This document shows, in pieces, positions 1 through 48,882 of a stretch of DNA of 48,882 bases. The notes beneath the pieces are model-generated. The model did not search any database and was not told the origin of the DNA. It saw nothing but the letters and a program-made list of their open reading frames with translations. The stretch covers positions 1 to 48,882 of IMG/VR virus record IMGVR_UViG_3300032954_000024; one strand, given 5' to 3'. A program made the translations under genes and the position numbers. How positions within the stretch are numbered: the first letter of the stretch is position 1; each line of letters begins with the position of its first letter. This stretch comes from a virus.

Positions 1-143
1 TGCACCGCGACGGCCATCAAGAAATACGCGGAGCCACCCTTATACACGCCGACTTCAACAAAACAGCCGGGAGGAGTTCCGGCTGCAAGGTCGCACAAGT
101 CCTCAATCTGACCGATGTTAATGAGGCTGCCCGGTGCTGTCAT
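1..143 (-). CDS. SAM-dependent methyltransferase N-terminus (partial)
   Basis: The first 47 codons are visible, starting at ATG 143, and the gene runs off the left edge. The segment 'CFVEVGVYKGGSA' resembles motif I (SAM-binding Gly loop) of TylF/macrocin O-methyltransferase-type class I methyltransferases. Family members are usually over 150 residues, so most of the protein is missing. It overlaps the end of the upstream minus-strand gene by 26 bp and is the last visible gene of the late operon. The substrate cannot be told; a second methyltransferase and a glycosyltransferase sit in the same operon. Confidence 0.65.
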   Translation of the reverse strand, partial: MTAPGSLINIGQIEDLCDLAAGTPPGCFVEVGVYKGGSAYFLMAVAV

Positions 144-471
144 GGTCGTCCTTCATGCCGAGGTAACGCCGCGCATGTTCAACGCCCTGCCATTCAACGC
201 CATAGGTCTCAAGTTGCACCTTGAGCGCTTTATTCTCGGCAAGCCTCAGATCGTCGGGATTCTTCAGTCGCTTTGGAGATGTTGCCGGCTCCGGCTCTGC
301 CACAGGTGCCATCAGCCGATCGATAAAGTCAGATCGCGGCGGCTCCGGCTCGTCGGGATCGGGCGCAAGGTCTCCATTCTCCAGGAAGGCATGGCCATCC
401 TGCGCATACTTAATCGGCTCCAGGCCGAAGTGCTCAGCGAACGGGCGATTGCGATCTAGCGTACGCCGCAT
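118..471 (-). CDS. Hypothetical phage protein, 117 aa
   Basis: An acidic, proline-rich protein. Residues about 37-70 are a Pro/Glu/Asp-rich linker between an N-terminal segment ('FAEHFGLEPIKYAQDG') and a helical C-terminal part. It lies one base after the stop of the upstream gene in the tightly packed late operon downstream of the capsid gene, so a minor virion or assembly role is possible. I recognise no family. Confidence 0.65.
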   Translation of the reverse strand: MRRTLDRNRPFAEHFGLEPIKYAQDGHAFLENGDLAPDPDEPEPPRSDFIDRLMAPVAEPEPATSPKRLKNPDDLRLAENKALKVQLETYGVEWQGVEHARRYLGMKDDHDSTGQPH

Positions 472-472
472 C

Positions 473-685
473 TTACTTCATGCCCTTGGGTCGGCCTTCC
501 CCAATGCCGATGCCATAGGAGCAATACCCCTGCTTGACATCGGCCTTGCTGAGATAGCCATACCCTTCGCCGATCTCATAGCCGGGCTCATAGGACGCTT
601 CAGCGACAGTGATTGGCGAGCCAACCGCGCCATCAACGTCCGTCTTGCATGTGCCCTTCACATCGCCGCCGCGATCTCCAGCCAT
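473..685 (-). CDS. Small Gly/Tyr-rich protein, 70 aa
   Basis: The start at 685 is supported by a GAGGAAG Shine-Dalgarno sequence 5 nt upstream. The protein is rich in Gly and Tyr, with the C-terminal half 'YEPGYEIGEGYGYLSK' followed by a basic tail, and it has no membrane segment. It sits in the late operon downstream of the capsid gene. Function unknown. Confidence 0.6.
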   Translation of the reverse strand: MAGDRGGDVKGTCKTDVDGAVGSPITVAEASYEPGYEIGEGYGYLSKADVKQGYCSYGIGIGEGRPKGMK

Positions 686-748
686 TGACTCTTCCTCTCA
701 AATGGAATAAGGGAGAAATCCAGCAACGAGGAACCGTTCCCGGCTACC

Positions 749-780
749 AGAAGCCGCCGCAATCCACTGCGGCGGTTTCT
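749..780. terminator. 13-bp stem hairpin between two late genes
   Basis: An inverted repeat of 13 nt with one G/T wobble (core GCCGCCGCA / TGCGGCGG) and a 6-nt loop. The T-rich side (TTTCTCTTT) follows it on the plus strand, opposite to the direction of the genes. It lies in the only sizeable gap (97 bp) of this part of the operon. It could attenuate leftward mRNA, protect a 3' end, or stop antisense transcription. Confidence 0.45.
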
Positions 781-782
781 CT

Positions 783-1016
783 TTAATCCATGCGGTACTT
801 GCGCTTCTGACGGCCATCATTGCCATCGCGTTCGCCAGTCCCTCCGACGCCGGTCGCAAGATGTGGCTTGGGACCGCCTGTGATTTTGCCGCCGTCGCCC
901 CATTCTTGGGTATAGGGCGTGAAATCCAGGCCACCGCTATTATCGCGGGGTAGGAGCTCATCATCCGGAATCAGCTTTGGGCTTATTTCAGCAGCATCGC
1001 GACCTGAAGGCTTCAT
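783..1016 (-). CDS. Hypothetical protein, 77 aa
   Basis: The start at 1016 follows a strong GGGGGTAAG ribosome binding site. The protein is hydrophilic with a Gly-rich middle ('GDGGKITGGPKP') and a very basic C-terminus ('RQKRKYRMD'). It is located three bases after the preceding gene in the late operon. No family recognised. Confidence 0.6.
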   Translation of the reverse strand: MKPSGRDAAEISPKLIPDDELLPRDNSGGLDFTPYTQEWGDGGKITGGPKPHLATGVGGTGERDGNDGRQKRKYRMD

Positions 1017-1019
1017 GAC

Positions 1020-1442
1020 TTACCCCCTTTCACGAGGAATGCGAGGCCGCGTCAGGAAGCCGCGCGTCTCGCGATGACGTTGACGGAAAGCATAGTCGCT
1101 TTCCATGGCTTCGACATCGCCTGGACGCACGTCGCTGGTGCGAGGCTGGTCCAGGCGATCTTTGTAGTTTGACAGATCATAGGCCGGGGACTGGCGAATG
1201 TCGGGCTCAGCATAGCCGCGCCGGAGTTCGGCGTCGGTTGCGCCAAAGCCTCCCTCCAGCTTTATTCCATCGGGGTAACCCCACTGCTCGCGGTGCCTTG
1301 GAGAATAAAAGCCGAGCATTCCACGATCGGAATACGAGGCATTCCCACGATCGGTATCGGGAACGGGCCGATAGTCCGACTCGTCCTTCTCACCACGATT
1401 GAGGTCTTCAGCGATATCCAGCGGTATGATGAAACCCGGCAT
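1020..1442 (-). CDS. Hypothetical charged protein, 140 aa
   Basis: I chose ATG 1442 ('MPGFIIPLDIAEDL') because GGGGAG lies 8 nt upstream and the preceding gene ends at 1447. A longer open frame reaching 1634 only overlaps that upstream gene in another frame. The protein is strongly charged, with many Arg/Asp pairs and tyrosines, and looks like a small virion-associated or assembly protein. No family recognised. Confidence 0.65.
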   Translation of the reverse strand: MPGFIIPLDIAEDLNRGEKDESDYRPVPDTDRGNASYSDRGMLGFYSPRHREQWGYPDGIKLEGGFGATDAELRRGYAEPDIRQSPAYDLSNYKDRLDQPRTSDVRPGDVEAMESDYAFRQRHRETRGFLTRPRIPRERG

Positions 1443-1446
1443 ATGC

Positions 1447-1893
1447 TTAACTCCCCGGTGGACCAGTCCACGTTCCGAGCGGATCGATATACATTTCCAG
1501 CATAGCCTTGCAAGTGCCGGTCGTGTCAGTCCCGTTTTTGATCGCCAGCACGCCGCCCTGCACCAGAAGCGCATCCATATCGGTTGACAAGACGACCGTG
1601 CCAGCCGCGCTAGACCCGAGCGCCACGGTACCAAGCGTGGCAGTCGTAGTCGTGGTCGTCAACGCCGTGCCAGTGAATCCGGTAACGGACGTGCCGATAT
1701 AGATGAAGATCGCCGCATTGCCCCCGGCAGCGGACGTACCCGCCACGCGGACAGTCACAGCCGCCTTGCGCAGACGCACATTGGTCCAAAAGCCAGTGAG
1801 GGCCGATGTGCCATTGGCGCCCGCCGTTGTCGTGTCCATGTCCGTAAACTGGCGCGTCAGATACGAGGGATGGTCATAGTTACCTTGTGCCAT
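1447..1893 (-). CDS. Putative capsid-associated/decoration protein, 148 aa
   Basis: The gene immediately follows the major capsid gene. The sequence is beta-rich with Thr/Ala/Gly runs ('GTALTTTTTTATLGTVALG') typical of small beta-sandwich virion proteins, and it opens with 'MAQGNYDHPSYLTRQ'. A decoration or head-fibre role is inferred from position and composition only. Confidence 0.6.
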   Translation of the reverse strand: MAQGNYDHPSYLTRQFTDMDTTTAGANGTSALTGFWTNVRLRKAAVTVRVAGTSAAGGNAAIFIYIGTSVTGFTGTALTTTTTTATLGTVALGSSAAGTVVLSTDMDALLVQGGVLAIKNGTDTTGTCKAMLEMYIDPLGTWTGPPGS

Positions 1894-1905
1894 GTGCCCT
1901 TCTCC

Positions 1906-2913
1906 TTATGCGGCGCTCGCCCATTGCAGGATGCGTGCCTGCAAGGCTTGCGTCTGGGTTAGAGCGAAACCGCCAAGATAATACCACGCTATGCCCTTGG
2001 ACCGCCCGAAGTCTCCGGGGATTTTGCCGCGCATTTCCTCCGGGACCACAAGCGCCTCCGCAACCGTGTCCTCTCCGAAGAAGTAAATCCAATCGGAAAG
2101 GCCGAACGTCCAGGCTGTGAAGCTGGACGAAGTCACATAGTTGCCGGAGCTATAGTTGCCCTTGGGGATGTTCGTCTGCTCAATGAAACGGACACCCTCA
2201 TACTTCCCGATTTCACCATTATAGATCATCTGGAAGCCTTCATCGCGGTACTGGTAAATACCTTCGAGGAGGTTCTTCATATTGCGCCAAGTCGTCGGCC
2301 ACGCAATACCGAAGTACTCATCGCCCATGTAAGGCGGGATGTTGCGCTCCTTCATCACATCGACGATCGCCTTGACGTGCAGATTGCCGAACGCGATGGA
2401 GTTCGTAAGCGTGGCTGTGCCATTCGTGGTCAGCGTGACCGCGCTGGTAGATGTGCCGTTACCGGTGCCAGCGGCCACGCCGCTCGCAACGATCTTGAGT
2501 GGCGTTGCCAGAAACTGATACCAAGCCTGCCCATCGAGGGCCTTCTTGGCGTCGTTCTTCAGAACCTTGTTGATAATCTCCTGCACAGGATGCTTGGACA
2601 GATTGTCCAGGAATCCAGTGTAAGGAACGGAGTTGGCGAGTTCTGTGACGGTGCCGGTACCCTGCGAGATCGTGAAGTTGGTCTCATTGATCGTGCTGGT
2701 TTCCGTGACGACCGTGCCTTGCGTTGCCACGTCGTTATAGACGTTCCAGGTGAAGATTTGGCCCTTGTGATAGCCTTTATCCGTGAAATCCTTGGCGTCG
2801 CAGAACTGGCGGAATTTGCACAATGGCTGGACGGCTGTGCGGAGGATGTCCGACAACTCCAGCGAATACATAAATCCACCAAGAGAATTGACGCCCCAAA
2901 GCTGTCCAGCCAT
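1906..2913 (-). CDS. Major capsid protein, N4 gp56 family
   Basis: At 335 aa this fits the N4-gp56 type of HK97-fold capsid proteins. The N-terminus ('VNSLGGFMYSLELSDILRTAVQPLCKFRQFCD') and the central 'KAIVDVMKERNIPPYMGDEYFGIAWP' segment are the kind of conserved regions seen in that family. The C-terminal part ('YYLGGFALT') matches the usual closing beta-strand region. A scaffold-like gene is directly upstream, the normal order in phages. It forms the icosahedral shell. Confidence 0.85.
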   Translation of the reverse strand: MAGQLWGVNSLGGFMYSLELSDILRTAVQPLCKFRQFCDAKDFTDKGYHKGQIFTWNVYNDVATQGTVVTETSTINETNFTISQGTGTVTELANSVPYTGFLDNLSKHPVQEIINKVLKNDAKKALDGQAWYQFLATPLKIVASGVAAGTGNGTSTSAVTLTTNGTATLTNSIAFGNLHVKAIVDVMKERNIPPYMGDEYFGIAWPTTWRNMKNLLEGIYQYRDEGFQMIYNGEIGKYEGVRFIEQTNIPKGNYSSGNYVTSSSFTAWTFGLSDWIYFFGEDTVAEALVVPEEMRGKIPGDFGRSKGIAWYYLGGFALTQTQALQARILQWASAA

Positions 2914-2926
2914 GGGGAAGCGGCCT

Positions 2927-4108
2927 TTACCTCATGGACGGCTGAAAACGGGCTTTGCGGAATTCCTCCACGATATCGCTTCCTGTTTTCACAGGTGGAG
3001 CTGGAGGCGCCACATTCCGTTGATCAATGACCTGTCCAGTTTGACGGGGAGCCGCACGCTTGCGCTCGTCAATGCGCGCCCGATCAGGGCTCACTCTGAC
3101 GGCAGCCGCCTGTGCTGGCGGGTGTAGGGGCGCAGCCTGTTGCTGCTGTTCCGTCTGGGTTCCAGGCCGAGGCTTGCCGAGCGCGTCACGAACGCGGTGG
3201 CCTGCTTCCCTGTAAATCTCCAGATCAGATACTTGGCGGCCGAGTGCTGCCATCTCACGGCGCACATCGTCCACATTGATTGCGGCCAATCGCGTGAGTT
3301 GCGGATTGGACACGATATCGGGGAACTCTGCGTTGATCGTTTCGAGGTCCCGCTGTAGCTGCATCCGCGCCAGCGCCTCAATCGTCGCCTGACGTACGAT
3401 CGCCTGAGTGTCGATTACCTGCGGCGGAGATGCCGGCTGGACGGCGCGCATCAAATCTCGCGCGAATCCCGTAAGTTCAACGGTACCATCATCTTCGGTA
3501 CCGAATTGCATCTTACGGACGACCTGCCGGACTCGGCCTTCATCCACAACGGGCTCAGATTGCCGGACCGGTTGCGGCTGCGGCGCTTGGACACCTGGAA
3601 GCGCTGGTCTTTGCTGCTGCTGCTGGTAATCATGCAGCGTTTGGTTTGCGATTGCGCCCATGCGAGCGAGATGGATTATCTGCTCCTGGGTGACATAGAC
3701 CGGGACACCGCCGCCCAAATCGATTGGAATAAGCTGCGGCTGTGCGGGCTGAGAAGGTGGCGCGGCAGGATCGGAGGCCCTTTCCTCCTGCCGCGCCGGA
3801 GCCGGCGATTGGACGGTCTCGCCGACCTCCCGGCGTGGCTCCGCGATGGCAGCCGGAGGCGCCGAGGTCTCTTGATCTTCCGGAGCGTTAAGGCCGGCTT
3901 CTCGCGCCTCACGATCGTAAACCTCCGCCTGCGCAAGCTCAGCCTCCCGCTGACGCTGCGCGTTGGCGACGATCTGATCCATCATGATTTCGCGGGGCGA
4001 TTTCGGCGGCGTGGTACCGGGATCGTGCGGTTCGGGATGGGCAACAGGAGCGGTTTCGGGGAGTAAGCCCGTTTCTGCTGCGTCAATCTCCGTCCGATTC
4101 CCCGACAT
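2927..4108 (-). CDS. Head scaffolding protein
   Basis: A 393-residue hydrophilic protein. The N-terminal half is acidic and Pro/Ala/Gln-rich, with a helical 'MMDQIVANAQRQREAELAQAEVYDREA' stretch near residues 42-68. A poly-Gln patch follows near residue 165, and the C-terminal end is basic. This composition and its position directly upstream of the major capsid gene are typical of scaffold proteins. The start overlaps the upstream gene by 26 bp. The call rests on context and composition, not on a sequence motif. Confidence 0.7.
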   Translation of the reverse strand: MSGNRTEIDAAETGLLPETAPVAHPEPHDPGTTPPKSPREIMMDQIVANAQRQREAELAQAEVYDREAREAGLNAPEDQETSAPPAAIAEPRREVGETVQSPAPARQEERASDPAAPPSQPAQPQLIPIDLGGGVPVYVTQEQIIHLARMGAIANQTLHDYQQQQQRPALPGVQAPQPQPVRQSEPVVDEGRVRQVVRKMQFGTEDDGTVELTGFARDLMRAVQPASPPQVIDTQAIVRQATIEALARMQLQRDLETINAEFPDIVSNPQLTRLAAINVDDVRREMAALGRQVSDLEIYREAGHRVRDALGKPRPGTQTEQQQQAAPLHPPAQAAAVRVSPDRARIDERKRAAPRQTGQVIDQRNVAPPAPPVKTGSDIVEEFRKARFQPSMR

Positions 4109-4442
4109 CTAGATCGTGTGCCTCTCGTGTCTCTTGCTCTGCGGCTTCCTTTGCGGCTTCCAAACCACTCGCAATAAGCCTTTCTAATGCGCGCTTTAGA
4201 TACAACGCCACCTTAATGTTTACAATACACCGCGTGATTTCGTTCAAATCGGACGGCGAAGCCTCGCAAATCTGCTCCACGGCAATCTCCATGCTCTCTT
4301 TTGCATGCTGCATGAATAACTTAACCGTGGCGCTGTCGCGTATTTCTGCTTCAACATGGACCATGAGACCGACGCGGCGGAATAGCTCATTCCGGAGATT
4401 CAGCATCTCCTTGTAATGCTCAGACTGTTCAAACTCGCTCAT
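4083..4442 (-). CDS. Helical acidic hypothetical protein, 119 aa
   Basis: Nearly all alpha-helical by composition, with an acidic C-terminal tail ending 'DLDVGESDGD'. The start overlaps the stop of the repeat protein gene upstream by 4 bp (ATGA), implying coupled translation. Its place between a virion-like repeat protein and the scaffold suggests an assembly role, but I recognise no family. Confidence 0.65.
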   Translation of the reverse strand: MSEFEQSEHYKEMLNLRNELFRRVGLMVHVEAEIRDSATVKLFMQHAKESMEIAVEQICEASPSDLNEITRCIVNIKVALYLKRALERLIASGLEAAKEAAEQETREAHDLDVGESDGD

Positions 4443-6952
4443 AGGTCACCCAAGAAGAGGATTGCCGCGTCGTCGTCATCGTCGTCATCGCGTTTCTTCC
4501 GTGCAACGCGCTCCGCTTCCTCTGCCGCTTGCCGCGCTTGCGCTTCCTGCGTCATGCGCTCCAGTTCGCGCAAGATCGCCGCTTTGATATCTAGGCCATC
4601 CGCCCCCGGAACCGCAACGGTCGGTTTAGACTCTGGCGGCTCCCAATTGATACGGCGCGGCGCAATGCCGAAATCGACCGGCTTGCCTTTAGCATCCAAT
4701 TTCTGCGGAGTAGCGATGGGCGTCAGCGCTTGCTGTTGCTTTCGTGCCCGTCTCTGCTCCATCCACGCAAGCCAACGCCTGCGCTGCATTTCAGCATCGT
4801 ATTCCCCATCCGATGGACCGGGCATCGTGGTCGTAACCACGGGGGGAATGACATCCGGACCCGGCGGCCCAGGGAACGTAAACGATTGATAGAAAGGCGG
4901 CTGTTCCTGAAGCGTGAAGACCGACACGCTCCATATTTGCGGGCCGGGCGGGATATAGACCGGCGGCGTTCCCGCGAAGACGAGCGGCGGCGGATGATCC
5001 GGCTGCTGCTGTCTGGCGAATGCGCTGATGCCAAATTGTGGGATATTCGGCGGCGTCGGCGTCGTGCCAGGGAACACCACGGGCACGGGATGGCCGGGCT
5101 GCTCCTGACGGATGACAATTTGGCTTGTGACGGGTGTCCCGACGTTCGGACCCTGAACGCCAATCCAGAGTCGCGGTAGCGGATGGCCGGGCTGCTCTTG
5201 CGCAACAAGCACCGATGTTCCGGCAGGCGGCGCAACATTGGGGCCGGAGATACCGACGACCGTCAGCGGCAGCGGATGGTATGGCTGTTCCTGCCGGGCA
5301 ATCGCCGCATTGGTAACCGGCACACCGACGTTGGGCCCTTGCTTTCCACCCTGGCTCGCCATCGGTAGCGGATGGGCCGGCGGCTCCTGACGCACGAACG
5401 CGAAGCCGCTGAATGCGGCCATAATCTGCTGTGCTTGGAAGGCGCTTTGAACGAACGGCGCCGGATGGGCCGGCTGTTCCTGGACGACGAAAACCGACGA
5501 TCTTACGGGAGGACCAACGTTCGGGCCTTGCGGACCGGCCTTTGCGGCTGGCAGTGGATGACCGGGCTGTTCCTGGGTCGTTCGCGCCATCCCGATCTGC
5601 GGCGGGGCGGCGACATTGGGACCCTGCGGCCCTGATTGCGTCGATGGCAGCGGATGGGTTGGCTGCTCTTGACGAATGAGGACCGGCGGCACGAAAGGAA
5701 TGCCGATATTCAGTCCCGGAACGCCAGCCTGAACGATCGGCGCCGGATGATATGGCTGTTCTTGTCTGACTGTAATGGCGCCGATCTGCGGCGGTGGCGC
5801 GACGTTCGGACCCTGCTTGCCTGCCCGGACTGACGGCAGCGGATGTCCCGGCTGCTCTTGGGTTACCGCGATCCGATCGCTGACTGGCGCCCGAACGTTT
5901 GGTCCCTGCACGCCGGCCGTGACACTCGGAGGCGGATTATCGGGAACCTGCGGCGGCGCAAAAACCGTATTCCGAATTGGCGGCGCAAGGGTGTAAGGCG
6001 GCACGCCGGACGATCCGAAAGGAAGCGGATGGCCGGGCTGCTCTTGAATTACAGAAACTCGGTCGGAAATCGGCGGCCGAACGCCCGGACCCTGAATGCC
6101 GACCTGATATCGCGGCGGCGGATGGTCCGGATATTGCGGCGGAACAATCGCCACGTTTCGGATGGGAGGCGCAAAGGTGTAGGGCGGAACGCCCGGTTGA
6201 ACCACCGGCAACGGATGGCCGGGTTGCTCTTGACGGACGGCGACAGCACCGATCTGCGGCGGCGCGGCGATGTTCTGGCTTTGGTGGCTTGAGCCGACAA
6301 TCGGAGTCGGATGCGCCGGCTGCTGAGGCGCTACGATCGCCGTGTTTTCAATCTGCGGCGCGGCTGCGACGTTCTGATATTGGAAACTCGCGCCGGCCCA
6401 CGGAACGGGATGCCAGGGCTGCTCTTGCGGAATGTATTCCGTGCTTCTGACGGTCTGGGGCGATGCGATTAAAGCCGCAATCGGGCCGGCACGGACAAAT
6501 GGAAGAGGATGCGCCGGTTGTTCCTGCGCAATCAAAACTGTGCTGATTTGAGGCGGCGGCGCAACATTGGGACCCTGGTGGGCAATGCCGACACGCGGCA
6601 GCGGATGGCCGGGGTGCTCTTGCGTGACTTGCACACTGCCGACTTGCGGGAGTGCAGCGACATTCGGACCTTGGCGTGGAATGCCGACACGCGGCAGGGG
6701 ATGGAGCGGATACTGATCAGGAAGATAGGCAGTATCCGCCGTGCCGGGTGGCGGCGCGACGTTCGGGCCTTGTTTGCCAGGAGCTACGCGCGGGAGAGGA
6801 TGGCGATCCCCAGGATGTTCCTGAGCGACAAAGGCCGCTGTCTGGATAGAGGGAGGGGCAACCGAGCCGACAGGCGTGCCCGGCCAAACGAATTGAAAGC
6901 CGGCTGCATAGGCCTGTTCAGTTTCTCGATGTACGCCCCATCTGATGGCCAC
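4439..6952 (-). CDS. Pro-rich tandem-repeat protein, 837 aa, putative virion fibre
   Basis: Three parts are visible. Residues 1-40 ('RWGVHRETEQAYAAGFQF') form a cap module. Residues about 43-700 consist of about 21 units of roughly 31-32 residues with the consensus QEQPxHPLP-x6-QGPNVxxPPQI. A C-terminal helical region from about residue 720 ends with seven consecutive Asp residues and 'AAILFLGDL'. The cap module recurs alone in the next gene upstream. The regular period with Pro/Gly and alternating hydrophobics suggests an elongated fibrous protein. No signal peptide is seen. The gene lies in the head-gene cluster. Fibre function is an inference. Confidence 0.75.
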   Translation of the reverse strand: MAIRWGVHRETEQAYAAGFQFVWPGTPVGSVAPPSIQTAAFVAQEHPGDRHPLPRVAPGKQGPNVAPPPGTADTAYLPDQYPLHPLPRVGIPRQGPNVAALPQVGSVQVTQEHPGHPLPRVGIAHQGPNVAPPPQISTVLIAQEQPAHPLPFVRAGPIAALIASPQTVRSTEYIPQEQPWHPVPWAGASFQYQNVAAAPQIENTAIVAPQQPAHPTPIVGSSHQSQNIAAPPQIGAVAVRQEQPGHPLPVVQPGVPPYTFAPPIRNVAIVPPQYPDHPPPRYQVGIQGPGVRPPISDRVSVIQEQPGHPLPFGSSGVPPYTLAPPIRNTVFAPPQVPDNPPPSVTAGVQGPNVRAPVSDRIAVTQEQPGHPLPSVRAGKQGPNVAPPPQIGAITVRQEQPYHPAPIVQAGVPGLNIGIPFVPPVLIRQEQPTHPLPSTQSGPQGPNVAAPPQIGMARTTQEQPGHPLPAAKAGPQGPNVGPPVRSSVFVVQEQPAHPAPFVQSAFQAQQIMAAFSGFAFVRQEPPAHPLPMASQGGKQGPNVGVPVTNAAIARQEQPYHPLPLTVVGISGPNVAPPAGTSVLVAQEQPGHPLPRLWIGVQGPNVGTPVTSQIVIRQEQPGHPVPVVFPGTTPTPPNIPQFGISAFARQQQPDHPPPLVFAGTPPVYIPPGPQIWSVSVFTLQEQPPFYQSFTFPGPPGPDVIPPVVTTTMPGPSDGEYDAEMQRRRWLAWMEQRRARKQQQALTPIATPQKLDAKGKPVDFGIAPRRINWEPPESKPTVAVPGADGLDIKAAILRELERMTQEAQARQAAEEAERVARKKRDDDDDDDAAILFLGDL
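4868..6820 (-). repeat. About 21 coding tandem repeats, ~95 bp unit
   Basis: These encode the 31-32 residue QEQPxHPLP repeats of the 837-aa protein. Units are diverged at DNA level, with the best conserved segments encoding 'QEQPGHPLP' and 'QGPNV'. Two units use 'GVPPYT(F/L)APPIRN' and are followed by 'PPQYPDHPPP'-type units, so a two-unit block was probably duplicated. Confidence 0.8.
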
Positions 6953-6956
6953 GGAT

Positions 6957-7205
6957 TCAACCGATCAGGATAAGCAACCGTGGCCCAGGTTGCTCCGGTC
7001 CAAGGAAAATCATGTGACCGATAAGCGGCGGCACGTCGGCTTGAACCGGCGATCCTGTATCATCCTTTATCTTGCGGCCGGAATCGTCATAAATGTACGG
7101 AGGCGCAAGGGTCTCATATGGGCCGCCGGATCGGACGAATTGAAAGCCCGCCGCCTCCCTCTGTTGTGTCTCCCGATGCACGCCCCATCTGAATGAAATG
7201 CCCAC
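6957..7205 (-). CDS. Small paralogue of the repeat-protein cap, 82 aa
   Basis: Residues 5-36 ('RWGVHRETQQREAAGFQF') closely match residues 4-21 of the 837-aa repeat protein just downstream, so the two share a duplicated N-terminal module. The middle has 'YDDSGRKIKDDTGSPVQAD', also found in the small protein at 22534-22857. The protein ends in a hydrophobic 'RLLILIG'. It may compete with, or dock alongside, the repeat protein. Confidence 0.65.
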   Translation of the reverse strand: MGISFRWGVHRETQQREAAGFQFVRSGGPYETLAPPYIYDDSGRKIKDDTGSPVQADVPPLIGHMIFLGPEQPGPRLLILIG

Positions 7206-7217
7206 ACCGGTAAACTC

Positions 7218-8327
7218 CTATCTGGCGGCCAAAGCCTCCCGTATAGCCTGAAACACCGAAGGCCAATCCCCAGGCGCCGGCTGCTGGAATATCCGCACGC
7301 CTGGATACCAGCTTGGATGATCCCAACGCCAGCAACTATCATATCGCTGTATCAGCCATGTCTCTATCCCCATGGATGCTGCGAGATGCGCCACGGCGGT
7401 ATCGACAGAAATGACCAAGCCACATTTCATCAGTGCTATGGCAGTGTCCATCCAACTACAATCGCCAAGGTCTTGTTCCATGAGCGACTTGACGCTACCG
7501 ACGTTGAGACTGTTAATGAACTCACGAAATTCATGTGGACGAGGATTTTTCCGAAGCGTGGTCGGACTCGGTGATAGAGATGCACGACAAATGCCGACCT
7601 TATAGCCGCGCGATTGCAATCTATCCGGTACTGGCAATGGCTTGATCGGCTCCCATCCAATCGCCGGTCCAAGCAAAAGCGGAAGACTCAATAGGCTTAT
7701 TTCTATGTCGCAGTTTGGCTTTTCATAATGGACCGGAATTCCGGGAAGAAAAGCCTCGAATAATTCCAGCATTTTAGGAGGAGCCTCAACAGATATGTTG
7801 GGGCAATACTGCTTCAGCCTGGGAATATACCGCATGAATTCAATGTTATCGCCGAAGCCCTGTTCCCCCCGCACATAGACTCGGCTCCCTCTTATGTCAG
7901 CCAAAGTGCCATCGAAGGGAACGGTCGGCGCTTGCGGCAGATGCAGACGGGCTTCAGCCTTCGTCCAACCCTCTTGCCATCGTCCTATTTTCAGGAGAAT
8001 GCCAGCCTCGGCGAGTTGAGCAACATTCGCGATTTCTTCCAGCCCATGCTCAGACGCGATCCTTGTTGCCTTCTCGGCCAATTGGAGCGCCATGTCATAT
8101 TGCCGAAGGGTGTAGGCGCTGGCACTGAAACCGATCGATGCCTCTGGCACATTCGGCGCCATCGCATAGGCGCGTTCAAAGCATAGATGCGCCTCCAGAT
8201 AATGATCGATGCCGCTTGACGCCAGGATATGATGCCGAGAGCCAAGCTGACACCATGCCGATGCCTCACCCGGATTACGGAGCACTCGCATTTGCGCATG
8301 AGCCAACTGCGCCTCAAGTTCATCCAT
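7218..8327 (-). CDS. TPR-containing glycosyltransferase, GT9-like
   Basis: I chose ATG 8327 ('MDELEAQLAHAQMRV'), which has GAGGTAAC just upstream, 2 bp after the methyltransferase stop; this gives 369 aa. The N-terminal third shows tetratricopeptide-like helices ('AHLCFERAYAMAPNVPEA'). The rest resembles TPR-linked heptosyltransferase-like (GT-B) proteins, with 'VRGEQGFGDNIEFMRYIPRL' and, near the end, 'VISVDTAVAHLAASMG', the donor-site motif of GT9-type enzymes. It probably transfers a sugar in the cytoplasm. The target could be a virion protein or host surface glycan. Confidence 0.8.
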   Translation of the reverse strand: MDELEAQLAHAQMRVLRNPGEASAWCQLGSRHHILASSGIDHYLEAHLCFERAYAMAPNVPEASIGFSASAYTLRQYDMALQLAEKATRIASEHGLEEIANVAQLAEAGILLKIGRWQEGWTKAEARLHLPQAPTVPFDGTLADIRGSRVYVRGEQGFGDNIEFMRYIPRLKQYCPNISVEAPPKMLELFEAFLPGIPVHYEKPNCDIEISLLSLPLLLGPAIGWEPIKPLPVPDRLQSRGYKVGICRASLSPSPTTLRKNPRPHEFREFINSLNVGSVKSLMEQDLGDCSWMDTAIALMKCGLVISVDTAVAHLAASMGIETWLIQRYDSCWRWDHPSWYPGVRIFQQPAPGDWPSVFQAIREALAAR

Positions 8328-8329
8328 TG

Positions 8330-8953
8330 TTACCTCTTGCGATAAATGCGCAGCCATGCGCCGGATTCGCATAACTCGGCTGGCATCTCTTCCTCATATT
8401 CGACGGAAAAAAGTGACCGGATGGCCGAGTGGACATCGATCGCATCATCTTCCACGAAGCCAATCCGACCAGTTATATGATGTCTGGCGGGAAGATAGCG
8501 CTTATCCCGATTGATCACGAGAAACGGGGCATCTTTGGCGAGACAGCCTGCGATGGCATCGATGCAATCGAGTACATCCACACAATGCTGAAGTGACCAG
8601 ACGGCGATTGCTGACTGCGCCTGAAATGACTGTCCGTTCAGGAATGACGGATGTGCGACGGCGAGTCGATCAAGGCCGATCTGCTCGCCGGCATGACCGA
8701 GCATCGTGGGGGAAATATCGATCCCCACAACCGGATGTCCATCATCGATCAATAAACGCGATAGCCGCCCGATCCCGCATCCATAATCAATGACCAAGCC
8801 CGGTGGCAACCTACTGAGAAACGGCCGAAGGAACGCCGTTTCGCGCTCCCATCGGTCATCTGTCGTCAGCCCGACCTCGGGCGTCAGGATGACAGCACGC
8901 GCGTTTTGCAAATCCAACTGATCAAAGATCGCTGGAAAGTACATAAAGGCCAA
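8330..8953 (-). CDS. Class I SAM-dependent methyltransferase
   Basis: Residues 53-64 'VIDYGCGIGRLS' are motif I and 'VVGIDISPTML' is motif II of the Rossmann-fold methyltransferase. At 207 aa the length fits a stand-alone enzyme. The frame can begin at TTG 8953 (GGGG about 9 nt upstream) or ATG 8944. It lies 2 bp from the glycosyltransferase gene, so the two probably act in one modification pathway. Substrate unknown. Confidence 0.75.
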   Translation of the reverse strand: MAFMYFPAIFDQLDLQNARAVILTPEVGLTTDDRWERETAFLRPFLSRLPPGLVIDYGCGIGRLSRLLIDDGHPVVGIDISPTMLGHAGEQIGLDRLAVAHPSFLNGQSFQAQSAIAVWSLQHCVDVLDCIDAIAGCLAKDAPFLVINRDKRYLPARHHITGRIGFVEDDAIDVHSAIRSLFSVEYEEEMPAELCESGAWLRIYRKR

Positions 8954-8987
8954 GGCGCTATTCCCCTTACAATGGGTATGGGGAAAG

Positions 8988-9467
8988 CTATTCCTCCCAG
9001 GTAACGCCGTAGCTGGAGCCGGTCGCGTCTACGCCGTTATAGTTCTGGCACTCCAGGGCACCTTGCAGAACGCCCGTCGCCACCCACCATGGATTTGCCA
9101 GAGGCATTGCAATCACGCCGACGCCGCCTTGCGCGTTCCAACGCTGCGACCAGAGGTCACCGACATCCTGTGCTGGCACAATAGGCTGCGATGTGCCGTA
9201 AGATGATGTCGCGGTGAATGCCGCCGCCGCGTAGTTCGGCTGATTGTAGCCGATGGTGATAGCTGTTTTCGAGCCCGTGCCCGCTGTCGTGGGGCGTACC
9301 CAGCGAGTCGAGTAGCCTGTGGATGTCGTCAGCGAGCCGCCCCAGGTAATCATCACGACCTTGCCGAAGACGCCCGTTCCGACCGCGTCCAGGCACCAAT
9401 TCGGGACACTGGAAAGAGAGAAGGCCGAAGGCGTGAAGCTCTGATGCATCGCGTTGAAGGTAGGCAT
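8988..9467 (-). CDS. Hypothetical virion-type protein, 159 aa
   Basis: A beta-rich protein with Gly, Thr, Trp and aromatic residues ('WGGSLTTSTGYSTRWVRPTT', 'PLANPWWVATGVLQGALEC'). It looks like a small virion or fibre-associated protein and sits next to the glycine-rich protein genes. No signal peptide and no family recognised. Confidence 0.6.
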   Translation of the reverse strand: MPTFNAMHQSFTPSAFSLSSVPNWCLDAVGTGVFGKVVMITWGGSLTTSTGYSTRWVRPTTAGTGSKTAITIGYNQPNYAAAAFTATSSYGTSQPIVPAQDVGDLWSQRWNAQGGVGVIAMPLANPWWVATGVLQGALECQNYNGVDATGSSYGVTWEE

Positions 9468-9469
9468 TG

Positions 9470-9778
9470 CTATGTCCTTTCCGTCTGATCCAAACCGAGA
9501 AGCATCGCATTCTGTCGGGCGCGATATTCCCTCTCCATTTCTCCTTCTAACTTACGCATAAAAACTTCGCATCCAAATTTAGGAATGCGATCAGCACAAG
9601 GGCCGCAAACCGGAGCGTCGCAAGAATGACAAAAGCCGCCGTCATTCTTCCAGTCGCCCTTTTTCATGAGCCTCTGACAATGTGAGCATCCAAGCATGTC
9701 GGCCTCATCGCGCTCTCCGCCGGAGCATCGATCATCCGCGAGAAGCCAACCCATTCCATTATACAAACTTCTAACCAT
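9470..9778 (-). CDS. Zinc-ribbon-like phage protein
   Basis: Two CxxC pairs ('CSHC' and 'CHSC'), followed by 'PVCGPC', suggest a small zinc-binding fold. The C-terminal part is helical. Two starts are possible: ATG 9778, with an AGGTGA site overlapping the previous stop, or ATG 9697 ('MLGCSHCQRL'), with GAGG 5 nt upstream. The shorter form (75 aa) begins just before the zinc motif. The location between virion genes suggests assembly or regulation; function unknown. Confidence 0.6.
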   Translation of the reverse strand: MVRSLYNGMGWLLADDRCSGGERDEADMLGCSHCQRLMKKGDWKNDGGFCHSCDAPVCGPCADRIPKFGCEVFMRKLEGEMEREYRARQNAMLLGLDQTERT

Positions 9779-9785
9779 TGTTCAC

Positions 9786-11390
9786 CTATGGCAACACAAA
9801 CATACAATTACCGGCCGGCGAAAAGCTGCTTGGGATATCCGTCAGAACGATCTGACCACCGGCACCGGCCCCGCCGGTATTTGTCGTGGCGCCCCCACCG
9901 CCGCCGCCTCCACCGCCGCCTGGATATGCGCCGGCCCCTCCCACTTTCGCGGATGATGATCCGCCGGAGCCCGATCCGCCGCCGCCTCCAAGCATGTTGG
10001 CCGTTCCGTTATTTCCGGCTGTATTCGTGGCGCCTGCTGTCGCGCCGCCCGCACCACCCGAGCCATTATCTCCTGCGCCGCCTGCGCCGCTCGTCGTGGT
10101 CGTCGTGCCGTTGCTGCCTGCTACGCCAGCGCCGTCCTTGCCTCCCGCGCCGCCGCCGCCGCCGCCGAAATCGCCGGCCGCCGCTGCGCCTGTGCCGCCC
10201 GCACCGCCGTTGTTGAGTGTCGTCCCCGTGCCGCCGGTGCCGCCTGCACCGGCTGTCGAGTTACCCGTAGGCTTCTTGCCGCCCACCGCGATAACGACCG
10301 TTGAACTGATTGTCGTATTGCCACCATTCGCGGCCGTGCTTGTCGTGCCACCCGCACCACCAGCGCCGACCGCAACTGTAAGCGTGCCGCCTGGTGTAAC
10401 GGAGAGTGCCGGATTTGCTGCATACTCGCCGCCACCACCGCCGCCGCCAGAACGCGATGCCGCACCACTAATGCCTCCGCCGCCGCCGCCCCAACATTCG
10501 GCTTTTGCTAATCCAGAATAAGTCGCCGGTATTTGCGGCAATGTAATGCTGCCGAGCACAATGAGTCGATCCGGATCGCTGCCGGCATAGGTGATCTTTA
10601 TGAGGGACCATCCACCCGCCCCCGCTGATGCCGATGCGAATATCCCACCGCCGCCGCCGCCGGGCGTGCCGCCGTTGCCTCCGCCTGTACCAGACCCTGC
10701 GCAGCCGCCACCGCCGCCGCCGCCGTTATCGTAATCATCGCCACCCGCGCCGCCATTGCCGGCCGTTCCTGCACCGCCGCCGCCGCCCGCACCAGGACCA
10801 CCGGTGCCACCATTCCCACTCGTAGGGGCGCCAGCCGTTCCGCCTGTCCCATTATAGCCATTGCCACCAGCACCAGCGATATTGCCGCCCGTTGTGCTGT
10901 TGCTGCCTGCTGTGCCACCGCCGTTGCCGCCGCCACCACCGCCGCCATCCGCCGTCGAAGTTGGAGAGATACCGCCGAAGTTTCCGGCGCCATGCGGGCC
11001 ACCTGCTCCTGATCCGCCTTCATTGCCTTCTACGCTGCCGCCTTGTGGCGTACCGCCAGCATTGGTCGTGTCTCCAATTCGCGTGGTCGCGCTTCCGCCG
11101 CCGTTGGCCAGGGCGCCCTGTGACGATGTTGTGGGGGCTACGCCCGTGTTGGAAAGCCACGTGTCGCCACCGACAGCGAGACTCGTGACGCCCGGCGCAC
11201 CCAATGAGAAGGCGTATGTCGTTCCTGCTGTTACGCTAAGACTGTTTTTAGCCGCATAGCCGGCGCCAGCGCCCCCATCGCCATTGCTGTTGCCAGCCTG
11301 CCCCGCGCCCCAACACTCAACCTTCACGGTTACCGTGCTTCGCGGCGTCCAGGACCCGGCGCCATTGCCAACGATGTATTCGGTCGTCAC
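9786..11390 (-). CDS. Glycine-rich virion protein, 534 aa
   Basis: Two related halves each start with a beta segment ('VKVECWGAGQAG', 'AKAECWGGGGGG') and continue into long Gly-rich runs. This is the pattern of the glycine-rich domain found in tail-fibre and surface proteins, thought to form polyglycine-II-type sandwiches. The start is GTG 11390, two bases after the portal stop. Probably a fibre or receptor-contacting protein. Antisense frames across it are open only because of the repeated GGN codons. Confidence 0.75.
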   Translation of the reverse strand: MTTEYIVGNGAGSWTPRSTVTVKVECWGAGQAGNSNGDGGAGAGYAAKNSLSVTAGTTYAFSLGAPGVTSLAVGGDTWLSNTGVAPTTSSQGALANGGGSATTRIGDTTNAGGTPQGGSVEGNEGGSGAGGPHGAGNFGGISPTSTADGGGGGGGNGGGTAGSNSTTGGNIAGAGGNGYNGTGGTAGAPTSGNGGTGGPGAGGGGGAGTAGNGGAGGDDYDNGGGGGGGCAGSGTGGGNGGTPGGGGGGIFASASAGAGGWSLIKITYAGSDPDRLIVLGSITLPQIPATYSGLAKAECWGGGGGGISGAASRSGGGGGGGEYAANPALSVTPGGTLTVAVGAGGAGGTTSTAANGGNTTISSTVVIAVGGKKPTGNSTAGAGGTGGTGTTLNNGGAGGTGAAAAGDFGGGGGGAGGKDGAGVAGSNGTTTTTSGAGGAGDNGSGGAGGATAGATNTAGNNGTANMLGGGGGSGSGGSSSAKVGGAGAYPGGGGGGGGGGATTNTGGAGAGGQIVLTDIPSSFSPAGNCMFVLP

Positions 11391-11392
11391 GC

Positions 11393-14254
11393 TTACTCTA
11401 ATCCTTCGACTCGGCCGTCGGCGCCACGCTTGATCTTCTTCGGTCGTGTAATGGCGCTCACGAGGGCTTGATGCGAAGCGGCCCCATGTTCAGCCGCCCC
11501 CATAACGCTATTCGCTACGTGAGCCATCGCTTCTGCGACCATCGCGTTGGTCTGTTCTGCTCTCTCGGTCGCCTGCGCGATCATCTGCGCTATCGATCCG
11601 ATCGCCTGGACCATGACCTGTTCGCCTTCCTGCATCTGCTGCATCTGCTGCATCATGGTCTGCATGAACTGACGATCCACTTCCGACTCCTCCGGTTGCT
11701 GCTGTATTGGCGCAGATGGGGCCGTAATCTGTGACTGCGGAGGCATCATAGGCTGTTGCCCAGGCTGACCAGGAGTCAGTGGCTGCATTGTGGGCGGCGG
11801 AGGCATCTTTGGCATCTTGTAAGATGCCCCACCGGGCTTCGCGGCGCCCCCGCCACCACCCATCTGAACCGGCTTTGCACCAGCCATGTTGCTTTCGTGC
11901 TGCCATTGTCCTTCCGTCTTCCTTCCCTCATGCGCCTGATCGGATTGATGCATCTGCGCTTCATGCTGCTGGCCCATGACGCCCATTTGCTGCTCGTGCT
12001 GCTGGCCGATCTGCTGCGCCTGCAAGTCCTGCTGATGCTGCATGTGACCCATCTGCATATCGTGCTGACGATCTACGGCGCCCATCTGATGCTCATGCAT
12101 GTGGTCCGCCTGCTGCTTGGCCTGCTCCGCCTGCAAGCGGATCATCTCGCGTTGCGTCTCGGCGTCTTCCTCCATCCTCTGCGTATGGAAGTCGAGTTCC
12201 GCATTACGCGCATCTGTCTGCGCCCGCATTTGGTCGGACTGCGCCTTAGATTGGGCGTTGATATTCGCCACCTGTATTTTGGCCTGCGTTGCCGCAGGGC
12301 TCTCGCCTTGGCCCTGACCGCCCTTGCCCTGCGCCTTTTGCAATTCCTGTTGCAGCATGTGAACGCGAGGATCAAAGCCCGGCTGAAAGAACCGCGCCCC
12401 GTCTTTGTAGCCGAGCATCCCAAATACTTCCTTGGAGACTTCTTGGAAGTTGGCGCCCATGGCCGCTGACTGACCGAAGATCGATCCCAATATCTGCGCG
12501 CCCGTGGCGAAGTTACGCAGTTTCAGTTGAGGATTTGTCGCTCCGATGCCGACATTGACTCTTACCGTTACGCCGGCTTCCAGCAATTCGTCCGTAATCT
12601 CATTGATGCCGAATTTCTGGAATAGCTTGGCATTCGATCCGGCAGTGGCCAATACTTCGGGATCGGTCTCATAGGTCTGCTCTATCTTGATAAGTAGCTT
12701 GATCAGCGGTTCAACGAATGTCTCGCCGAATATTCGCAATTCATACTCATTCAAGCCGCTGGCCTCGCCGGACATGAGATGCATGCCGGTTGCGGACTGC
12801 TGGCTTACTTCCGACGAGCGCACGCTACTATTGGTGAACGAGCCGGCAAGGTCGTCCCAATCCAGATTGATCCGGTCTTGTTCCTGGAAAGCCGCAGCGT
12901 CAACTGGCGGGGGGCGGTCCCAGGTAACGACATTTGTAATAGGTTCTTTGCCAGAGTTGATGCTAACAACTTTGCCGGGAACGAACGTTCGTAAATCGTT
13001 AATATCTTGTCCCGCCCCCTGCTTAACGAATTGCCGTGGCTGTAGAGAGAGCATGATGTTATCAAAACGTGAGTTCCAATCCTGGTTTGCCGCGCGCTGA
13101 AGATCATTCGTCAATTCGATCTTGGAAGACGGATAGGTCTTGTGCGTCTCCAGAAGCACCGATCCCACGACATAGGGGCGGTCCCCATGCAGATGGACTT
13201 CCTTGAGGGGGCGCGGCTTCTCTAGGATCGTGCCACCGCCGCCTAATGTCCTGAAGTACCAATCCTCGCCGCGCCAGCGAACGATATTGATCCGTGTCCA
13301 GCAGATATCGAAGTGCCGAGGTTTCCAGGCGTCGTGGTCCTTGCCAGGGACGCGGCCGGCTTCGCGCGTTCGCCTTGTGACATCATCGGCCGTTCCAGTC
13401 GCCGTGTGCAAGGCGCTCTCTGAGACCCGCTCCCACTCCGCCGGCTGGCCGTCGTGGGCCTCCATCCGCTCCAGCGCCTCGCTGACATAGACAGGCACCA
13501 ATTCGATCAGATAGGGCGATGACTTAACCGGATCGCGCCAGTCGCAGCCGGGCTCAAAGCGGAAGTTTTCCGGCGCGATTAAGTTGGCATAGGGATGGTC
13601 CTTGATGATCTGATAAAGGTCCACGTCCTCAGTCGCAATGTTTTTTGCTTTGTCATCCCAGATGGGTTGTCCGGCGCTGTCGAGTTTTGGCCGCGTTTCG
13701 CTTCTGAGCTTCCTTTCCTCGTACTCCCATCCGGCCTTGGCAACGCAGATGCCCATGATCCCGGCATCCTGCCGCGCGCCGATTATCGTCAGAAACCACG
13801 GGATGGTATTCGTCAGCCGGTACTGAAGGAGTTGCTGAAGGATTGCGGCTGATGCCTGTTGCTGCGGATTATCGTCATCGCGGGCCGAGATGCTGACCAC
13901 ATCTTCATTGGAAAAGAACGCCGCTGCGGTCGCTGCTTCATCGCGGCGCGTCATAGCGCGCGTCTTCGGCCGATAGAGCGTGGAACGGTAGCGATAGTCG
14001 CCAGACAGGTACTTGCTTCCAGAGGGATGCAAGTTTTGAAAGGCACGAAGGCTGTCATTCCAGCGGGCGCGGCGCCCTGCATTCAACCAATTGGTACTGC
14101 TATCGAATATTTCACGGCCAATCTCAAAGGCCGTGTGATCGTCCAGTTTGTTGCTGCGGTTGATCCCTGGTGCGTCAAAATTGGAAACGGCAGACGGTTC
14201 ATAGCCGAAGGGGCCATCCTGGATTGAGGGAGGAGTGTCGCGTCCGCCGACCAT
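11393..14254 (-). CDS. Portal protein
   Basis: At 953 residues it is the size of large podovirus-type portals. The region 60-600 has portal-like features ('TRRDEAATAAAFFSNEDVVSI', 'VGSVLLETHKTYPSSKIELTND', 'VSQQSATGMHLMSGEASGLNEYELRIFGE'). Residues about 650-780 form a long Gln/His/Met-rich coiled coil, followed by a Pro/Gly-rich linker and a C-terminal helix. The portal forms the dodecameric DNA entry channel to which the terminase docks. It ends 2 bp before the Gly-rich gene. The assignment rests on length, context and weak motif resemblance. Confidence 0.75.
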   Translation of the reverse strand: MVGGRDTPPSIQDGPFGYEPSAVSNFDAPGINRSNKLDDHTAFEIGREIFDSSTNWLNAGRRARWNDSLRAFQNLHPSGSKYLSGDYRYRSTLYRPKTRAMTRRDEAATAAAFFSNEDVVSISARDDDNPQQQASAAILQQLLQYRLTNTIPWFLTIIGARQDAGIMGICVAKAGWEYEERKLRSETRPKLDSAGQPIWDDKAKNIATEDVDLYQIIKDHPYANLIAPENFRFEPGCDWRDPVKSSPYLIELVPVYVSEALERMEAHDGQPAEWERVSESALHTATGTADDVTRRTREAGRVPGKDHDAWKPRHFDICWTRINIVRWRGEDWYFRTLGGGGTILEKPRPLKEVHLHGDRPYVVGSVLLETHKTYPSSKIELTNDLQRAANQDWNSRFDNIMLSLQPRQFVKQGAGQDINDLRTFVPGKVVSINSGKEPITNVVTWDRPPPVDAAAFQEQDRINLDWDDLAGSFTNSSVRSSEVSQQSATGMHLMSGEASGLNEYELRIFGETFVEPLIKLLIKIEQTYETDPEVLATAGSNAKLFQKFGINEITDELLEAGVTVRVNVGIGATNPQLKLRNFATGAQILGSIFGQSAAMGANFQEVSKEVFGMLGYKDGARFFQPGFDPRVHMLQQELQKAQGKGGQGQGESPAATQAKIQVANINAQSKAQSDQMRAQTDARNAELDFHTQRMEEDAETQREMIRLQAEQAKQQADHMHEHQMGAVDRQHDMQMGHMQHQQDLQAQQIGQQHEQQMGVMGQQHEAQMHQSDQAHEGRKTEGQWQHESNMAGAKPVQMGGGGGAAKPGGASYKMPKMPPPPTMQPLTPGQPGQQPMMPPQSQITAPSAPIQQQPEESEVDRQFMQTMMQQMQQMQEGEQVMVQAIGSIAQMIAQATERAEQTNAMVAEAMAHVANSVMGAAEHGAASHQALVSAITRPKKIKRGADGRVEGLE

Positions 14255-14641
14255 TTAATACTTACTCTTGAGGATCATGTTGGCGCCATCATAGCCTCCG
14301 AGTTTCGCGCGCATCATCCAATCGTCAGGCGCTCGCTCGCGCGGCAATCGATAGCGCTCCAATATCTCGCCGGCGGCGCTTAATACCTTCTTTGCGCCTC
14401 CGGGACCAATCGCCGTCGTGATATGCAAGAGGAAACCAGCCTCTCCCATGCCCTTGCGCAGTAGCTGCGGCACATTGAGGGTGATCTTCAACACTCCCGC
14501 CTCATGGTTGACCCCGACGCCCCAAAGGTAGCCGGGATAGGCTTGACCGAGAGCGTCCATGATCACACGGCAAAGCTGAAGATCGGCCGCCTGCGTTGGG
14601 CCTGCCGCTTCATTGACCTGAATGAAGGTTGGCTTCTCCAT
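14255..14641 (-). CDS. Conserved-looking phage protein, 128 aa
   Basis: An alpha/beta protein ('LWGVGVNHEAGVLKITLNVPQLL', 'AGEILERYRLPRERAPDD') placed immediately before the portal gene with abutting ends. It overlaps the upstream gene's stop by 1 bp. The position suggests a head-assembly or packaging accessory. No family recognised with confidence. Confidence 0.65.
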   Translation of the reverse strand: MEKPTFIQVNEAAGPTQAADLQLCRVIMDALGQAYPGYLWGVGVNHEAGVLKITLNVPQLLRKGMGEAGFLLHITTAIGPGGAKKVLSAAGEILERYRLPRERAPDDWMMRAKLGGYDGANMILKSKY

Positions 14642-15117
14642 CAGTACGTATACCCCCAGGCGGAGACTGATACCGCGCCGCCCGATCCTGGTGCGGCCGT
14701 CGTGACAACGATATTCGTATTGATGGCCGATGAAGGAATGCAGGGATTGAACTGCTCTTCGACGACGCCGATCCCGGATGCGAGTGGAGCGGTGAACTGC
14801 GTGAAGTTCATCGTGTTGACGGTACCCGTTACCGCTGCATTTCCGGTTGCTGCGCCCGTGGCATTGGCGCGGATGGAAAAGCCGCAGAGATATGTATTCT
14901 GATTCGCCGCGCCCGTGAGCGTGGCCGTGATCGCCGTCGTCGTGCCTGTGGCCGACGCCGTGACAGGACTAGAGCCGAAGGGAATGTAATTCCCCGCCCT
15001 CACGCCGGAATAGGACGGCGGGTTCTGCGCCACTGAAGTCTTTGTCAGTTCAAGTGTTCCGATCAAAGCGGAGAGAAATAGCAGTACACTGACAAGGGCC
15101 GCTAAGAAGGGTTTCAT
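14641..15117 (-). CDS. Small secreted phage protein with Sec signal
   Basis: Residues 1-30 form a signal peptide: a Lys near the start, a hydrophobic core 'FLAALVSVLLFLSALIG' and an 'SVA-QN' cleavage site. The mature part is beta-rich, with Thr/Ala runs and two Cys, and resembles a small jelly-roll or fibre domain. It overlaps the giant glycosidase gene by 4 bp (ATGA), so the two are co-translated. A signal peptide on a protein between portal and terminase genes is unusual. Confidence 0.7.
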   Translation of the reverse strand: MKPFLAALVSVLLFLSALIGTLELTKTSVAQNPPSYSGVRAGNYIPFGSSPVTASATGTTTAITATLTGAANQNTYLCGFSIRANATGAATGNAAVTGTVNTMNFTQFTAPLASGIGVVEEQFNPCIPSSAINTNIVVTTAAPGSGGAVSVSAWGYTY

Positions 15118-18100
15118 CGTGTTAAACTCACAGGGGTTGCGAAAGGCATCATCCAGTTATCGTTAGCATGGCGCTCGTTTTCTCCGAAGATCAGAATGAA
15201 CGGATGTCCATTGTTTGCGGTCGCCGCCTGCGCTGGCGTAAATCCGGTTGGCAGCGCTACCGTGAATGGTCCCGTCGCATTCAGGACATTCGTTCCGGTC
15301 GTATCCAGGCTATTGAAGGTAATGAAGTAGGGTCCGCTGAGGCCAGAGAACGGCAAGCCGCCGGTAGCGGTCGCCGGATTTGCCGTCGTCGAGTCGTTCC
15401 ACGGATAGCCAATAGCGCGCATGGTTGCATTGGTCGCCCAGAATGACTTGGCGACAGTATCGACACAGATCGTCTCTGCTTCTCCGTTCGGCGAGACCGG
15501 AACCGCCGCGCCGCCAAAAGCCGACGAGAAATCGGCCGAGAACGGATCGACCGCCGTCAGGCTGGCTAGGATGGTGTTATTATAGATGATCGCCTGGGGA
15601 GCGGCGGCTGAATTTGGATCAAAGCCTATCCCATTGCTATCGCCGCCCAAGCCGGCTGGGAGGGTCAGCGAATAGCTGGAATTGGCGACGCCAAAATCCC
15701 AATTCGGCGTTATGACGGATGCCGTCCCCTCAAAGCAGACCTTTCCGCTGATGGCTATTGTAGCGCGCACCGATTGAGAGCTTTTCGTGGCCTGCGAGAC
15801 TGTCGCAGTCAGATTACCGTTCGATAGAACGATGTTGGCGCTCTGGTCGAGAGGATTCCAACGCATATTACCGGGCTGCGTTGGCGGCGCGGCCGTAATG
15901 TCGATGATAACTGGCGCATCCGCGAGCGGAAACGTGATCGCATTCGCATTCACTGACTGCACTGGCGTCGTGCCCGTAACGGCATCATATTCCGCCATCG
16001 GCTGCACGAGCCCATTGCCTATAGTCAGCGTGACGTTGACCGGCGCGATAGTAATGGGCGTGCCGGCGGCGACATTCCAGTTGGTGTCATTCCTCCAAAA
16101 GACGAACTCGAAATGCCCATTGGTCTTCTGGAAAAGCAGAGATTGCCCGTATGTAGGCATATTGGACAGGGTATAATTGAGCGAATTGGGCGTAAATGTG
16201 CGTGCGGTTGACCCTGCATCCAACATGGGCGTGATCATATTGTGCAGGTATTTCGCCTGAGTATTCGGCACGCCGGAAGATGCGAAGATGCCAAAGCCGG
16301 AGCCACCATCGTACATCGAATAGATGTTGATAAGCCCCTCGCCTGCCGACCACGCATAAAGCAGCCCATTCAGCATGCAACGGCCGGCCTTGTCCGCATT
16401 GACGTTGTCGCCTCCGGCCCTGACGTTATTCGTCTGATAGCCGTACTCCGTGATGACCCGAGGGCCGGCCGCGAGGACCGCCGCCTGATTGGCATATCCG
16501 GAGAAGTTCCCCGCGAACGTGGTGATGTTATTCCACTGATTTTCAACCGTCGTCGCATCGCCGGCAGCCGGATCATCCATCTGGCAGGCGGCGGTCGGGC
16601 CGGGCGAGTGAAATGTGTTCTGATCCATCGTATAGATATGCTGCGAGAAGGTCTTCCCGAGTACCGTGCCATTCGCCACTGACGAGTGGCCTCCCTGGAC
16701 TGTCAGGAACTGGAGACCGGCGTCATTCGTCTCGGCTCCAGCCCGCGAAACACCATAAATAGGCAGGTTTTTCAGGGGGGCGTCCGCCAGTAATGCCGTT
16801 ATGTAATCGGCCATATACTGAGACACGATCGTCCATGGAAGACTCGGCCCCCCTCCGGTAGTGCCATTGTAAGTAATGGTGGCGAGTTCCGGCTCATTGA
16901 TGCCATCGATGGCATAGACGGCGTTCGGATTGATGGCTTGCCAAGCGTGCTGCTGAGCAATCTGCGTCGCGGGCGCAATCGTGCCATAGGGAACCTGACT
17001 AACCATGCTGATACCACCGTTCAGCAACGTCGTCAGGGCCGTGAAAGATGGGCCGCTCGTCGATACGTCCAGGCCGGACCGGACGTGCGTCGTGCCGATG
17101 TAGTTGAGATCGGCCAGGAACTGTGTGCCGGCGTTGCAATCAGCCGTCCCGCCCTCCGTCAGGCAACCCTGAACCGATAGGGCATTAAGGAAATCCGCTG
17201 AACGTTGCGCCGTCGTCGTCGTGGCGCCCGGCCCTCCGCCGCCGCTGGACGCGCACGTTGTGTAAAGCATCTGAGACCAATAGGTCTGCTGGCCGGCTTT
17301 ACTCGTCCCGTCAGGGTTCAGTGTGCCGTCCGGGACCTGTCCGGCCAGATTGCCGAAGGTCCACCAATCGCCACCCATGGGCTGCTGGCAACCGGTAAAA
17401 GTCGGGGCGCCAGCCGTCCCGCTTGTTCCATTCATATAACTTATTACGCCCGAGGCCCATGCTTGCTCATCGGATAGATTGCCATTCGAGTTATCCAGGC
17501 TGGCGCCAAATTCGCCAATCCAGACAGGAAAGGCATTATTCGTCTCCAGAAATCCCCATGTCGTCGTGCGGATAGTCTGCATATTCGGGCCACTATCTGG
17601 GTTATTGCCGGAAATGGAAGTCGGGTACTCGTGGATCGACGCCACGAGTTTGCCGGAGCAACAAGTCGTCGGATTACTGGAGAACGTCGTCAGGTCCATG
17701 TAAGGACCTGTCACAATCGGGTAGCTCGCTGATCCGCGCGTTACACCATTGAAAAGCGTGCCATTGTTGATAATTCCCTCAATAATGATCAGGGCGCCGG
17801 GATCGGCCGCGAGAATGGCCGCACCAACGTCGTTTGCCATGGCGCGCATGTCTCCGCCATTACCGGAGCCCCAATTCGCGCCATAGGTGCCGGTCGAACC
17901 GCAACACGTGTTGCCATAGGTCGTCGGCTCATTATGGAGATCGAAGCCGATGACAGTAGAGTTGCCCGCATAGTGGGTCGCGATTGCTATCCAATCGGAT
18001 TTGAATCGTGAATAGTTCACTGTCCCGGTCGTGCCACACCCATCTGTCCCATTGCCAATCGCGTTCCATGGGGCAGCCTGATTAACGTCATACCAGAGAC

Positions 18101-20789
18101 CGTTGGCCTGCTGGCTTAGGCAGCCATTGTTGCCGTTGACGCCCTCATTGCCATGATGATCGAAAATGACCTTCATATTATTGGCGGTGGCGGCCGACAC
18201 GATCGCGTCCATCGTCGTGAAGCTGCATACGCCGCCAGGACAGGTCGTCGCGTCATACCAGGGCGCGCGAACGCAGTTAAATCCCTGGTTGCGCATGATA
18301 TTCATGTCCGACGAGTAATTGCCGGTGGGCTCGTTGTAGCCGGAGCACGACATCCGCACGTCATTGCCGGACCCGTCCGTGACTTGATTACCAGCGCTAT
18401 TGAGATAACCGGCCGGTAACGGCGACATCGGCGTGCCACCGCCGCCTCCGCCGGTCCCTGTTTGCGCAAACAAGATATCCAGCATGGGCTTGCCTGTGGG
18501 CAGCGGTCGATAGGTATCCCAAACATCATGCCCGAGTGTCGTATCAAGCAGATAGTAATAGGACGAAGTCCCCGCACGCCCTCCGGCCGGCGGTCCAGGA
18601 TAGTTCGTATTGCCGGTTATCGCGGTCCACATTGGATTTGTCCAATTGACCGGATTGGACGAGTTCGTGTCCCCGGAGCCATTAACCGCGAAGATCACAG
18701 GGCCGGCTGCGACCTGAGAGGCTTGCGCGTTCGTCACTGATCCATTGATGCCATTACGATAGATGTTCCCGGAGAATGGCATGCAGGCGGTGACGATGTG
18801 ATTGATCGTCCCGGTATTGATCCCGTGGTCCATGCAAGCGGCCCACGCGCCGATGCCGCCCAGACTATCGCCTGTTACATAGACCGGGCCGACGTTGAAT
18901 TGGGATTTGAACTGAGCAATGAGCGCCATAACGCCCTGTTCATTGGGCTGCGAGTCTGGCGTGTCATTGTAGCCGCCGAAGTTCTGGGTCTGGCCGGAAG
19001 GGTCCGCGACCTGATCAGCGTACGGCATGAGGATAATGCAGCCGTTGGCGCAATAGGCGCTTTGAAATCCAGCATTATCATACCACGTTTCCGGACCCGC
19101 GCCGTTCGGCAGTGGCTGCGACAAATACGTGCAGTTATTAGAACCATTGTAACATGGATTACCTTCGTCATTCTCATGCTCGTAGACCATGAGAACAGCT
19201 TTATTTGCTGCATTATAGTTCAGCAGAATATACTGATAGTTCATATAGCCATGCGGCATGTAGGAGAGCGTCAATTGCGCCTGCTGCCAGACGCCGACCG
19301 ATGGCAACGGAGATTGGGTCGTCGGTCCTGTCCATGCGGCGGCGGCATTTGGTTTGCTGTACCAGTTGCCGCTGGTATTTAGCTGCCACACCAATCCATT
19401 AACGTACGCCAATTCGACCACGTTCGATGTGACCGGATCAACGGCACAGGTTCCGGCACAGACGTTAATCTGCGCCCCAGATGTCAGCCCGAAGGTCTCA
19501 CCAAGGCTATCTGTGATGACCGGGCCGACCGTCGTGATGACAGTATCGGAGATACTCGCCGGTCCCTGGACAATGAAGCCATTCGAGACAACGGAGGCTG
19601 AAGTATTATTGGCATCCCGCACATACGTCGTCTGCGCGCCCGTTGCCGCCAGTCCGGGATGGGTGAAAGTGAATGTCGTCGATGTCACCGTTGCGCCACC
19701 CGGCAATGATAGCCACGTCACGCCGTCGTCGCTGTATTGCATCGTCGGCGCCATGCTGTAGCCAGAGATCGTGCCGCTTTCGGCAAAGCTCGTATTGGCC
19801 TGAACCGTGCTGATATTGTTAATCGCAAACGCGGACGATTGTGTCGCAAGGATCGTCGTTAATGCCGATCGCCAAGCGTTCACGGCGGCGGGATCAGTGC
19901 TCCAGTCTCCAGCGCCGGCTGAGTTATCGACATAAAGGCCAATCAGACCAATTGTCAGTCCGTTTTGATTATTCACGATCGCCTGCGCCAGATTGGGCGC
20001 GAATGCCGTGTTTGTCGCGGCTCCCCCGGTTTCGCCGATGGCAAATGGCACGCCCAATGACTTAGACAGCGCGATCATGCTGCCGACCGTAATATCATTC
20101 CCAGTAGCAACTCGCAGCGGCGCGGTATCGACCTGAAACGGCTCCCCATAGATATCCTCTCCGATCAGGTCCATCGAGGATGTGTGCGGTGTGTAATTCG
20201 CCAGCGGCGTGTTCGGGACCGGATTACCGTCATTCGGGCAGAAGAAAACAAGGACCGTAATGCCGGTTTGCGAGTGGGCAAGAGCGGCGATGTGATCGAA
20301 TGCCGCTGCATAATCCGAAGCATTGGATGAGGTCACCAAGCCGAGGTTCATTTCCCACCCCGGCCGCAGGATCATCTTCGTGTAGCCGGCGTTCTTAATC
20401 GTCGTTATCAGGGATGTAATGACGCTATCCCACTGGCCTCCGATGATCTGCTGGAATGCCGTATCTCCGGATGCCAGAGAGTCTTGCATTGGCAGCGACA
20501 TATAGGGAACTGCCGGCGGGTTCCATGGGGCGAAGGCCGCGAGGCCATTCATGTAATCACCAAGGTCGCCCGGCCAATCCGTATGAGCGTGCGTTCCATC
20601 CATGTAAATCATGGGCGCAGTGAGTGGCAATCCGGTACCGAGCGCGTTTTGTAGCCGTGTCCAGTTTGCCGGCGCCACACTTCCGCAGCACGTTCCCAGA
20701 TAGCTCGGGAAGTCGCCAAGGATCATGGCAGCATGGGAAACGCCCATTGATCCGAGGAGGAGGGCCAGAATGAGGATAATCTTGCGCAT
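15114..20789 (-). CDS. Exported multi-domain glycosidase/esterase, 1891 aa
   Basis: Domains in order. (1) Residues 1-20, Sec signal peptide ending 'SHA'. (2) 21-315, GH26-like barrel, likely acid/base Glu146 in 'RPGWEMN' and nucleophile Glu253 in 'IGETG'. (3) About 325-490, Ig-like and carbohydrate-binding-like beta modules. (4) About 500-775, alpha/beta-hydrolase esterase with Ser642 in GDSLGG and His754 in 'LGHDVWDTY'. (5) After a Gly linker at 777-785, residues 790-1180 form a GH5-like cellulase domain with Glu954 (HNEP) and Glu1093 ('WIGEFG'). (6) After a second Gly linker, 1190-1635 form another clan-A-like glycosidase with Glu1299 ('INEP') and Glu1448 ('ITEYG'). (7) 1640-1891, SPRY-like domain ('RWNPLDQSANIVLSNGNL'). 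All catalytic residues look intact. It probably degrades host or environmental polysaccharide (mannan, glucan or exopolysaccharide). Whether it is a virion depolymerase or a secreted enzyme is open. Confidence 0.85.
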   Translation of the reverse strand: MRKIILILALLLGSMGVSHAAMILGDFPSYLGTCCGSVAPANWTRLQNALGTGLPLTAPMIYMDGTHAHTDWPGDLGDYMNGLAAFAPWNPPAVPYMSLPMQDSLASGDTAFQQIIGGQWDSVITSLITTIKNAGYTKMILRPGWEMNLGLVTSSNASDYAAAFDHIAALAHSQTGITVLVFFCPNDGNPVPNTPLANYTPHTSSMDLIGEDIYGEPFQVDTAPLRVATGNDITVGSMIALSKSLGVPFAIGETGGAATNTAFAPNLAQAIVNNQNGLTIGLIGLYVDNSAGAGDWSTDPAAVNAWRSALTTILATQSSAFAINNISTVQANTSFAESGTISGYSMAPTMQYSDDGVTWLSLPGGATVTSTTFTFTHPGLAATGAQTTYVRDANNTSASVVSNGFIVQGPASISDTVITTVGPVITDSLGETFGLTSGAQINVCAGTCAVDPVTSNVVELAYVNGLVWQLNTSGNWYSKPNAAAAWTGPTTQSPLPSVGVWQQAQLTLSYMPHGYMNYQYILLNYNAANKAVLMVYEHENDEGNPCYNGSNNCTYLSQPLPNGAGPETWYDNAGFQSAYCANGCIILMPYADQVADPSGQTQNFGGYNDTPDSQPNEQGVMALIAQFKSQFNVGPVYVTGDSLGGIGAWAACMDHGINTGTINHIVTACMPFSGNIYRNGINGSVTNAQASQVAAGPVIFAVNGSGDTNSSNPVNWTNPMWTAITGNTNYPGPPAGGRAGTSSYYYLLDTTLGHDVWDTYRPLPTGKPMLDILFAQTGTGGGGGGTPMSPLPAGYLNSAGNQVTDGSGNDVRMSCSGYNEPTGNYSSDMNIMRNQGFNCVRAPWYDATTCPGGVCSFTTMDAIVSAATANNMKVIFDHHGNEGVNGNNGCLSQQANGLWYDVNQAAPWNAIGNGTDGCGTTGTVNYSRFKSDWIAIATHYAGNSTVIGFDLHNEPTTYGNTCCGSTGTYGANWGSGNGGDMRAMANDVGAAILAADPGALIIIEGIINNGTLFNGVTRGSASYPIVTGPYMDLTTFSSNPTTCCSGKLVASIHEYPTSISGNNPDSGPNMQTIRTTTWGFLETNNAFPVWIGEFGASLDNSNGNLSDEQAWASGVISYMNGTSGTAGAPTFTGCQQPMGGDWWTFGNLAGQVPDGTLNPDGTSKAGQQTYWSQMLYTTCASSGGGGPGATTTTAQRSADFLNALSVQGCLTEGGTADCNAGTQFLADLNYIGTTHVRSGLDVSTSGPSFTALTTLLNGGISMVSQVPYGTIAPATQIAQQHAWQAINPNAVYAIDGINEPELATITYNGTTGGGPSLPWTIVSQYMADYITALLADAPLKNLPIYGVSRAGAETNDAGLQFLTVQGGHSSVANGTVLGKTFSQHIYTMDQNTFHSPGPTAACQMDDPAAGDATTVENQWNNITTFAGNFSGYANQAAVLAAGPRVITEYGYQTNNVRAGGDNVNADKAGRCMLNGLLYAWSAGEGLINIYSMYDGGSGFGIFASSGVPNTQAKYLHNMITPMLDAGSTARTFTPNSLNYTLSNMPTYGQSLLFQKTNGHFEFVFWRNDTNWNVAAGTPITIAPVNVTLTIGNGLVQPMAEYDAVTGTTPVQSVNANAITFPLADAPVIIDITAAPPTQPGNMRWNPLDQSANIVLSNGNLTATVSQATKSSQSVRATIAISGKVCFEGTASVITPNWDFGVANSSYSLTLPAGLGGDSNGIGFDPNSAAAPQAIIYNNTILASLTAVDPFSADFSSAFGGAAVPVSPNGEAETICVDTVAKSFWATNATMRAIGYPWNDSTTANPATATGGLPFSGLSGPYFITFNSLDTTGTNVLNATGPFTVALPTGFTPAQAATANNGHPFILIFGENERHANDNWMMPFATPVSLTR

Positions 20790-20797
20790 CGGTGTCC

Positions 20798-22426
20798 CTA
20801 GCTCGCCGGCTTGCTCAAATTGATCTGCACAACGGAACTAGTTGGGCTGCCGGCCGTCGCCGATATCACGAGCGCAAGCGTCTGACCATTCGAGATGACA
20901 TTAGCGGATGTGCAAGTGGCCGTTGTATCGATCGCCGAGGTCACCGACAGGCCATTGCATCCGACGATATTTGTTCCGTTGATTTGAAGAGAGGCGACGA
21001 AAGACGGCGTTGAAGTGCCACCCGTATGATAAACAATCGAATTGATCGTTCCGGTGCCCGTAAACGGCCATTTTTCAATCATATTATAGGTGTCGTTATG
21101 GATCGTCGTCGTCGAATCGGCCAGAAAGATCAGTGATTGCGGCTGCAATCCTAATGCGATTAGGCCGCCGGCTGAGATCGTCAACGGCGCCGTCGCGGCA
21201 AGAGCGCCGCCGTTTGCCGTCGTCGCGCATGTATTGCATGCGAGCGTCAGCGCCGGCCCAACGCCGCCCCCGGTAAGAGGACCCGTCGTCACGATACTGA
21301 ATAAGTACGGTCCTTCCGTGACGCCATTAGCACGACCAAAGAAGCCTGCCGAGGTCACCCACACGTCGCCGTTGACGGGGGATGTCGGCGCAACGCCGGC
21401 CGGGATATTGATCGATGCACTGCCGGCGGTGCTCGTCAAGAAGGTCTGTTTGCCTGTGTAGCTGGCCGCTGCGATTGAGATCGCGCCGCTCAGCGTTGGA
21501 CTCGTGAGGGCGGCATTCGGGATCGTCAATGCCGCCGGCAATGTCGTCGCTTCCGATGGCACTCCGCTTCCATTCGTCACCAGGACGCCGTTATTGACAA
21601 TCGTCAGGCCGGATACAACGGTCGATGACCCGGCAGATGAATAGAATGGGATAGCGTTTTGTGGAGAGGCCGTGACGGTCCCGCTTCCGCCAGAACCGCC
21701 GCCGGGCGGCACGCCAGAATCGACTGCATTGCCGTTTCCGTCATAAGCAAGCGCGTGTCCAACCGTAAATGATCCTGTCGCCAACTGTATTTTACTGCCA
21801 TTTCCCTGATTCGTCGTAAGTCCGCCCGGATACAGGACTTGTCCACCAACAGTAATTGCTGACGATGTAGGATTTGGAAGCGCGGTCCACGTGCCGACGT
21901 TATTCACGACATAGTCGCATCCCGTCGCTCCGGCTCCGACCTGCGAGCCGTTCGGGCAGTTCAGGACGAAGGCATGAAGACCGGCATTGGCCGAGGTCAC
22001 AGCCGGCAGGGCTGCTGATGTCGCGTAATTCGGGAACTGACTTCCGCCGGTCCCATACGGGCCTATGGCAGCACCGTTGACGCAACTGAAAAGCCCGGCT
22101 CCAGTTGACCAGATATCTCCCGAAACACAAGCGGTCGGCGCCGTACCTACGCCAAGATTAAGGCCGGCGGTACTGGAACTGGACGGCAGCGCTTTGATTT
22201 CGACAGTCAGTTGGCTTTGCAGACCGCCAGCGACGACCTCTGTCAGCGTAAAGGCTCGTGTGTGGGGCGATTGGCCACTTTGCCATCCGAGGACAAGATC
22301 GCTTCCTTGCGGACTTGTGGCGGCCGGGCAGTTATCGATCAGGCCGCCCGTGCATTGCGCAGATGCGCCAAGAGAGAAGAGCGTGACGAGGAGTATTGTC
22401 GCGATGGACAATGCTAACTTGCGCAT
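20798..22426 (-). CDS. Tail-fibre-like protein with Sec signal, 542 aa
   Basis: Residues 1-23 ('MRKLALSIATILLVTLFSL' then 'GASA') form a signal peptide. Two Cys follow at the mature N-terminus ('QCTGGLIDNC'). The rest is Gly/Ser/Thr/Ala-rich beta sequence with motifs common in phage fibres ('AIPFYSSAGSSTVVSGLTI', 'LTSPTLSGAISI'). Two sub-repeats 'GDIWSTGAGLFSCVNGAAIGPY' and 'GDVWVTSAGFFGRANGVTEGPY' are alike. It is the gene just upstream of the giant glycosidase (9-bp gap). It may be a fibre, with the export signal unexplained. Confidence 0.7.
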   Translation of the reverse strand: MRKLALSIATILLVTLFSLGASAQCTGGLIDNCPAATSPQGSDLVLGWQSGQSPHTRAFTLTEVVAGGLQSQLTVEIKALPSSSSTAGLNLGVGTAPTACVSGDIWSTGAGLFSCVNGAAIGPYGTGGSQFPNYATSAALPAVTSANAGLHAFVLNCPNGSQVGAGATGCDYVVNNVGTWTALPNPTSSAITVGGQVLYPGGLTTNQGNGSKIQLATGSFTVGHALAYDGNGNAVDSGVPPGGGSGGSGTVTASPQNAIPFYSSAGSSTVVSGLTIVNNGVLVTNGSGVPSEATTLPAALTIPNAALTSPTLSGAISIAAASYTGKQTFLTSTAGSASINIPAGVAPTSPVNGDVWVTSAGFFGRANGVTEGPYLFSIVTTGPLTGGGVGPALTLACNTCATTANGGALAATAPLTISAGGLIALGLQPQSLIFLADSTTTIHNDTYNMIEKWPFTGTGTINSIVYHTGGTSTPSFVASLQINGTNIVGCNGLSVTSAIDTTATCTSANVISNGQTLALVISATAGSPTSSVVQINLSKPAS

Positions 22427-22490
22427 GACGCTTCACCGCTCCATATTGATGCCGCTTGCCAAGGGCAGGTTCGGTTCCATAGACAGACTC

Positions 22491-22524
22491 GCGCCGCCTC
22501 TATATCGGAGGCGGCGCCCTTTTT
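22491..22524 (+). terminator. Strong hairpin with T-run (plus orientation)
   Basis: A perfect 10-bp GC-rich stem GCGCCGCCTC / GAGGCGGCGC with a 7-nt loop, followed on the plus strand by CC and five T. It lies in the 107-bp gap between minus-strand genes. As an intrinsic terminator it is oriented against the late operon; on the minus strand no T-run follows the stem. It may block antisense transcription, or act as an mRNA processing or stability element for the secreted-protein genes. Confidence 0.6.
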
Positions 22525-22533
22525 CACTCTGCA

Positions 22534-22857
22534 TCAGAATGGAGTTGTGCCGAAAGCGCCCTGACCGAACGGGAAGCCTGTTTGCGTTGCGGTACCGGTA
22601 GCCGTTCCTGTGCCGGTTTGTATTTGCCCAGAGTCTGCCTGGATCGGCGTTCCGTAATCGTCCGTGATCACATTCCCGTAATCGTCCGTGATATAGGGCG
22701 TGCCATAGACTGGAAGTGGCTGGATGAATAGGCGCCCATTGGAAAACTCATAAATCCACGGTCTCAGCGAAAGGGGCCGGAAATCAGGATCAGCCTGAAG
22801 GCACATCTGGAGCCATGAAAGAGTCCGCGTCGGGGGCGGCTTCGGCCACGTTGCCAT
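22534..22857 (-). CDS. Hypothetical protein with DDYG repeats, 107 aa
   Basis: Contains the internal repeat 'ITDDYGNVITDDYGTPIQAD', also seen as 'YDDSGRKIKDDTGSPVQAD' in the protein at 6957-7205. The C-terminal tail is Gly/Thr-rich with TGTGTATGTATQTG repeats. It overlaps the neighbouring gene by 1 bp. It is probably a small virion or assembly protein, but no family is recognised. Confidence 0.6.
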   Translation of the reverse strand: MATWPKPPPTRTLSWLQMCLQADPDFRPLSLRPWIYEFSNGRLFIQPLPVYGTPYITDDYGNVITDDYGTPIQADSGQIQTGTGTATGTATQTGFPFGQGAFGTTPF

Positions 22858-23099
22858 CAGCTATCCGTTTCGCAAGGCGAGCTATCGAAATAATAGAAGC
22901 TGCCTACCTTATAGTGTTCCAGAACAGCCGGGTTCGTCACCGTGATCCAGAATTCGCCACTCGGCGACATTTGCATGAAAACCTGATCTTCCGGGATCGC
23001 CGGATCATAGCGTGGACTAAATCTGAATTTCACCGCAATGCCATATGGCGACTCGGTGACAATTTTTTCCGCCAGTCGGAATTTGCATCGCACGCGCAT
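22857..23099 (-). CDS. Conserved small phage protein, 80 aa
   Basis: A compact beta-barrel-like protein ('MRVRCKFRLAEKIVTES', 'FMQMSPSGEFWITVTNPAVLEHYKVGSFYYFD'). This pattern is one I associate with small proteins encoded near structural genes in many tailed phages. Function unknown. It sits within a chain of small genes between terminase and fibre genes. Confidence 0.7.
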   Translation of the reverse strand: MRVRCKFRLAEKIVTESPYGIAVKFRFSPRYDPAIPEDQVFMQMSPSGEFWITVTNPAVLEHYKVGSFYYFDSSPCETDS

Positions 23100-23102
23100 T
23101 GC

Positions 23103-23336
23103 TTAACCTTTCATCTTAAAGTTGCCGCGATCACTCTTAACGTCTTTCGTCTCCGGCTTGGAGTGATGCATCCCTTTCAGCGTCTCGGCCAACCGGGCAC
23201 GCTGGCCTTCCTTGCCGCCAGCCTTCGCCGCCTTGGCGAGCTTCTTTTCAGGGATTTTCTGTCCCTGTGGCACTCCAAGCTCCTTGTGCAGAGCGCCCGG
23301 ATGCTTGATTGCTCCCGCGATCCAATGTTTTGCCAT
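23103..23336 (-). CDS. Conserved small basic phage protein, 77 aa
   Basis: The N-terminus 'KHWIAGAIKHPGALHKELGVPQGQKIP' is a segment I recognise from small proteins of many phages, where it precedes Lys/Ala-rich helices. The protein is very basic and could bind nucleic acid. Only one base separates it from the next gene. Its function is not established to my knowledge. Confidence 0.7.
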   Translation of the reverse strand: MAKHWIAGAIKHPGALHKELGVPQGQKIPEKKLAKAAKAGGKEGQRARLAETLKGMHHSKPETKDVKSDRGNFKMKG

Positions 23337-23337
23337 A

Positions 23338-23556
23338 TCACACCTTAATTCTGAAAGCGCCGCGATCTGTCGTCAACGTCTTGAAGGTTGGAGTCTTGTG
23401 GGTGAAAGCGTCCAGATTCTTCGGGGCGGTTATCTTGAGAGGTCCCGCACCGCCGCCTGCCGGAGAAGTGGCGCGGCCGCTGGATTGGCTGCCGATTGGC
23501 TTGTTCGGCTTCAATCCACGCGGGGATTTCATGCCACGCACACCCATCTTTTTCAT
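23338..23556 (-). CDS. Small basic hypothetical protein, 72 aa
   Basis: A Lys/Arg/Gly/Pro-rich protein with low complexity. Its C-terminal end ('TTDRGAFRIKV') resembles the end of its neighbour ('KSDRGNFKMKG'), so the two probably share a short C-terminal motif or arose by duplication. It overlaps the upstream gene by 4 bp. Confidence 0.55.
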   Translation of the reverse strand: MKKMGVRGMKSPRGLKPNKPIGSQSSGRATSPAGGGAGPLKITAPKNLDAFTHKTPTFKTLTTDRGAFRIKV

Positions 23557-23786
23557 GTCACGATGTCTCTCACGTGGAGTTTGACAGTCGCAGTTGCGGG
23601 CGGCTGAAGGCTCGCGAAGCGGCTGCGCATTTCGATCGTCAGCGCATAGATCGCCGACAGCACCACGTCGGGTCCGTTCGTTAGAATGAAGCCGCCGGTT
23701 GCCGGATCAATGATCGGATTGCCGCTATCATCCGTCATCACGCCGATAACCTGTTCGACGGACGGCACGGGAAGATTACCGCTCAT
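23553..23786 (-). CDS. Hypothetical protein, 77 aa
   Basis: The N-terminal part contains 'VMTDDSGNPIIDPATGGFI', similar to the DDxG motif of the proteins at 6957-7205 and 22534-22857. The C-terminal half is a helix then a beta segment. Both ends overlap neighbours by 4 bp (ATGA), so it is translationally coupled within the cassette. No family recognised. Confidence 0.6.
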   Translation of the reverse strand: MSGNLPVPSVEQVIGVMTDDSGNPIIDPATGGFILTNGPDVVLSAIYALTIEMRSRFASLQPPATATVKLHVRDIVT

Positions 23787-24088
23787 GCCTTGCCTCCCTT
23801 GCTATAACCGTCGCGCATCATGCGTCGGCTCACTGTCGCCTGAGACATGCCGAATGCTTTGCCGGTTTCTTTTTGCGTATTGTGCTTGGCTACCCGGCCC
23901 ATATGCTCTTCGCGGCTCTTCGCTGAGCCGGCGGGTTTGCCGTGGTGCGTCTTGGTGATGCCGGCCTTATCGTCCGCCCTAGCGAAGTCCTTACCTACGG
24001 ATTGCGGAACGCCGGCCTTTTTGGCAAATGATGGCGAATGAGCAATCGCTTCGAAAAATCTGTGTTGAGCAGGCGATTTGCTAGGCAC
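23783..24088 (-). CDS. Basic phage protein with C-terminal HTH-like segment, 101 aa
   Basis: The N-terminus 'SPAQHRFFEAIAHSPSFAKKAGVPQSVGKDF' is a widespread phage segment of unknown function. The C-terminal 'QKETGKAFGMSQATVSRRMMRDGY' looks like a helix-turn-helix, with 'SQATVSRR' as the recognition helix. The start is GTG 24088 with AAGGGA upstream. It could be a DNA-binding virion or packaging accessory. Confidence 0.65.
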   Translation of the reverse strand: MPSKSPAQHRFFEAIAHSPSFAKKAGVPQSVGKDFARADDKAGITKTHHGKPAGSAKSREEHMGRVAKHNTQKETGKAFGMSQATVSRRMMRDGYSKGGKA

Positions 24089-24218
24089 GTTTCATTCCCT
24101 TCAATCTAGCAACCACGGCTCTTTTCGCCTCAATCTCAGCCGCCGTTTGCCGTTGCCGGCGGTGGCATCGCCGCACTTTGTAGCCGGTCTAATTATCCAG
24201 CGCGAGATATGTGTTCAC
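24081..24218 (-). pseudogene. Small ORF interrupted by an in-frame amber codon
   Basis: Reading from GTG 24218 gives a nine-residue start 'VNTYLALDN', then TAG at 24189-24191, then 'TGYKVRRCHRRQRQTAAE' and 'AKRAVVARLKGMKRA' to a second TAG at 24081. The part after the first TAG looks protein-like (basic helix) and ends overlapping the next gene's start, as genuine genes here do. It may be a broken gene of about 45 codons, a suppressed amber, or chance. The rest of this 175-bp gap holds nothing else I can identify. Confidence 0.35.
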
Positions 24219-24263
24219 GCCGCGCCGATTCTAGGTTGGGCGATCGGTCTCACGGTCGAATCA

Positions 24264-24527
24264 CTACGCGCCTACTTTAGTACGAATGGCTGGAAGGCCG
24301 TCAGGTTGCCGTAGCCTGCGCTTGAATGCGACCATTAGGACCGGATTTTTTAACTTCTTGTCGGTGATCATGATCCCGACTCGGAGGTTGTGCTTGGCGG
24401 CAAATCGGCGGATGGCCTGCTTCAGCGGACCTTTCTCGAAATGTTGGAATTCACGAATGTCGATGTTGGACGTTCGGCCAGCTACCGGGAACAGGCGTTG
24501 GAGAAGATCCTCGTACTTGCTTCTCAT
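24264..24527 (-). CDS. Small basic hypothetical protein, 87 aa
   Basis: ATG 24527 has GAGGG 8 nt upstream. The protein is basic and helical ('QAIRRFAAKHNLRVGIMI') with a pattern of exposed Arg/Lys. It could be a small DNA- or RNA-binding protein. It is the last gene of the cassette before the plus-strand gene. No family recognised. Confidence 0.6.
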   Translation of the reverse strand: MRSKYEDLLQRLFPVAGRTSNIDIREFQHFEKGPLKQAIRRFAAKHNLRVGIMITDKKLKNPVLMVAFKRRLRQPDGLPAIRTKVGA

Positions 24528-24559
24528 AAGTTGCCCTCATGATAGTTATGCGCCACTCC

Positions 24560-24588
24560 TTGTCAATCAATACCACTATCCATAGATA
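24560..24588 (+). promoter_or_regulatory. Candidate promoter for a leaderless plus-strand gene
   Basis: TTGTCA (24560-24565), a 17-bp spacer, then TAGATA (24583-24588). The ATG of the following gene starts 7 nt after the -10, close to the expected transcription start, and no Shine-Dalgarno sequence is present. The -10 is poor (three of six consensus bases), so this is a tentative call. Confidence 0.35.
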
Positions 24589-24594
24589 GACGCC

Positions 24595-24879
24595 ATGGCT
24601 GATTATTCGTACATGCTCCGGACTGAAAGCGGCCGCGCCCTTGGCACCGTGCGACTGCCAGCGTTCGCTGGTATCCTACTGGAGCGGCACGGAGGCGTTG
24701 AGATTCCTGTCTTTCGGATTTATCCGGAGGATATCGATCATGACACGCTCCAGACACAGGTCATTGAAGTGATCAGGATCATCTGTTGCCCGGATGACAG
24801 GACCAGCATTATGCTCGATAACGAGTCCACGCTGACTGAATTCGCCGCTATTCCTGGCATCGAGTTTACGCCCGCATGA
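24595..24879 (+). CDS. Hypothetical plus-strand protein, 94 aa
   Basis: An acidic alpha/beta protein ('VFRIYPEDIDHDTLQTQVIEVIRI'). It is the only plus-strand gene inside the leftward late operon and converges on the terminase gene. No ribosome binding site is seen. A promoter-like pair just upstream would give a leaderless mRNA. An insertion of a self-contained accessory gene ('moron') would explain its orientation. Function unknown. Confidence 0.6.
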   Translation: MADYSYMLRTESGRALGTVRLPAFAGILLERHGGVEIPVFRIYPEDIDHDTLQTQVIEVIRIICCPDDRTSIMLDNESTLTEFAAIPGIEFTPA

Positions 24880-24901
24880 TCGCCGAGCAACTCAAGCGTC
24901 T

Positions 24902-27469
24902 TCAGAAGCCGTCCGAATAAACCTTCGGATCAACGCCATAGCGCGCGGCCGGCGCAATCGGCGGCAATGGCTCCATATCATATATGCGGCTGGTCGCATC
25001 GATCAGGTCCTTGTGGAGCCCGAAGGGGAACAGGGTATATTCCTCGATAAAGCGGATCGTCACATCGTAACGGCCGCCGCCAGCCCGAAGAGATGCAACC
25101 AAGGGATCGCGAGCGATGATCGGACGGCAGATAAGCTCCGGAAAGCCAGCCTCGATCATGTTCAGTTGCGCTTTGGTCAATCCTTGTCCGGTTTGGTATT
25201 CCACGATTCCAAACGTCGCAGACGCCGGATCAGCGTCAACCCGCCACGTGGAAGGTTGTTCCTTGTATAGCACCGAAAGAGGTAGATAAAATCTCCCATT
25301 GCGGAAGTCAGGCTCCAGGCGATCGACTCTCTCTTTCTTTGAATTGCCGCCCTCACGCGGCCAAGCCAGTTCCTCAATCGGGAAATAAGCCCGTGGGTCT
25401 TTGGTTCTGGCATATTCGATTTCCATCTGTTCCTGGAAGTATTCATCGTCCGATTGGGCGCCATAGCGCTCATAGCCGACATTGATAGATTGAACTCCGG
25501 CCATACCGCTCCAACGGTGATAAAGACCCCGCAGATTTCGCCAGCGCTCCGAAAGCGTCATGCGATGGCACATACCGTCCAACAGATATTTCGCGCCGCC
25601 GGACCCGATCCCGACGACGGCAATCGCGGTGTTATCGCTTGTCGCCGTCTTTCCGCGTGAAGGATCGGCCATGATGTAGACGTTGAGCGTACGGGGCCTG
25701 ACTTCATAGGCTCGCAGCCAATGGGTCATGAACGATTGGCCTTCGTCGGCCATAGGGTTCTGGAGTAGCTGCGCGGCAACTGTCGCACGCCCTTGACGCT
25801 GGACCTTTTCCTTCCACACGCGCTCGGAAAGAAAGACAGGCTTGCCGTCGAAGCGGCCATTATGCGTCGCCGGATAGAGGCGCGCGGTGACGACCTTGCG
25901 GACCAGCATGGTCGAATAGGTATCGTAGAGACTATTGGCCGAACAGAAACCGTTTGCGACGTAATTCCCGGTCCCCGTCTGTAGCCAATGGACATCGGCC
26001 ATCCCGACATCCTCAATGCCCGTGAGTTTTAGCCGTTCAGTCATCATTTGGCCGAATAGTGATGCTTCGATCTTTGCCCTTCTCATTGGTCTGATAACCG
26101 CGAGAAAACGCTGCCTCTCCCGCCAGCCACCTTCAATCACGATATGGCTGACCGGATTGTCCTCTTCCTTGAAACGATTAACAGAAAACCCAAATCCGAG
26201 CTTCGTCAAGCATTCCTGCGCATAATCAATCAAGATGCGATTGCGCTCTGATTGGGTGAAAACGATAACACCGCTAGGCCGGTCGCCTCCGCCGTTGTTG
26301 GTCACATGCCCTTCACCATCGAAGAAGCCGGCAAGCCATGCAGCCTCCCGGCTGCTATCGGGCGATGTAGGAATTAAAAGTTCGCGAATATGCTTTAGAT
26401 CGTGATAGCCGCCCCCAAGCGGGCTGTATTCGCGGCCATTGCTTATTCGTCGGTCTTTTGCTCCCGATTTCCATTGGGCTCCCCGCCACCATCTGTGATC
26501 CGCCGTGCACGTCACCGAGCGGCCATTATCGAATGAATAGCGATTAACTGGCTGCATTGGGTGAGAGCCGACTACCTGAACCGACGTCTTGATCAGATAC
26601 CGCTTTCCGTCTTCCGGACGCTGCGACCACCCAATGACTTCATCACCCGCGACAACATCGGCGATCCGCTTGAATGTCCAATCTCCCATCAGGATCGGCG
26701 TGTCAGCTACCGTGCAATATCTCGTGCCGATATAGCGCACGGCGCCTCCCTGATCGGAGTTGACACCGAGATTGTCCGATAGCTCCCAAGCGGCGGTCGT
26801 CTTTTGGATTTGCTCGGGTGTCGTGACCGATTTATCAGTCACTACATCATCGTAAACCCGCAGTTTGAAATGTCTGCCTGTCGGCTGGCCATCGACGAGC
26901 CCCCAGGCTTCCACCGTGGCCTCTTTCGGATTGCCTTGGCGCTTGACGACAATCCCATCATCTTCCGACCACTTCGGCGATTGCTTCTCGGGCGCCGTGT
27001 AGAAGATATCCGGATAAAGCTGCTGAAGGCGCAGATTCATCTCAAATTCCAGCTTGATCTGGCGCAAGAAGGCTTTGGCAATCGGCCGTGTATGAGAAAA
27101 TATGCCGACCGTGATGTCAGGGTCCTTGATGATGTCCTGAATCGTCAGCGCGAAGGTGATGATCGTCGATTTGTAATGCTCGCGTGCCCAGAGGTCGAGA
27201 TGATCATTGGGGGCGGCCTGGACCTCCCGGCAGCGTTCAAACAACCACGGCCGCATCGCATCAGGTCGCCGAAGAATGACGGTCAACAGATAGAACAGAT
27301 CGTGCTTGCCGAGATATGCCTCAATTTCGTCCCAAATCCATGGCTCGCCGAGGGCCTGCGCTGCTTGCTGAAGCTCCACATACCAACGCCGCGCCTTATC
27401 GAACTTCGCCGGCAGCGGAATGCGCATTAACTCTTTAAGGCTCTCCAATGCCTCTTTCGGAAGTGTCAT
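24902..27469 (-). CDS. Terminase large subunit with intein
   Basis: Exteins: residues 1-251 hold the packaging ATPase, with a deviant Walker A at 'AREHYKSTIITFAL' (96-109) and Walker B at 'LRVYDDVVT' (203-211). After residue 512 comes the RNase H-like nuclease, starting at 'VYIMADPSRG' (first catalytic Asp). The spliced junction would read 'YIGTRY-SLYDTYST', a natural terminase sequence. The intein is residues 252-512. The protein cuts and translocates DNA into the prohead at the portal. The start overlaps the small-subunit gene by 4 bp. The unspliced length of 855 aa becomes about 594 aa after splicing, a normal TerL size. Confidence 0.9.
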   Translation of the reverse strand: MTLPKEALESLKELMRIPLPAKFDKARRWYVELQQAAQALGEPWIWDEIEAYLGKHDLFYLLTVILRRPDAMRPWLFERCREVQAAPNDHLDLWAREHYKSTIITFALTIQDIIKDPDITVGIFSHTRPIAKAFLRQIKLEFEMNLRLQQLYPDIFYTAPEKQSPKWSEDDGIVVKRQGNPKEATVEAWGLVDGQPTGRHFKLRVYDDVVTDKSVTTPEQIQKTTAAWELSDNLGVNSDQGGAVRYIGTRYCTVADTPILMGDWTFKRIADVVAGDEVIGWSQRPEDGKRYLIKTSVQVVGSHPMQPVNRYSFDNGRSVTCTADHRWWRGAQWKSGAKDRRISNGREYSPLGGGYHDLKHIRELLIPTSPDSSREAAWLAGFFDGEGHVTNNGGGDRPSGVIVFTQSERNRILIDYAQECLTKLGFGFSVNRFKEEDNPVSHIVIEGGWRERQRFLAVIRPMRRAKIEASLFGQMMTERLKLTGIEDVGMADVHWLQTGTGNYVANGFCSANSLYDTYSTMLVRKVVTARLYPATHNGRFDGKPVFLSERVWKEKVQRQGRATVAAQLLQNPMADEGQSFMTHWLRAYEVRPRTLNVYIMADPSRGKTATSDNTAIAVVGIGSGGAKYLLDGMCHRMTLSERWRNLRGLYHRWSGMAGVQSINVGYERYGAQSDDEYFQEQMEIEYARTKDPRAYFPIEELAWPREGGNSKKERVDRLEPDFRNGRFYLPLSVLYKEQPSTWRVDADPASATFGIVEYQTGQGLTKAQLNMIEAGFPELICRPIIARDPLVASLRAGGGRYDVTIRFIEEYTLFPFGLHKDLIDATSRIYDMEPLPPIAPAARYGVDPKVYSDGF
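25934..26716 (-). mobile_element. Intein with LAGLIDADG homing endonuclease domain, 261 aa
   Basis: Starts at Cys252 ('CTVADTPILM', block A), with 'GDEVIG' and 'VTCTADHRWW' (block B TxxH). One LAGLIDADG motif is visible ('AWLAGFFDGEGHV', about residues 377-389). The C-terminal block 'GNYVANGFCSAN' is followed by Ser as the +1 residue. The usual penultimate His is replaced by Ala. It is inserted between Walker B and the nuclease domain, in the conserved 'GTRY' site that selfish elements favour. Excision gives an intact terminase. Confidence 0.85.
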
Positions 27470-27861
27470 TCTTCTTCTGCCACGCCATCGATTATCGGGG
27501 CGCCGGGTTTCATATCGTCCTCAAACCCTAGCAGTTTTGCCAGCGACGGCCTGTGTTCAATCTGTATTGGCCCCCCATTGGGACCCGAGAACTCCCGTGG
27601 CGGTTCGGCCAGTTTGCCACGTGCACGGTTGACGATCTCTTGGGATGCCTTGAGTCTCAGTTCATGATCCGGAGAATGGCACGCCAACCACGCGATCGAC
27701 CGGATAGCCTTCGGCTCCAGGTCCTTGAACATATCCTTCAGACGCTGATTTCGCTCCCGCGTCGTCTCGGGCGCCATCTTGTGGCTTCGCCTTGGCAGGC
27801 CGCGCATTGCGCGGTACTGTGCGGGGGTGATCCGGTTTTCTGGGTCTTTTCGTTCGGTCAT
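27466..27861 (-). CDS. Putative terminase small subunit, 131 aa
   Basis: ATG 27861 follows GAAGGGAT. The protein is helical and basic in the middle, with 'ASQEIVNRARGKLAEP' and 'PIQIEHRPSLAKLLGF', and it abuts TerL (ATGA overlap), the usual place of the DNA-recognition subunit. No clear HTH can be pointed to, so the call rests on position. The first 200 bp overlap the upstream gene in another frame. Confidence 0.55.
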   Translation of the reverse strand: MTERKDPENRITPAQYRAMRGLPRRSHKMAPETTRERNQRLKDMFKDLEPKAIRSIAWLACHSPDHELRLKASQEIVNRARGKLAEPPREFSGPNGGPIQIEHRPSLAKLLGFEDDMKPGAPIIDGVAEEE

Positions 27862-28216
27862 ATCCCTTCGGCCTCCGCTCCCATCGCAAATTGGATAGAT
27901 ACAACGAGATTTGCCGATGCTCTTTTCTCTCCTGTGCCCATTCGGCATCGAACGTGGTCAGGCCCCTCGCAATCCGAAGAGCCCGCCACTCGTGATAGCA
28001 CTGAAAGACATATTGACGCCGCGCGTGGGCCATGACCTGTACCATGGGTGGGCGCATGCCCATGTCGAAGTATTCCATGATGATCGGCTTGCGCAGGTGC
28101 ATCGTCTTGGGCGTCCAATTGCCAGAAGGCTGCTGCTTCTGCGCGATGCTGCGAACCATGGAGATATAACGAACATTCTCCGGATGATCCTTCAGCCATG
28201 TCCCGCGCCCAGGCAT
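27662..28216 (-). CDS. Hypothetical protein with 3' overlap into the TerS frame, 184 aa
   Basis: The start at 28216 shares bases with the stop of the upstream gene (TAATG), and the first about 125 residues look authentic ('RISMVRS'-type region 'ENVRYISMVRSIAQKQQ', 'MHLRKPIIMEYFDMGMRP'). After the TerS start at 27861 the sequence becomes low-complexity basic, as if read out of frame. The intended end may be near 27858, where a third frame has a TGA overlapping the TerS ATG. It may be a packaging accessory protein. Confidence 0.55.
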   Translation of the reverse strand: MPGRGTWLKDHPENVRYISMVRSIAQKQQPSGNWTPKTMHLRKPIIMEYFDMGMRPPMVQVMAHARRQYVFQCYHEWRALRIARGLTTFDAEWAQERKEHRQISLYLSNLRWERRPKGYDRTKRPRKPDHPRTVPRNARPAKAKPQDGARDDAGAKSASEGYVQGPGAEGYPVDRVVGVPFSGS

Positions 28217-28548
28217 TAAAATCTGCCAAACGGCCTGCTCGGAACGCTTATAGCCCGGCCGACCGCTTCGTTCCTTTCGTCATCCTTCTGGCGATCTGCG
28301 ACCGCACGGCTAATCCGACGCACCGCGCCTTGATCCATCGTTCCATCCCGGATGCTATCGACGACCTGATCAACGGTTTCCGCAGACGGGCTTGGCGTAT
28401 GAACCGGCGTCGCACCACCGCCGGCCATTTTTGATGTCAGAGTCATTTTCGTGATAGGCAACTGATTCAGCCAGGGGGTTCCGGCCAGAAATGCCTGTTG
28501 AGCCACCCGATTGAGATGGATCACCCAACTTTCCTTCTTTTCCGACAT
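28216..28548 (-). CDS. Hypothetical protein, 110 aa
   Basis: ATG 28548 has GGAG about 7 nt upstream and lies right after an intrinsic terminator, so it is the first gene of the late leftward operon. The sequence is mixed, with a helical middle ('VDQVVDSIRDGTMDQGAVRRISRAVADRQKDDE'). It couples to the next gene through TAATG. Function unknown. Confidence 0.6.
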   Translation of the reverse strand: MSEKKESWVIHLNRVAQQAFLAGTPWLNQLPITKMTLTSKMAGGGATPVHTPSPSAETVDQVVDSIRDGTMDQGAVRRISRAVADRQKDDERNEAVGRAISVPSRPFGRF

Positions 28549-28561
28549 GATCGTTCTCCAT

Positions 28562-28590
28562 AAAAAGTTCCCCGGCTTATTAAGGCCGGG
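28562..28590 (-). terminator. Intrinsic terminator of the early leftward operon
   Basis: On the minus strand, CCCGGC and GCCGGG flank an 8-nt loop and are followed by GAACTTTTT. It comes after the gene ending at 28630 and before the first late gene, separating early from late leftward transcription. The T-run overlaps the ribosome binding region of the following gene. Confidence 0.6.
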
Positions 28591-28629
28591 AAAGGGAAAT
28601 TACCAGGGATTCCGAATTAGCGCGGCGCG

Positions 28630-28989
28630 TTAACCGAGATCGGGGTCATCCGGTATGTCGTAATCTCTCTGTACAATCGGCCATTCCTTATCGACCAGCT
28701 TCTTGATTTCAGCATTCGACATTCCATCGACCCTTGCGGCCACATGGCACATGCGCTGACGCAGTTCGCTAGAGATATAATCGACGAAATCCAGCGCGAA
28801 CGATGCACGCTGCGGAACGGGGACCGACAGCATAAGCACCGATCCCGTGCCGAGGTTGATGTGATTGAGCACCATAGATGCCGCCCCAAGATCGTCCATC
28901 TCTGCGGCTTTAAGTTTTCTCTTCATCTCCAACACCAACCCCACGCCGATCTTCGCCAGAGCGGCATCTCGCTTGCTAACCTTCGTCAT
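28630..28989 (-). CDS. Hypothetical protein, 119 aa
   Basis: A helical N-terminus rich in Lys ('EMKRKLKAAEMDD') is followed by a hydrophobic core ('VLMLSVPVPQRASFALDFVDYIS') and an acidic end. It is the last gene of the early leftward operon, before the terminator. It overlaps the upstream gene by 14 bp. No family recognised. Confidence 0.6.
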   Translation of the reverse strand: MTKVSKRDAALAKIGVGLVLEMKRKLKAAEMDDLGAASMVLNHINLGTGSVLMLSVPVPQRASFALDFVDYISSELRQRMCHVAARVDGMSNAEIKKLVDKEWPIVQRDYDIPDDPDLG

Positions 28990-29287
28990 CTGAGTACTCC
29001 TCTATGAGTTCCTCAATTGTCTTGTCGCCGACGAGATCGAGATACTGAGAGATGTTCTCCTTTACCTGCCTGACCAGCAGATCAACGGTTTTATTCAGCA
29101 TTTTCGCGCGATCGTCTGGCGAAAAGTTCAGGATAATGGTGCCGGCGACAACGCTAGAAAAAAATGACAGCGATGCCATGATCTGAGCCCGATCGAAGCC
29201 CGCACGTTTGCAGGCATGCATGAAATCGTAGGCGTGATCGGTCGCCAACTCCTTTATGCCTTTCTCGGTTTCTTCTCCAGTAGCCAT
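28976..29287 (-). CDS. Hypothetical helical protein, 103 aa
   Basis: Mostly alpha-helical with an acidic C-terminus ('IEELIEEYSDDEG') and a hydrophobic middle ('MASLSFFSSVVAGTIILNF'). Its stop and start overlap neighbours, so it is part of a coupled early cassette. Function unknown. Confidence 0.6.
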   Translation of the reverse strand: MATGEETEKGIKELATDHAYDFMHACKRAGFDRAQIMASLSFFSSVVAGTIILNFSPDDRAKMLNKTVDLLVRQVKENISQYLDLVGDKTIEELIEEYSDDEG

Positions 29288-29637
29288 CAGTGAATGCTCC
29301 CTTCTTCCGGCTGCTCATCATGAGCCTCGCCTATGTCGTGAATCCCATCCATCAGCGTGCCGTCCTTGTGCATCTCCGACAGCGTCTTGTGAACACGCGC
29401 CGGCATCTTCGTCAATATGTCATTCAAGCGCTCCATGCGCTTGGCTTCGTCGTAATGCACCAAGACTATACGCAGCATATCAACCATCAATATCTCCAAA
29501 AACCCGCACAGATGGCCGGTTTTCAAATTCCAACCCTTGAACTGATGAATCACAGCCGCAGTAAGTTCGCGGCTCATGCTGCCAATGATCTGCGGAAGAT
29601 CATGTTCGCAATGACACTCGTCACACCATATCTTCAT
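29287..29637 (-). CDS. Zinc-knuckle-like hypothetical protein, 116 aa
   Basis: I chose ATG 29637 ('MKIWCDECHCEHDLPQ') because it has GGGAGGG upstream and overlaps the stop of the previous gene by 4 bp. Residues Cys5, Cys8 and Cys10 with nearby His could bind zinc. The rest is helical, with an acidic end rich in His and Glu. It belongs to the early leftward operon. No family recognised. Confidence 0.6.
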   Translation of the reverse strand: MKIWCDECHCEHDLPQIIGSMSRELTAAVIHQFKGWNLKTGHLCGFLEILMVDMLRIVLVHYDEAKRMERLNDILTKMPARVHKTLSEMHKDGTLMDGIHDIGEAHDEQPEEGSIH

Positions 29638-29888
29638 GTCGGACCCTCCCCCTTCCATTCGCTAGCACGATCAGCCGCCGTCTCCCAGAGACCATAACCA
29701 CGCAATTTCAGCAATTCATCAGATATCAACATGAACGATACAAGATACCTCGGAAGGGAGCGTTTGCCGTTCACCCAATAGCTGACAGACGACACGTCAC
29801 GTCCAAGATACTCCGCCAGCATCGTCTGATTCCCCCCATGACGAGCCAGCCACATCCTTACATCCTTCGGTCGAAACTCTCGTGTCAT
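29634..29888 (-). CDS. Helix-turn-helix protein, 84 aa
   Basis: Residues 20-46 ('NQTMLAEYLGRDVSSVSYW' then 'VNGKRSLP') fit an XRE/Cro-type HTH, with the recognition helix 'DVSSVSYWVNG'. At 84 aa it is Cro-sized. It is the second HTH protein of the leftward early region (the other is at 30782-31090), so a repressor/Cro-like pair is possible. Both overlapping ends imply coupled expression. Confidence 0.7.
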   Translation of the reverse strand: MTREFRPKDVRMWLARHGGNQTMLAEYLGRDVSSVSYWVNGKRSLPRYLVSFMLISDELLKLRGYGLWETAADRASEWKGEGPT

Positions 29889-30262
29889 TGTGCCTCCTTC
29901 TCCGCCTCAATCTTCGAATCCAGATCGGCCAGATAAGCCGCCAGATCGCGCTCCTTGCTCAAACGCAGCGCTATTAGCGCATCCAACTTAGTCGCATACA
30001 AACATATGCCCCCTTGAGTGGATGATGAAGCCGGCTCTCCAGGCCCTCGGTGCCCCCACCCATGGCTGCTTGCAGTCGTCCAAACCCTCTCGATAGCTCC
30101 TCTGTAACGATGGTAACTCCAACCATTGATAAATACTCCGCTCTCATGCGGAGGACCTATCTTGTCCGGAGCCGGCAACCCAGAATATCTCAGCGCCTTC
30201 GTCTCCCGTAACTCACGCCGCAACTCCTCAACCATCTCCTTCTCATGCTTCGTCATCCCCAT
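29885..30262 (-). CDS. Small phage protein of the 'MTKHEKEMVEELRREL' type, 125 aa
   Basis: ATG 30262 has GGAGG 6 nt upstream; a longer frame to 30439 would cross an intergenic palindrome. A Glu/Arg/Lys coiled-coil N-terminus is followed by a beta region ('VFINGWSYHRYRGAIERVWT') and a helical C-terminus ('LDALIALRLSKERDLAAYLADLDSKIEAE'). I associate this architecture with small early proteins of rhizobial-type phages. Function unknown. Confidence 0.65.
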   Translation of the reverse strand: MGMTKHEKEMVEELRRELRETKALRYSGLPAPDKIGPPHESGVFINGWSYHRYRGAIERVWTTASSHGWGHRGPGEPASSSTQGGICLYATKLDALIALRLSKERDLAAYLADLDSKIEAEKEAQ

Positions 30263-30285
30263 CTCAGCCCTCCAATCATCCCTAA

Positions 30286-30306
30286 TGCCAGAAACTGGCA
30301 TATAAT
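30286..30306. promoter_or_regulatory. Palindrome TGCCAG-AAA-CTGGCA adjoining TATAAT
   Basis: A perfect 6+6 bp palindrome with a 3-bp spacer (30286-30300), directly followed on the plus strand by TATAAT. It lies 24 bp upstream of the start of the leftward gene at 30262, where an operator or a 5'-UTR hairpin would sit. The remaining sequence from 30307 to 30456 has GC-rich runs and no gene I can support. Confidence 0.45.
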
Positions 30307-30456
30307 GGAATGCGCGCAAAAAAATAGAGGGACGCCAAATTTTTTCTGAAACGCGCGAGAGGCAGGGGAAGGTGGACCCATTACAAGCCGCCCCCCTCTG
30401 CCCGCAGGAAGGGGTAGGGGGGGGTATCAGCCCGTTCAATCCCGCCCTCTCATGGC

Positions 30457-30540
30457 TTATTGCCCGATCACGGCTGACAATCCGACCAGGATCGCGGTTA
30501 CAAGCATAGCCTGCACAAGCCTTGCCTTGTTCACTCTCAT
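30457..30540 (-). CDS. 27-aa single-pass membrane peptide
   Basis: A short ORF with a strong GAGGAAAG site 4 nt before ATG 30540. The product starts with basic 'MRVNKARLVQ' followed by a hydrophobic 'AMLVTAILVGLSAVIG' helix, a single membrane segment with the positively charged end probably in the cytoplasm. It is flanked by early leftward genes. Such tiny phage proteins can modulate host membrane or lysis functions, but none is assigned here. Confidence 0.5.
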   Translation of the reverse strand: MRVNKARLVQAMLVTAILVGLSAVIGQ

Positions 30541-30596
30541 AGCTCTTTCCTCATGTCTTGCCGATCAATCGTGGGCGTGGGCGGGCGCCTCAGTCC

Positions 30597-30770
30597 TCAG
30601 CCGTGTAGCTTCGTTACGGTGAACATGTCGCCGTCGCGTAACTCGGCCTTCTCCATGATCACTCCAATCAGTGCCTGCTTGACCGCTTCGCCGCCATCCC
30701 GCTCTGAAATCAGGATTGTGTCCGATTCGCCGCCTTCTCTCAGCATTACAATCTTGAAGATACTCGCCAT
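30597..30770 (-). CDS. Small hypothetical protein, 57 aa
   Basis: I chose ATG 30770 ('MASIFKIVMLREGGES'), with GAGGG 9 nt upstream. A longer reading would run through the repressor gene. The sequence looks like a compact alpha/beta fold ending 'DGDMFTVTKLHG'. It follows the repressor in one transcript and may be co-regulated. No family recognised. Confidence 0.55.
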   Translation of the reverse strand: MASIFKIVMLREGGESDTILISERDGGEAVKQALIGVIMEKAELRDGDMFTVTKLHG

Positions 30771-30781
30771 TGTCGCCGCCC

Positions 30782-31090
30782 TCAGTCCTCTTCCCACATA
30801 GTCGCGAGCTTGCCTACGGCAGCAGTCGGCGAGCCAGAGCCCTCGGTCACCTCGATCTGGGGCACATCCCGGCCAGCGAGCGGCGGCCCGACGCTGTAAT
30901 CGCGCAAGTAGCGCATCGGCGAAACCCTCAACCATTCACACAATCTAACGAATACGGCCAAAGACGGCAGTTGGCCATGCTCAACGCGCATGACGGTTGG
31001 CGTTGATATGCCTATTTCGCGTGCGCACTCCTTCATAGGCTTGTCGCCACGAGCGTTGCGAAGGTCCTTTGCGAGCCTGTCGAGAGGCAT
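30782..31090 (-). CDS. XRE-family transcriptional repressor, 102 aa
   Basis: I chose ATG 31090 ('MPLDRLAKDLRNARGD'), with GAGGAG 6 nt upstream; a longer frame to 31180 lacks support. Residues about 17-45 ('MKECAREIGISTPTVMRVEHGQLP') form an XRE-type helix-turn-helix. The C-terminal half has no peptidase motif, so it is a single-domain regulator. It faces the control region with repeated TGTAAY boxes and probably controls the rightward promoter there. Confidence 0.75.
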   Translation of the reverse strand: MPLDRLAKDLRNARGDKPMKECAREIGISTPTVMRVEHGQLPSLAVFVRLCEWLRVSPMRYLRDYSVGPPLAGRDVPQIEVTEGSGSPTAAVGKLATMWEED

Positions 31091-31122
31091 TTTGTTCTCC
31101 TCTGTTGGTCCGTTTAACTTGC

Positions 31123-31734
31123 TGTAACGGGATAGCGTTTTCAACGGAGCTGAGTTCCGGTGGATATGTATTTCACTCATGTTTGTAATGGCGATATGGA
31201 CATGTGGCTTTAGCGTGACAGTGCGTGTTCAACATTTCTGTAATTTGGCGATCATTACGTTACATCTCATTTTCAAGGATTGACGGGTAACATTTGCAAC
31301 CATTACAGACTCGCGCGCGGGCGGGCGGAGAGGTAGGAAGATGATATAGAGAGATGAGGCTAATTTCTCTTCCTTCGGTTGGATAGAGAGTCGCGTGTGC
31401 GTGCGTGCGATGTCTTACGTGTAACGCTAGTGTGTTATTACAAATTTGTCTCATGCAGTCTCATTAAAGCGAATGGGCGTAGAAGGCGTTTCATCGCTGT
31501 CATGGGGATTGGTAGCGGGGGTAATTTCAGACCTGTTCCTGATCGATCCTGGGGGCTTGTGGGGGTATCACGGATTGACAATGAACGTTGTTTATAGCGG
31601 ATTGTCAGCGAGTCTTTGGTTTTGAGATTGGGCTGTCTCAATTTTCGCAAGTCGGGATTCTAGACCACATACATTTGTGTAATGCGGCAAGTGATTCCCA
31701 TTGACTTTGTATGAGTGGGTTTCTAGATTGTAAT
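31123..31734. promoter_or_regulatory. Early control region with nine TGTAAY boxes
   Basis: No convincing gene occupies 31091-31773; the small open frames lack ribosome binding sites. TGTAAY is found at 31123, 31184, 31239, 31420, 31678 and 31729, and its complement RTTACA at 31259, 31302 and 31437. Several share a longer form TGTAAYGG(C)GATA. The last box overlaps the -10 of the rightward promoter. This fits a set of operators for the neighbouring XRE repressor, but binding is not shown by sequence alone. Confidence 0.6.
31701..31729 (+). promoter_or_regulatory. Sigma70-type rightward early promoter
   Basis: TTGACT (31701-31706), a 17-bp spacer, TAGATT (31724-31729), 44 bp upstream of the gene at 31774. 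One TGTAAT box overlaps the -10 and start site, so repression is likely. Confidence 0.65.
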
Positions 31735-31773
31735 CGCTGATTGAGAGTTTGAGAGCAAGGGAGAACAAGGGAA

Positions 31774-32076
31774 ATGACAACGTTAGCGCAATTCGCGGGA
31801 TGGTGCGGAGTTCATCGTAACCCGCTGGTTTCTGCGATTTTGGAAGAGGCGGAGAGTCTCGAATGGTTGCACAATGCTTACTTTGACCGGGAAGCGCGGG
31901 AACGGCTGAATAGTCGTGAAGCTCGGTTGATGGTTGAGGATTGGTTAGATCGGCATCCAGGGGCGAGCGTGCCATCCTTTGTCGAGGATCAGCTTTTCAA
32001 GCATTTTGAGACCTATTGTGTTGCCTATCAGCAATGCGGATTTCGTTCGCAAGCCCGGTTATGGGAGGGCGTGTGA
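31774..32076 (+). CDS. Hypothetical early protein, 100 aa
   Basis: The first gene of the rightward early transcript, with AAGGGA near its start. A helical, mostly polar protein ('EEAESLEWLHNAYFDREARERLNSREARLMVEDWLD'). Its stop overlaps the start of the next gene (TGATG). No family recognised. Confidence 0.65.
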   Translation: MTTLAQFAGWCGVHRNPLVSAILEEAESLEWLHNAYFDREARERLNSREARLMVEDWLDRHPGASVPSFVEDQLFKHFETYCVAYQQCGFRSQARLWEGV

Positions 32077-32222
32077 TGTCACCATGGGGACAGATGCCGA
32101 AGCTCGGCGATTGGGCGTTGATGGAAGGTCGCTATTACATCCTGACAGTCTACGGTTGGCAGTCTCCGGCCAATTGGCAGAGTTATCTTTACCGCACACG
32201 GACAGGGAGAAACGCGCCATGA
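32076..32222 (+). CDS. Small hypothetical protein, 48 aa
   Basis: ATG 32076 sits in a TGATG overlap, with GGAGGG about 7 nt upstream. The protein is aromatic-rich ('EGRYYILTVYGWQSPANWQSYLYR'), suggesting a small beta fold. It is translationally coupled on both sides. Function unknown. Confidence 0.55.
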   Translation: MSPWGQMPKLGDWALMEGRYYILTVYGWQSPANWQSYLYRTRTGRNAP

Positions 32223-32389
32223 CGCGCCGTGAAGCTGCTAAGCTCTATCACTGGCATACATGGGCTTATCTTGACTTACAGGATGAGATTGCCTGCAATT
32301 GGCACATATGGAGTGCCGTTATGCTTTGCTCCCAAGCGAAGGCCCTCGCGCGCTACTACGCCAATTCTATAGGGTTTGCTTCCATTTGA
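32219..32389 (+). CDS. Small hypothetical protein, 56 aa
   Basis: ATG 32219 overlaps the previous stop (ATGA), and GGGAGA lies about 10 nt upstream. The sequence is rich in Trp, His and Ala ('KLYHWHTWAYLDLQDEIACNWHIWSA') and probably helical. It is the third small gene of the rightward early transcript. Function unknown. Confidence 0.55.
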   Translation: MTRREAAKLYHWHTWAYLDLQDEIACNWHIWSAVMLCSQAKALARYYANSIGFASI

Positions 32390-32405
32390 CGTTGAGATGC
32401 CGATA

Positions 32406-32450
32406 GTCGGAGCTTTGGCTCCGACCTTCGAGATAGCAAAACCGCTATCT
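32406..32450 (+). promoter_or_regulatory. Two consecutive hairpins in the leader of the DUF932-type gene
   Basis: GTCGGAGC-TTTG-GCTCCGAC (32406-32425) is followed by AGATAGC-N6-GCTATCT (32431-32450), ending 16 bp before the ATG and just before GGGAGA. Without T-runs they are unlikely terminators. Processing, mRNA stability or translational control are possible. Confidence 0.5.
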
Positions 32451-32466
32451 GTAAGGGAGAAATAAG

Positions 32467-33303
32467 ATGTCAGACGCCAGACTTTCCCGTTCTTTCGCCA
32501 AGGGTTCCCCATGGCTTTCTTCACGCTATCCCCTCGAAGATGATCAAATCCGCAGGGTGGCGCCATCTATCTTTGCTGCCGAAGCGCATGGTTCACGCTC
32601 TGACCGCTATACCTACATTCCCACCATTGAGGTCCTGAATGGCTTGCGCGGCGAAGGCTTCCAGCCTTTCATGGTGGCGCAAACCCGCGTGCGGGTTGAT
32701 GATCGGCGGGATTTCACAAAGCATATGATTCGGCTGCGCAAGCCAGACCAGATCCACATATGCGAGGCAAACGAAGTCATTTTGCTGAACTCTCATGATG
32801 GCACATCGTCCTATCAGATGCTCGGCGGCGTGCTGCGCTTCGTGTGCATGAACGGCATGGTTTGTGGGAAGGATATCCAAGACGTTCGCGTGCCACATAA
32901 GGGAAATGTGGTGCACGAAGTGATCGAGGGCGCCTATTCCGTGGTGGAACAATTCGACAAGATCGAAGCGCAAAAGGACGGTATGAGGTCGCTGGCCCTG
33001 CCATATGAGGGGCAACGCGCGTTTGCAACGGCGGCCTTGGCTCTTCGATATGATCCGGAAGACGGGCCAGCACCTATTGAATCAGAGCGGCTTTTGACAG
33101 TGCGGCGAAGCGAGGATCGTGCGTCTGACCTATGGACTACGTTTAACCGCGTGCAAGAGAACATGACGCAAGGCGGCCTATCCGGACATTCGGCATCTGG
33201 TCGCAGAATGCACACTCGCCCCATGCATGGCATTGGCGAGAACGTCAAGATCAATCGCGCCTTGTGGGTTCTAGCCGAGGAAATGCGGAAGATCGCGGCT
33301 TAG
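32467..33303 (+). CDS. DUF932-family protein, 278 aa
   Basis: The segments 'TRVRVDDRRDFTKHMIRLRK', 'LLNSHDGTSSYQMLGGVLRFVCMNGMVCG' and 'RALWVLAEEMRKIAA' match the DUF932 pattern found in many phages and plasmids. The family's biochemical role is unknown to me; it is often encoded near replication or recombination genes. A GGGAGA site precedes ATG 32467, and a pair of hairpins lies just before it. Confidence 0.8.
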   Translation: MSDARLSRSFAKGSPWLSSRYPLEDDQIRRVAPSIFAAEAHGSRSDRYTYIPTIEVLNGLRGEGFQPFMVAQTRVRVDDRRDFTKHMIRLRKPDQIHICEANEVILLNSHDGTSSYQMLGGVLRFVCMNGMVCGKDIQDVRVPHKGNVVHEVIEGAYSVVEQFDKIEAQKDGMRSLALPYEGQRAFATAALALRYDPEDGPAPIESERLLTVRRSEDRASDLWTTFNRVQENMTQGGLSGHSASGRRMHTRPMHGIGENVKINRALWVLAEEMRKIAA

Positions 33304-33317
33304 GCATAGCCTTCGGT

Positions 33318-33360
33318 GGGAGTCGGTCATATCCGACTCCCTTCGTGGGCGATGTCGCCC
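33318..33360 (+). promoter_or_regulatory. Second pair of hairpins before a rightward gene
   Basis: GGGAGTCGG-N6-CCGACTCCC (33318-33341) and GGGCGA-TG-TCGCCC (33347-33360) lie between the DUF932-type gene and the next gene, again directly before a GGGAGA ribosome binding site. The arrangement copies that at 32406-32450. Confidence 0.5.
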
Positions 33361-33376
33361 AATAGGGAGAATGACA

Positions 33377-34042
33377 ATGTCGGGAACTATTCTTGGATGG
33401 CACTTCGTGGGCGAAAGTCTACGGGATGGCAGACCAATCCCGGATGATGGAGTTACGCTCCAGCACGGAGGCGAACTGGCCTTATGTAAAAGCGGACTCC
33501 ACGCTTCCATTAGAATAATTGATGCCCTCTGTTACGCTCCTGGCGCCACAATATGCTGGGTTAGATGTGGGGGCATTATCGTCGAAAGTGACGACAAAAT
33601 AGTCGCCTCGAAACGCACTATCCTTTGGCGCGTAGATGGCGATCCCCTGCTTCGAGAGTTTGCTCGCACATGTGCAATGGACGTAATTCATCTCTGGGAA
33701 GCTCCGCCAATAGTGCGACAATATCTGGAAACGGGAGATACTAGCTTGCGGGCCGCAGCATGGGACGCAGCACAAGCAGCACGGGCCGCAGCATGGGCCG
33801 CAGCATGGGACGCAGCACGGGCCGCAGCATGGGACGCAGCATGGGCCGCAGCACAGGCCGCAGCATGGGACGCAGCATGGGCCGCAGCACGGGCCGCAGC
33901 ATGGGCAGCACGGGCCGCAGCATGGGACGCAGCATGGAACGCAGCACAAGCAGCACGGGCCGCACAGGCCGTACAGGCCGCAGCACGGGCTGCACAAAAT
34001 ACGCGGCTTGAGGCTATGGTTATCGCCGCACACGAAAAATAA
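33377..34042 (+). CDS. DUF7666-like protein with Ala/Trp repeat tail, 221 aa
   Basis: ATG 33377 ('MSGTILGWHFVGESL') lies 6 nt after GGGAGA; ATG 33371 is an alternative. The N-terminal about 120 residues resemble the DUF7666 type ('LALCKSGLHASIRIIDALCYAPG', 'DDKIVASKRTILWRVDGD'). The C-terminal about 90 residues are repeats of AAAWDAA/AARAAAW that should form a long amphipathic helix. Such combinations occur in other phages. Function unknown. Confidence 0.7.
   Translation: MSGTILGWHFVGESLRDGRPIPDDGVTLQHGGELALCKSGLHASIRIIDALCYAPGATICWVRCGGIIVESDDKIVASKRTILWRVDGDPLLREFARTCAMDVIHLWEAPPIVRQYLETGDTSLRAAAWDAAQAARAAAWAAAWDAARAAAWDAAWAAAQAAAWDAAWAAARAAAWAARAAAWDAAWNAAQAARAAQAVQAAARAAQNTRLEAMVIAAHEK
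33750..33990 (+). repeat. 12-15 bp coding repeats (Ala-rich helix)
   Basis: Tandem variants of GCCGCAGCATGGG(A/C)CGCAGCA, mixed with CAAGCAGCACGG. All units are multiples of three, so every frame on both strands stays open and the frame is never broken by unit loss or gain. Confidence 0.8.
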
Positions 34043-34047
34043 GGACC

Positions 34048-34257
34048 ATGCCGATGGCCGATAAAATCGATACCGACGCACTAGAGGCGATGGTTGACCA
34101 GATAGGGCTGGACGGAGTCCTTTACGCCCTAGCCAACATCGCAGGATTCAAGGCCTATCATATGTTGGAAAAATGCCAGCAGGACGAAGAACTCGCGCGC
34201 TCCTGGCAGAGAGACGCCGCTACGGTAGAAAAATGCGGCGATGACGTGGAAAACTAG
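34048..34257 (+). CDS. Small acidic hypothetical protein, 69 aa
   Basis: ATG 34048 follows AAGGACC; ATG 34054 is an alternative. A helical, acidic protein ('ALEAMVDQIGLDGVLYALANIA', 'EKCQQDEELARSWQRDA'). It belongs to the rightward early series of small genes. No family recognised. Confidence 0.6.
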   Translation: MPMADKIDTDALEAMVDQIGLDGVLYALANIAGFKAYHMLEKCQQDEELARSWQRDAATVEKCGDDVEN

Positions 34258-34269
34258 GGAGAAAAATCA

Positions 34270-34473
34270 GTGCGACACCATTTCGGACGTTCTGACTGCT
34301 TTGACCGCGATTTAGTATTGTCATGGTTCATGTACCATATGAGATGGGAGCAACGCAGAGAGCTTATGAGAGAACTTCCAGGCCCTTACAATCGTCTTTA
34401 TGGCGATGACGACACTTGCGCGGTTTTTCGGGCTATTGACCTGGATAAAGACACTTTGGGGAAAGCTCTGTGA
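34270..34473 (+). CDS. Small hypothetical protein, 67 aa
   Basis: The start is GTG 34270 after GGGAGA. The protein is charged with an aromatic N-terminal half ('VLSWFMYHMRWEQRRELMRELPGPYNRL'). It overlaps the next gene by 4 bp (GTGA). Function unknown. Confidence 0.6.
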   Translation: MRHHFGRSDCFDRDLVLSWFMYHMRWEQRRELMRELPGPYNRLYGDDDTCAVFRAIDLDKDTLGKAL

Positions 34474-34751
34474 GATTGGCAGACCTGACTCCAGGTCCCA
34501 TTAACCTGGACGATTATGGAGAAGGGATAGCTCAGCTATCCCTGCTCCTATTAAATTATCCCCAACAGGCGGGAGTTATCCTGTTCAAGCGCAGAGGCGC
34601 CACGGCGGCTGCTTTCAATCTTGGCCGATATGCCGACCTGAAAGCCCAAGCCATGGCCTATAGAAAGAGAGGAAAAATCTCGATTGCCCTGGCGTTAGAA
34701 CGTGACGCCTTCGCCATTTACGATCGGCTGCCGGATTTCGCGCGCTGGTGA
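34470..34751 (+). CDS. Hypothetical protein, 93 aa
   Basis: GTG 34470 overlaps the previous stop. The protein is helical with Ala/Leu-rich segments ('FNLGRYADLKAQAMAYRKRGKISIALALERDAFAIYD'), reminiscent of a single TPR-like helix pair. It is the last gene of the rightward early transcript and is followed by terminators. Confidence 0.6.
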   Translation: MRLADLTPGPINLDDYGEGIAQLSLLLLNYPQQAGVILFKRRGATAAAFNLGRYADLKAQAMAYRKRGKISIALALERDAFAIYDRLPDFARW

Positions 34752-34771
34752 ATATCGATTTCTCCATTTAC

Positions 34772-34869
34772 AAAAAACGCCCGGCCCCGGTTTTTTATTT
34801 GCTTATAGAACTCGACATCTGTCGTCAGCCATTGGTCATTTTCCAAAAAATCCCTGGCCCCGGTTTTTT
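34772..34869. terminator. Two bidirectional A6/T6 terminators in a convergent gap
   Basis: At 34772-34796 and again at 34845-34869, six A and six T flank a GC-rich core. They share the identical 17-mer GGCCCCGGTTTTTTATT. They lie between the rightward gene ending at 34751 and the leftward gene ending at 34981, so they can stop both transcripts. Confidence 0.65.
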
Positions 34870-34893
34870 ATTGGCCCCGTCTCCCAAAAGAAA

Positions 34894-34921
34894 GGCCCGA
34901 GATGCTGCTCCATCTCGGGCC
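34894..34921. terminator. 11-bp perfect hairpin
   Basis: GGCCCGAGATG and CATCTCGGGCC flank a 6-nt loop. No long T-run follows on the plus strand (GAGTTT). It is the third element of the convergent gap and may back up the neighbouring terminators. Confidence 0.5.
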
Positions 34922-34948
34922 GAGTTTGCAAAAGGGAGAACTGCGCTA

Positions 34949-35112
34949 TGGCCGAGGATATTCCTCCGCCATTGCCCAATCTAGGTGCAGGCCCCGTCTT
35001 TTGCAATAACCGGTGCAAAGCCACCGTCTCTATAGCCGGCAATATAGCGAACAGCATGGCGGACCTGGAGCCATTCTGCGGCATAAGTGCTGACCAAACT
35101 CATGATCGCTGA
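34949..35112 (+). CDS. Possible short ORF, 54 aa
   Basis: ATG 34949 has GGGAGA about 8 nt upstream, the site used by other rightward genes here, and begins 'MAEDIPPPLPNLGAG'. However, most of it lies antisense to the well-supported leftward gene 34981-35508, and the residues after position 25 are not convincing. It could be the remnant of a rightward gene. Low confidence. Confidence 0.25.
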
Positions 35113-35508
35113 GACCGAGGGAAAGCGAGCGAAACTCAGCATCGCTTGGCGTTGCGTTTCCCTTGTCCACACCAACCCCGGAATCTCGGCCGCTACGATC
35201 CGCAAAGCATCAAAGCGACGGCGGAACTCGATCTCGCTTGGGATTGGCTCAACGGCATCTGCCAGCGGCCAAAGCCACGTCATCAGAACGTCGTCAGAGC
35301 CGGGAGCGAAATAGACGGTGGTCGTATCTAACCATCGATTAGCTGCCGATCTTAGAGATTCAGGGAAATCTGTCGGCAGCCCAACGTCAGGATGGGGATT
35401 GATGATCTGCTCAACAACCGTCTCCAGCAGACCCAACGGCACAATTACTCGGGGAACATTAAGCGGCAGTTCTTGCCCCGCTTCCCTTGTCGCGATCGGC
35501 CCCGTCAT
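34981..35508 (-). CDS. Hypothetical protein, 175 aa
   Basis: A mixed alpha/beta protein ('DVLMTWLWPLADAVEPIPSEIEFRRRFDALRIVA', 'RQAMLSFARFPSVSAIMSLVSTYA'). It is the last gene of the leftward replication operon and overlaps the upstream gene by 4 bp. No family recognised; a replication accessory role is suggested only by position. Confidence 0.65.
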   Translation of the reverse strand: MTGPIATREAGQELPLNVPRVIVPLGLLETVVEQIINPHPDVGLPTDFPESLRSAANRWLDTTTVYFAPGSDDVLMTWLWPLADAVEPIPSEIEFRRRFDALRIVAAEIPGLVWTRETQRQAMLSFARFPSVSAIMSLVSTYAAEWLQVRHAVRYIAGYRDGGFAPVIAKDGACT

Positions 35509-35912
35509 TCTGGTTGCCCCTGCGAGCAGTCGCCAAAGCTAATCACTTCATGAATCCGCGCTCTTACATCAGCAGGGGTGATCTGATCGTATTGGCATTT
35601 GTATGTGCCTTCGTCGAAAAGAAAATACACCTGATTTCGCGACAATCCGAAGAATTGGCGGAGAGCCTCGAAGCCACAAAACTCACGTCCCTTTTCTGTC
35701 TCATAATTTGGCCAAAAGTTCTTAATGCTCAACCCCTGAGACTGAAAAACGGGATCGCGAGCCGCCCATCCAGCAGCACATGCAGCGCTATCACATTCCC
35801 CTGTCTTCCCCCATGTTCTCATGTCGAAGCGAAGACCTCCTAGCTCAACGCGAGCCAAAACATGGTCGGAAAGGTGCTTCAGCCTTGAGATATTCAACTT
35901 TAAGTCTGTCAT
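35505..35912 (-). CDS. Hypothetical protein with CxxxxCxxGW motif, 135 aa
   Basis: Contains 'ECDSAACAAGWAARDP', a motif I have seen in phage proteins of unknown function with a 'cysteine-Gly-Trp' patch, followed by 'FFGLSRNQVYFLFDEGTYK'. It is coupled at both ends by 4-bp overlaps to replication operon genes. Function unknown. Confidence 0.65.
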   Translation of the reverse strand: MTDLKLNISRLKHLSDHVLARVELGGLRFDMRTWGKTGECDSAACAAGWAARDPVFQSQGLSIKNFWPNYETEKGREFCGFEALRQFFGLSRNQVYFLFDEGTYKCQYDQITPADVRARIHEVISFGDCSQGQPE

Positions 35913-36262
35913 GATTCAGTTTTCCCTTCGATTGTGAGGCCGCCAGAAGCCGCAGGACGGCGCTGGACGCGCGAGCCGCCGTCGTATGCATCCCGCCACG
36001 CGCCGCGCCCTGTGCTTGGCTCTGTGGACGGCGGCGCGGTATCTTCTTCGATCTCCCACCGTCGTTGGTTAAGCCACGTCGCAGGGTGGGGCTGATATTG
36101 GGGATCAGGCTTGAAAGGATATCGGAGCAATCCCTGCACAATATCGGCCTGCGAAGTATCCTGCCGGGCGCGAATGTAAGCCTTGAACGCAGCCATTTTG
36201 CTGACGCCCAACTTTTTCGGATACGACTTCCAGAATTCCAGGAATTCCGGGGTGTATTTCAT
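35909..36262 (-). CDS. Replisome organiser / helicase-loader-like protein, 117 aa
   Basis: ATG 36262 ('MKYTPEFLEFWKSYPKKLG') follows GAAGGC. The pattern FWKSYPKK..SKMAAFKAYIRAR...ILQGLLRY..PDPQYQPHPATWLNQRRWEIEED is typical of DnaT-like or replisome-organiser proteins that bring the helicase to phage DNA. It is in the same operon as the DnaB-like helicase. The C-terminal half is a disordered linker. Confidence 0.7.
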   Translation of the reverse strand: MKYTPEFLEFWKSYPKKLGVSKMAAFKAYIRARQDTSQADIVQGLLRYPFKPDPQYQPHPATWLNQRRWEIEEDTAPPSTEPSTGRGAWRDAYDGGSRVQRRPAASGGLTIEGKTES

Positions 36263-36276
36263 CTTGCCTTCAATAA

Positions 36277-36585
36277 TCACGGATTGGCGACTCCCCGCAG
36301 AGTCAGCATTACATTGAGCCCATCCGCTTGCTCCCGCAGAAGCGTGCATGTCGCGTTTGTAATTTCATTCACGACACTGGCCAACTCTTCGACGGGAGCC
36401 GAGAGAGTGTCATTCTTCATGAGTGCAACGCGCATGACGCACATAATAGCAGTGGCGCCCACACAGGCGACATCTCGAAGGTCTACATTACCAGCTTCGT
36501 CCCTAAGACGCTTGACGATCTCCGGCGCAAGACCGCTGGCCACTGTCATGCAAAATTCTGCTCTCTCTTCTGGGGTGTTCGCCAT
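36277..36585 (-). CDS. Hypothetical protein, 102 aa
   Basis: A helical protein with several Cys/Met-rich hydrophobic segments ('ATAIMCVMRVALMKND', 'VNEITNATCTLLREQADG'). It is the first gene after the 420-bp structured non-coding stretch and the first upstream of the replisome organiser. No family recognised. Confidence 0.6.
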   Translation of the reverse strand: MANTPEERAEFCMTVASGLAPEIVKRLRDEAGNVDLRDVACVGATAIMCVMRVALMKNDTLSAPVEELASVVNEITNATCTLLREQADGLNVMLTLRGVANP

Positions 36586-36723
36586 CTTTCGGTTCCTTCA
36601 TTGATGAAATAAGCCAATCCTATATGAGTCACTATCTTATGTTGACAAGGGGTATCCAGAGATATGTTTTAAGCTCCTGAGCTGATGAAACTCACTCCTC
36701 TCTTTCGATTGTTCGGTTTTGGA

Positions 36724-36995
36724 CTTGGCAACAGTGGGCCTAATCCTTGTGCGAGTTTCGCAACAAGGTTGCCCACCTTGCCAAGGGTTTTTGAACGTGA
36801 GGTCTCCCCCGACCGCCCCGGCCCCATATTGGCAGTCTCACCGCATTAGTCCGGTGAAACGTAGACGCATCCTTCCAGGGGACTATCCCCGTCCAGGCCA
36901 CGGTTGCGCCACCCTTTCGGGCAGTGTCGTGGTGCGGCTTTCCTGGAACCCGCCTGACCGCTTCCACTCGCCCCCGGCCGTAGGTAACCCGTGAG
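36724..36995 (-). ncRNA. Candidate structured RNA downstream of the helicase gene
   Basis: About 420 nt (36586-37006) carry no convincing ORF inside a tightly packed leftward operon. On the minus strand several stems are visible. A CUGCCC-GAAA-GGGUGG hairpin with a GNRA tetraloop is nested in CCACG/CGUGG and CCAGG/CCUGG (about 36895-36950). GGGGA-UAG-UCCCC lies near 36880, and CACCG/CGGUG near 36845. A long 62-nt hairpin (36724-36785) has outer stem CTTGGCAA/TTGCCAAG. The GAAA loop forms only on the minus strand, which is the transcribed strand of the flanking genes. No match to a known RNA class. Confidence 0.5.
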
Positions 36996-37006
36996 GGGCG
37001 ATTTCT

Positions 37007-38407
37007 TCATGATGGCCCGTCGTACGGAACATCTCTGAAATTGAATGACGTGCCGTCGAACAGGAGGGGAACAATTCCCGGCTTTCCAAATCGCCGCTTG
37101 CCCATAATGGCTTCGGCCTTTCCTGTGAGACTCGCGCGTAACGCATACCACTCGGAAGCACGATTACCGTGCTGTTCCGCCGTTTCATTCGTCTTACGGA
37201 CTGGATATTCCCCGATATGCAATTCAGGGCGATACAGCATGCAGATATTGTCGGCGTCCTGCTCGCCAGCGTATTCAATATCTGAAATGCGCGGTCGGGT
37301 ATCGTCGCGGCGTAGTATCTCCCGTGAAATCTGCACCAGCAAAAGCAGTGAGATGTCTAGAGTTTTGGCGGCAATCCTCAAAGTGCGGTGCAAATATGGA
37401 TACCACTGAAGGATGCCCATCCGTTCCCCGTGGGAGTCCCTGCCGATCAGAGACCGGTGGTCCACGATGACGAGGCGGCATTTATCGCGCCGTTTCCAAA
37501 TCCGCATTTGGCCCAAAAGCTCGGAGAGCCCAATGCCTGGGACATCGGCAATATCGATGGGGAGTTGCATAAGATGCTTCTGCGCCCGTATAACGCGCTC
37601 AGCGTCGGCTTGCGACCAGTTGGCTTGATTACGAAAATGATCAGCCGACATTCCGGCTAGAGAACAGACGTTCATCATGCCAAGCTGCTCTTTGGAAATT
37701 TCCGCTGAAATCAGGCCGACCATGTGACCGGCCGCTGCGACGTTGCGTGCTATTTGCAAAGCAAGTGTCGTTTTCCCCGTGCTGGTCCGGGCGGCGAGAA
37801 AATCGGTTTCCTTGCAATGCAGGCCGCCCCATATTGAATCCAGCCCCGCAATACCGGTCAGGATGGCCGGCGATTTGCCGGAAGCGGCCGCTTCTGAAAG
37901 AGATAATGCGGCGGCGGTAGCCTCGCCAATGCTGGAGGTCCCCGACGATCCCGCCGCCGCTATGGCAGTCTCAATTTGTGTGACTGCAAGCGAAGCCGTG
38001 CCGAATCCATCTCCATCGTTAATGTCTGTCCCGTAGGCTCGCTGTTCTAGCTCTTCGGCAATCACCAAAAGACGGCGTCGAAGGGCGCAATCTTGAATTG
38101 CCCTCGCATATTCTGGCACGACCTGGATTGCGACCATTGCCGATAGAAGTGAGACTAGATAGCCGACGCCTCCTACGTCATCGCACAAGCCGGTATTTTC
38201 GACGAACGCCTTCAGCGTCAGCGGCGAAACAGACTGTCCCAGGCGGATGCGCCGGCCGATGGCCTCCCATAACTCCTGGTGAAGAGGGTCGGCAAAGTGT
38301 TCGCTCTGCAGCGTGCCGCAAAGGTCGAACGCCCTATTGTTTGCCAGTACCGCGCCAAGCACGGCTTGTTCGCACGCTGGATTAGCGGGCGGAAGCCGTA
38401 CCAGCAT
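37007..38407 (-). CDS. DnaB-like replicative helicase
   Basis: The N-terminal domain (residues about 5-110) matches DnaB's 'ANPACEQAVLGAVLANNRAF' region. The RecA-like ATPase has Walker A 'ARTSTGKT' (206-213) and Walker B 'RLVIVDHRSL' (about 310-320), with 'LLLVQISREILRRDD' and 'YAGEQDADNICMLYR' after it. At 466 aa it is full length. The usual 'VDYLQL' of Walker B reads 'VDHRSL', a variation. It unwinds DNA at the phage fork and is loaded by a replisome organiser in the same operon. Confidence 0.85.
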   Translation of the reverse strand: MLVRLPPANPACEQAVLGAVLANNRAFDLCGTLQSEHFADPLHQELWEAIGRRIRLGQSVSPLTLKAFVENTGLCDDVGGVGYLVSLLSAMVAIQVVPEYARAIQDCALRRRLLVIAEELEQRAYGTDINDGDGFGTASLAVTQIETAIAAAGSSGTSSIGEATAAALSLSEAAASGKSPAILTGIAGLDSIWGGLHCKETDFLAARTSTGKTTLALQIARNVAAAGHMVGLISAEISKEQLGMMNVCSLAGMSADHFRNQANWSQADAERVIRAQKHLMQLPIDIADVPGIGLSELLGQMRIWKRRDKCRLVIVDHRSLIGRDSHGERMGILQWYPYLHRTLRIAAKTLDISLLLLVQISREILRRDDTRPRISDIEYAGEQDADNICMLYRPELHIGEYPVRKTNETAEQHGNRASEWYALRASLTGKAEAIMGKRRFGKPGIVPLLFDGTSFNFRDVPYDGPS

Positions 38408-38566
38408 CTACGCCAGCAATAGCCAGATAGCGCAAAGGAGACAAATCCAGGCGATCAGCCCAAGAGAGGTCGCGTGGACGATACCTTCGGCGCCGGCAAG
38501 ATCGTCCTCGGCATCTTCATCAAGATCATCCACCGCCTGTCGGCGTTCATCCTGATAGGCTGACAT
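38408..38566 (-). CDS. Small C-terminal membrane-anchored protein, 52 aa
   Basis: I chose ATG 38566 ('MSAYQDERRQAVDDLDEDAEDD'), with GGAGAG 9 nt upstream; GTG 38602 would add 12 residues with no ribosome binding site. An acidic cytoplasmic N-terminus is followed by the hydrophobic C-terminal segment 'LIAWICLLCAIWLLLA', a tail-anchored topology. It heads the replication operon and abuts the helicase start. Function unknown. Confidence 0.6.
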   Translation of the reverse strand: MSAYQDERRQAVDDLDEDAEDDLAGAEGIVHATSLGLIAWICLLCAIWLLLA

Positions 38567-38661
38567 TGGCGGGGTCTCTCCCTTCCATGACAACTCAGCC
38601 ACCCATTACGCGCGTTGGGGGCTGCGGTTCAAGAGGATCGCGTGCGGATTTAATGTGATAG

Positions 38662-38690
38662 TTGGCTTGTAGTCCGCGCCACCCTATATA
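38662..38690 (+). promoter_or_regulatory. Sigma70-type promoter for the RHH gene operon
   Basis: TTGGCT (38662-38667), a 17-bp spacer, TATATA (38685-38690), about 52 bp upstream of ATG 38742. It lies in the divergent gap between the leftward replication operon (start 38566) and the rightward RHH gene. Confidence 0.65.
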
Positions 38691-38741
38691 AGTGATCGCC
38701 AATGCCCATCAGTGGGCTTGTGCCTTATGATGGAAAACTCA

Positions 38742-38942
38742 ATGGCACGGAAGCTGACACACACGATTCAGGTTATTTGCGAGCAAGATTTGTATGACGG
38801 GATTCGCGCGGTCGCTCGCGCCGAAAATCGAACATCGTCCCAGCAAGGCCGGATGATCCTGCGAGAGTGGTTTGCGGCGAGGGAAAAAGCACATGGGAAG
38901 AGTAAGCGCGCGGGAAGGGATTCGTCAGCCGTCGCTCAATAG
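38742..38942 (+). CDS. Ribbon-helix-helix-like regulator, 66 aa
   Basis: I chose ATG 38742 ('MARKLTHTIQVICEQDLYDG'), with GGAAAAC upstream. A beta strand ('THTIQVI') is followed by two helices ('DLYDGIRAVARAENRT', 'SSQQGRMILREWFAARE'), which fits an RHH/Arc-type DNA-binding fold, with a basic tail. Placed just after a promoter in a divergent region, it may autoregulate and control the helicase operon. No direct family match is claimed. Confidence 0.6.
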   Translation: MARKLTHTIQVICEQDLYDGIRAVARAENRTSSQQGRMILREWFAAREKAHGKSKRAGRDSSAVAQ

Positions 38943-39402
38943 CAAGGCGGCTCTTCACCTTATTGCCTTCCGAATCCAGCTTCAACTGGAGGAGAAGCCT
39001 ACGCGAAAACAGGAATACTGTCCTTGTGTCGTCGCGGGCGCTCAGAAGGTTTGGATCACTACTTACAACGATCGGCGCGATAAACTCGGCCTCACAGGCA
39101 ACGAGGCTATGGAATACCTATCTTGGATGAAATCGCGCGCTCGGGGGGGTACGTACGGCGAATTCCTGATGGAAACCAAAGAAGGGCTGATCGTCGATCC
39201 TGAGTCGCCGCATACGCCGATTACCAAAAAGCCCCAATTGGGCAGCGTGCCAGAACTCAAAACGAGGATTCTGAAGTTGGAAAAGGCGCTGATGACCATC
39301 CGTTCGATCGGCTATGCTGCTTCGGCCGGCGAATATAAAAACGCGAAGGACTGTCCATTCAGAGATCAAATGGCCACCATAGCAGGAGAGGCCTTACTAT
39401 GA
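38893..39402 (+). CDS. Hypothetical protein, 169 aa
   Basis: ATG 38893 ('MGRVSAREGIRQPSLNSK') has GAGGGA about 9 nt upstream and overlaps the RHH gene by 50 bp. A mixed sequence with 'CPCVVAGAQKVWITTYNDRRDKLGLTGNEAMEYLSW' and a helical C-terminus ('VPELKTRILKLEKALMTIRSIGY'). It converges on the RusA gene. No family recognised. Confidence 0.6.
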   Translation: MGRVSAREGIRQPSLNSKAALHLIAFRIQLQLEEKPTRKQEYCPCVVAGAQKVWITTYNDRRDKLGLTGNEAMEYLSWMKSRARGGTYGEFLMETKEGLIVDPESPHTPITKKPQLGSVPELKTRILKLEKALMTIRSIGYAASAGEYKNAKDCPFRDQMATIAGEALL

Positions 39403-39909
39403 GGCGGCGGCTTCGCGTTCGCGAGCAATATCGACAATAATCCGAGTATCGCGGCGAACCTCAATAATCACGCGCGGATGCTCCGAGTAGCGTTTCCACA
39501 CTCCATGGGATGATACTTGCGAGTCATCGCGCCATACAACATGCTTCAAGGCATCTACATATTTAGCGATATTATCAAAATCGGGCTTGACCGTTGGAAT
39601 TATCAGGCCAGCAAGCGCATCGGCTCTTTTTTTGTTGGAGAAAGACTTCGGAACCGGAAGCCACGCCATAATTTTCAGTTCGATCGGGCCTTCCAGCGGA
39701 GAGCGCCCACCCATTACGTTTATGGCCGTATAGCGAATAACCGCCATTTCGTTGCGCATCTCGGTCGGCGTGTAAACCGTGATGACGGGCCGGCCGGTCT
39801 TCTGATTAAGGATTGGCTTCCCTGTCTTCCGATTCATTAAGGGCGCAGCATTTGCCCGCTGCGCCCCCTTCGGTTTTCCCGGTACGACAATCCGGATTAC
39901 ATCATCCAT
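39397..39909 (-). CDS. rusA: RusA-type Holliday junction resolvase
   Basis: A 170-aa protein with the RusA signature 'KPDFDNIAKYVDALKHVVWRDDSQV'. Asp110, Asp112 and Asp128/129 are the likely metal ligands, and the preceding 'WLPVPKSFSNKKR' matches the family's basic DNA-binding segment. It resolves branched recombination or replication intermediates before packaging. It lies directly after the RMF-domain gene with shared boundary bases. Confidence 0.85.
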   Translation of the reverse strand: MDDVIRIVVPGKPKGAQRANAAPLMNRKTGKPILNQKTGRPVITVYTPTEMRNEMAVIRYTAINVMGGRSPLEGPIELKIMAWLPVPKSFSNKKRADALAGLIIPTVKPDFDNIAKYVDALKHVVWRDDSQVSSHGVWKRYSEHPRVIIEVRRDTRIIVDIAREREAAAS

Positions 39910-40547
39910 TACTGCAACATAGGCGGAACATCGTGAGCAATTGTTTCCCCTTCGTTCCCGGAGGGAACACGAACCTTCTTCGGTGCCTTCCTAATAGGCG
40001 TTACATTCGCCGGAGGCATCTGCGCTCCCGGAGCCATTTCCGCCGCGATAGCAGCCTGCCCGTCGTGCCAGCCTTCACGCCAGCGGACATAACCTTGGCT
40101 ACCGGGGGAGTGTGGATTTCCATCAACTGAGTGCCCCCTCCGGCCGGCATAGTGGCCTTCATCATATGCGACGGCAGCCTTCAGCGTCTCCTGCTCTTTC
40201 CGCGTAGGCTGATAGACATTATAGCCATCTGTCAGCTTATCGAGGAGGCCGGGAATGAAGCCAGTCAGTTCCATCATCTTCAGCCGTTCGCGTTCCGCCC
40301 GCAGCACGTCGTCGGGGTCCTGGAAGCGAACTTTCAATTGATTGGCAATTGCCTCGCTATCGACACCGGCCTTGGCCGCCTCCTTGAGGACAGAACGGTA
40401 CTGAGCCAGCTTTTTGCCGGCCGTCGCAGCCGCGCTCTCGTGAGCGATCTTGGCAATCAATGCCTGTTTGTAGAAATCCAGGCGCGTTTCATCGGTGCAA
40501 TTGGGGTTACCCACTGAGGTCGATGAATCGCTGTCATCTTCATACAT
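39909..40547 (-). CDS. DNA-binding-like protein with RMF domain, 212 aa
   Basis: Residues about 20-105 form a helical domain like the GapR-type N-terminus common in alphaproteobacterial phages ('KQALIAKIAHESAAATAGKKL'). Residues about 126-168 ('AYDEGHYAGRRGHSVDGNPHSPGSQGYVRWREGWHDGQAA') match the ribosome modulation factor fold. The C-terminus is basic and disordered. Fusion to an RMF-like domain suggests control of DNA compaction or of host ribosomes; the role is not known to me. ATG 40547 has AAGGA upstream and a promoter at 40604-40632. Confidence 0.75.
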   Translation of the reverse strand: MYEDDSDSSTSVGNPNCTDETRLDFYKQALIAKIAHESAAATAGKKLAQYRSVLKEAAKAGVDSEAIANQLKVRFQDPDDVLRAERERLKMMELTGFIPGLLDKLTDGYNVYQPTRKEQETLKAAVAYDEGHYAGRRGHSVDGNPHSPGSQGYVRWREGWHDGQAAIAAEMAPGAQMPPANVTPIRKAPKKVRVPSGNEGETIAHDVPPMLQ

Positions 40548-40603
40548 ACAGAATTCCTTTAGGTTGCAGGCGGCAAGGCTTAACGCATCCGATTCCGCCC
40601 CTC

Positions 40604-40632
40604 AATATATAATCGATCCCCCCCCTTGTCAC
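40604..40632 (-). promoter_or_regulatory. Sigma70-type leftward promoter
   Basis: On the minus strand, GTGACA (40627-40632), a 17-bp spacer including eight G, and TATATT (40604-40609). It lies 57 bp upstream of ATG 40547 and is well placed to drive the RMF-domain gene and rusA. Confidence 0.65.
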
Positions 40633-40671
40633 TTTCATTGAATGCGCCATATTGGGCAGCATCAGATTGAA

Positions 40672-40765
40672 GGGGAGCCCGCAGGCTCGAATCCTGCTCC
40701 CCCGGCCAATCGGGGGATAGTTCAGTGGTAGAACACATGAATCAAAATGAGAATGGCGCGTCATG
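40672..40765 (+). tRNA. Permuted tRNA-like element (3' part before 5' part)
   Basis: A T-arm (GCAGG-CTCGAAT-CCTGC, 40681-40697) is followed by acceptor strand TCCCCCG, discriminator G and CCA (40706-40708). Two bases later comes CGGGGGA (40711-40717), the perfect 7-bp complement of that acceptor strand, then TA and a canonical D-arm GTTC-AGTGGTA-GAAC (40720-40734). So all tRNA acceptor and arm parts are there but in permuted order. Standard tRNA numbering after the D-arm gives anticodon stem CATGA (40736-40740) and loop ATCAAAA, with TCATG to pair with only at 40761-40765, leaving a 20-nt loop. No 5' half lies upstream of the T-arm. It might be a functional permuted tRNA, or two broken tandem copies. 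Confidence 0.5.
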
Positions 40766-40783
40766 GAAAAGCGGAGAAGCTCC

Positions 40784-40856
40784 CAGGAACTAGCTCAGTT
40801 GGTTAGAGCACACGATTTGTAATCATGGTGTCGGTGGTTCAAATCCGCCGTTCCGA
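40784..40856 (+). tRNA. tRNA-Thr(UGU)-like gene
   Basis: D-arm GCTC-AGTTGGTTA-GAGC; anticodon arm CACGA-TTTGTAA-TCATG with anticodon TGT and one C-A mismatch in the stem; variable loop GTGTC; T-arm GGTGG-TTCAAAT-CCGCC. The acceptor stem pairs GGAAC with GTTCC, but the two terminal pairs do not match and no CCA is encoded. It may therefore be degenerate, or completed by host enzymes. Confidence 0.65.
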
Positions 40857-40907
40857 AATGGGCGGGTGCAGTCGGCAATGCTGCATCCGCTTTCGCGGAG
40901 ATGAAAG

Positions 40908-41252
40908 GTGAAGCGTGAGGATTTCGCAAAGATATTGGGGAGGGAGCCCGAAGCTACCGATCAACCCCCTGGATTCTATCGATATCGGGCCAGACGGCAT
41001 GCGCCATGGCAACCTGTCCGCATTTTCCACGATGGGTATCTTTGGCATGTCATGGTGTGTGGAGACGTGGTCTCCGGTGCTGGAGAGGATGATCCCATTA
41101 AAATCCAGTTTCTACTTTGGCACGGCCCTCTCCATCCAATCGGCGAGATGGAGTACTTGGGCCTCCTCGCAGCCTACCAAAATGCCAAATCCGGTACACC
41201 GCTGACGCGACCGAACGAGCCGGTCAACCTAAGAGAGAGTGAGCCACTATGA
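40908..41252 (+). CDS. Conserved-type phage protein, 114 aa
   Basis: The start is GTG 40908 with GGAG 7 nt upstream. The region 'PPGFYRYRARRHAPWQPVRIFHDG' and 'PIGEMEYLGLLAAY' match a small protein type found at the start of recombination modules in tailed phages. It overlaps the next gene by 4 bp. Function unknown. Confidence 0.65.
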   Translation: MKREDFAKILGREPEATDQPPGFYRYRARRHAPWQPVRIFHDGYLWHVMVCGDVVSGAGEDDPIKIQFLLWHGPLHPIGEMEYLGLLAAYQNAKSGTPLTRPNEPVNLRESEPL

Positions 41253-42082
41253 ATGAGCAAGCTATACGGGGTCACAACCGATTTCTCGGCATTGACCCAA
41301 CGAAGCTCTTACAGGTCGAACTTGAGGAGATCGAGGGCTTGCTAAAGGCTCATTACGGGCCATTATTCTCGCGATCTGCCGAACTGAAAGCGGCTGCCAA
41401 CGAATGGATCGCTGGCCATACGCCAACGGCAGCGACAATGCCAGTCATTGAGAATGATGCCTCTAACACTGCCGCGTCTGACCTGTATTCCATGCTTCGG
41501 GACCACGCGGCTGATGGCGGCGAAGTGGATGAAGTCCGGAAGAAGGTCAAGACTCAGCCATGGAAGGCATGTAAGGCGATCGACGCCGTTTTCGGAGCCG
41601 CTTCCGATCCCATCAAAGCGGCAATGCAGACTATCAATCTGGCTCAAGCATCCTATCTGCGAAAAAAGCGAGCCGAGGAACAAAAGCGCCGTGACGACGA
41701 GGCCGCTCTAGCACTCATGCGTGCGGAGAGATTGCGAGAGGAGGCTCGTAAGGCCACGGCAACGAACGAGACCGTCGAACAAGCCATGGCGGCAAGGGAA
41801 GAGGCGGATTTTGCCCATGCACAAGCCAGAGCATCCACGTCTGATCTGACGCGAAGCCGGAGCGCGATGGGCATCACCACGAGCGCTGCCACGCGATACA
41901 AGTTTGAGGTCACCAACCTTCGCGAACTCTGCGCAGCCATCGGCCGAGGCGATATGCCCGTGACATTCGTCATTCCCGCCGACGCAGCAATTCGGGCGGC
42001 CATTAACGGCAAGTCGAGAATGACGGCAATTCCTGGCATCGATATCCAGGAAGACATCACCATCCGTAGGAGTGGGGCATAA
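41249..42082 (+). CDS. Coiled-coil hypothetical protein, 277 aa
   Basis: The central residues about 125-205 form a long Ala/Glu/Arg coiled coil ('KKRAEEQKRRDDEAALALMRAERLREEARKATATNETV'). 'LTRSRSAMGITTSAATRYKFEVTNL' follows, and then a compact C-terminal domain. This architecture is common next to RecT or exonuclease genes in phages, where such proteins are often annotated only as hypothetical. It probably assists recombination. Confidence 0.65.
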   Translation: MNEQAIRGHNRFLGIDPTKLLQVELEEIEGLLKAHYGPLFSRSAELKAAANEWIAGHTPTAATMPVIENDASNTAASDLYSMLRDHAADGGEVDEVRKKVKTQPWKACKAIDAVFGAASDPIKAAMQTINLAQASYLRKKRAEEQKRRDDEAALALMRAERLREEARKATATNETVEQAMAAREEADFAHAQARASTSDLTRSRSAMGITTSAATRYKFEVTNLRELCAAIGRGDMPVTFVIPADAAIRAAINGKSRMTAIPGIDIQEDITIRRSGA

Positions 42083-42286
42083 ATGCGCAAATTGTTACTG
42101 GTGACTGGCGTTATCTTCGCCTTCGGCGCGGCGTGCGCCAACGCACAGCCCGCGATTAAGACACGACTGGATCATCTATCTGGCACTCAATGGATCGCCG
42201 TCGTTAGTTACGTGCCTTATGAGATCACATCCATAACCTGCGAAAAATGGACGATGCTAGGCATCGACTCAGGATATTGGGCTTGA
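42083..42286 (+). CDS. Small secreted/periplasmic protein, 67 aa
   Basis: ATG 42083 abuts the previous stop (TAA ATG), with AGGAG upstream. Residues 1-21 form a Sec signal ('KLLLVTGVIFAFGAACANA-Q'). The mature part is about 46 residues with one Cys. It has no recognisable domain. An exported small protein in the middle of a recombination module is unexpected. Confidence 0.6.
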   Translation: MRKLLLVTGVIFAFGAACANAQPAIKTRLDHLSGTQWIAVVSYVPYEITSITCEKWTMLGIDSGYWA

Positions 42287-42293
42287 TGACTTA

Positions 42294-42380
42294 ATGATCG
42301 CCGAAGAGGAAGCGCATGAGTCGCTCCACGATTTGTACACTCTGCAAGAGCTACAGGAAGAACTAGAGCATGGTCTATAA
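42294..42380 (+). CDS. Possible 28-aa acidic peptide
   Basis: ATG 42294 to TAA 42378 gives a Glu/Leu-rich helix ('MIAEEEAHESLHDLYTLQEL'). It fills the gap between two coupled genes and overlaps the next start. There is no good ribosome binding site, so confidence is low. Translation by re-initiation is conceivable. Confidence 0.35.
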   Translation: MIAEEEAHESLHDLYTLQELQEELEHGL

Positions 42381-42906
42381 TCTCTATGTTGATATGTGTT
42401 CCGACCGTTTTCCAGGCAGCGGGGGGTCGCATGTTAAGCCGACCAGAGTCGCTCTCATCGCCGAAGAGGATGGGAATGTGGTCGGGACCTATATTGCCCT
42501 GATCAAACCAGAAGGATGGGGGATCGAGGACGAAGTTCAAAAATATCTCCATGCCTCATATGATGAATGCGTGAAGGGCGGCGTCCCGATTACAACCGCA
42601 GCCCATGAGGCAAGGACGTGGTGCCATCCCCGCATGAGGATCGTTGCCCATAATATGGCGTTCCATCGCGCTACTCTTCAGGCTCTCCTGGACCCCATCG
42701 ACACCGATCTGTCGGAATACCATCCGGATTTCTTCTGCACGATGAAGGCCGTCGCAACTGATCTTGGAACGCGGCAAGTGGCACTTCCGACAGCCTATTG
42801 TCTCGTAAACAATGTCAGAGAGCCGCCAGCCGCCAAGGGATGGCGAGACCACGCGGAGACACAACTGATGATGGTTCGGCAGGTTTACAAAGGATACAAC
42901 CGCTGA
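42370..42906 (+). CDS. DnaQ-like (DEDD) 3'-5' exonuclease, 178 aa
   Basis: Recognisable parts are motif II 'VAHNMAFHRATLQALL' (normally HNxxFD) and motif III 'DHAETQLMMVRQVY' (HAxxD type). The N-terminal motif I, expected as DxE, reads 'LYVDMCSDRF', with Cys where Glu is usual, so activity is doubtful or altered. It is placed directly upstream of recT (TGATG overlap), as often seen for phage exonuclease/annealase pairs. It would process ends for recombination. Confidence 0.6.
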   Translation: MVYNLYVDMCSDRFPGSGGSHVKPTRVALIAEEDGNVVGTYIALIKPEGWGIEDEVQKYLHASYDECVKGGVPITTAAHEARTWCHPRMRIVAHNMAFHRATLQALLDPIDTDLSEYHPDFFCTMKAVATDLGTRQVALPTAYCLVNNVREPPAAKGWRDHAETQLMMVRQVYKGYNR

Positions 42907-44603
42907 TGGATCGCACAGTCTCATGGGCAGACCAGCAGAAGCTGCGTGAAGAGCAACTTTCGTTGGTCGTCCAGACCTTCGATAAGCAGACGGATAAATA
43001 CCTCGGCATCCTGCCAAGCAGCATTCCGATCGCTGACTTTCGGAATGCCTTTCTCATTGCCGTTCAGACCAATAATCGACTGCTGGAAGCCGACCGTCAG
43101 TCGCTATGGCTGGCGCTCCAAAAGGCCGCGAGCATGGGGCTGAAGCCGGATGGGCAGGAAGGCGCTCTCGTTATCTTCGGCGATGACGATGAAGATGGTC
43201 AGCCATCGCAGGCAAATCAGAAAAAGCGCGTCGTTTGGATGCCCATGGTGTGGGGCCTGACGAAGCTGGTCCGTAATACGGGGACTGTCGCTTCAATTCG
43301 CGCCAAGCTGATCTATCGGGGCGAAAAAGTCATCGTCAATGACGAGAACGGCGTGGAAAGCTATCGGCACGTTCGGACTTATGGCGATGGCGACGAGGTC
43401 GATGAATCTGACGCCAATATCACAGGCGCCTACGCCGTCTGTCTGTTCAAAGATGGCTCGTGGGAATTCGAGGCGATGACCCGCCGCCAGCTTGAGCGCG
43501 TGCGGGCTGTCAGCAAGGCCAAGAAAGCGTCGGCTCCCTGGCAAACGTGGTTTTCGGAACAATGCAAGAAGACAGTCCTTCGCCGGCTGGAGAAGCGGTT
43601 GCCGAAGTCGCGTGATCTTCAGGTTCTGCATGAGGCGATTACAGCCGACGAAACCACAATCGAGGGCGAGGCGGAAGACGTCACAGTCCAGCAGCAGATT
43701 TCCCAGGAATTCGCCGCTCCGCTGACCCTCGCGACGGCGCCGGAAAAGGAGACAGTCGGACCTGTCAAGCAGGCCACCGACAAGGTTGAAACAAGGCGCA
43801 GAGCGCCGAGGGGAGAGCGAAAAGCGGAATCGCCGCCGGAAAAGCCAATATCAAAAGAGCCGGCACCTTCTATCGGGAGCATGTTTGCTGACGAAGAGCC
43901 GGCAGAAGTACATCCGGTGGACGAATATGGCGAAGTTGGCGGCGAGCCAATGACGCTTCAGCTATTTGCCCATTGGTATGCCGACCGAATTATGAAATCC
44001 AGCAATCCCCAGGCGCTGTTTGAAAATAACGCGGACAATCTCGATCAGATCAAAGAAGATCAACAATTGCAGGCACTTGTCGAAACGGCCCAAGCCGAGC
44101 GCTGGAGACTTGATCATATCCAGCCCGACCGCAATCCAGTCATGGTCCGGATGGTCGGCGGGAAAATGAATGAAGCCCACTATCGGGAGGCGTGCAAGGC
44201 TGAGATCGCGAATCTGACAGACCTTGATGACATGGCGGATTGGGTCGCGGTTAATAAGGCGAACTATACAGGGAAGGCGGTCGAGATCGGCATTGAACAT
44301 GCGCTTGCCGTTAAACGGGAGGAATGGAACGCGCCGGAGACTGCGGAGCCCGAGCCGGTCGAGGAGGTTGCCGCGCCTACTGAGCCGCCTGATATGAACG
44401 GCAAAACTAGCGCTCACATTCTGGAATATGTGCGCAGCACGCTGCCAAACCTGACAACGGAGGAGGAAGTCTTGGCGTGGGGAAGCCATCCGAACCTCAA
44501 GCCGTCCATCCTGGCTATGAGAAAGGCCGATCCAGAGCGTTTCAGAGATATCGTCAGGTTAATAGACGAGAAGACCGCCCAACTGAAAGGAGCCACCCCA
44601 TGA
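42906..44603 (+). CDS. recT: RecT-family recombinase with long C-terminal extension, 565 aa
   Basis: I chose ATG 42906 in a TGATG overlap with the exonuclease gene. Residues about 35-240 match RecT ('LGILPSSIPIADFRNAFLIAVQTNNRLLEADRQSLWLALQKAASMGLKPDGQEGALV', 'APWQTWFSEQCKKTVLRRLEKRLP'). It anneals single-stranded DNA. RecT is usually about 270-340 aa; here a Pro/Glu-rich linker (about 300-365) and a 190-residue helical C-terminal part are added, function unknown. Confidence 0.85.
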   Translation: MDRTVSWADQQKLREEQLSLVVQTFDKQTDKYLGILPSSIPIADFRNAFLIAVQTNNRLLEADRQSLWLALQKAASMGLKPDGQEGALVIFGDDDEDGQPSQANQKKRVVWMPMVWGLTKLVRNTGTVASIRAKLIYRGEKVIVNDENGVESYRHVRTYGDGDEVDESDANITGAYAVCLFKDGSWEFEAMTRRQLERVRAVSKAKKASAPWQTWFSEQCKKTVLRRLEKRLPKSRDLQVLHEAITADETTIEGEAEDVTVQQQISQEFAAPLTLATAPEKETVGPVKQATDKVETRRRAPRGERKAESPPEKPISKEPAPSIGSMFADEEPAEVHPVDEYGEVGGEPMTLQLFAHWYADRIMKSSNPQALFENNADNLDQIKEDQQLQALVETAQAERWRLDHIQPDRNPVMVRMVGGKMNEAHYREACKAEIANLTDLDDMADWVAVNKANYTGKAVEIGIEHALAVKREEWNAPETAEPEPVEEVAAPTEPPDMNGKTSAHILEYVRSTLPNLTTEEEVLAWGSHPNLKPSILAMRKADPERFRDIVRLIDEKTAQLKGATP

Positions 44604-44902
44604 ACCACGTCATTGGCATCCTCCTTGCCATACTCTTTTTCATTCTGGTTAGTACAATGGGGATGCTCGCCGCTTATTCGCAGCAGCCTTCCGGCTGCGA
44701 TGCCCAATGCCGAGCGCAGCGGGCGACGATTAATGAACTGACGCAGGCATGGGTTGGAGCTAGGACAGCCATGGAAGCCGCGCAGGAACAGAACGCGGCG
44801 CTTCAGGGGGAAATCAAGAAGCTGAAGAATGAGCGAGAGGCTGAGACAAAGGCCAAGGTCAATCCATTACCCGACGCGTCAAAGGAAGCACCATCGCCAT
44901 GA
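44600..44902 (+). CDS. Spanin-like inner-membrane protein, 100 aa
   Basis: ATG 44600 overlaps recT by 4 bp with AAAGGAG upstream. The N-terminal membrane segment ('IGILLAILFFILVSTMGMLAA') is followed by a periplasmic coiled coil ('LTQAWVGARTAMEAAQEQNAALQGEIKKLKNER'). Topology, size and the adjacent lipoprotein gene match an Rz-type i-spanin. Assignment is by architecture. Confidence 0.6.
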   Translation: MNHVIGILLAILFFILVSTMGMLAAYSQQPSGCDAQCRAQRATINELTQAWVGARTAMEAAQEQNAALQGEIKKLKNEREAETKAKVNPLPDASKEAPSP

Positions 44903-45324
44903 GACAGACGCTCTTTGCGTTCCTTCTTTGGTGCTTTGTGATCATGGCCGTCAGCTTGATCGCCTCGCTCCTTATCGGCTGCACCGCGCAGGTTCAACAG
45001 GTCAAAACGATCACCCAGGCCGATCTGACATCAGCCATCGCGATTGCGCAGGCTGCCACGCCCCCCGACACTGAGGGCGTCATGTGTTTCACTTTTCTCT
45101 CGGCCAATCTGAATACACTTCTCCCCTCCAATCCCCCGACGCCGGCCGGTTTGGTATCGGACTTCGAGTTGGGGCATGTCGGGCTGGCCACGCTCAACGG
45201 GCTCAATCCCATCGGCAATAAGCCGCTGGAGATCGCCTGCGGCCCCTATGCCCTGAACGTCATTGGCGGTCTTCAGGGTCTCCTTGCCCAATTCGGGCAT
45301 GGCGCAGTCGTCACCTTCAGGTAG
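44899..45324 (+). CDS. Lipoprotein, candidate o-spanin partner, 141 aa
   Basis: The hydrophobic N-terminus ends in the lipobox 'LLIGC' with Cys28, giving an outer-membrane lipoprotein. The mature part is about 113 residues ('VQQVKTITQADLTSAIAIAQAATPPD'). It overlaps the inner-membrane gene by 4 bp, as spanin pairs often do. At 141 aa it is longer than classic Rz1, so another role is possible. Confidence 0.55.
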   Translation: MRQTLFAFLLWCFVIMAVSLIASLLIGCTAQVQQVKTITQADLTSAIAIAQAATPPDTEGVMCFTFLSANLNTLLPSNPPTPAGLVSDFELGHVGLATLNGLNPIGNKPLEIACGPYALNVIGGLQGLLAQFGHGAVVTFR

Positions 45325-45332
45325 GTAACACG

Positions 45333-45503
45333 ATGCTAAAAGAGCGTTTCTGTCGATACTGTGGCAACAGTATGGGGCTGATCGAGGATCGTAACTTCGA
45401 TCGGCAAGACCATTGCGGCAGACTTCAATGCCAGAGGGAAGCTCGCGATGAGGACCTGGAAAAACGCGAAGAAATCTATCGCGGTTTCAGTGATGGGTAC
45501 TGA
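45333..45503 (+). CDS. Small zinc-finger-like protein, 56 aa
   Basis: ATG 45333 has AGGTAAC upstream. Cys7-x2-Cys10 ('CRYC') and Cys28/Cys33 ('CGRLQC') could bind one zinc. The C-terminal half is an acidic helix ('EARDEDLEKREEIYRGF'). It sits in the lysis-like module and nearly abuts the next gene. Function unknown. Confidence 0.55.
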   Translation: MLKERFCRYCGNSMGLIEDRNFDRQDHCGRLQCQREARDEDLEKREEIYRGFSDGY

Positions 45504-45504
45504 C

Positions 45505-46125
45505 ATGGATGCGTTATTGCTTCCTCTTGCCAAAGCCATGAACGCCGCCTACAGCACGCCTCCGACGTGGGAAAACTCTGACCGGACTGCGCATGTCGTT
45601 CAAACGACAGTCGGCGGCGTCCTCACATTCTGCTGGCTTGGAACGATGGACCTGTCGGAATGGATCAATGATGACTTCAATCCGACAATGGAAATGGACC
45701 ACGGCATCGGAATGGTGCATCAGCCATCTCTAAAAAACGTCGAGGCGATCCTTCCGAATATCCAGAAATTTCTGGAAGTCCACGGCTTTCCACCATACTA
45801 CATGGCGGGGCATAGCAAAGGCGCACGAGAGGCGGCACTAGCAACCGCCGCCATGTTGCAAGCCGACAATCCGCCTGCCGCGACTCGGCTATACGAATGT
45901 CCGCGCGTCGGCGGTTCCGGTCTCGCTTGCTACCTCGCCACTGAGAATATCATCGGCACCAGGACCTATAACGCCCATGGTGATGATCCAATTACATGGC
46001 TGCCGATAGGCTTCGGATGGGAGGACTGCTGCTTTATGCAGAGATTCGCCGTTCCGGACGACTATGACTTAGCGTCCAAGCATCGTATGGCCGGCGTCAT
46101 CGCCGGAATCACAGGAGTAAGTTAA
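45505..46125 (+). CDS. Lipase/alpha-beta-hydrolase-like enzyme, 206 aa
   Basis: ATG 45505 is preferred (ATG 45493 would overlap the previous gene). The motif 'GHSKGAREAALATAAM' is a nucleophile elbow (GxSxG), and 'ARLYECPRVGG'-type and 'HGDDPITWLP' segments supply the likely acid region, giving a class-3-lipase-like core. No signal peptide. Neighbours are a spanin-like pair and a sedolisin, so a lysis role is likely. Confidence 0.65.
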   Translation: MDALLLPLAKAMNAAYSTPPTWENSDRTAHVVQTTVGGVLTFCWLGTMDLSEWINDDFNPTMEMDHGIGMVHQPSLKNVEAILPNIQKFLEVHGFPPYYMAGHSKGAREAALATAAMLQADNPPAATRLYECPRVGGSGLACYLATENIIGTRTYNAHGDDPITWLPIGFGWEDCCFMQRFAVPDDYDLASKHRMAGVIAGITGVS

Positions 46126-47162
46126 TGCATTCCTATATTAAGCGTCATAAGCAGTCGTCAGCATCATGGGACATCCCCACGCTTTGCGCGGCCTACAATT
46201 GGCCGACCGGCCTGCCAGGAGGGGGCGTAATTGCCATTGTCGAACTTGGTGGCGGCTGGAATTCGTCAGACGTGGCGGCGGCATTTGCCAGCATGAGTCA
46301 GCCGACGCCTGTCATTCGTGACATCAGCGTGGACGGCACGGTTAACGCGCCCGGCGGAGATGCGGATGGCGAAGTCGCCCTGGATATCCAAGTTGCCGCC
46401 GCAAGCTACTTCATGGCCACTGGCAGCCCTGCCACCATTTATATCTATTGGGCGAAGGACATCGCGACTGCCGTCAGAGCCGCGACCGCCGATGGTTGCG
46501 ATGTATGCAGCATCAGTTGGGGGGCTGACGAGGCCGTATGGGGCGTTGCCGCTGCCGTCGATATGGAAGCTGCCGCAAAGGCGGCCGCCAACGCTGGAAT
46601 GGTCGTTCTAGCGGCATCGGGAGACAACGATAGCAGCGATGGCGGCCCCAATCCGGCCAATGTGGATGTCCCCGCCTCATGCCCGCATGTCATCGGTTGC
46701 GGAGGCACGAGCAAGCCGCACGACGGCGTCGAGACCGTCTGGAATAACAATCCCGGCCAAAGCACCGGAGAGGGCACCGGAGGAGGATACAGCACCATCT
46801 TTCCAACTCAAGCGTGGCAGGGCCTTGACCCGGCGGGGCCTTCCGGTCGCATGGTCCCTGATGTTTCGGCCAATGCCGATCCTATGGTCGGCTATGAGAT
46901 TGTGCTGAACGGGCAGATAGAGATCGTCGGCGGCACAAGCGCCGTTGCTCCGCTCTATGCCGGTCTTTTCGCGGCTCTCGGCAAGAAACTAGGATTTATC
47001 ACCCCTGACCTATTTCTCAATCCAATCGGCTTCAATGATATTACCGTGGGAGACAACGGCGCCTATACCGCTCTCCCTGGGCCTGATCCCTGCACGGGAC
47101 TTGGGAGCCCTGTTGGGACAGTTATTGAAAGCATCATCGCTGCCAAAAACAAGACATCATGA
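46125..47162 (+). CDS. Sedolisin-family serine peptidase (S53), 345 aa
   Basis: The catalytic triad is visible: Glu83 and Asp87 in 'GDADGEVALDIQV', and Ser272 in 'GGTSAVAP'. Asp167 in 'ASGDNDSSDGG' supplies the oxyanion hole. The calcium-binding end matches 'NDITVGDNGAYTALPGPDPCTGLG'. No signal peptide and no pro-domain are present, unlike most sedolisins. TAATG overlap with the lipase gene. It may act in the cytoplasm or be released at lysis. Confidence 0.8.
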   Translation: MHSYIKRHKQSSASWDIPTLCAAYNWPTGLPGGGVIAIVELGGGWNSSDVAAAFASMSQPTPVIRDISVDGTVNAPGGDADGEVALDIQVAAASYFMATGSPATIYIYWAKDIATAVRAATADGCDVCSISWGADEAVWGVAAAVDMEAAAKAAANAGMVVLAASGDNDSSDGGPNPANVDVPASCPHVIGCGGTSKPHDGVETVWNNNPGQSTGEGTGGGYSTIFPTQAWQGLDPAGPSGRMVPDVSANADPMVGYEIVLNGQIEIVGGTSAVAPLYAGLFAALGKKLGFITPDLFLNPIGFNDITVGDNGAYTALPGPDPCTGLGSPVGTVIESIIAAKNKTS

Positions 47163-47363
47163 GGGCGGCGGAGCGGACGGTGCTTCCAGGCCCCATTTCA
47201 CAAAGGCAAAATGAAGAGCCGGGCTGACGGCGGCGATGAAGATAGAAGTGAAGTCGTCACCGAATGAAATCTGAAAATGGGCCGCCACACGGCTTAATAC
47301 GATCGCCAGCATGGATGCCGCCATAACGCTCATGCTGGCCGTCGAGATAGTCGTGGTCTTCAT
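47157..47363 (-). CDS. Holin-like small membrane protein, 68 aa
   Basis: Two hydrophobic segments ('MSVMAASMLAIVLSRVAAHF' and 'FTSIFIAAVSPALHFAFVKWGL') flank a short polar turn ('QISFGDD'), and the C-terminus is Pro-rich. AGGAGAG precedes ATG 47363. Size and topology resemble class II holins. It converges on the sedolisin gene and follows the tailspike gene in the leftward direction. Confidence 0.55.
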   Translation of the reverse strand: MKTTTISTASMSVMAASMLAIVLSRVAAHFQISFGDDFTSIFIAAVSPALHFAFVKWGLEAPSAPPPS

Positions 47364-47373
47364 CGTCTCTCTC

Positions 47374-48723
47374 CTATGCTAACGCGCGCCATGTGCCAGG
47401 GCTCCCGGATGCTGTGCAAAGCCAGCCCGAGATCGATGACATATTTGCGCCGCCGATGTTGCGGATGAAAGTCCCCTGATAATACTGACCACTGGTCGGC
47501 GCGGCCGTAGGTGCGCCTGAATATGGCGTCAGGCCGCCAGCCCACGAGATTACGCCGTTGAGGATAATCGGCTGCACGCCAGCAATCGCCAGGATCGCGC
47601 CCGAGGGACCTATGGGCGAATTCCACATGATCGTGTCAATCACGTCCGCCCCATAAGTATCCTGGTACCAGAAATTGGTGCAGATATTGGCCTGATTCAT
47701 ATTGCACTGGATATCCTTCCAGTAAGTCGTGCCGCCACCGGCATTCTGAATGCAATATCCAGGCGAACCGCCGGTCGCTGAGTCTACCGATAGGTAGATA
47801 TCACTGAACGAATTGGCCGACGGCCCCCCTCCGATATAGATAAATGGCTGCCCCTGATAGGTTTCATTCTCCAGCTTGACGCGGCTGAAATACATCCCAT
47901 TGGGACCGCCAGCGCTATTTCCGGGACCCTGCGTGAGAGCAATACCTTGTCCCGCAAAGACTTCCAGATGGATATCAGAAAAGAAACACTGATTCGTCGT
48001 ATCCAGGCTCAAGCCGGCGCCGGAGCTTGCGGCTGAGTTCTGGAGATTCATAACCGGAGTTGATGTATTGCCAGAGCAGCCTATTGCTTCAATCCGAAAG
48101 AAGCGCGAGTCCCAGAGTTGAGCGAACGAGCAGAAACCGCCGGAGATATAGTTGCCGAATAGGTTGGAGCACATGAGTTCTTGATTATAGTAACCACGTA
48201 TGCCGACCACCCCGGATGAACTATTGCCGGATATCTGGAAGTTGGCGAGCATCTGATTGAGATTGGGCGAATTGGTGGAAGCTCCAGCACTCAGATCGAT
48301 AAGATAGCTGCCGTTGCCGTTTATGAGGAAATTCGTCCCAAATCCCTCGCCCACAAGAGAGCAATGCGCTGGCAGGGATATGGCGTTGGGATTGAGAAGA
48401 TACTGGCCGGCAGGCGCATAGATCAACCCACCGGAGGCGGGGAGCGCCGCAATAGCGCTCGTGAAAGCTGCCGTATCATTGGTCGAACCGTTGCCAGTTG
48501 CTCCGAAGTTTAGGACGTTTAATTTGGTCCAAATGCCAGGAATGGAGACAACGAAATCCTGCATTTGCTGCGGCGTAATGCCACCGGCAGGGCCGGCAAG
48601 GGGAAACGAATTCGATTGCAGATAGCTTGACGTGCGGGGAACGCCGGTCGCTTGGGCATACAAAGCCCAAAGCGCTGCGGGAGCCACAAGGGCCGACGTT
48701 TTGAAGAGGCTGCGGCGGTCCAT
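47374..48723 (-). CDS. Beta-helix tailspike-like protein with Tat signal, 449 aa
   Basis: The N-terminus 'MDRRSLFKTSALVAPAALW' has a twin-arginine motif (RRSLFK) and a hydrophobic stretch: a Tat export signal. Residues about 65-130 match the pectate-lyase-like superfamily ('LNFGATGNGSTNDTAAFTSAIAAL', 'GLIYAPAGQYLL'). The remainder repeats short beta-helix coils ending in a small C-terminal domain. It probably binds or cleaves host polysaccharide. Confidence 0.75.
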   Translation of the reverse strand: MDRRSLFKTSALVAPAALWALYAQATGVPRTSSYLQSNSFPLAGPAGGITPQQMQDFVVSIPGIWTKLNVLNFGATGNGSTNDTAAFTSAIAALPASGGLIYAPAGQYLLNPNAISLPAHCSLVGEGFGTNFLINGNGSYLIDLSAGASTNSPNLNQMLANFQISGNSSSGVVGIRGYYNQELMCSNLFGNYISGGFCSFAQLWDSRFFRIEAIGCSGNTSTPVMNLQNSAASSGAGLSLDTTNQCFFSDIHLEVFAGQGIALTQGPGNSAGGPNGMYFSRVKLENETYQGQPFIYIGGGPSANSFSDIYLSVDSATGGSPGYCIQNAGGGTTYWKDIQCNMNQANICTNFWYQDTYGADVIDTIMWNSPIGPSGAILAIAGVQPIILNGVISWAGGLTPYSGAPTAAPTSGQYYQGTFIRNIGGANMSSISGWLCTASGSPGTWRALA

Positions 48724-48725
48724 AT

Positions 48726-48882
48726 CTATGATCCTATCTTTTGTTTGAGCAATGAAAGACCAAGCGCCTTGGCTTCATCTGTCCTTCTATACAGTCCTGG
48801 GTAAATGTCCCTAAATCCCAATTGATCGTAATAATCAGAGCGCCACTGTGAACACTCTGCGATGAAAGTGGCGGGATCGATC
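48726..48882 (-). CDS. C-terminal part of an unidentified protein (partial)
   Basis: 51 codons end at TAG 48726-48728; the gene begins beyond the right edge. The visible end ('CSQWRSDYYDQLGFRDIYPG', then a Lys/Leu-rich helix) is not assignable. It is directly upstream of the tailspike gene in the leftward late transcript. Confidence 0.55.
   Translation of the reverse strand, partial: IDPATFIAECSQWRSDYYDQLGFRDIYPGLYRRTDEAKALGLSLLKQKIGS

Follow-up and report, generated by a model that had tools for sequence, protein, structure and literature searches.

PslG, an exopolysaccharide glycosidase of Pseudomonas aeruginosa, is a single bacterial enzyme of family GH39 and a member of a polysaccharide-synthesis locus. 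Among phages, GH5 cellulases are known from Erwinia phages S6, PEp14 and phiEaP8, Klebsiella phage SopranoGao and Pseudomonas phage Skulduggery (phrog_18474 hydrolase). Erwinia phage S6 uses cellulose as its first receptor, and its gp095 is active on a carboxylated cellulose substrate (PMC9544554). In soil viruses, a GH5 endomannanase from a peat bog is active on glucomannan and galactomannan (PMC6786970) and a chitosanase has been shown to be active (PMC9485262); both were read as auxiliary metabolic genes, with a single activity tested.

The window analysed here is the whole 48,882-nucleotide stretch of IMG/VR virus record IMGVR_UViG_3300032954_000024, which comes from an uncultured phage. 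Positions 15114..20789 on the minus strand, on which all features below lie, form a single uninterrupted frame of 1891 aa with an ATG start at 20789 and an AGGGA site 5' of it, whereas the plus-strand reading of the same interval contains many stops. The gene is separated by 8 bp from the end of the upstream gene, which encodes a 542-aa signal-peptide protein (20798..22426), and overlaps by 4 bp the downstream gene, which encodes a 158-aa signal-peptide protein (14641..15117). Beyond these lie a 128-aa gene (14255..14641), which related phages keep directly before the portal and which bounds the variable slot, and an SU10-type portal protein (11393..14254; Pfam SU10_portal, 3.3e-38). The initial annotation placed the 1891-aa gene in a virion operon, and the gene is indeed collinear with the terminase, portal and capsid genes; it sits between terminase and portal, however, in a slot of variable content among relatives, which in some related phages holds tail fibres. 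The 542-aa protein in this fibre slot is a candidate fibre protein by eye; its similarity to the ISxLPAA fibre N-terminus is not significant by BLAST. A scan of the gene region for sigma-70 promoters and terminators gave no excess over shuffles. Whole-protein searches of viral and bacterial contigs gave no match for the 1891-aa chain, and its full architecture is known from one sequence.

Residues 1-20 (20730..20789) form a predicted Sec signal peptide, MRKIILILALLLGSMGVSHA followed by A, with a score of 3.89 on a home-made n/h/c-region scale that was used in place of SignalP. On the same scale both flanking genes also encode signal peptides, making a row of three with this gene in the middle, whereas signal-peptide-like N-termini occur in 1.0% of the open reading frames of portal-related phages, most of which have no signal-peptide gene in the fibre slot. 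Runs of three to six signal-peptide genes are present at other phage loci (L163/L164, L165 and L173), and one fibre-like body has a signal peptide in L002/L223 and a cytoplasmic N-terminus in L193. The 1891-aa protein contains 29 cysteines, with eight close pairs against 4.1 in shuffled sequences (P 0.026), an excess that weakly supports an oxidising compartment. Among open-licence papers, none relevant to signal peptides of phage fibres was found. It is possible, though less likely than not, that some phages make the proteins of their fibre slot and their depolymerases as Sec precursors from several adjacent genes; such a set, to which the 1891-aa gene and its two neighbours would belong, would mature in the periplasm and then act outside the particle or become part of it only once the cell has lysed. 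Signal peptides on fibre-slot proteins raise the testable question of whether a phage can send some of its host-recognition and depolymerase proteins out via host Sec rather than assembling them into particles in the cytoplasm.

Residues 21-315 (19845..20729) are assigned to family GH26 on sequence comparison through an Acidisoma intermediate, which was needed because direct Pfam and phmmer searches with the module, as well as searches of phages, plasmids and the PDB, gave no match. The module matches an Acidisoma protein (phmmer, 9.6e-14) that is itself above the cut-off of Pfam PF02156 (GH26), and a seven-row profile of the module recovers 38 PDB chains, nearly all of them GH26 enzymes (best 2.5e-12). 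The predicted acid/base E146 (20352-20354) and nucleophile E253 (20031-20033) are invariant in GH26 alignment A7 and align with LRPLHEAN and PIIIAEFA of endoglucanase H; the residue before the acid/base is Trp instead of His, both here and in several relatives. A second glycosidase, residues 788-1165 (17295..18428), is placed in GH5 as an endoglucanase-type module by its match to Pfam Cellulase (PF00150; 8.1e-29, 101.4 bits against a cut-off of 23.5) and to endocellulase E1 (4e-17), with the putative catalytic residues E954 (17928-17930) and E1093 (17511-17513) in NEP and GE(F)G motifs aligned to E1. No relatives of the GH26 or GH5 module turned up when viral sequences were scanned with them.

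The third glycosidase, residues 1186-1636 (15882..17234), is predicted to be a (beta/alpha)8-type barrel of clan GH-A with a C-terminal beta domain and two catalytic glutamates, E1299 (16893-16895) and E1448 (16446-16448), both conserved in its family. Across the 47 sequences of this family, N113 and E263 (query numbering) are invariant and E114 is nearly so; a joint alignment with the SPRY domain described below was discarded, as it placed short SPRY rows on the glycosidase. An AlphaFold2 model of the module (pLDDT 80, pTM 0.86) returned PslG as the top Foldseek match (E 4e-14), along with heparanase, GH30 and GH51. PslG is thus the best solved fold match, at 11-12% identity and a TM-score of about 0.55. 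The module may work like PslG, yet it is not filed as GH39, since Pfam GH39 matched neither the 1891-aa protein nor the scanned bacterial relatives. Its phage family comprises 14 viral loci in this analysis and offers new biofilm-cutting candidates.

Residues 501-785 (18435..19289) are identified as an LC-Est1C-type alpha/beta-hydrolase esterase by a GxSxG elbow and by profile matches to LC-Est1C (7.8e-19) and esterase 3doh (2.4e-14). An acyl-CoA synthetase match to this module was judged spurious. The predicted nucleophile S642 (18864-18866) lies in GDSLGG at residues 640-645; D707 (18669-18671) and H754 (18528-18530) are plausible triad partners, picked by order and spacing; a truncation removes this part from the relative that could have been aligned. 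Residues 316-408 (19566..19844), for which no homologue was found, are read from sequence as a possible Ig-like, beta-rich linker. They are followed by a small module, residues 411-500 (19290..19559), that is probably carbohydrate-binding: its copies in three Acetobacteraceae genomes are often in tandem and beside CBM60, and are fused there to PslG-like and GH5 enzymes, whereas none was found in a broad sample of 289 alphaproteobacterial genomes. The C-terminal residues 1641-1891 (15117..15869) are a SPRY domain of the phage-fibre type, as indicated by a profile match to the SPRY domains of RanBP9 and TRIM9 (1.7e-10) and by a Foldseek match of the AlphaFold2 model to TRIM67 SPRY (5e-10). This domain resembles the C-terminus of Burkholderia phage FLC9 gp64 and has relatives in 42 viral contigs; many phage fibre-like proteins carry such a domain.

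Open reading frame, signal score and homology therefore agree with the initial annotation that 15114-20789 encodes one signal-peptide chain with three glycosidase modules and an esterase, although its domain list missed the SPRY domain, the 411-500 module and the Ig-like linker. All three glutamate pairs that it described as kept (E146/E253, E954/E1093 and E1299/E1448) lie in conserved catalytic motifs, and GH26 and GH5 are supported by profile and the third barrel by AlphaFold2 and Foldseek; of the esterase Ser/His it reported, the serine is secured by its motif and the profile match, while the histidine is placed by position only. A right-handed beta-helix body is absent: the catalytic modules comprise barrels of GH26, GH5 and clan GH-A plus one alpha/beta-hydrolase module. 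The annotation contrasted this with the single beta-helix usual in phage depolymerases, but the GH5 cellulases of Erwinia, Klebsiella and Pseudomonas phages already depart from that form.

The reading we favour, at a probability of roughly one half, is that the 1891-aa protein is a Sec-exported phage exopolysaccharide depolymerase that is free after lysis. Catalytic modules like those of Acetobacteraceae and other exopolysaccharide makers would have been joined to a phage SPRY fibre domain, and the chain would be made along with the structural genes, exported to the periplasm to fold there, and released at lysis to work outside. The esterase would strip acyl, likely acetyl, groups from the polymer, the three glycosidases would cleave different linkages, and the SPRY domain would dock the enzyme to a partner, whether cell surface or virion; loosening of the slime layer around the burst would then let progeny diffuse and adsorb. 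Exopolysaccharide is proposed as the target because the best solved fold is PslG and because bacterial PslG-like relatives lie in polysaccharide-gene neighbourhoods: the one in an Acetobacteraceae genome (G397) has genes for Wzz, a glycosyltransferase and an AT3-SGNH acyltransferase nearby, the one in Bradyrhizobium (L059) has genes for glycosyltransferase, polysaccharide export and pyruvyl transferase, and the one in Rhizobium (L005) has GDP-mannose dehydratase. The mannan or glucan substrate first suggested is possible, GH5 and GH26 each spanning many specificities, but an acetylated host exopolysaccharide appears to suit the esterase and these neighbourhoods better. A phage chain that carries four catalytic modules would be an uncommon, pre-assembled enzyme set for removing acetylated bacterial slime. 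The host may be a member of Acetobacteraceae, an assignment that follows module similarity because a search for a prophage form via the capsid found no capsid relative in 385 Alphaproteobacteria genomes.

The main rival, a tentative one, holds that the protein is a tail fibre or spike of the virion whose enzymes clear the adsorption path, with the N-terminus acting as an anchor or the exported protein joining the particle. Tail fibres occupy this slot in some relatives, SPRY is a fibre module, and a multi-glycosidase protein of another phage contig (L166) is encoded between baseplate wedge genes; the GH5 protein of Skulduggery is likewise encoded among structural genes, and other phage GH5 proteins are annotated as tail or baseplate. 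Phage S6, moreover, requires cellulose as its first receptor (PMC9544554), and path-clearing has been proposed for its GH5 cellulase. A cleavable-looking signal peptide is nevertheless hard to square with cytoplasmic assembly, and both flanking genes have one.

The same signal peptide would suit an auxiliary metabolic gene, by which the infected host digests plant or microbial polysaccharide for carbon with the exported enzyme. GH26, GH5 and an esterase would together fit acetylated glucomannan, and the peat-bog GH5 endomannanase is an active viral precedent (PMC6786970), but the C-terminal SPRY fibre module, the fibre-slot position and a PslG-like module that points to bacterial exopolysaccharide make this reading improbable. 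Least probable is a surface-remodelling or superinfection-exclusion protein that acts before lysis on the envelope or nascent exopolysaccharide of the infected cell: Sec export would put the protein in the periplasm and PslG comes from a synthesis locus, yet three glycosidases and a fibre domain exceed the needs of such a role.

The 1891-aa protein was initially likened to cellulosome or Bacteroidetes enzymes, whereas its closest relatives are modular, exopolysaccharide-associated glycanases, among them Acetobacteraceae proteins with the 411-500 module, and the L166 phage protein. The Acetobacteraceae proteins (G397, G317, G326 and Acidisoma L093) share its kinds of module, sometimes paired, at 43-46% identity for GH5, 32% for the PslG-like module, 26-29% for GH26 and up to 49% for residues 411-500; GH5 and 411-500 relatives occur in three Acetobacteraceae genomes, and those of the PslG-like and GH26 modules in a single genome each. 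Those examined, however, have one catalytic domain each and CBM60 rather than SPRY, and the fused ones lack a Sec signal by the same score. The 1619-aa L166 protein (IMG/VR contig 3300048999_000056, 6374-11233) likewise has several glycosidase parts and SPRY in one chain, in the order GH39-like, FN3, SPRY, GH16 and PslG-like, and its PslG-like and SPRY modules are homologous to those described here. It differs in its module order, its FN3 repeats and its lack of a signal peptide, esterase, GH26 and GH5. Its gene, unlike the 1891-aa gene, lies between two baseplate wedge genes, a position that argues for a virion part and against a free enzyme. The phage GH5 cellulases are 21-26% identical to residues 789-1159 and do not match the GH26, esterase or PslG-like modules, and the Skulduggery protein combines GH5 with a fibre-tail adaptor domain and Ig repeats, without a signal peptide. 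This kind of protein has precedents in GH5 cellulases of phages and a mannanase of viral origin; what is new is the assembly of four enzymes, the presence of a PslG-like module in a phage and the occurrence of signal peptides on proteins of the fibre slot.

The gene at 15114-20789 is one uninterrupted frame with the 1891 codons of the initial annotation, and it runs on the minus strand; the plus-strand reading contains many stops. An AGGGA motif precedes the ATG at 20789, the 542-aa upstream gene stops 8 bp before this ATG, and the 158-aa downstream gene overlaps the 1891-aa gene by 4 bp, suggesting that the three genes are probably co-translated. The IMG/VR virus record (48,882 bp, GC 57%) also encodes an SU10-type portal, a terminase, a major head protein, a DnaB-type helicase and a RecT-like protein.

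Residues 1-20 (MRKIILILALLLGSMGVSHA, followed by A) possess the n, h and c regions of the Sec signal peptide that had been claimed, as judged by a home-made score. A family search of residues 21-315 themselves gave no direct match; phmmer links them at 9.6e-14 to an Acidisoma protein that exceeds the Pfam GH26 cut-off and also bears CBM60. A seven-row profile of this GH26 module matches 38 PDB chains, almost all of them GH26 enzymes; the two catalytic motifs align with endoglucanase H. Residues 501-785 contain a GDSLGG elbow and match the esterases LC-Est1C (7.8e-19) and 3doh (2.4e-14) by profile, and residues 788-1165 are GH5 (8.1e-29), with endocellulase E1 as the nearest solved enzyme. Residues 1186-1636 belong to a family that had no Pfam match in this analysis and that recurs in bacterial genomes, in 226 stretches or more; the best fold match of their model (pLDDT 80) is PslG (4.1e-14, TM about 0.55). 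The initial annotation of three glycosidase domains and an esterase therefore stands, by profile or model for GH26, GH5 and the PslG-like module and by profile for the esterase, and the Glu pairs E146/E253, E954/E1093 and E1299/E1448 and the esterase S642 are all kept, as it had stated of the Glu pairs and the Ser.

Residues 1641-1891 are SPRY by profile (1.7e-10), their model (pLDDT 70) matches TRIM67 at 5e-10, and the distribution of this domain is phage-type (42 viral contigs and Burkholderia phage FLC9). The module at 411-500 occurs as tandem copies in Acetobacteraceae proteins and was not found in 289 Alphaproteobacteria genomes sampled across the class at large, a draw made without a positive control. 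Three Acetobacteraceae genomes contain relatives of several modules: all possess the 411-500 module and GH5 relatives (43-46% identity), G397 has a PslG-like relative and G326 a GH26 relative, and 411-500 is fused to the PslG-like enzyme in G397 and to GH5 in G317. Genes close to that of the G397 PslG-like enzyme include those for a Wzz chain-length protein, a glycosyltransferase and an AT3-SGNH acyltransferase; a Bradyrhizobium relative sits amid glycosyltransferase, polysaccharide-export and pyruvyl transferase genes. Given that the enzyme modules have bacterial relatives, those of the PslG-like module near exopolysaccharide (EPS) genes, and that SPRY is phage-distributed, the chain seems to have arisen by joining EPS-enzyme modules from bacteria to a phage domain. 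Each module may have come from Acetobacteraceae or from another donor, since a Chthonomonadales genome has a GH5 relative at 44%, similar to the Acetobacteraceae values, and a Bacteroidia genome a PslG-like relative at 38%; we infer the host from module similarity only.

Among 59 loci with a related portal, the terminase-portal stretch ranges from about 0.4 to 5.3 kb. In L198, L229 and L193 this slot encodes proteins starting with an ISQLPxA motif, that of L229 matching PHROG tail fibres (6.7e-29), and in L002 and L223 a protein of 308-312 aa whose N-terminus resembles a signal peptide and whose body is homologous to that of the L193 protein (E about 1e-5), so similar fibre bodies exist both with and without an export signal. 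Most portal-related phages have zero signal-peptide genes in the slot, and the window has three in succession, which is not chance given that only 8 of 774 ORFs (1.0%) score in portal-related loci.

A scan located the PslG-like module in 14 viral loci, mostly within long signal-peptide proteins, and 16.9% of ORFs in these loci score as signal peptides. By the home-made score, three to six such genes follow one another in L165 (1479-9013), L163 (7128-18464), L164 (7149-19366) and L173 (1043-7862). The L169 protein also has a beta-helix. The most telling relative is the 1619-aa protein of L166 (IMG/VR contig 3300048999_000056, 6374-11233), which combines GH39-like, FN3, SPRY, GH16 and PslG-like parts, has no signal peptide and is flanked on either side by a baseplate wedge gene. 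A similar fold is present in BFVD among proteins of uncultured Caudovirales, and the module is therefore already in databases, unnamed.

Several other features lie on the minus strand of the window. The terminase (24902-27469) contains an in-frame intein of 261 aa (25934-26716) whose homing domain is of the LAGLIDADG_3 type (Pfam 4.7e-07). Predicted splicing would rejoin the flanks as IGTRY^SLYDTY, which matches the uninterrupted VGTRYSYTDSY of L002. A pectate-lyase-like spike (47374-48723) has an RR-containing, Tat-like N-terminus (MDRRSLFKTSALVAPAALWALYAQA). An 837-aa protein (4439-6952) with many imperfect QEQPxHPLPxxxxGxQGPNVAPP-type repeats had no match in a family search, and a 534-aa glycine-rich protein (9786-11390) resembles an L166/L167 reading frame at 1.4e-46, a match that may be composition-driven. 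TPR/GT9-like and SAM-methyltransferase-like genes (7218-8953) lie in the structural region; L002 carries a similar gene after its capsid. On the plus strand, adjoining class 3 lipase-like and subtilase-type peptidase genes (45448-47162) encode enzymes uncommon for a phage.

The reading we prefer, at a probability of about 0.5, is that the 1891-aa protein is an exported free enzyme. Judged from its modules, this combination of enzymes would suit an acetylated EPS of bacterial origin as substrate; some Acetobacteraceae produce acetylated EPS with a cellulose backbone and mannose, acetan being an example. The esterase would remove acyl groups, GH5 and GH26 would act on beta-1,4 glucan or mannan-type backbones, the PslG-like module would cut a host-EPS linkage, and SPRY would serve in docking. 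A place in the virion is a more doubtful alternative, to which the SPRY domain, the fibre-holding slot and the position of the L166 relative between baseplate wedge genes all point; the signal peptide, however, favours a periplasmic product freed at lysis, and argues that the free enzyme would mature in the periplasm and then leave the cell at lysis.

Polysaccharide depolymerases and GH5 cellulases of phages, and a mannanase of viral origin, are already-known kinds: Erwinia phage S6 uses a GH5 cellulase, with cellulose as its required first receptor (PMC9544554), and the GH5 enzyme of a bog virus has endomannanase activity (PMC6786970). As far as the data and literature searched show, the new elements are a phage chain that joins four catalytic modules, its full architecture represented by one sequence, a PslG-like phage enzyme family, and the predicted export signals that several neighbouring fibre-slot proteins carry.
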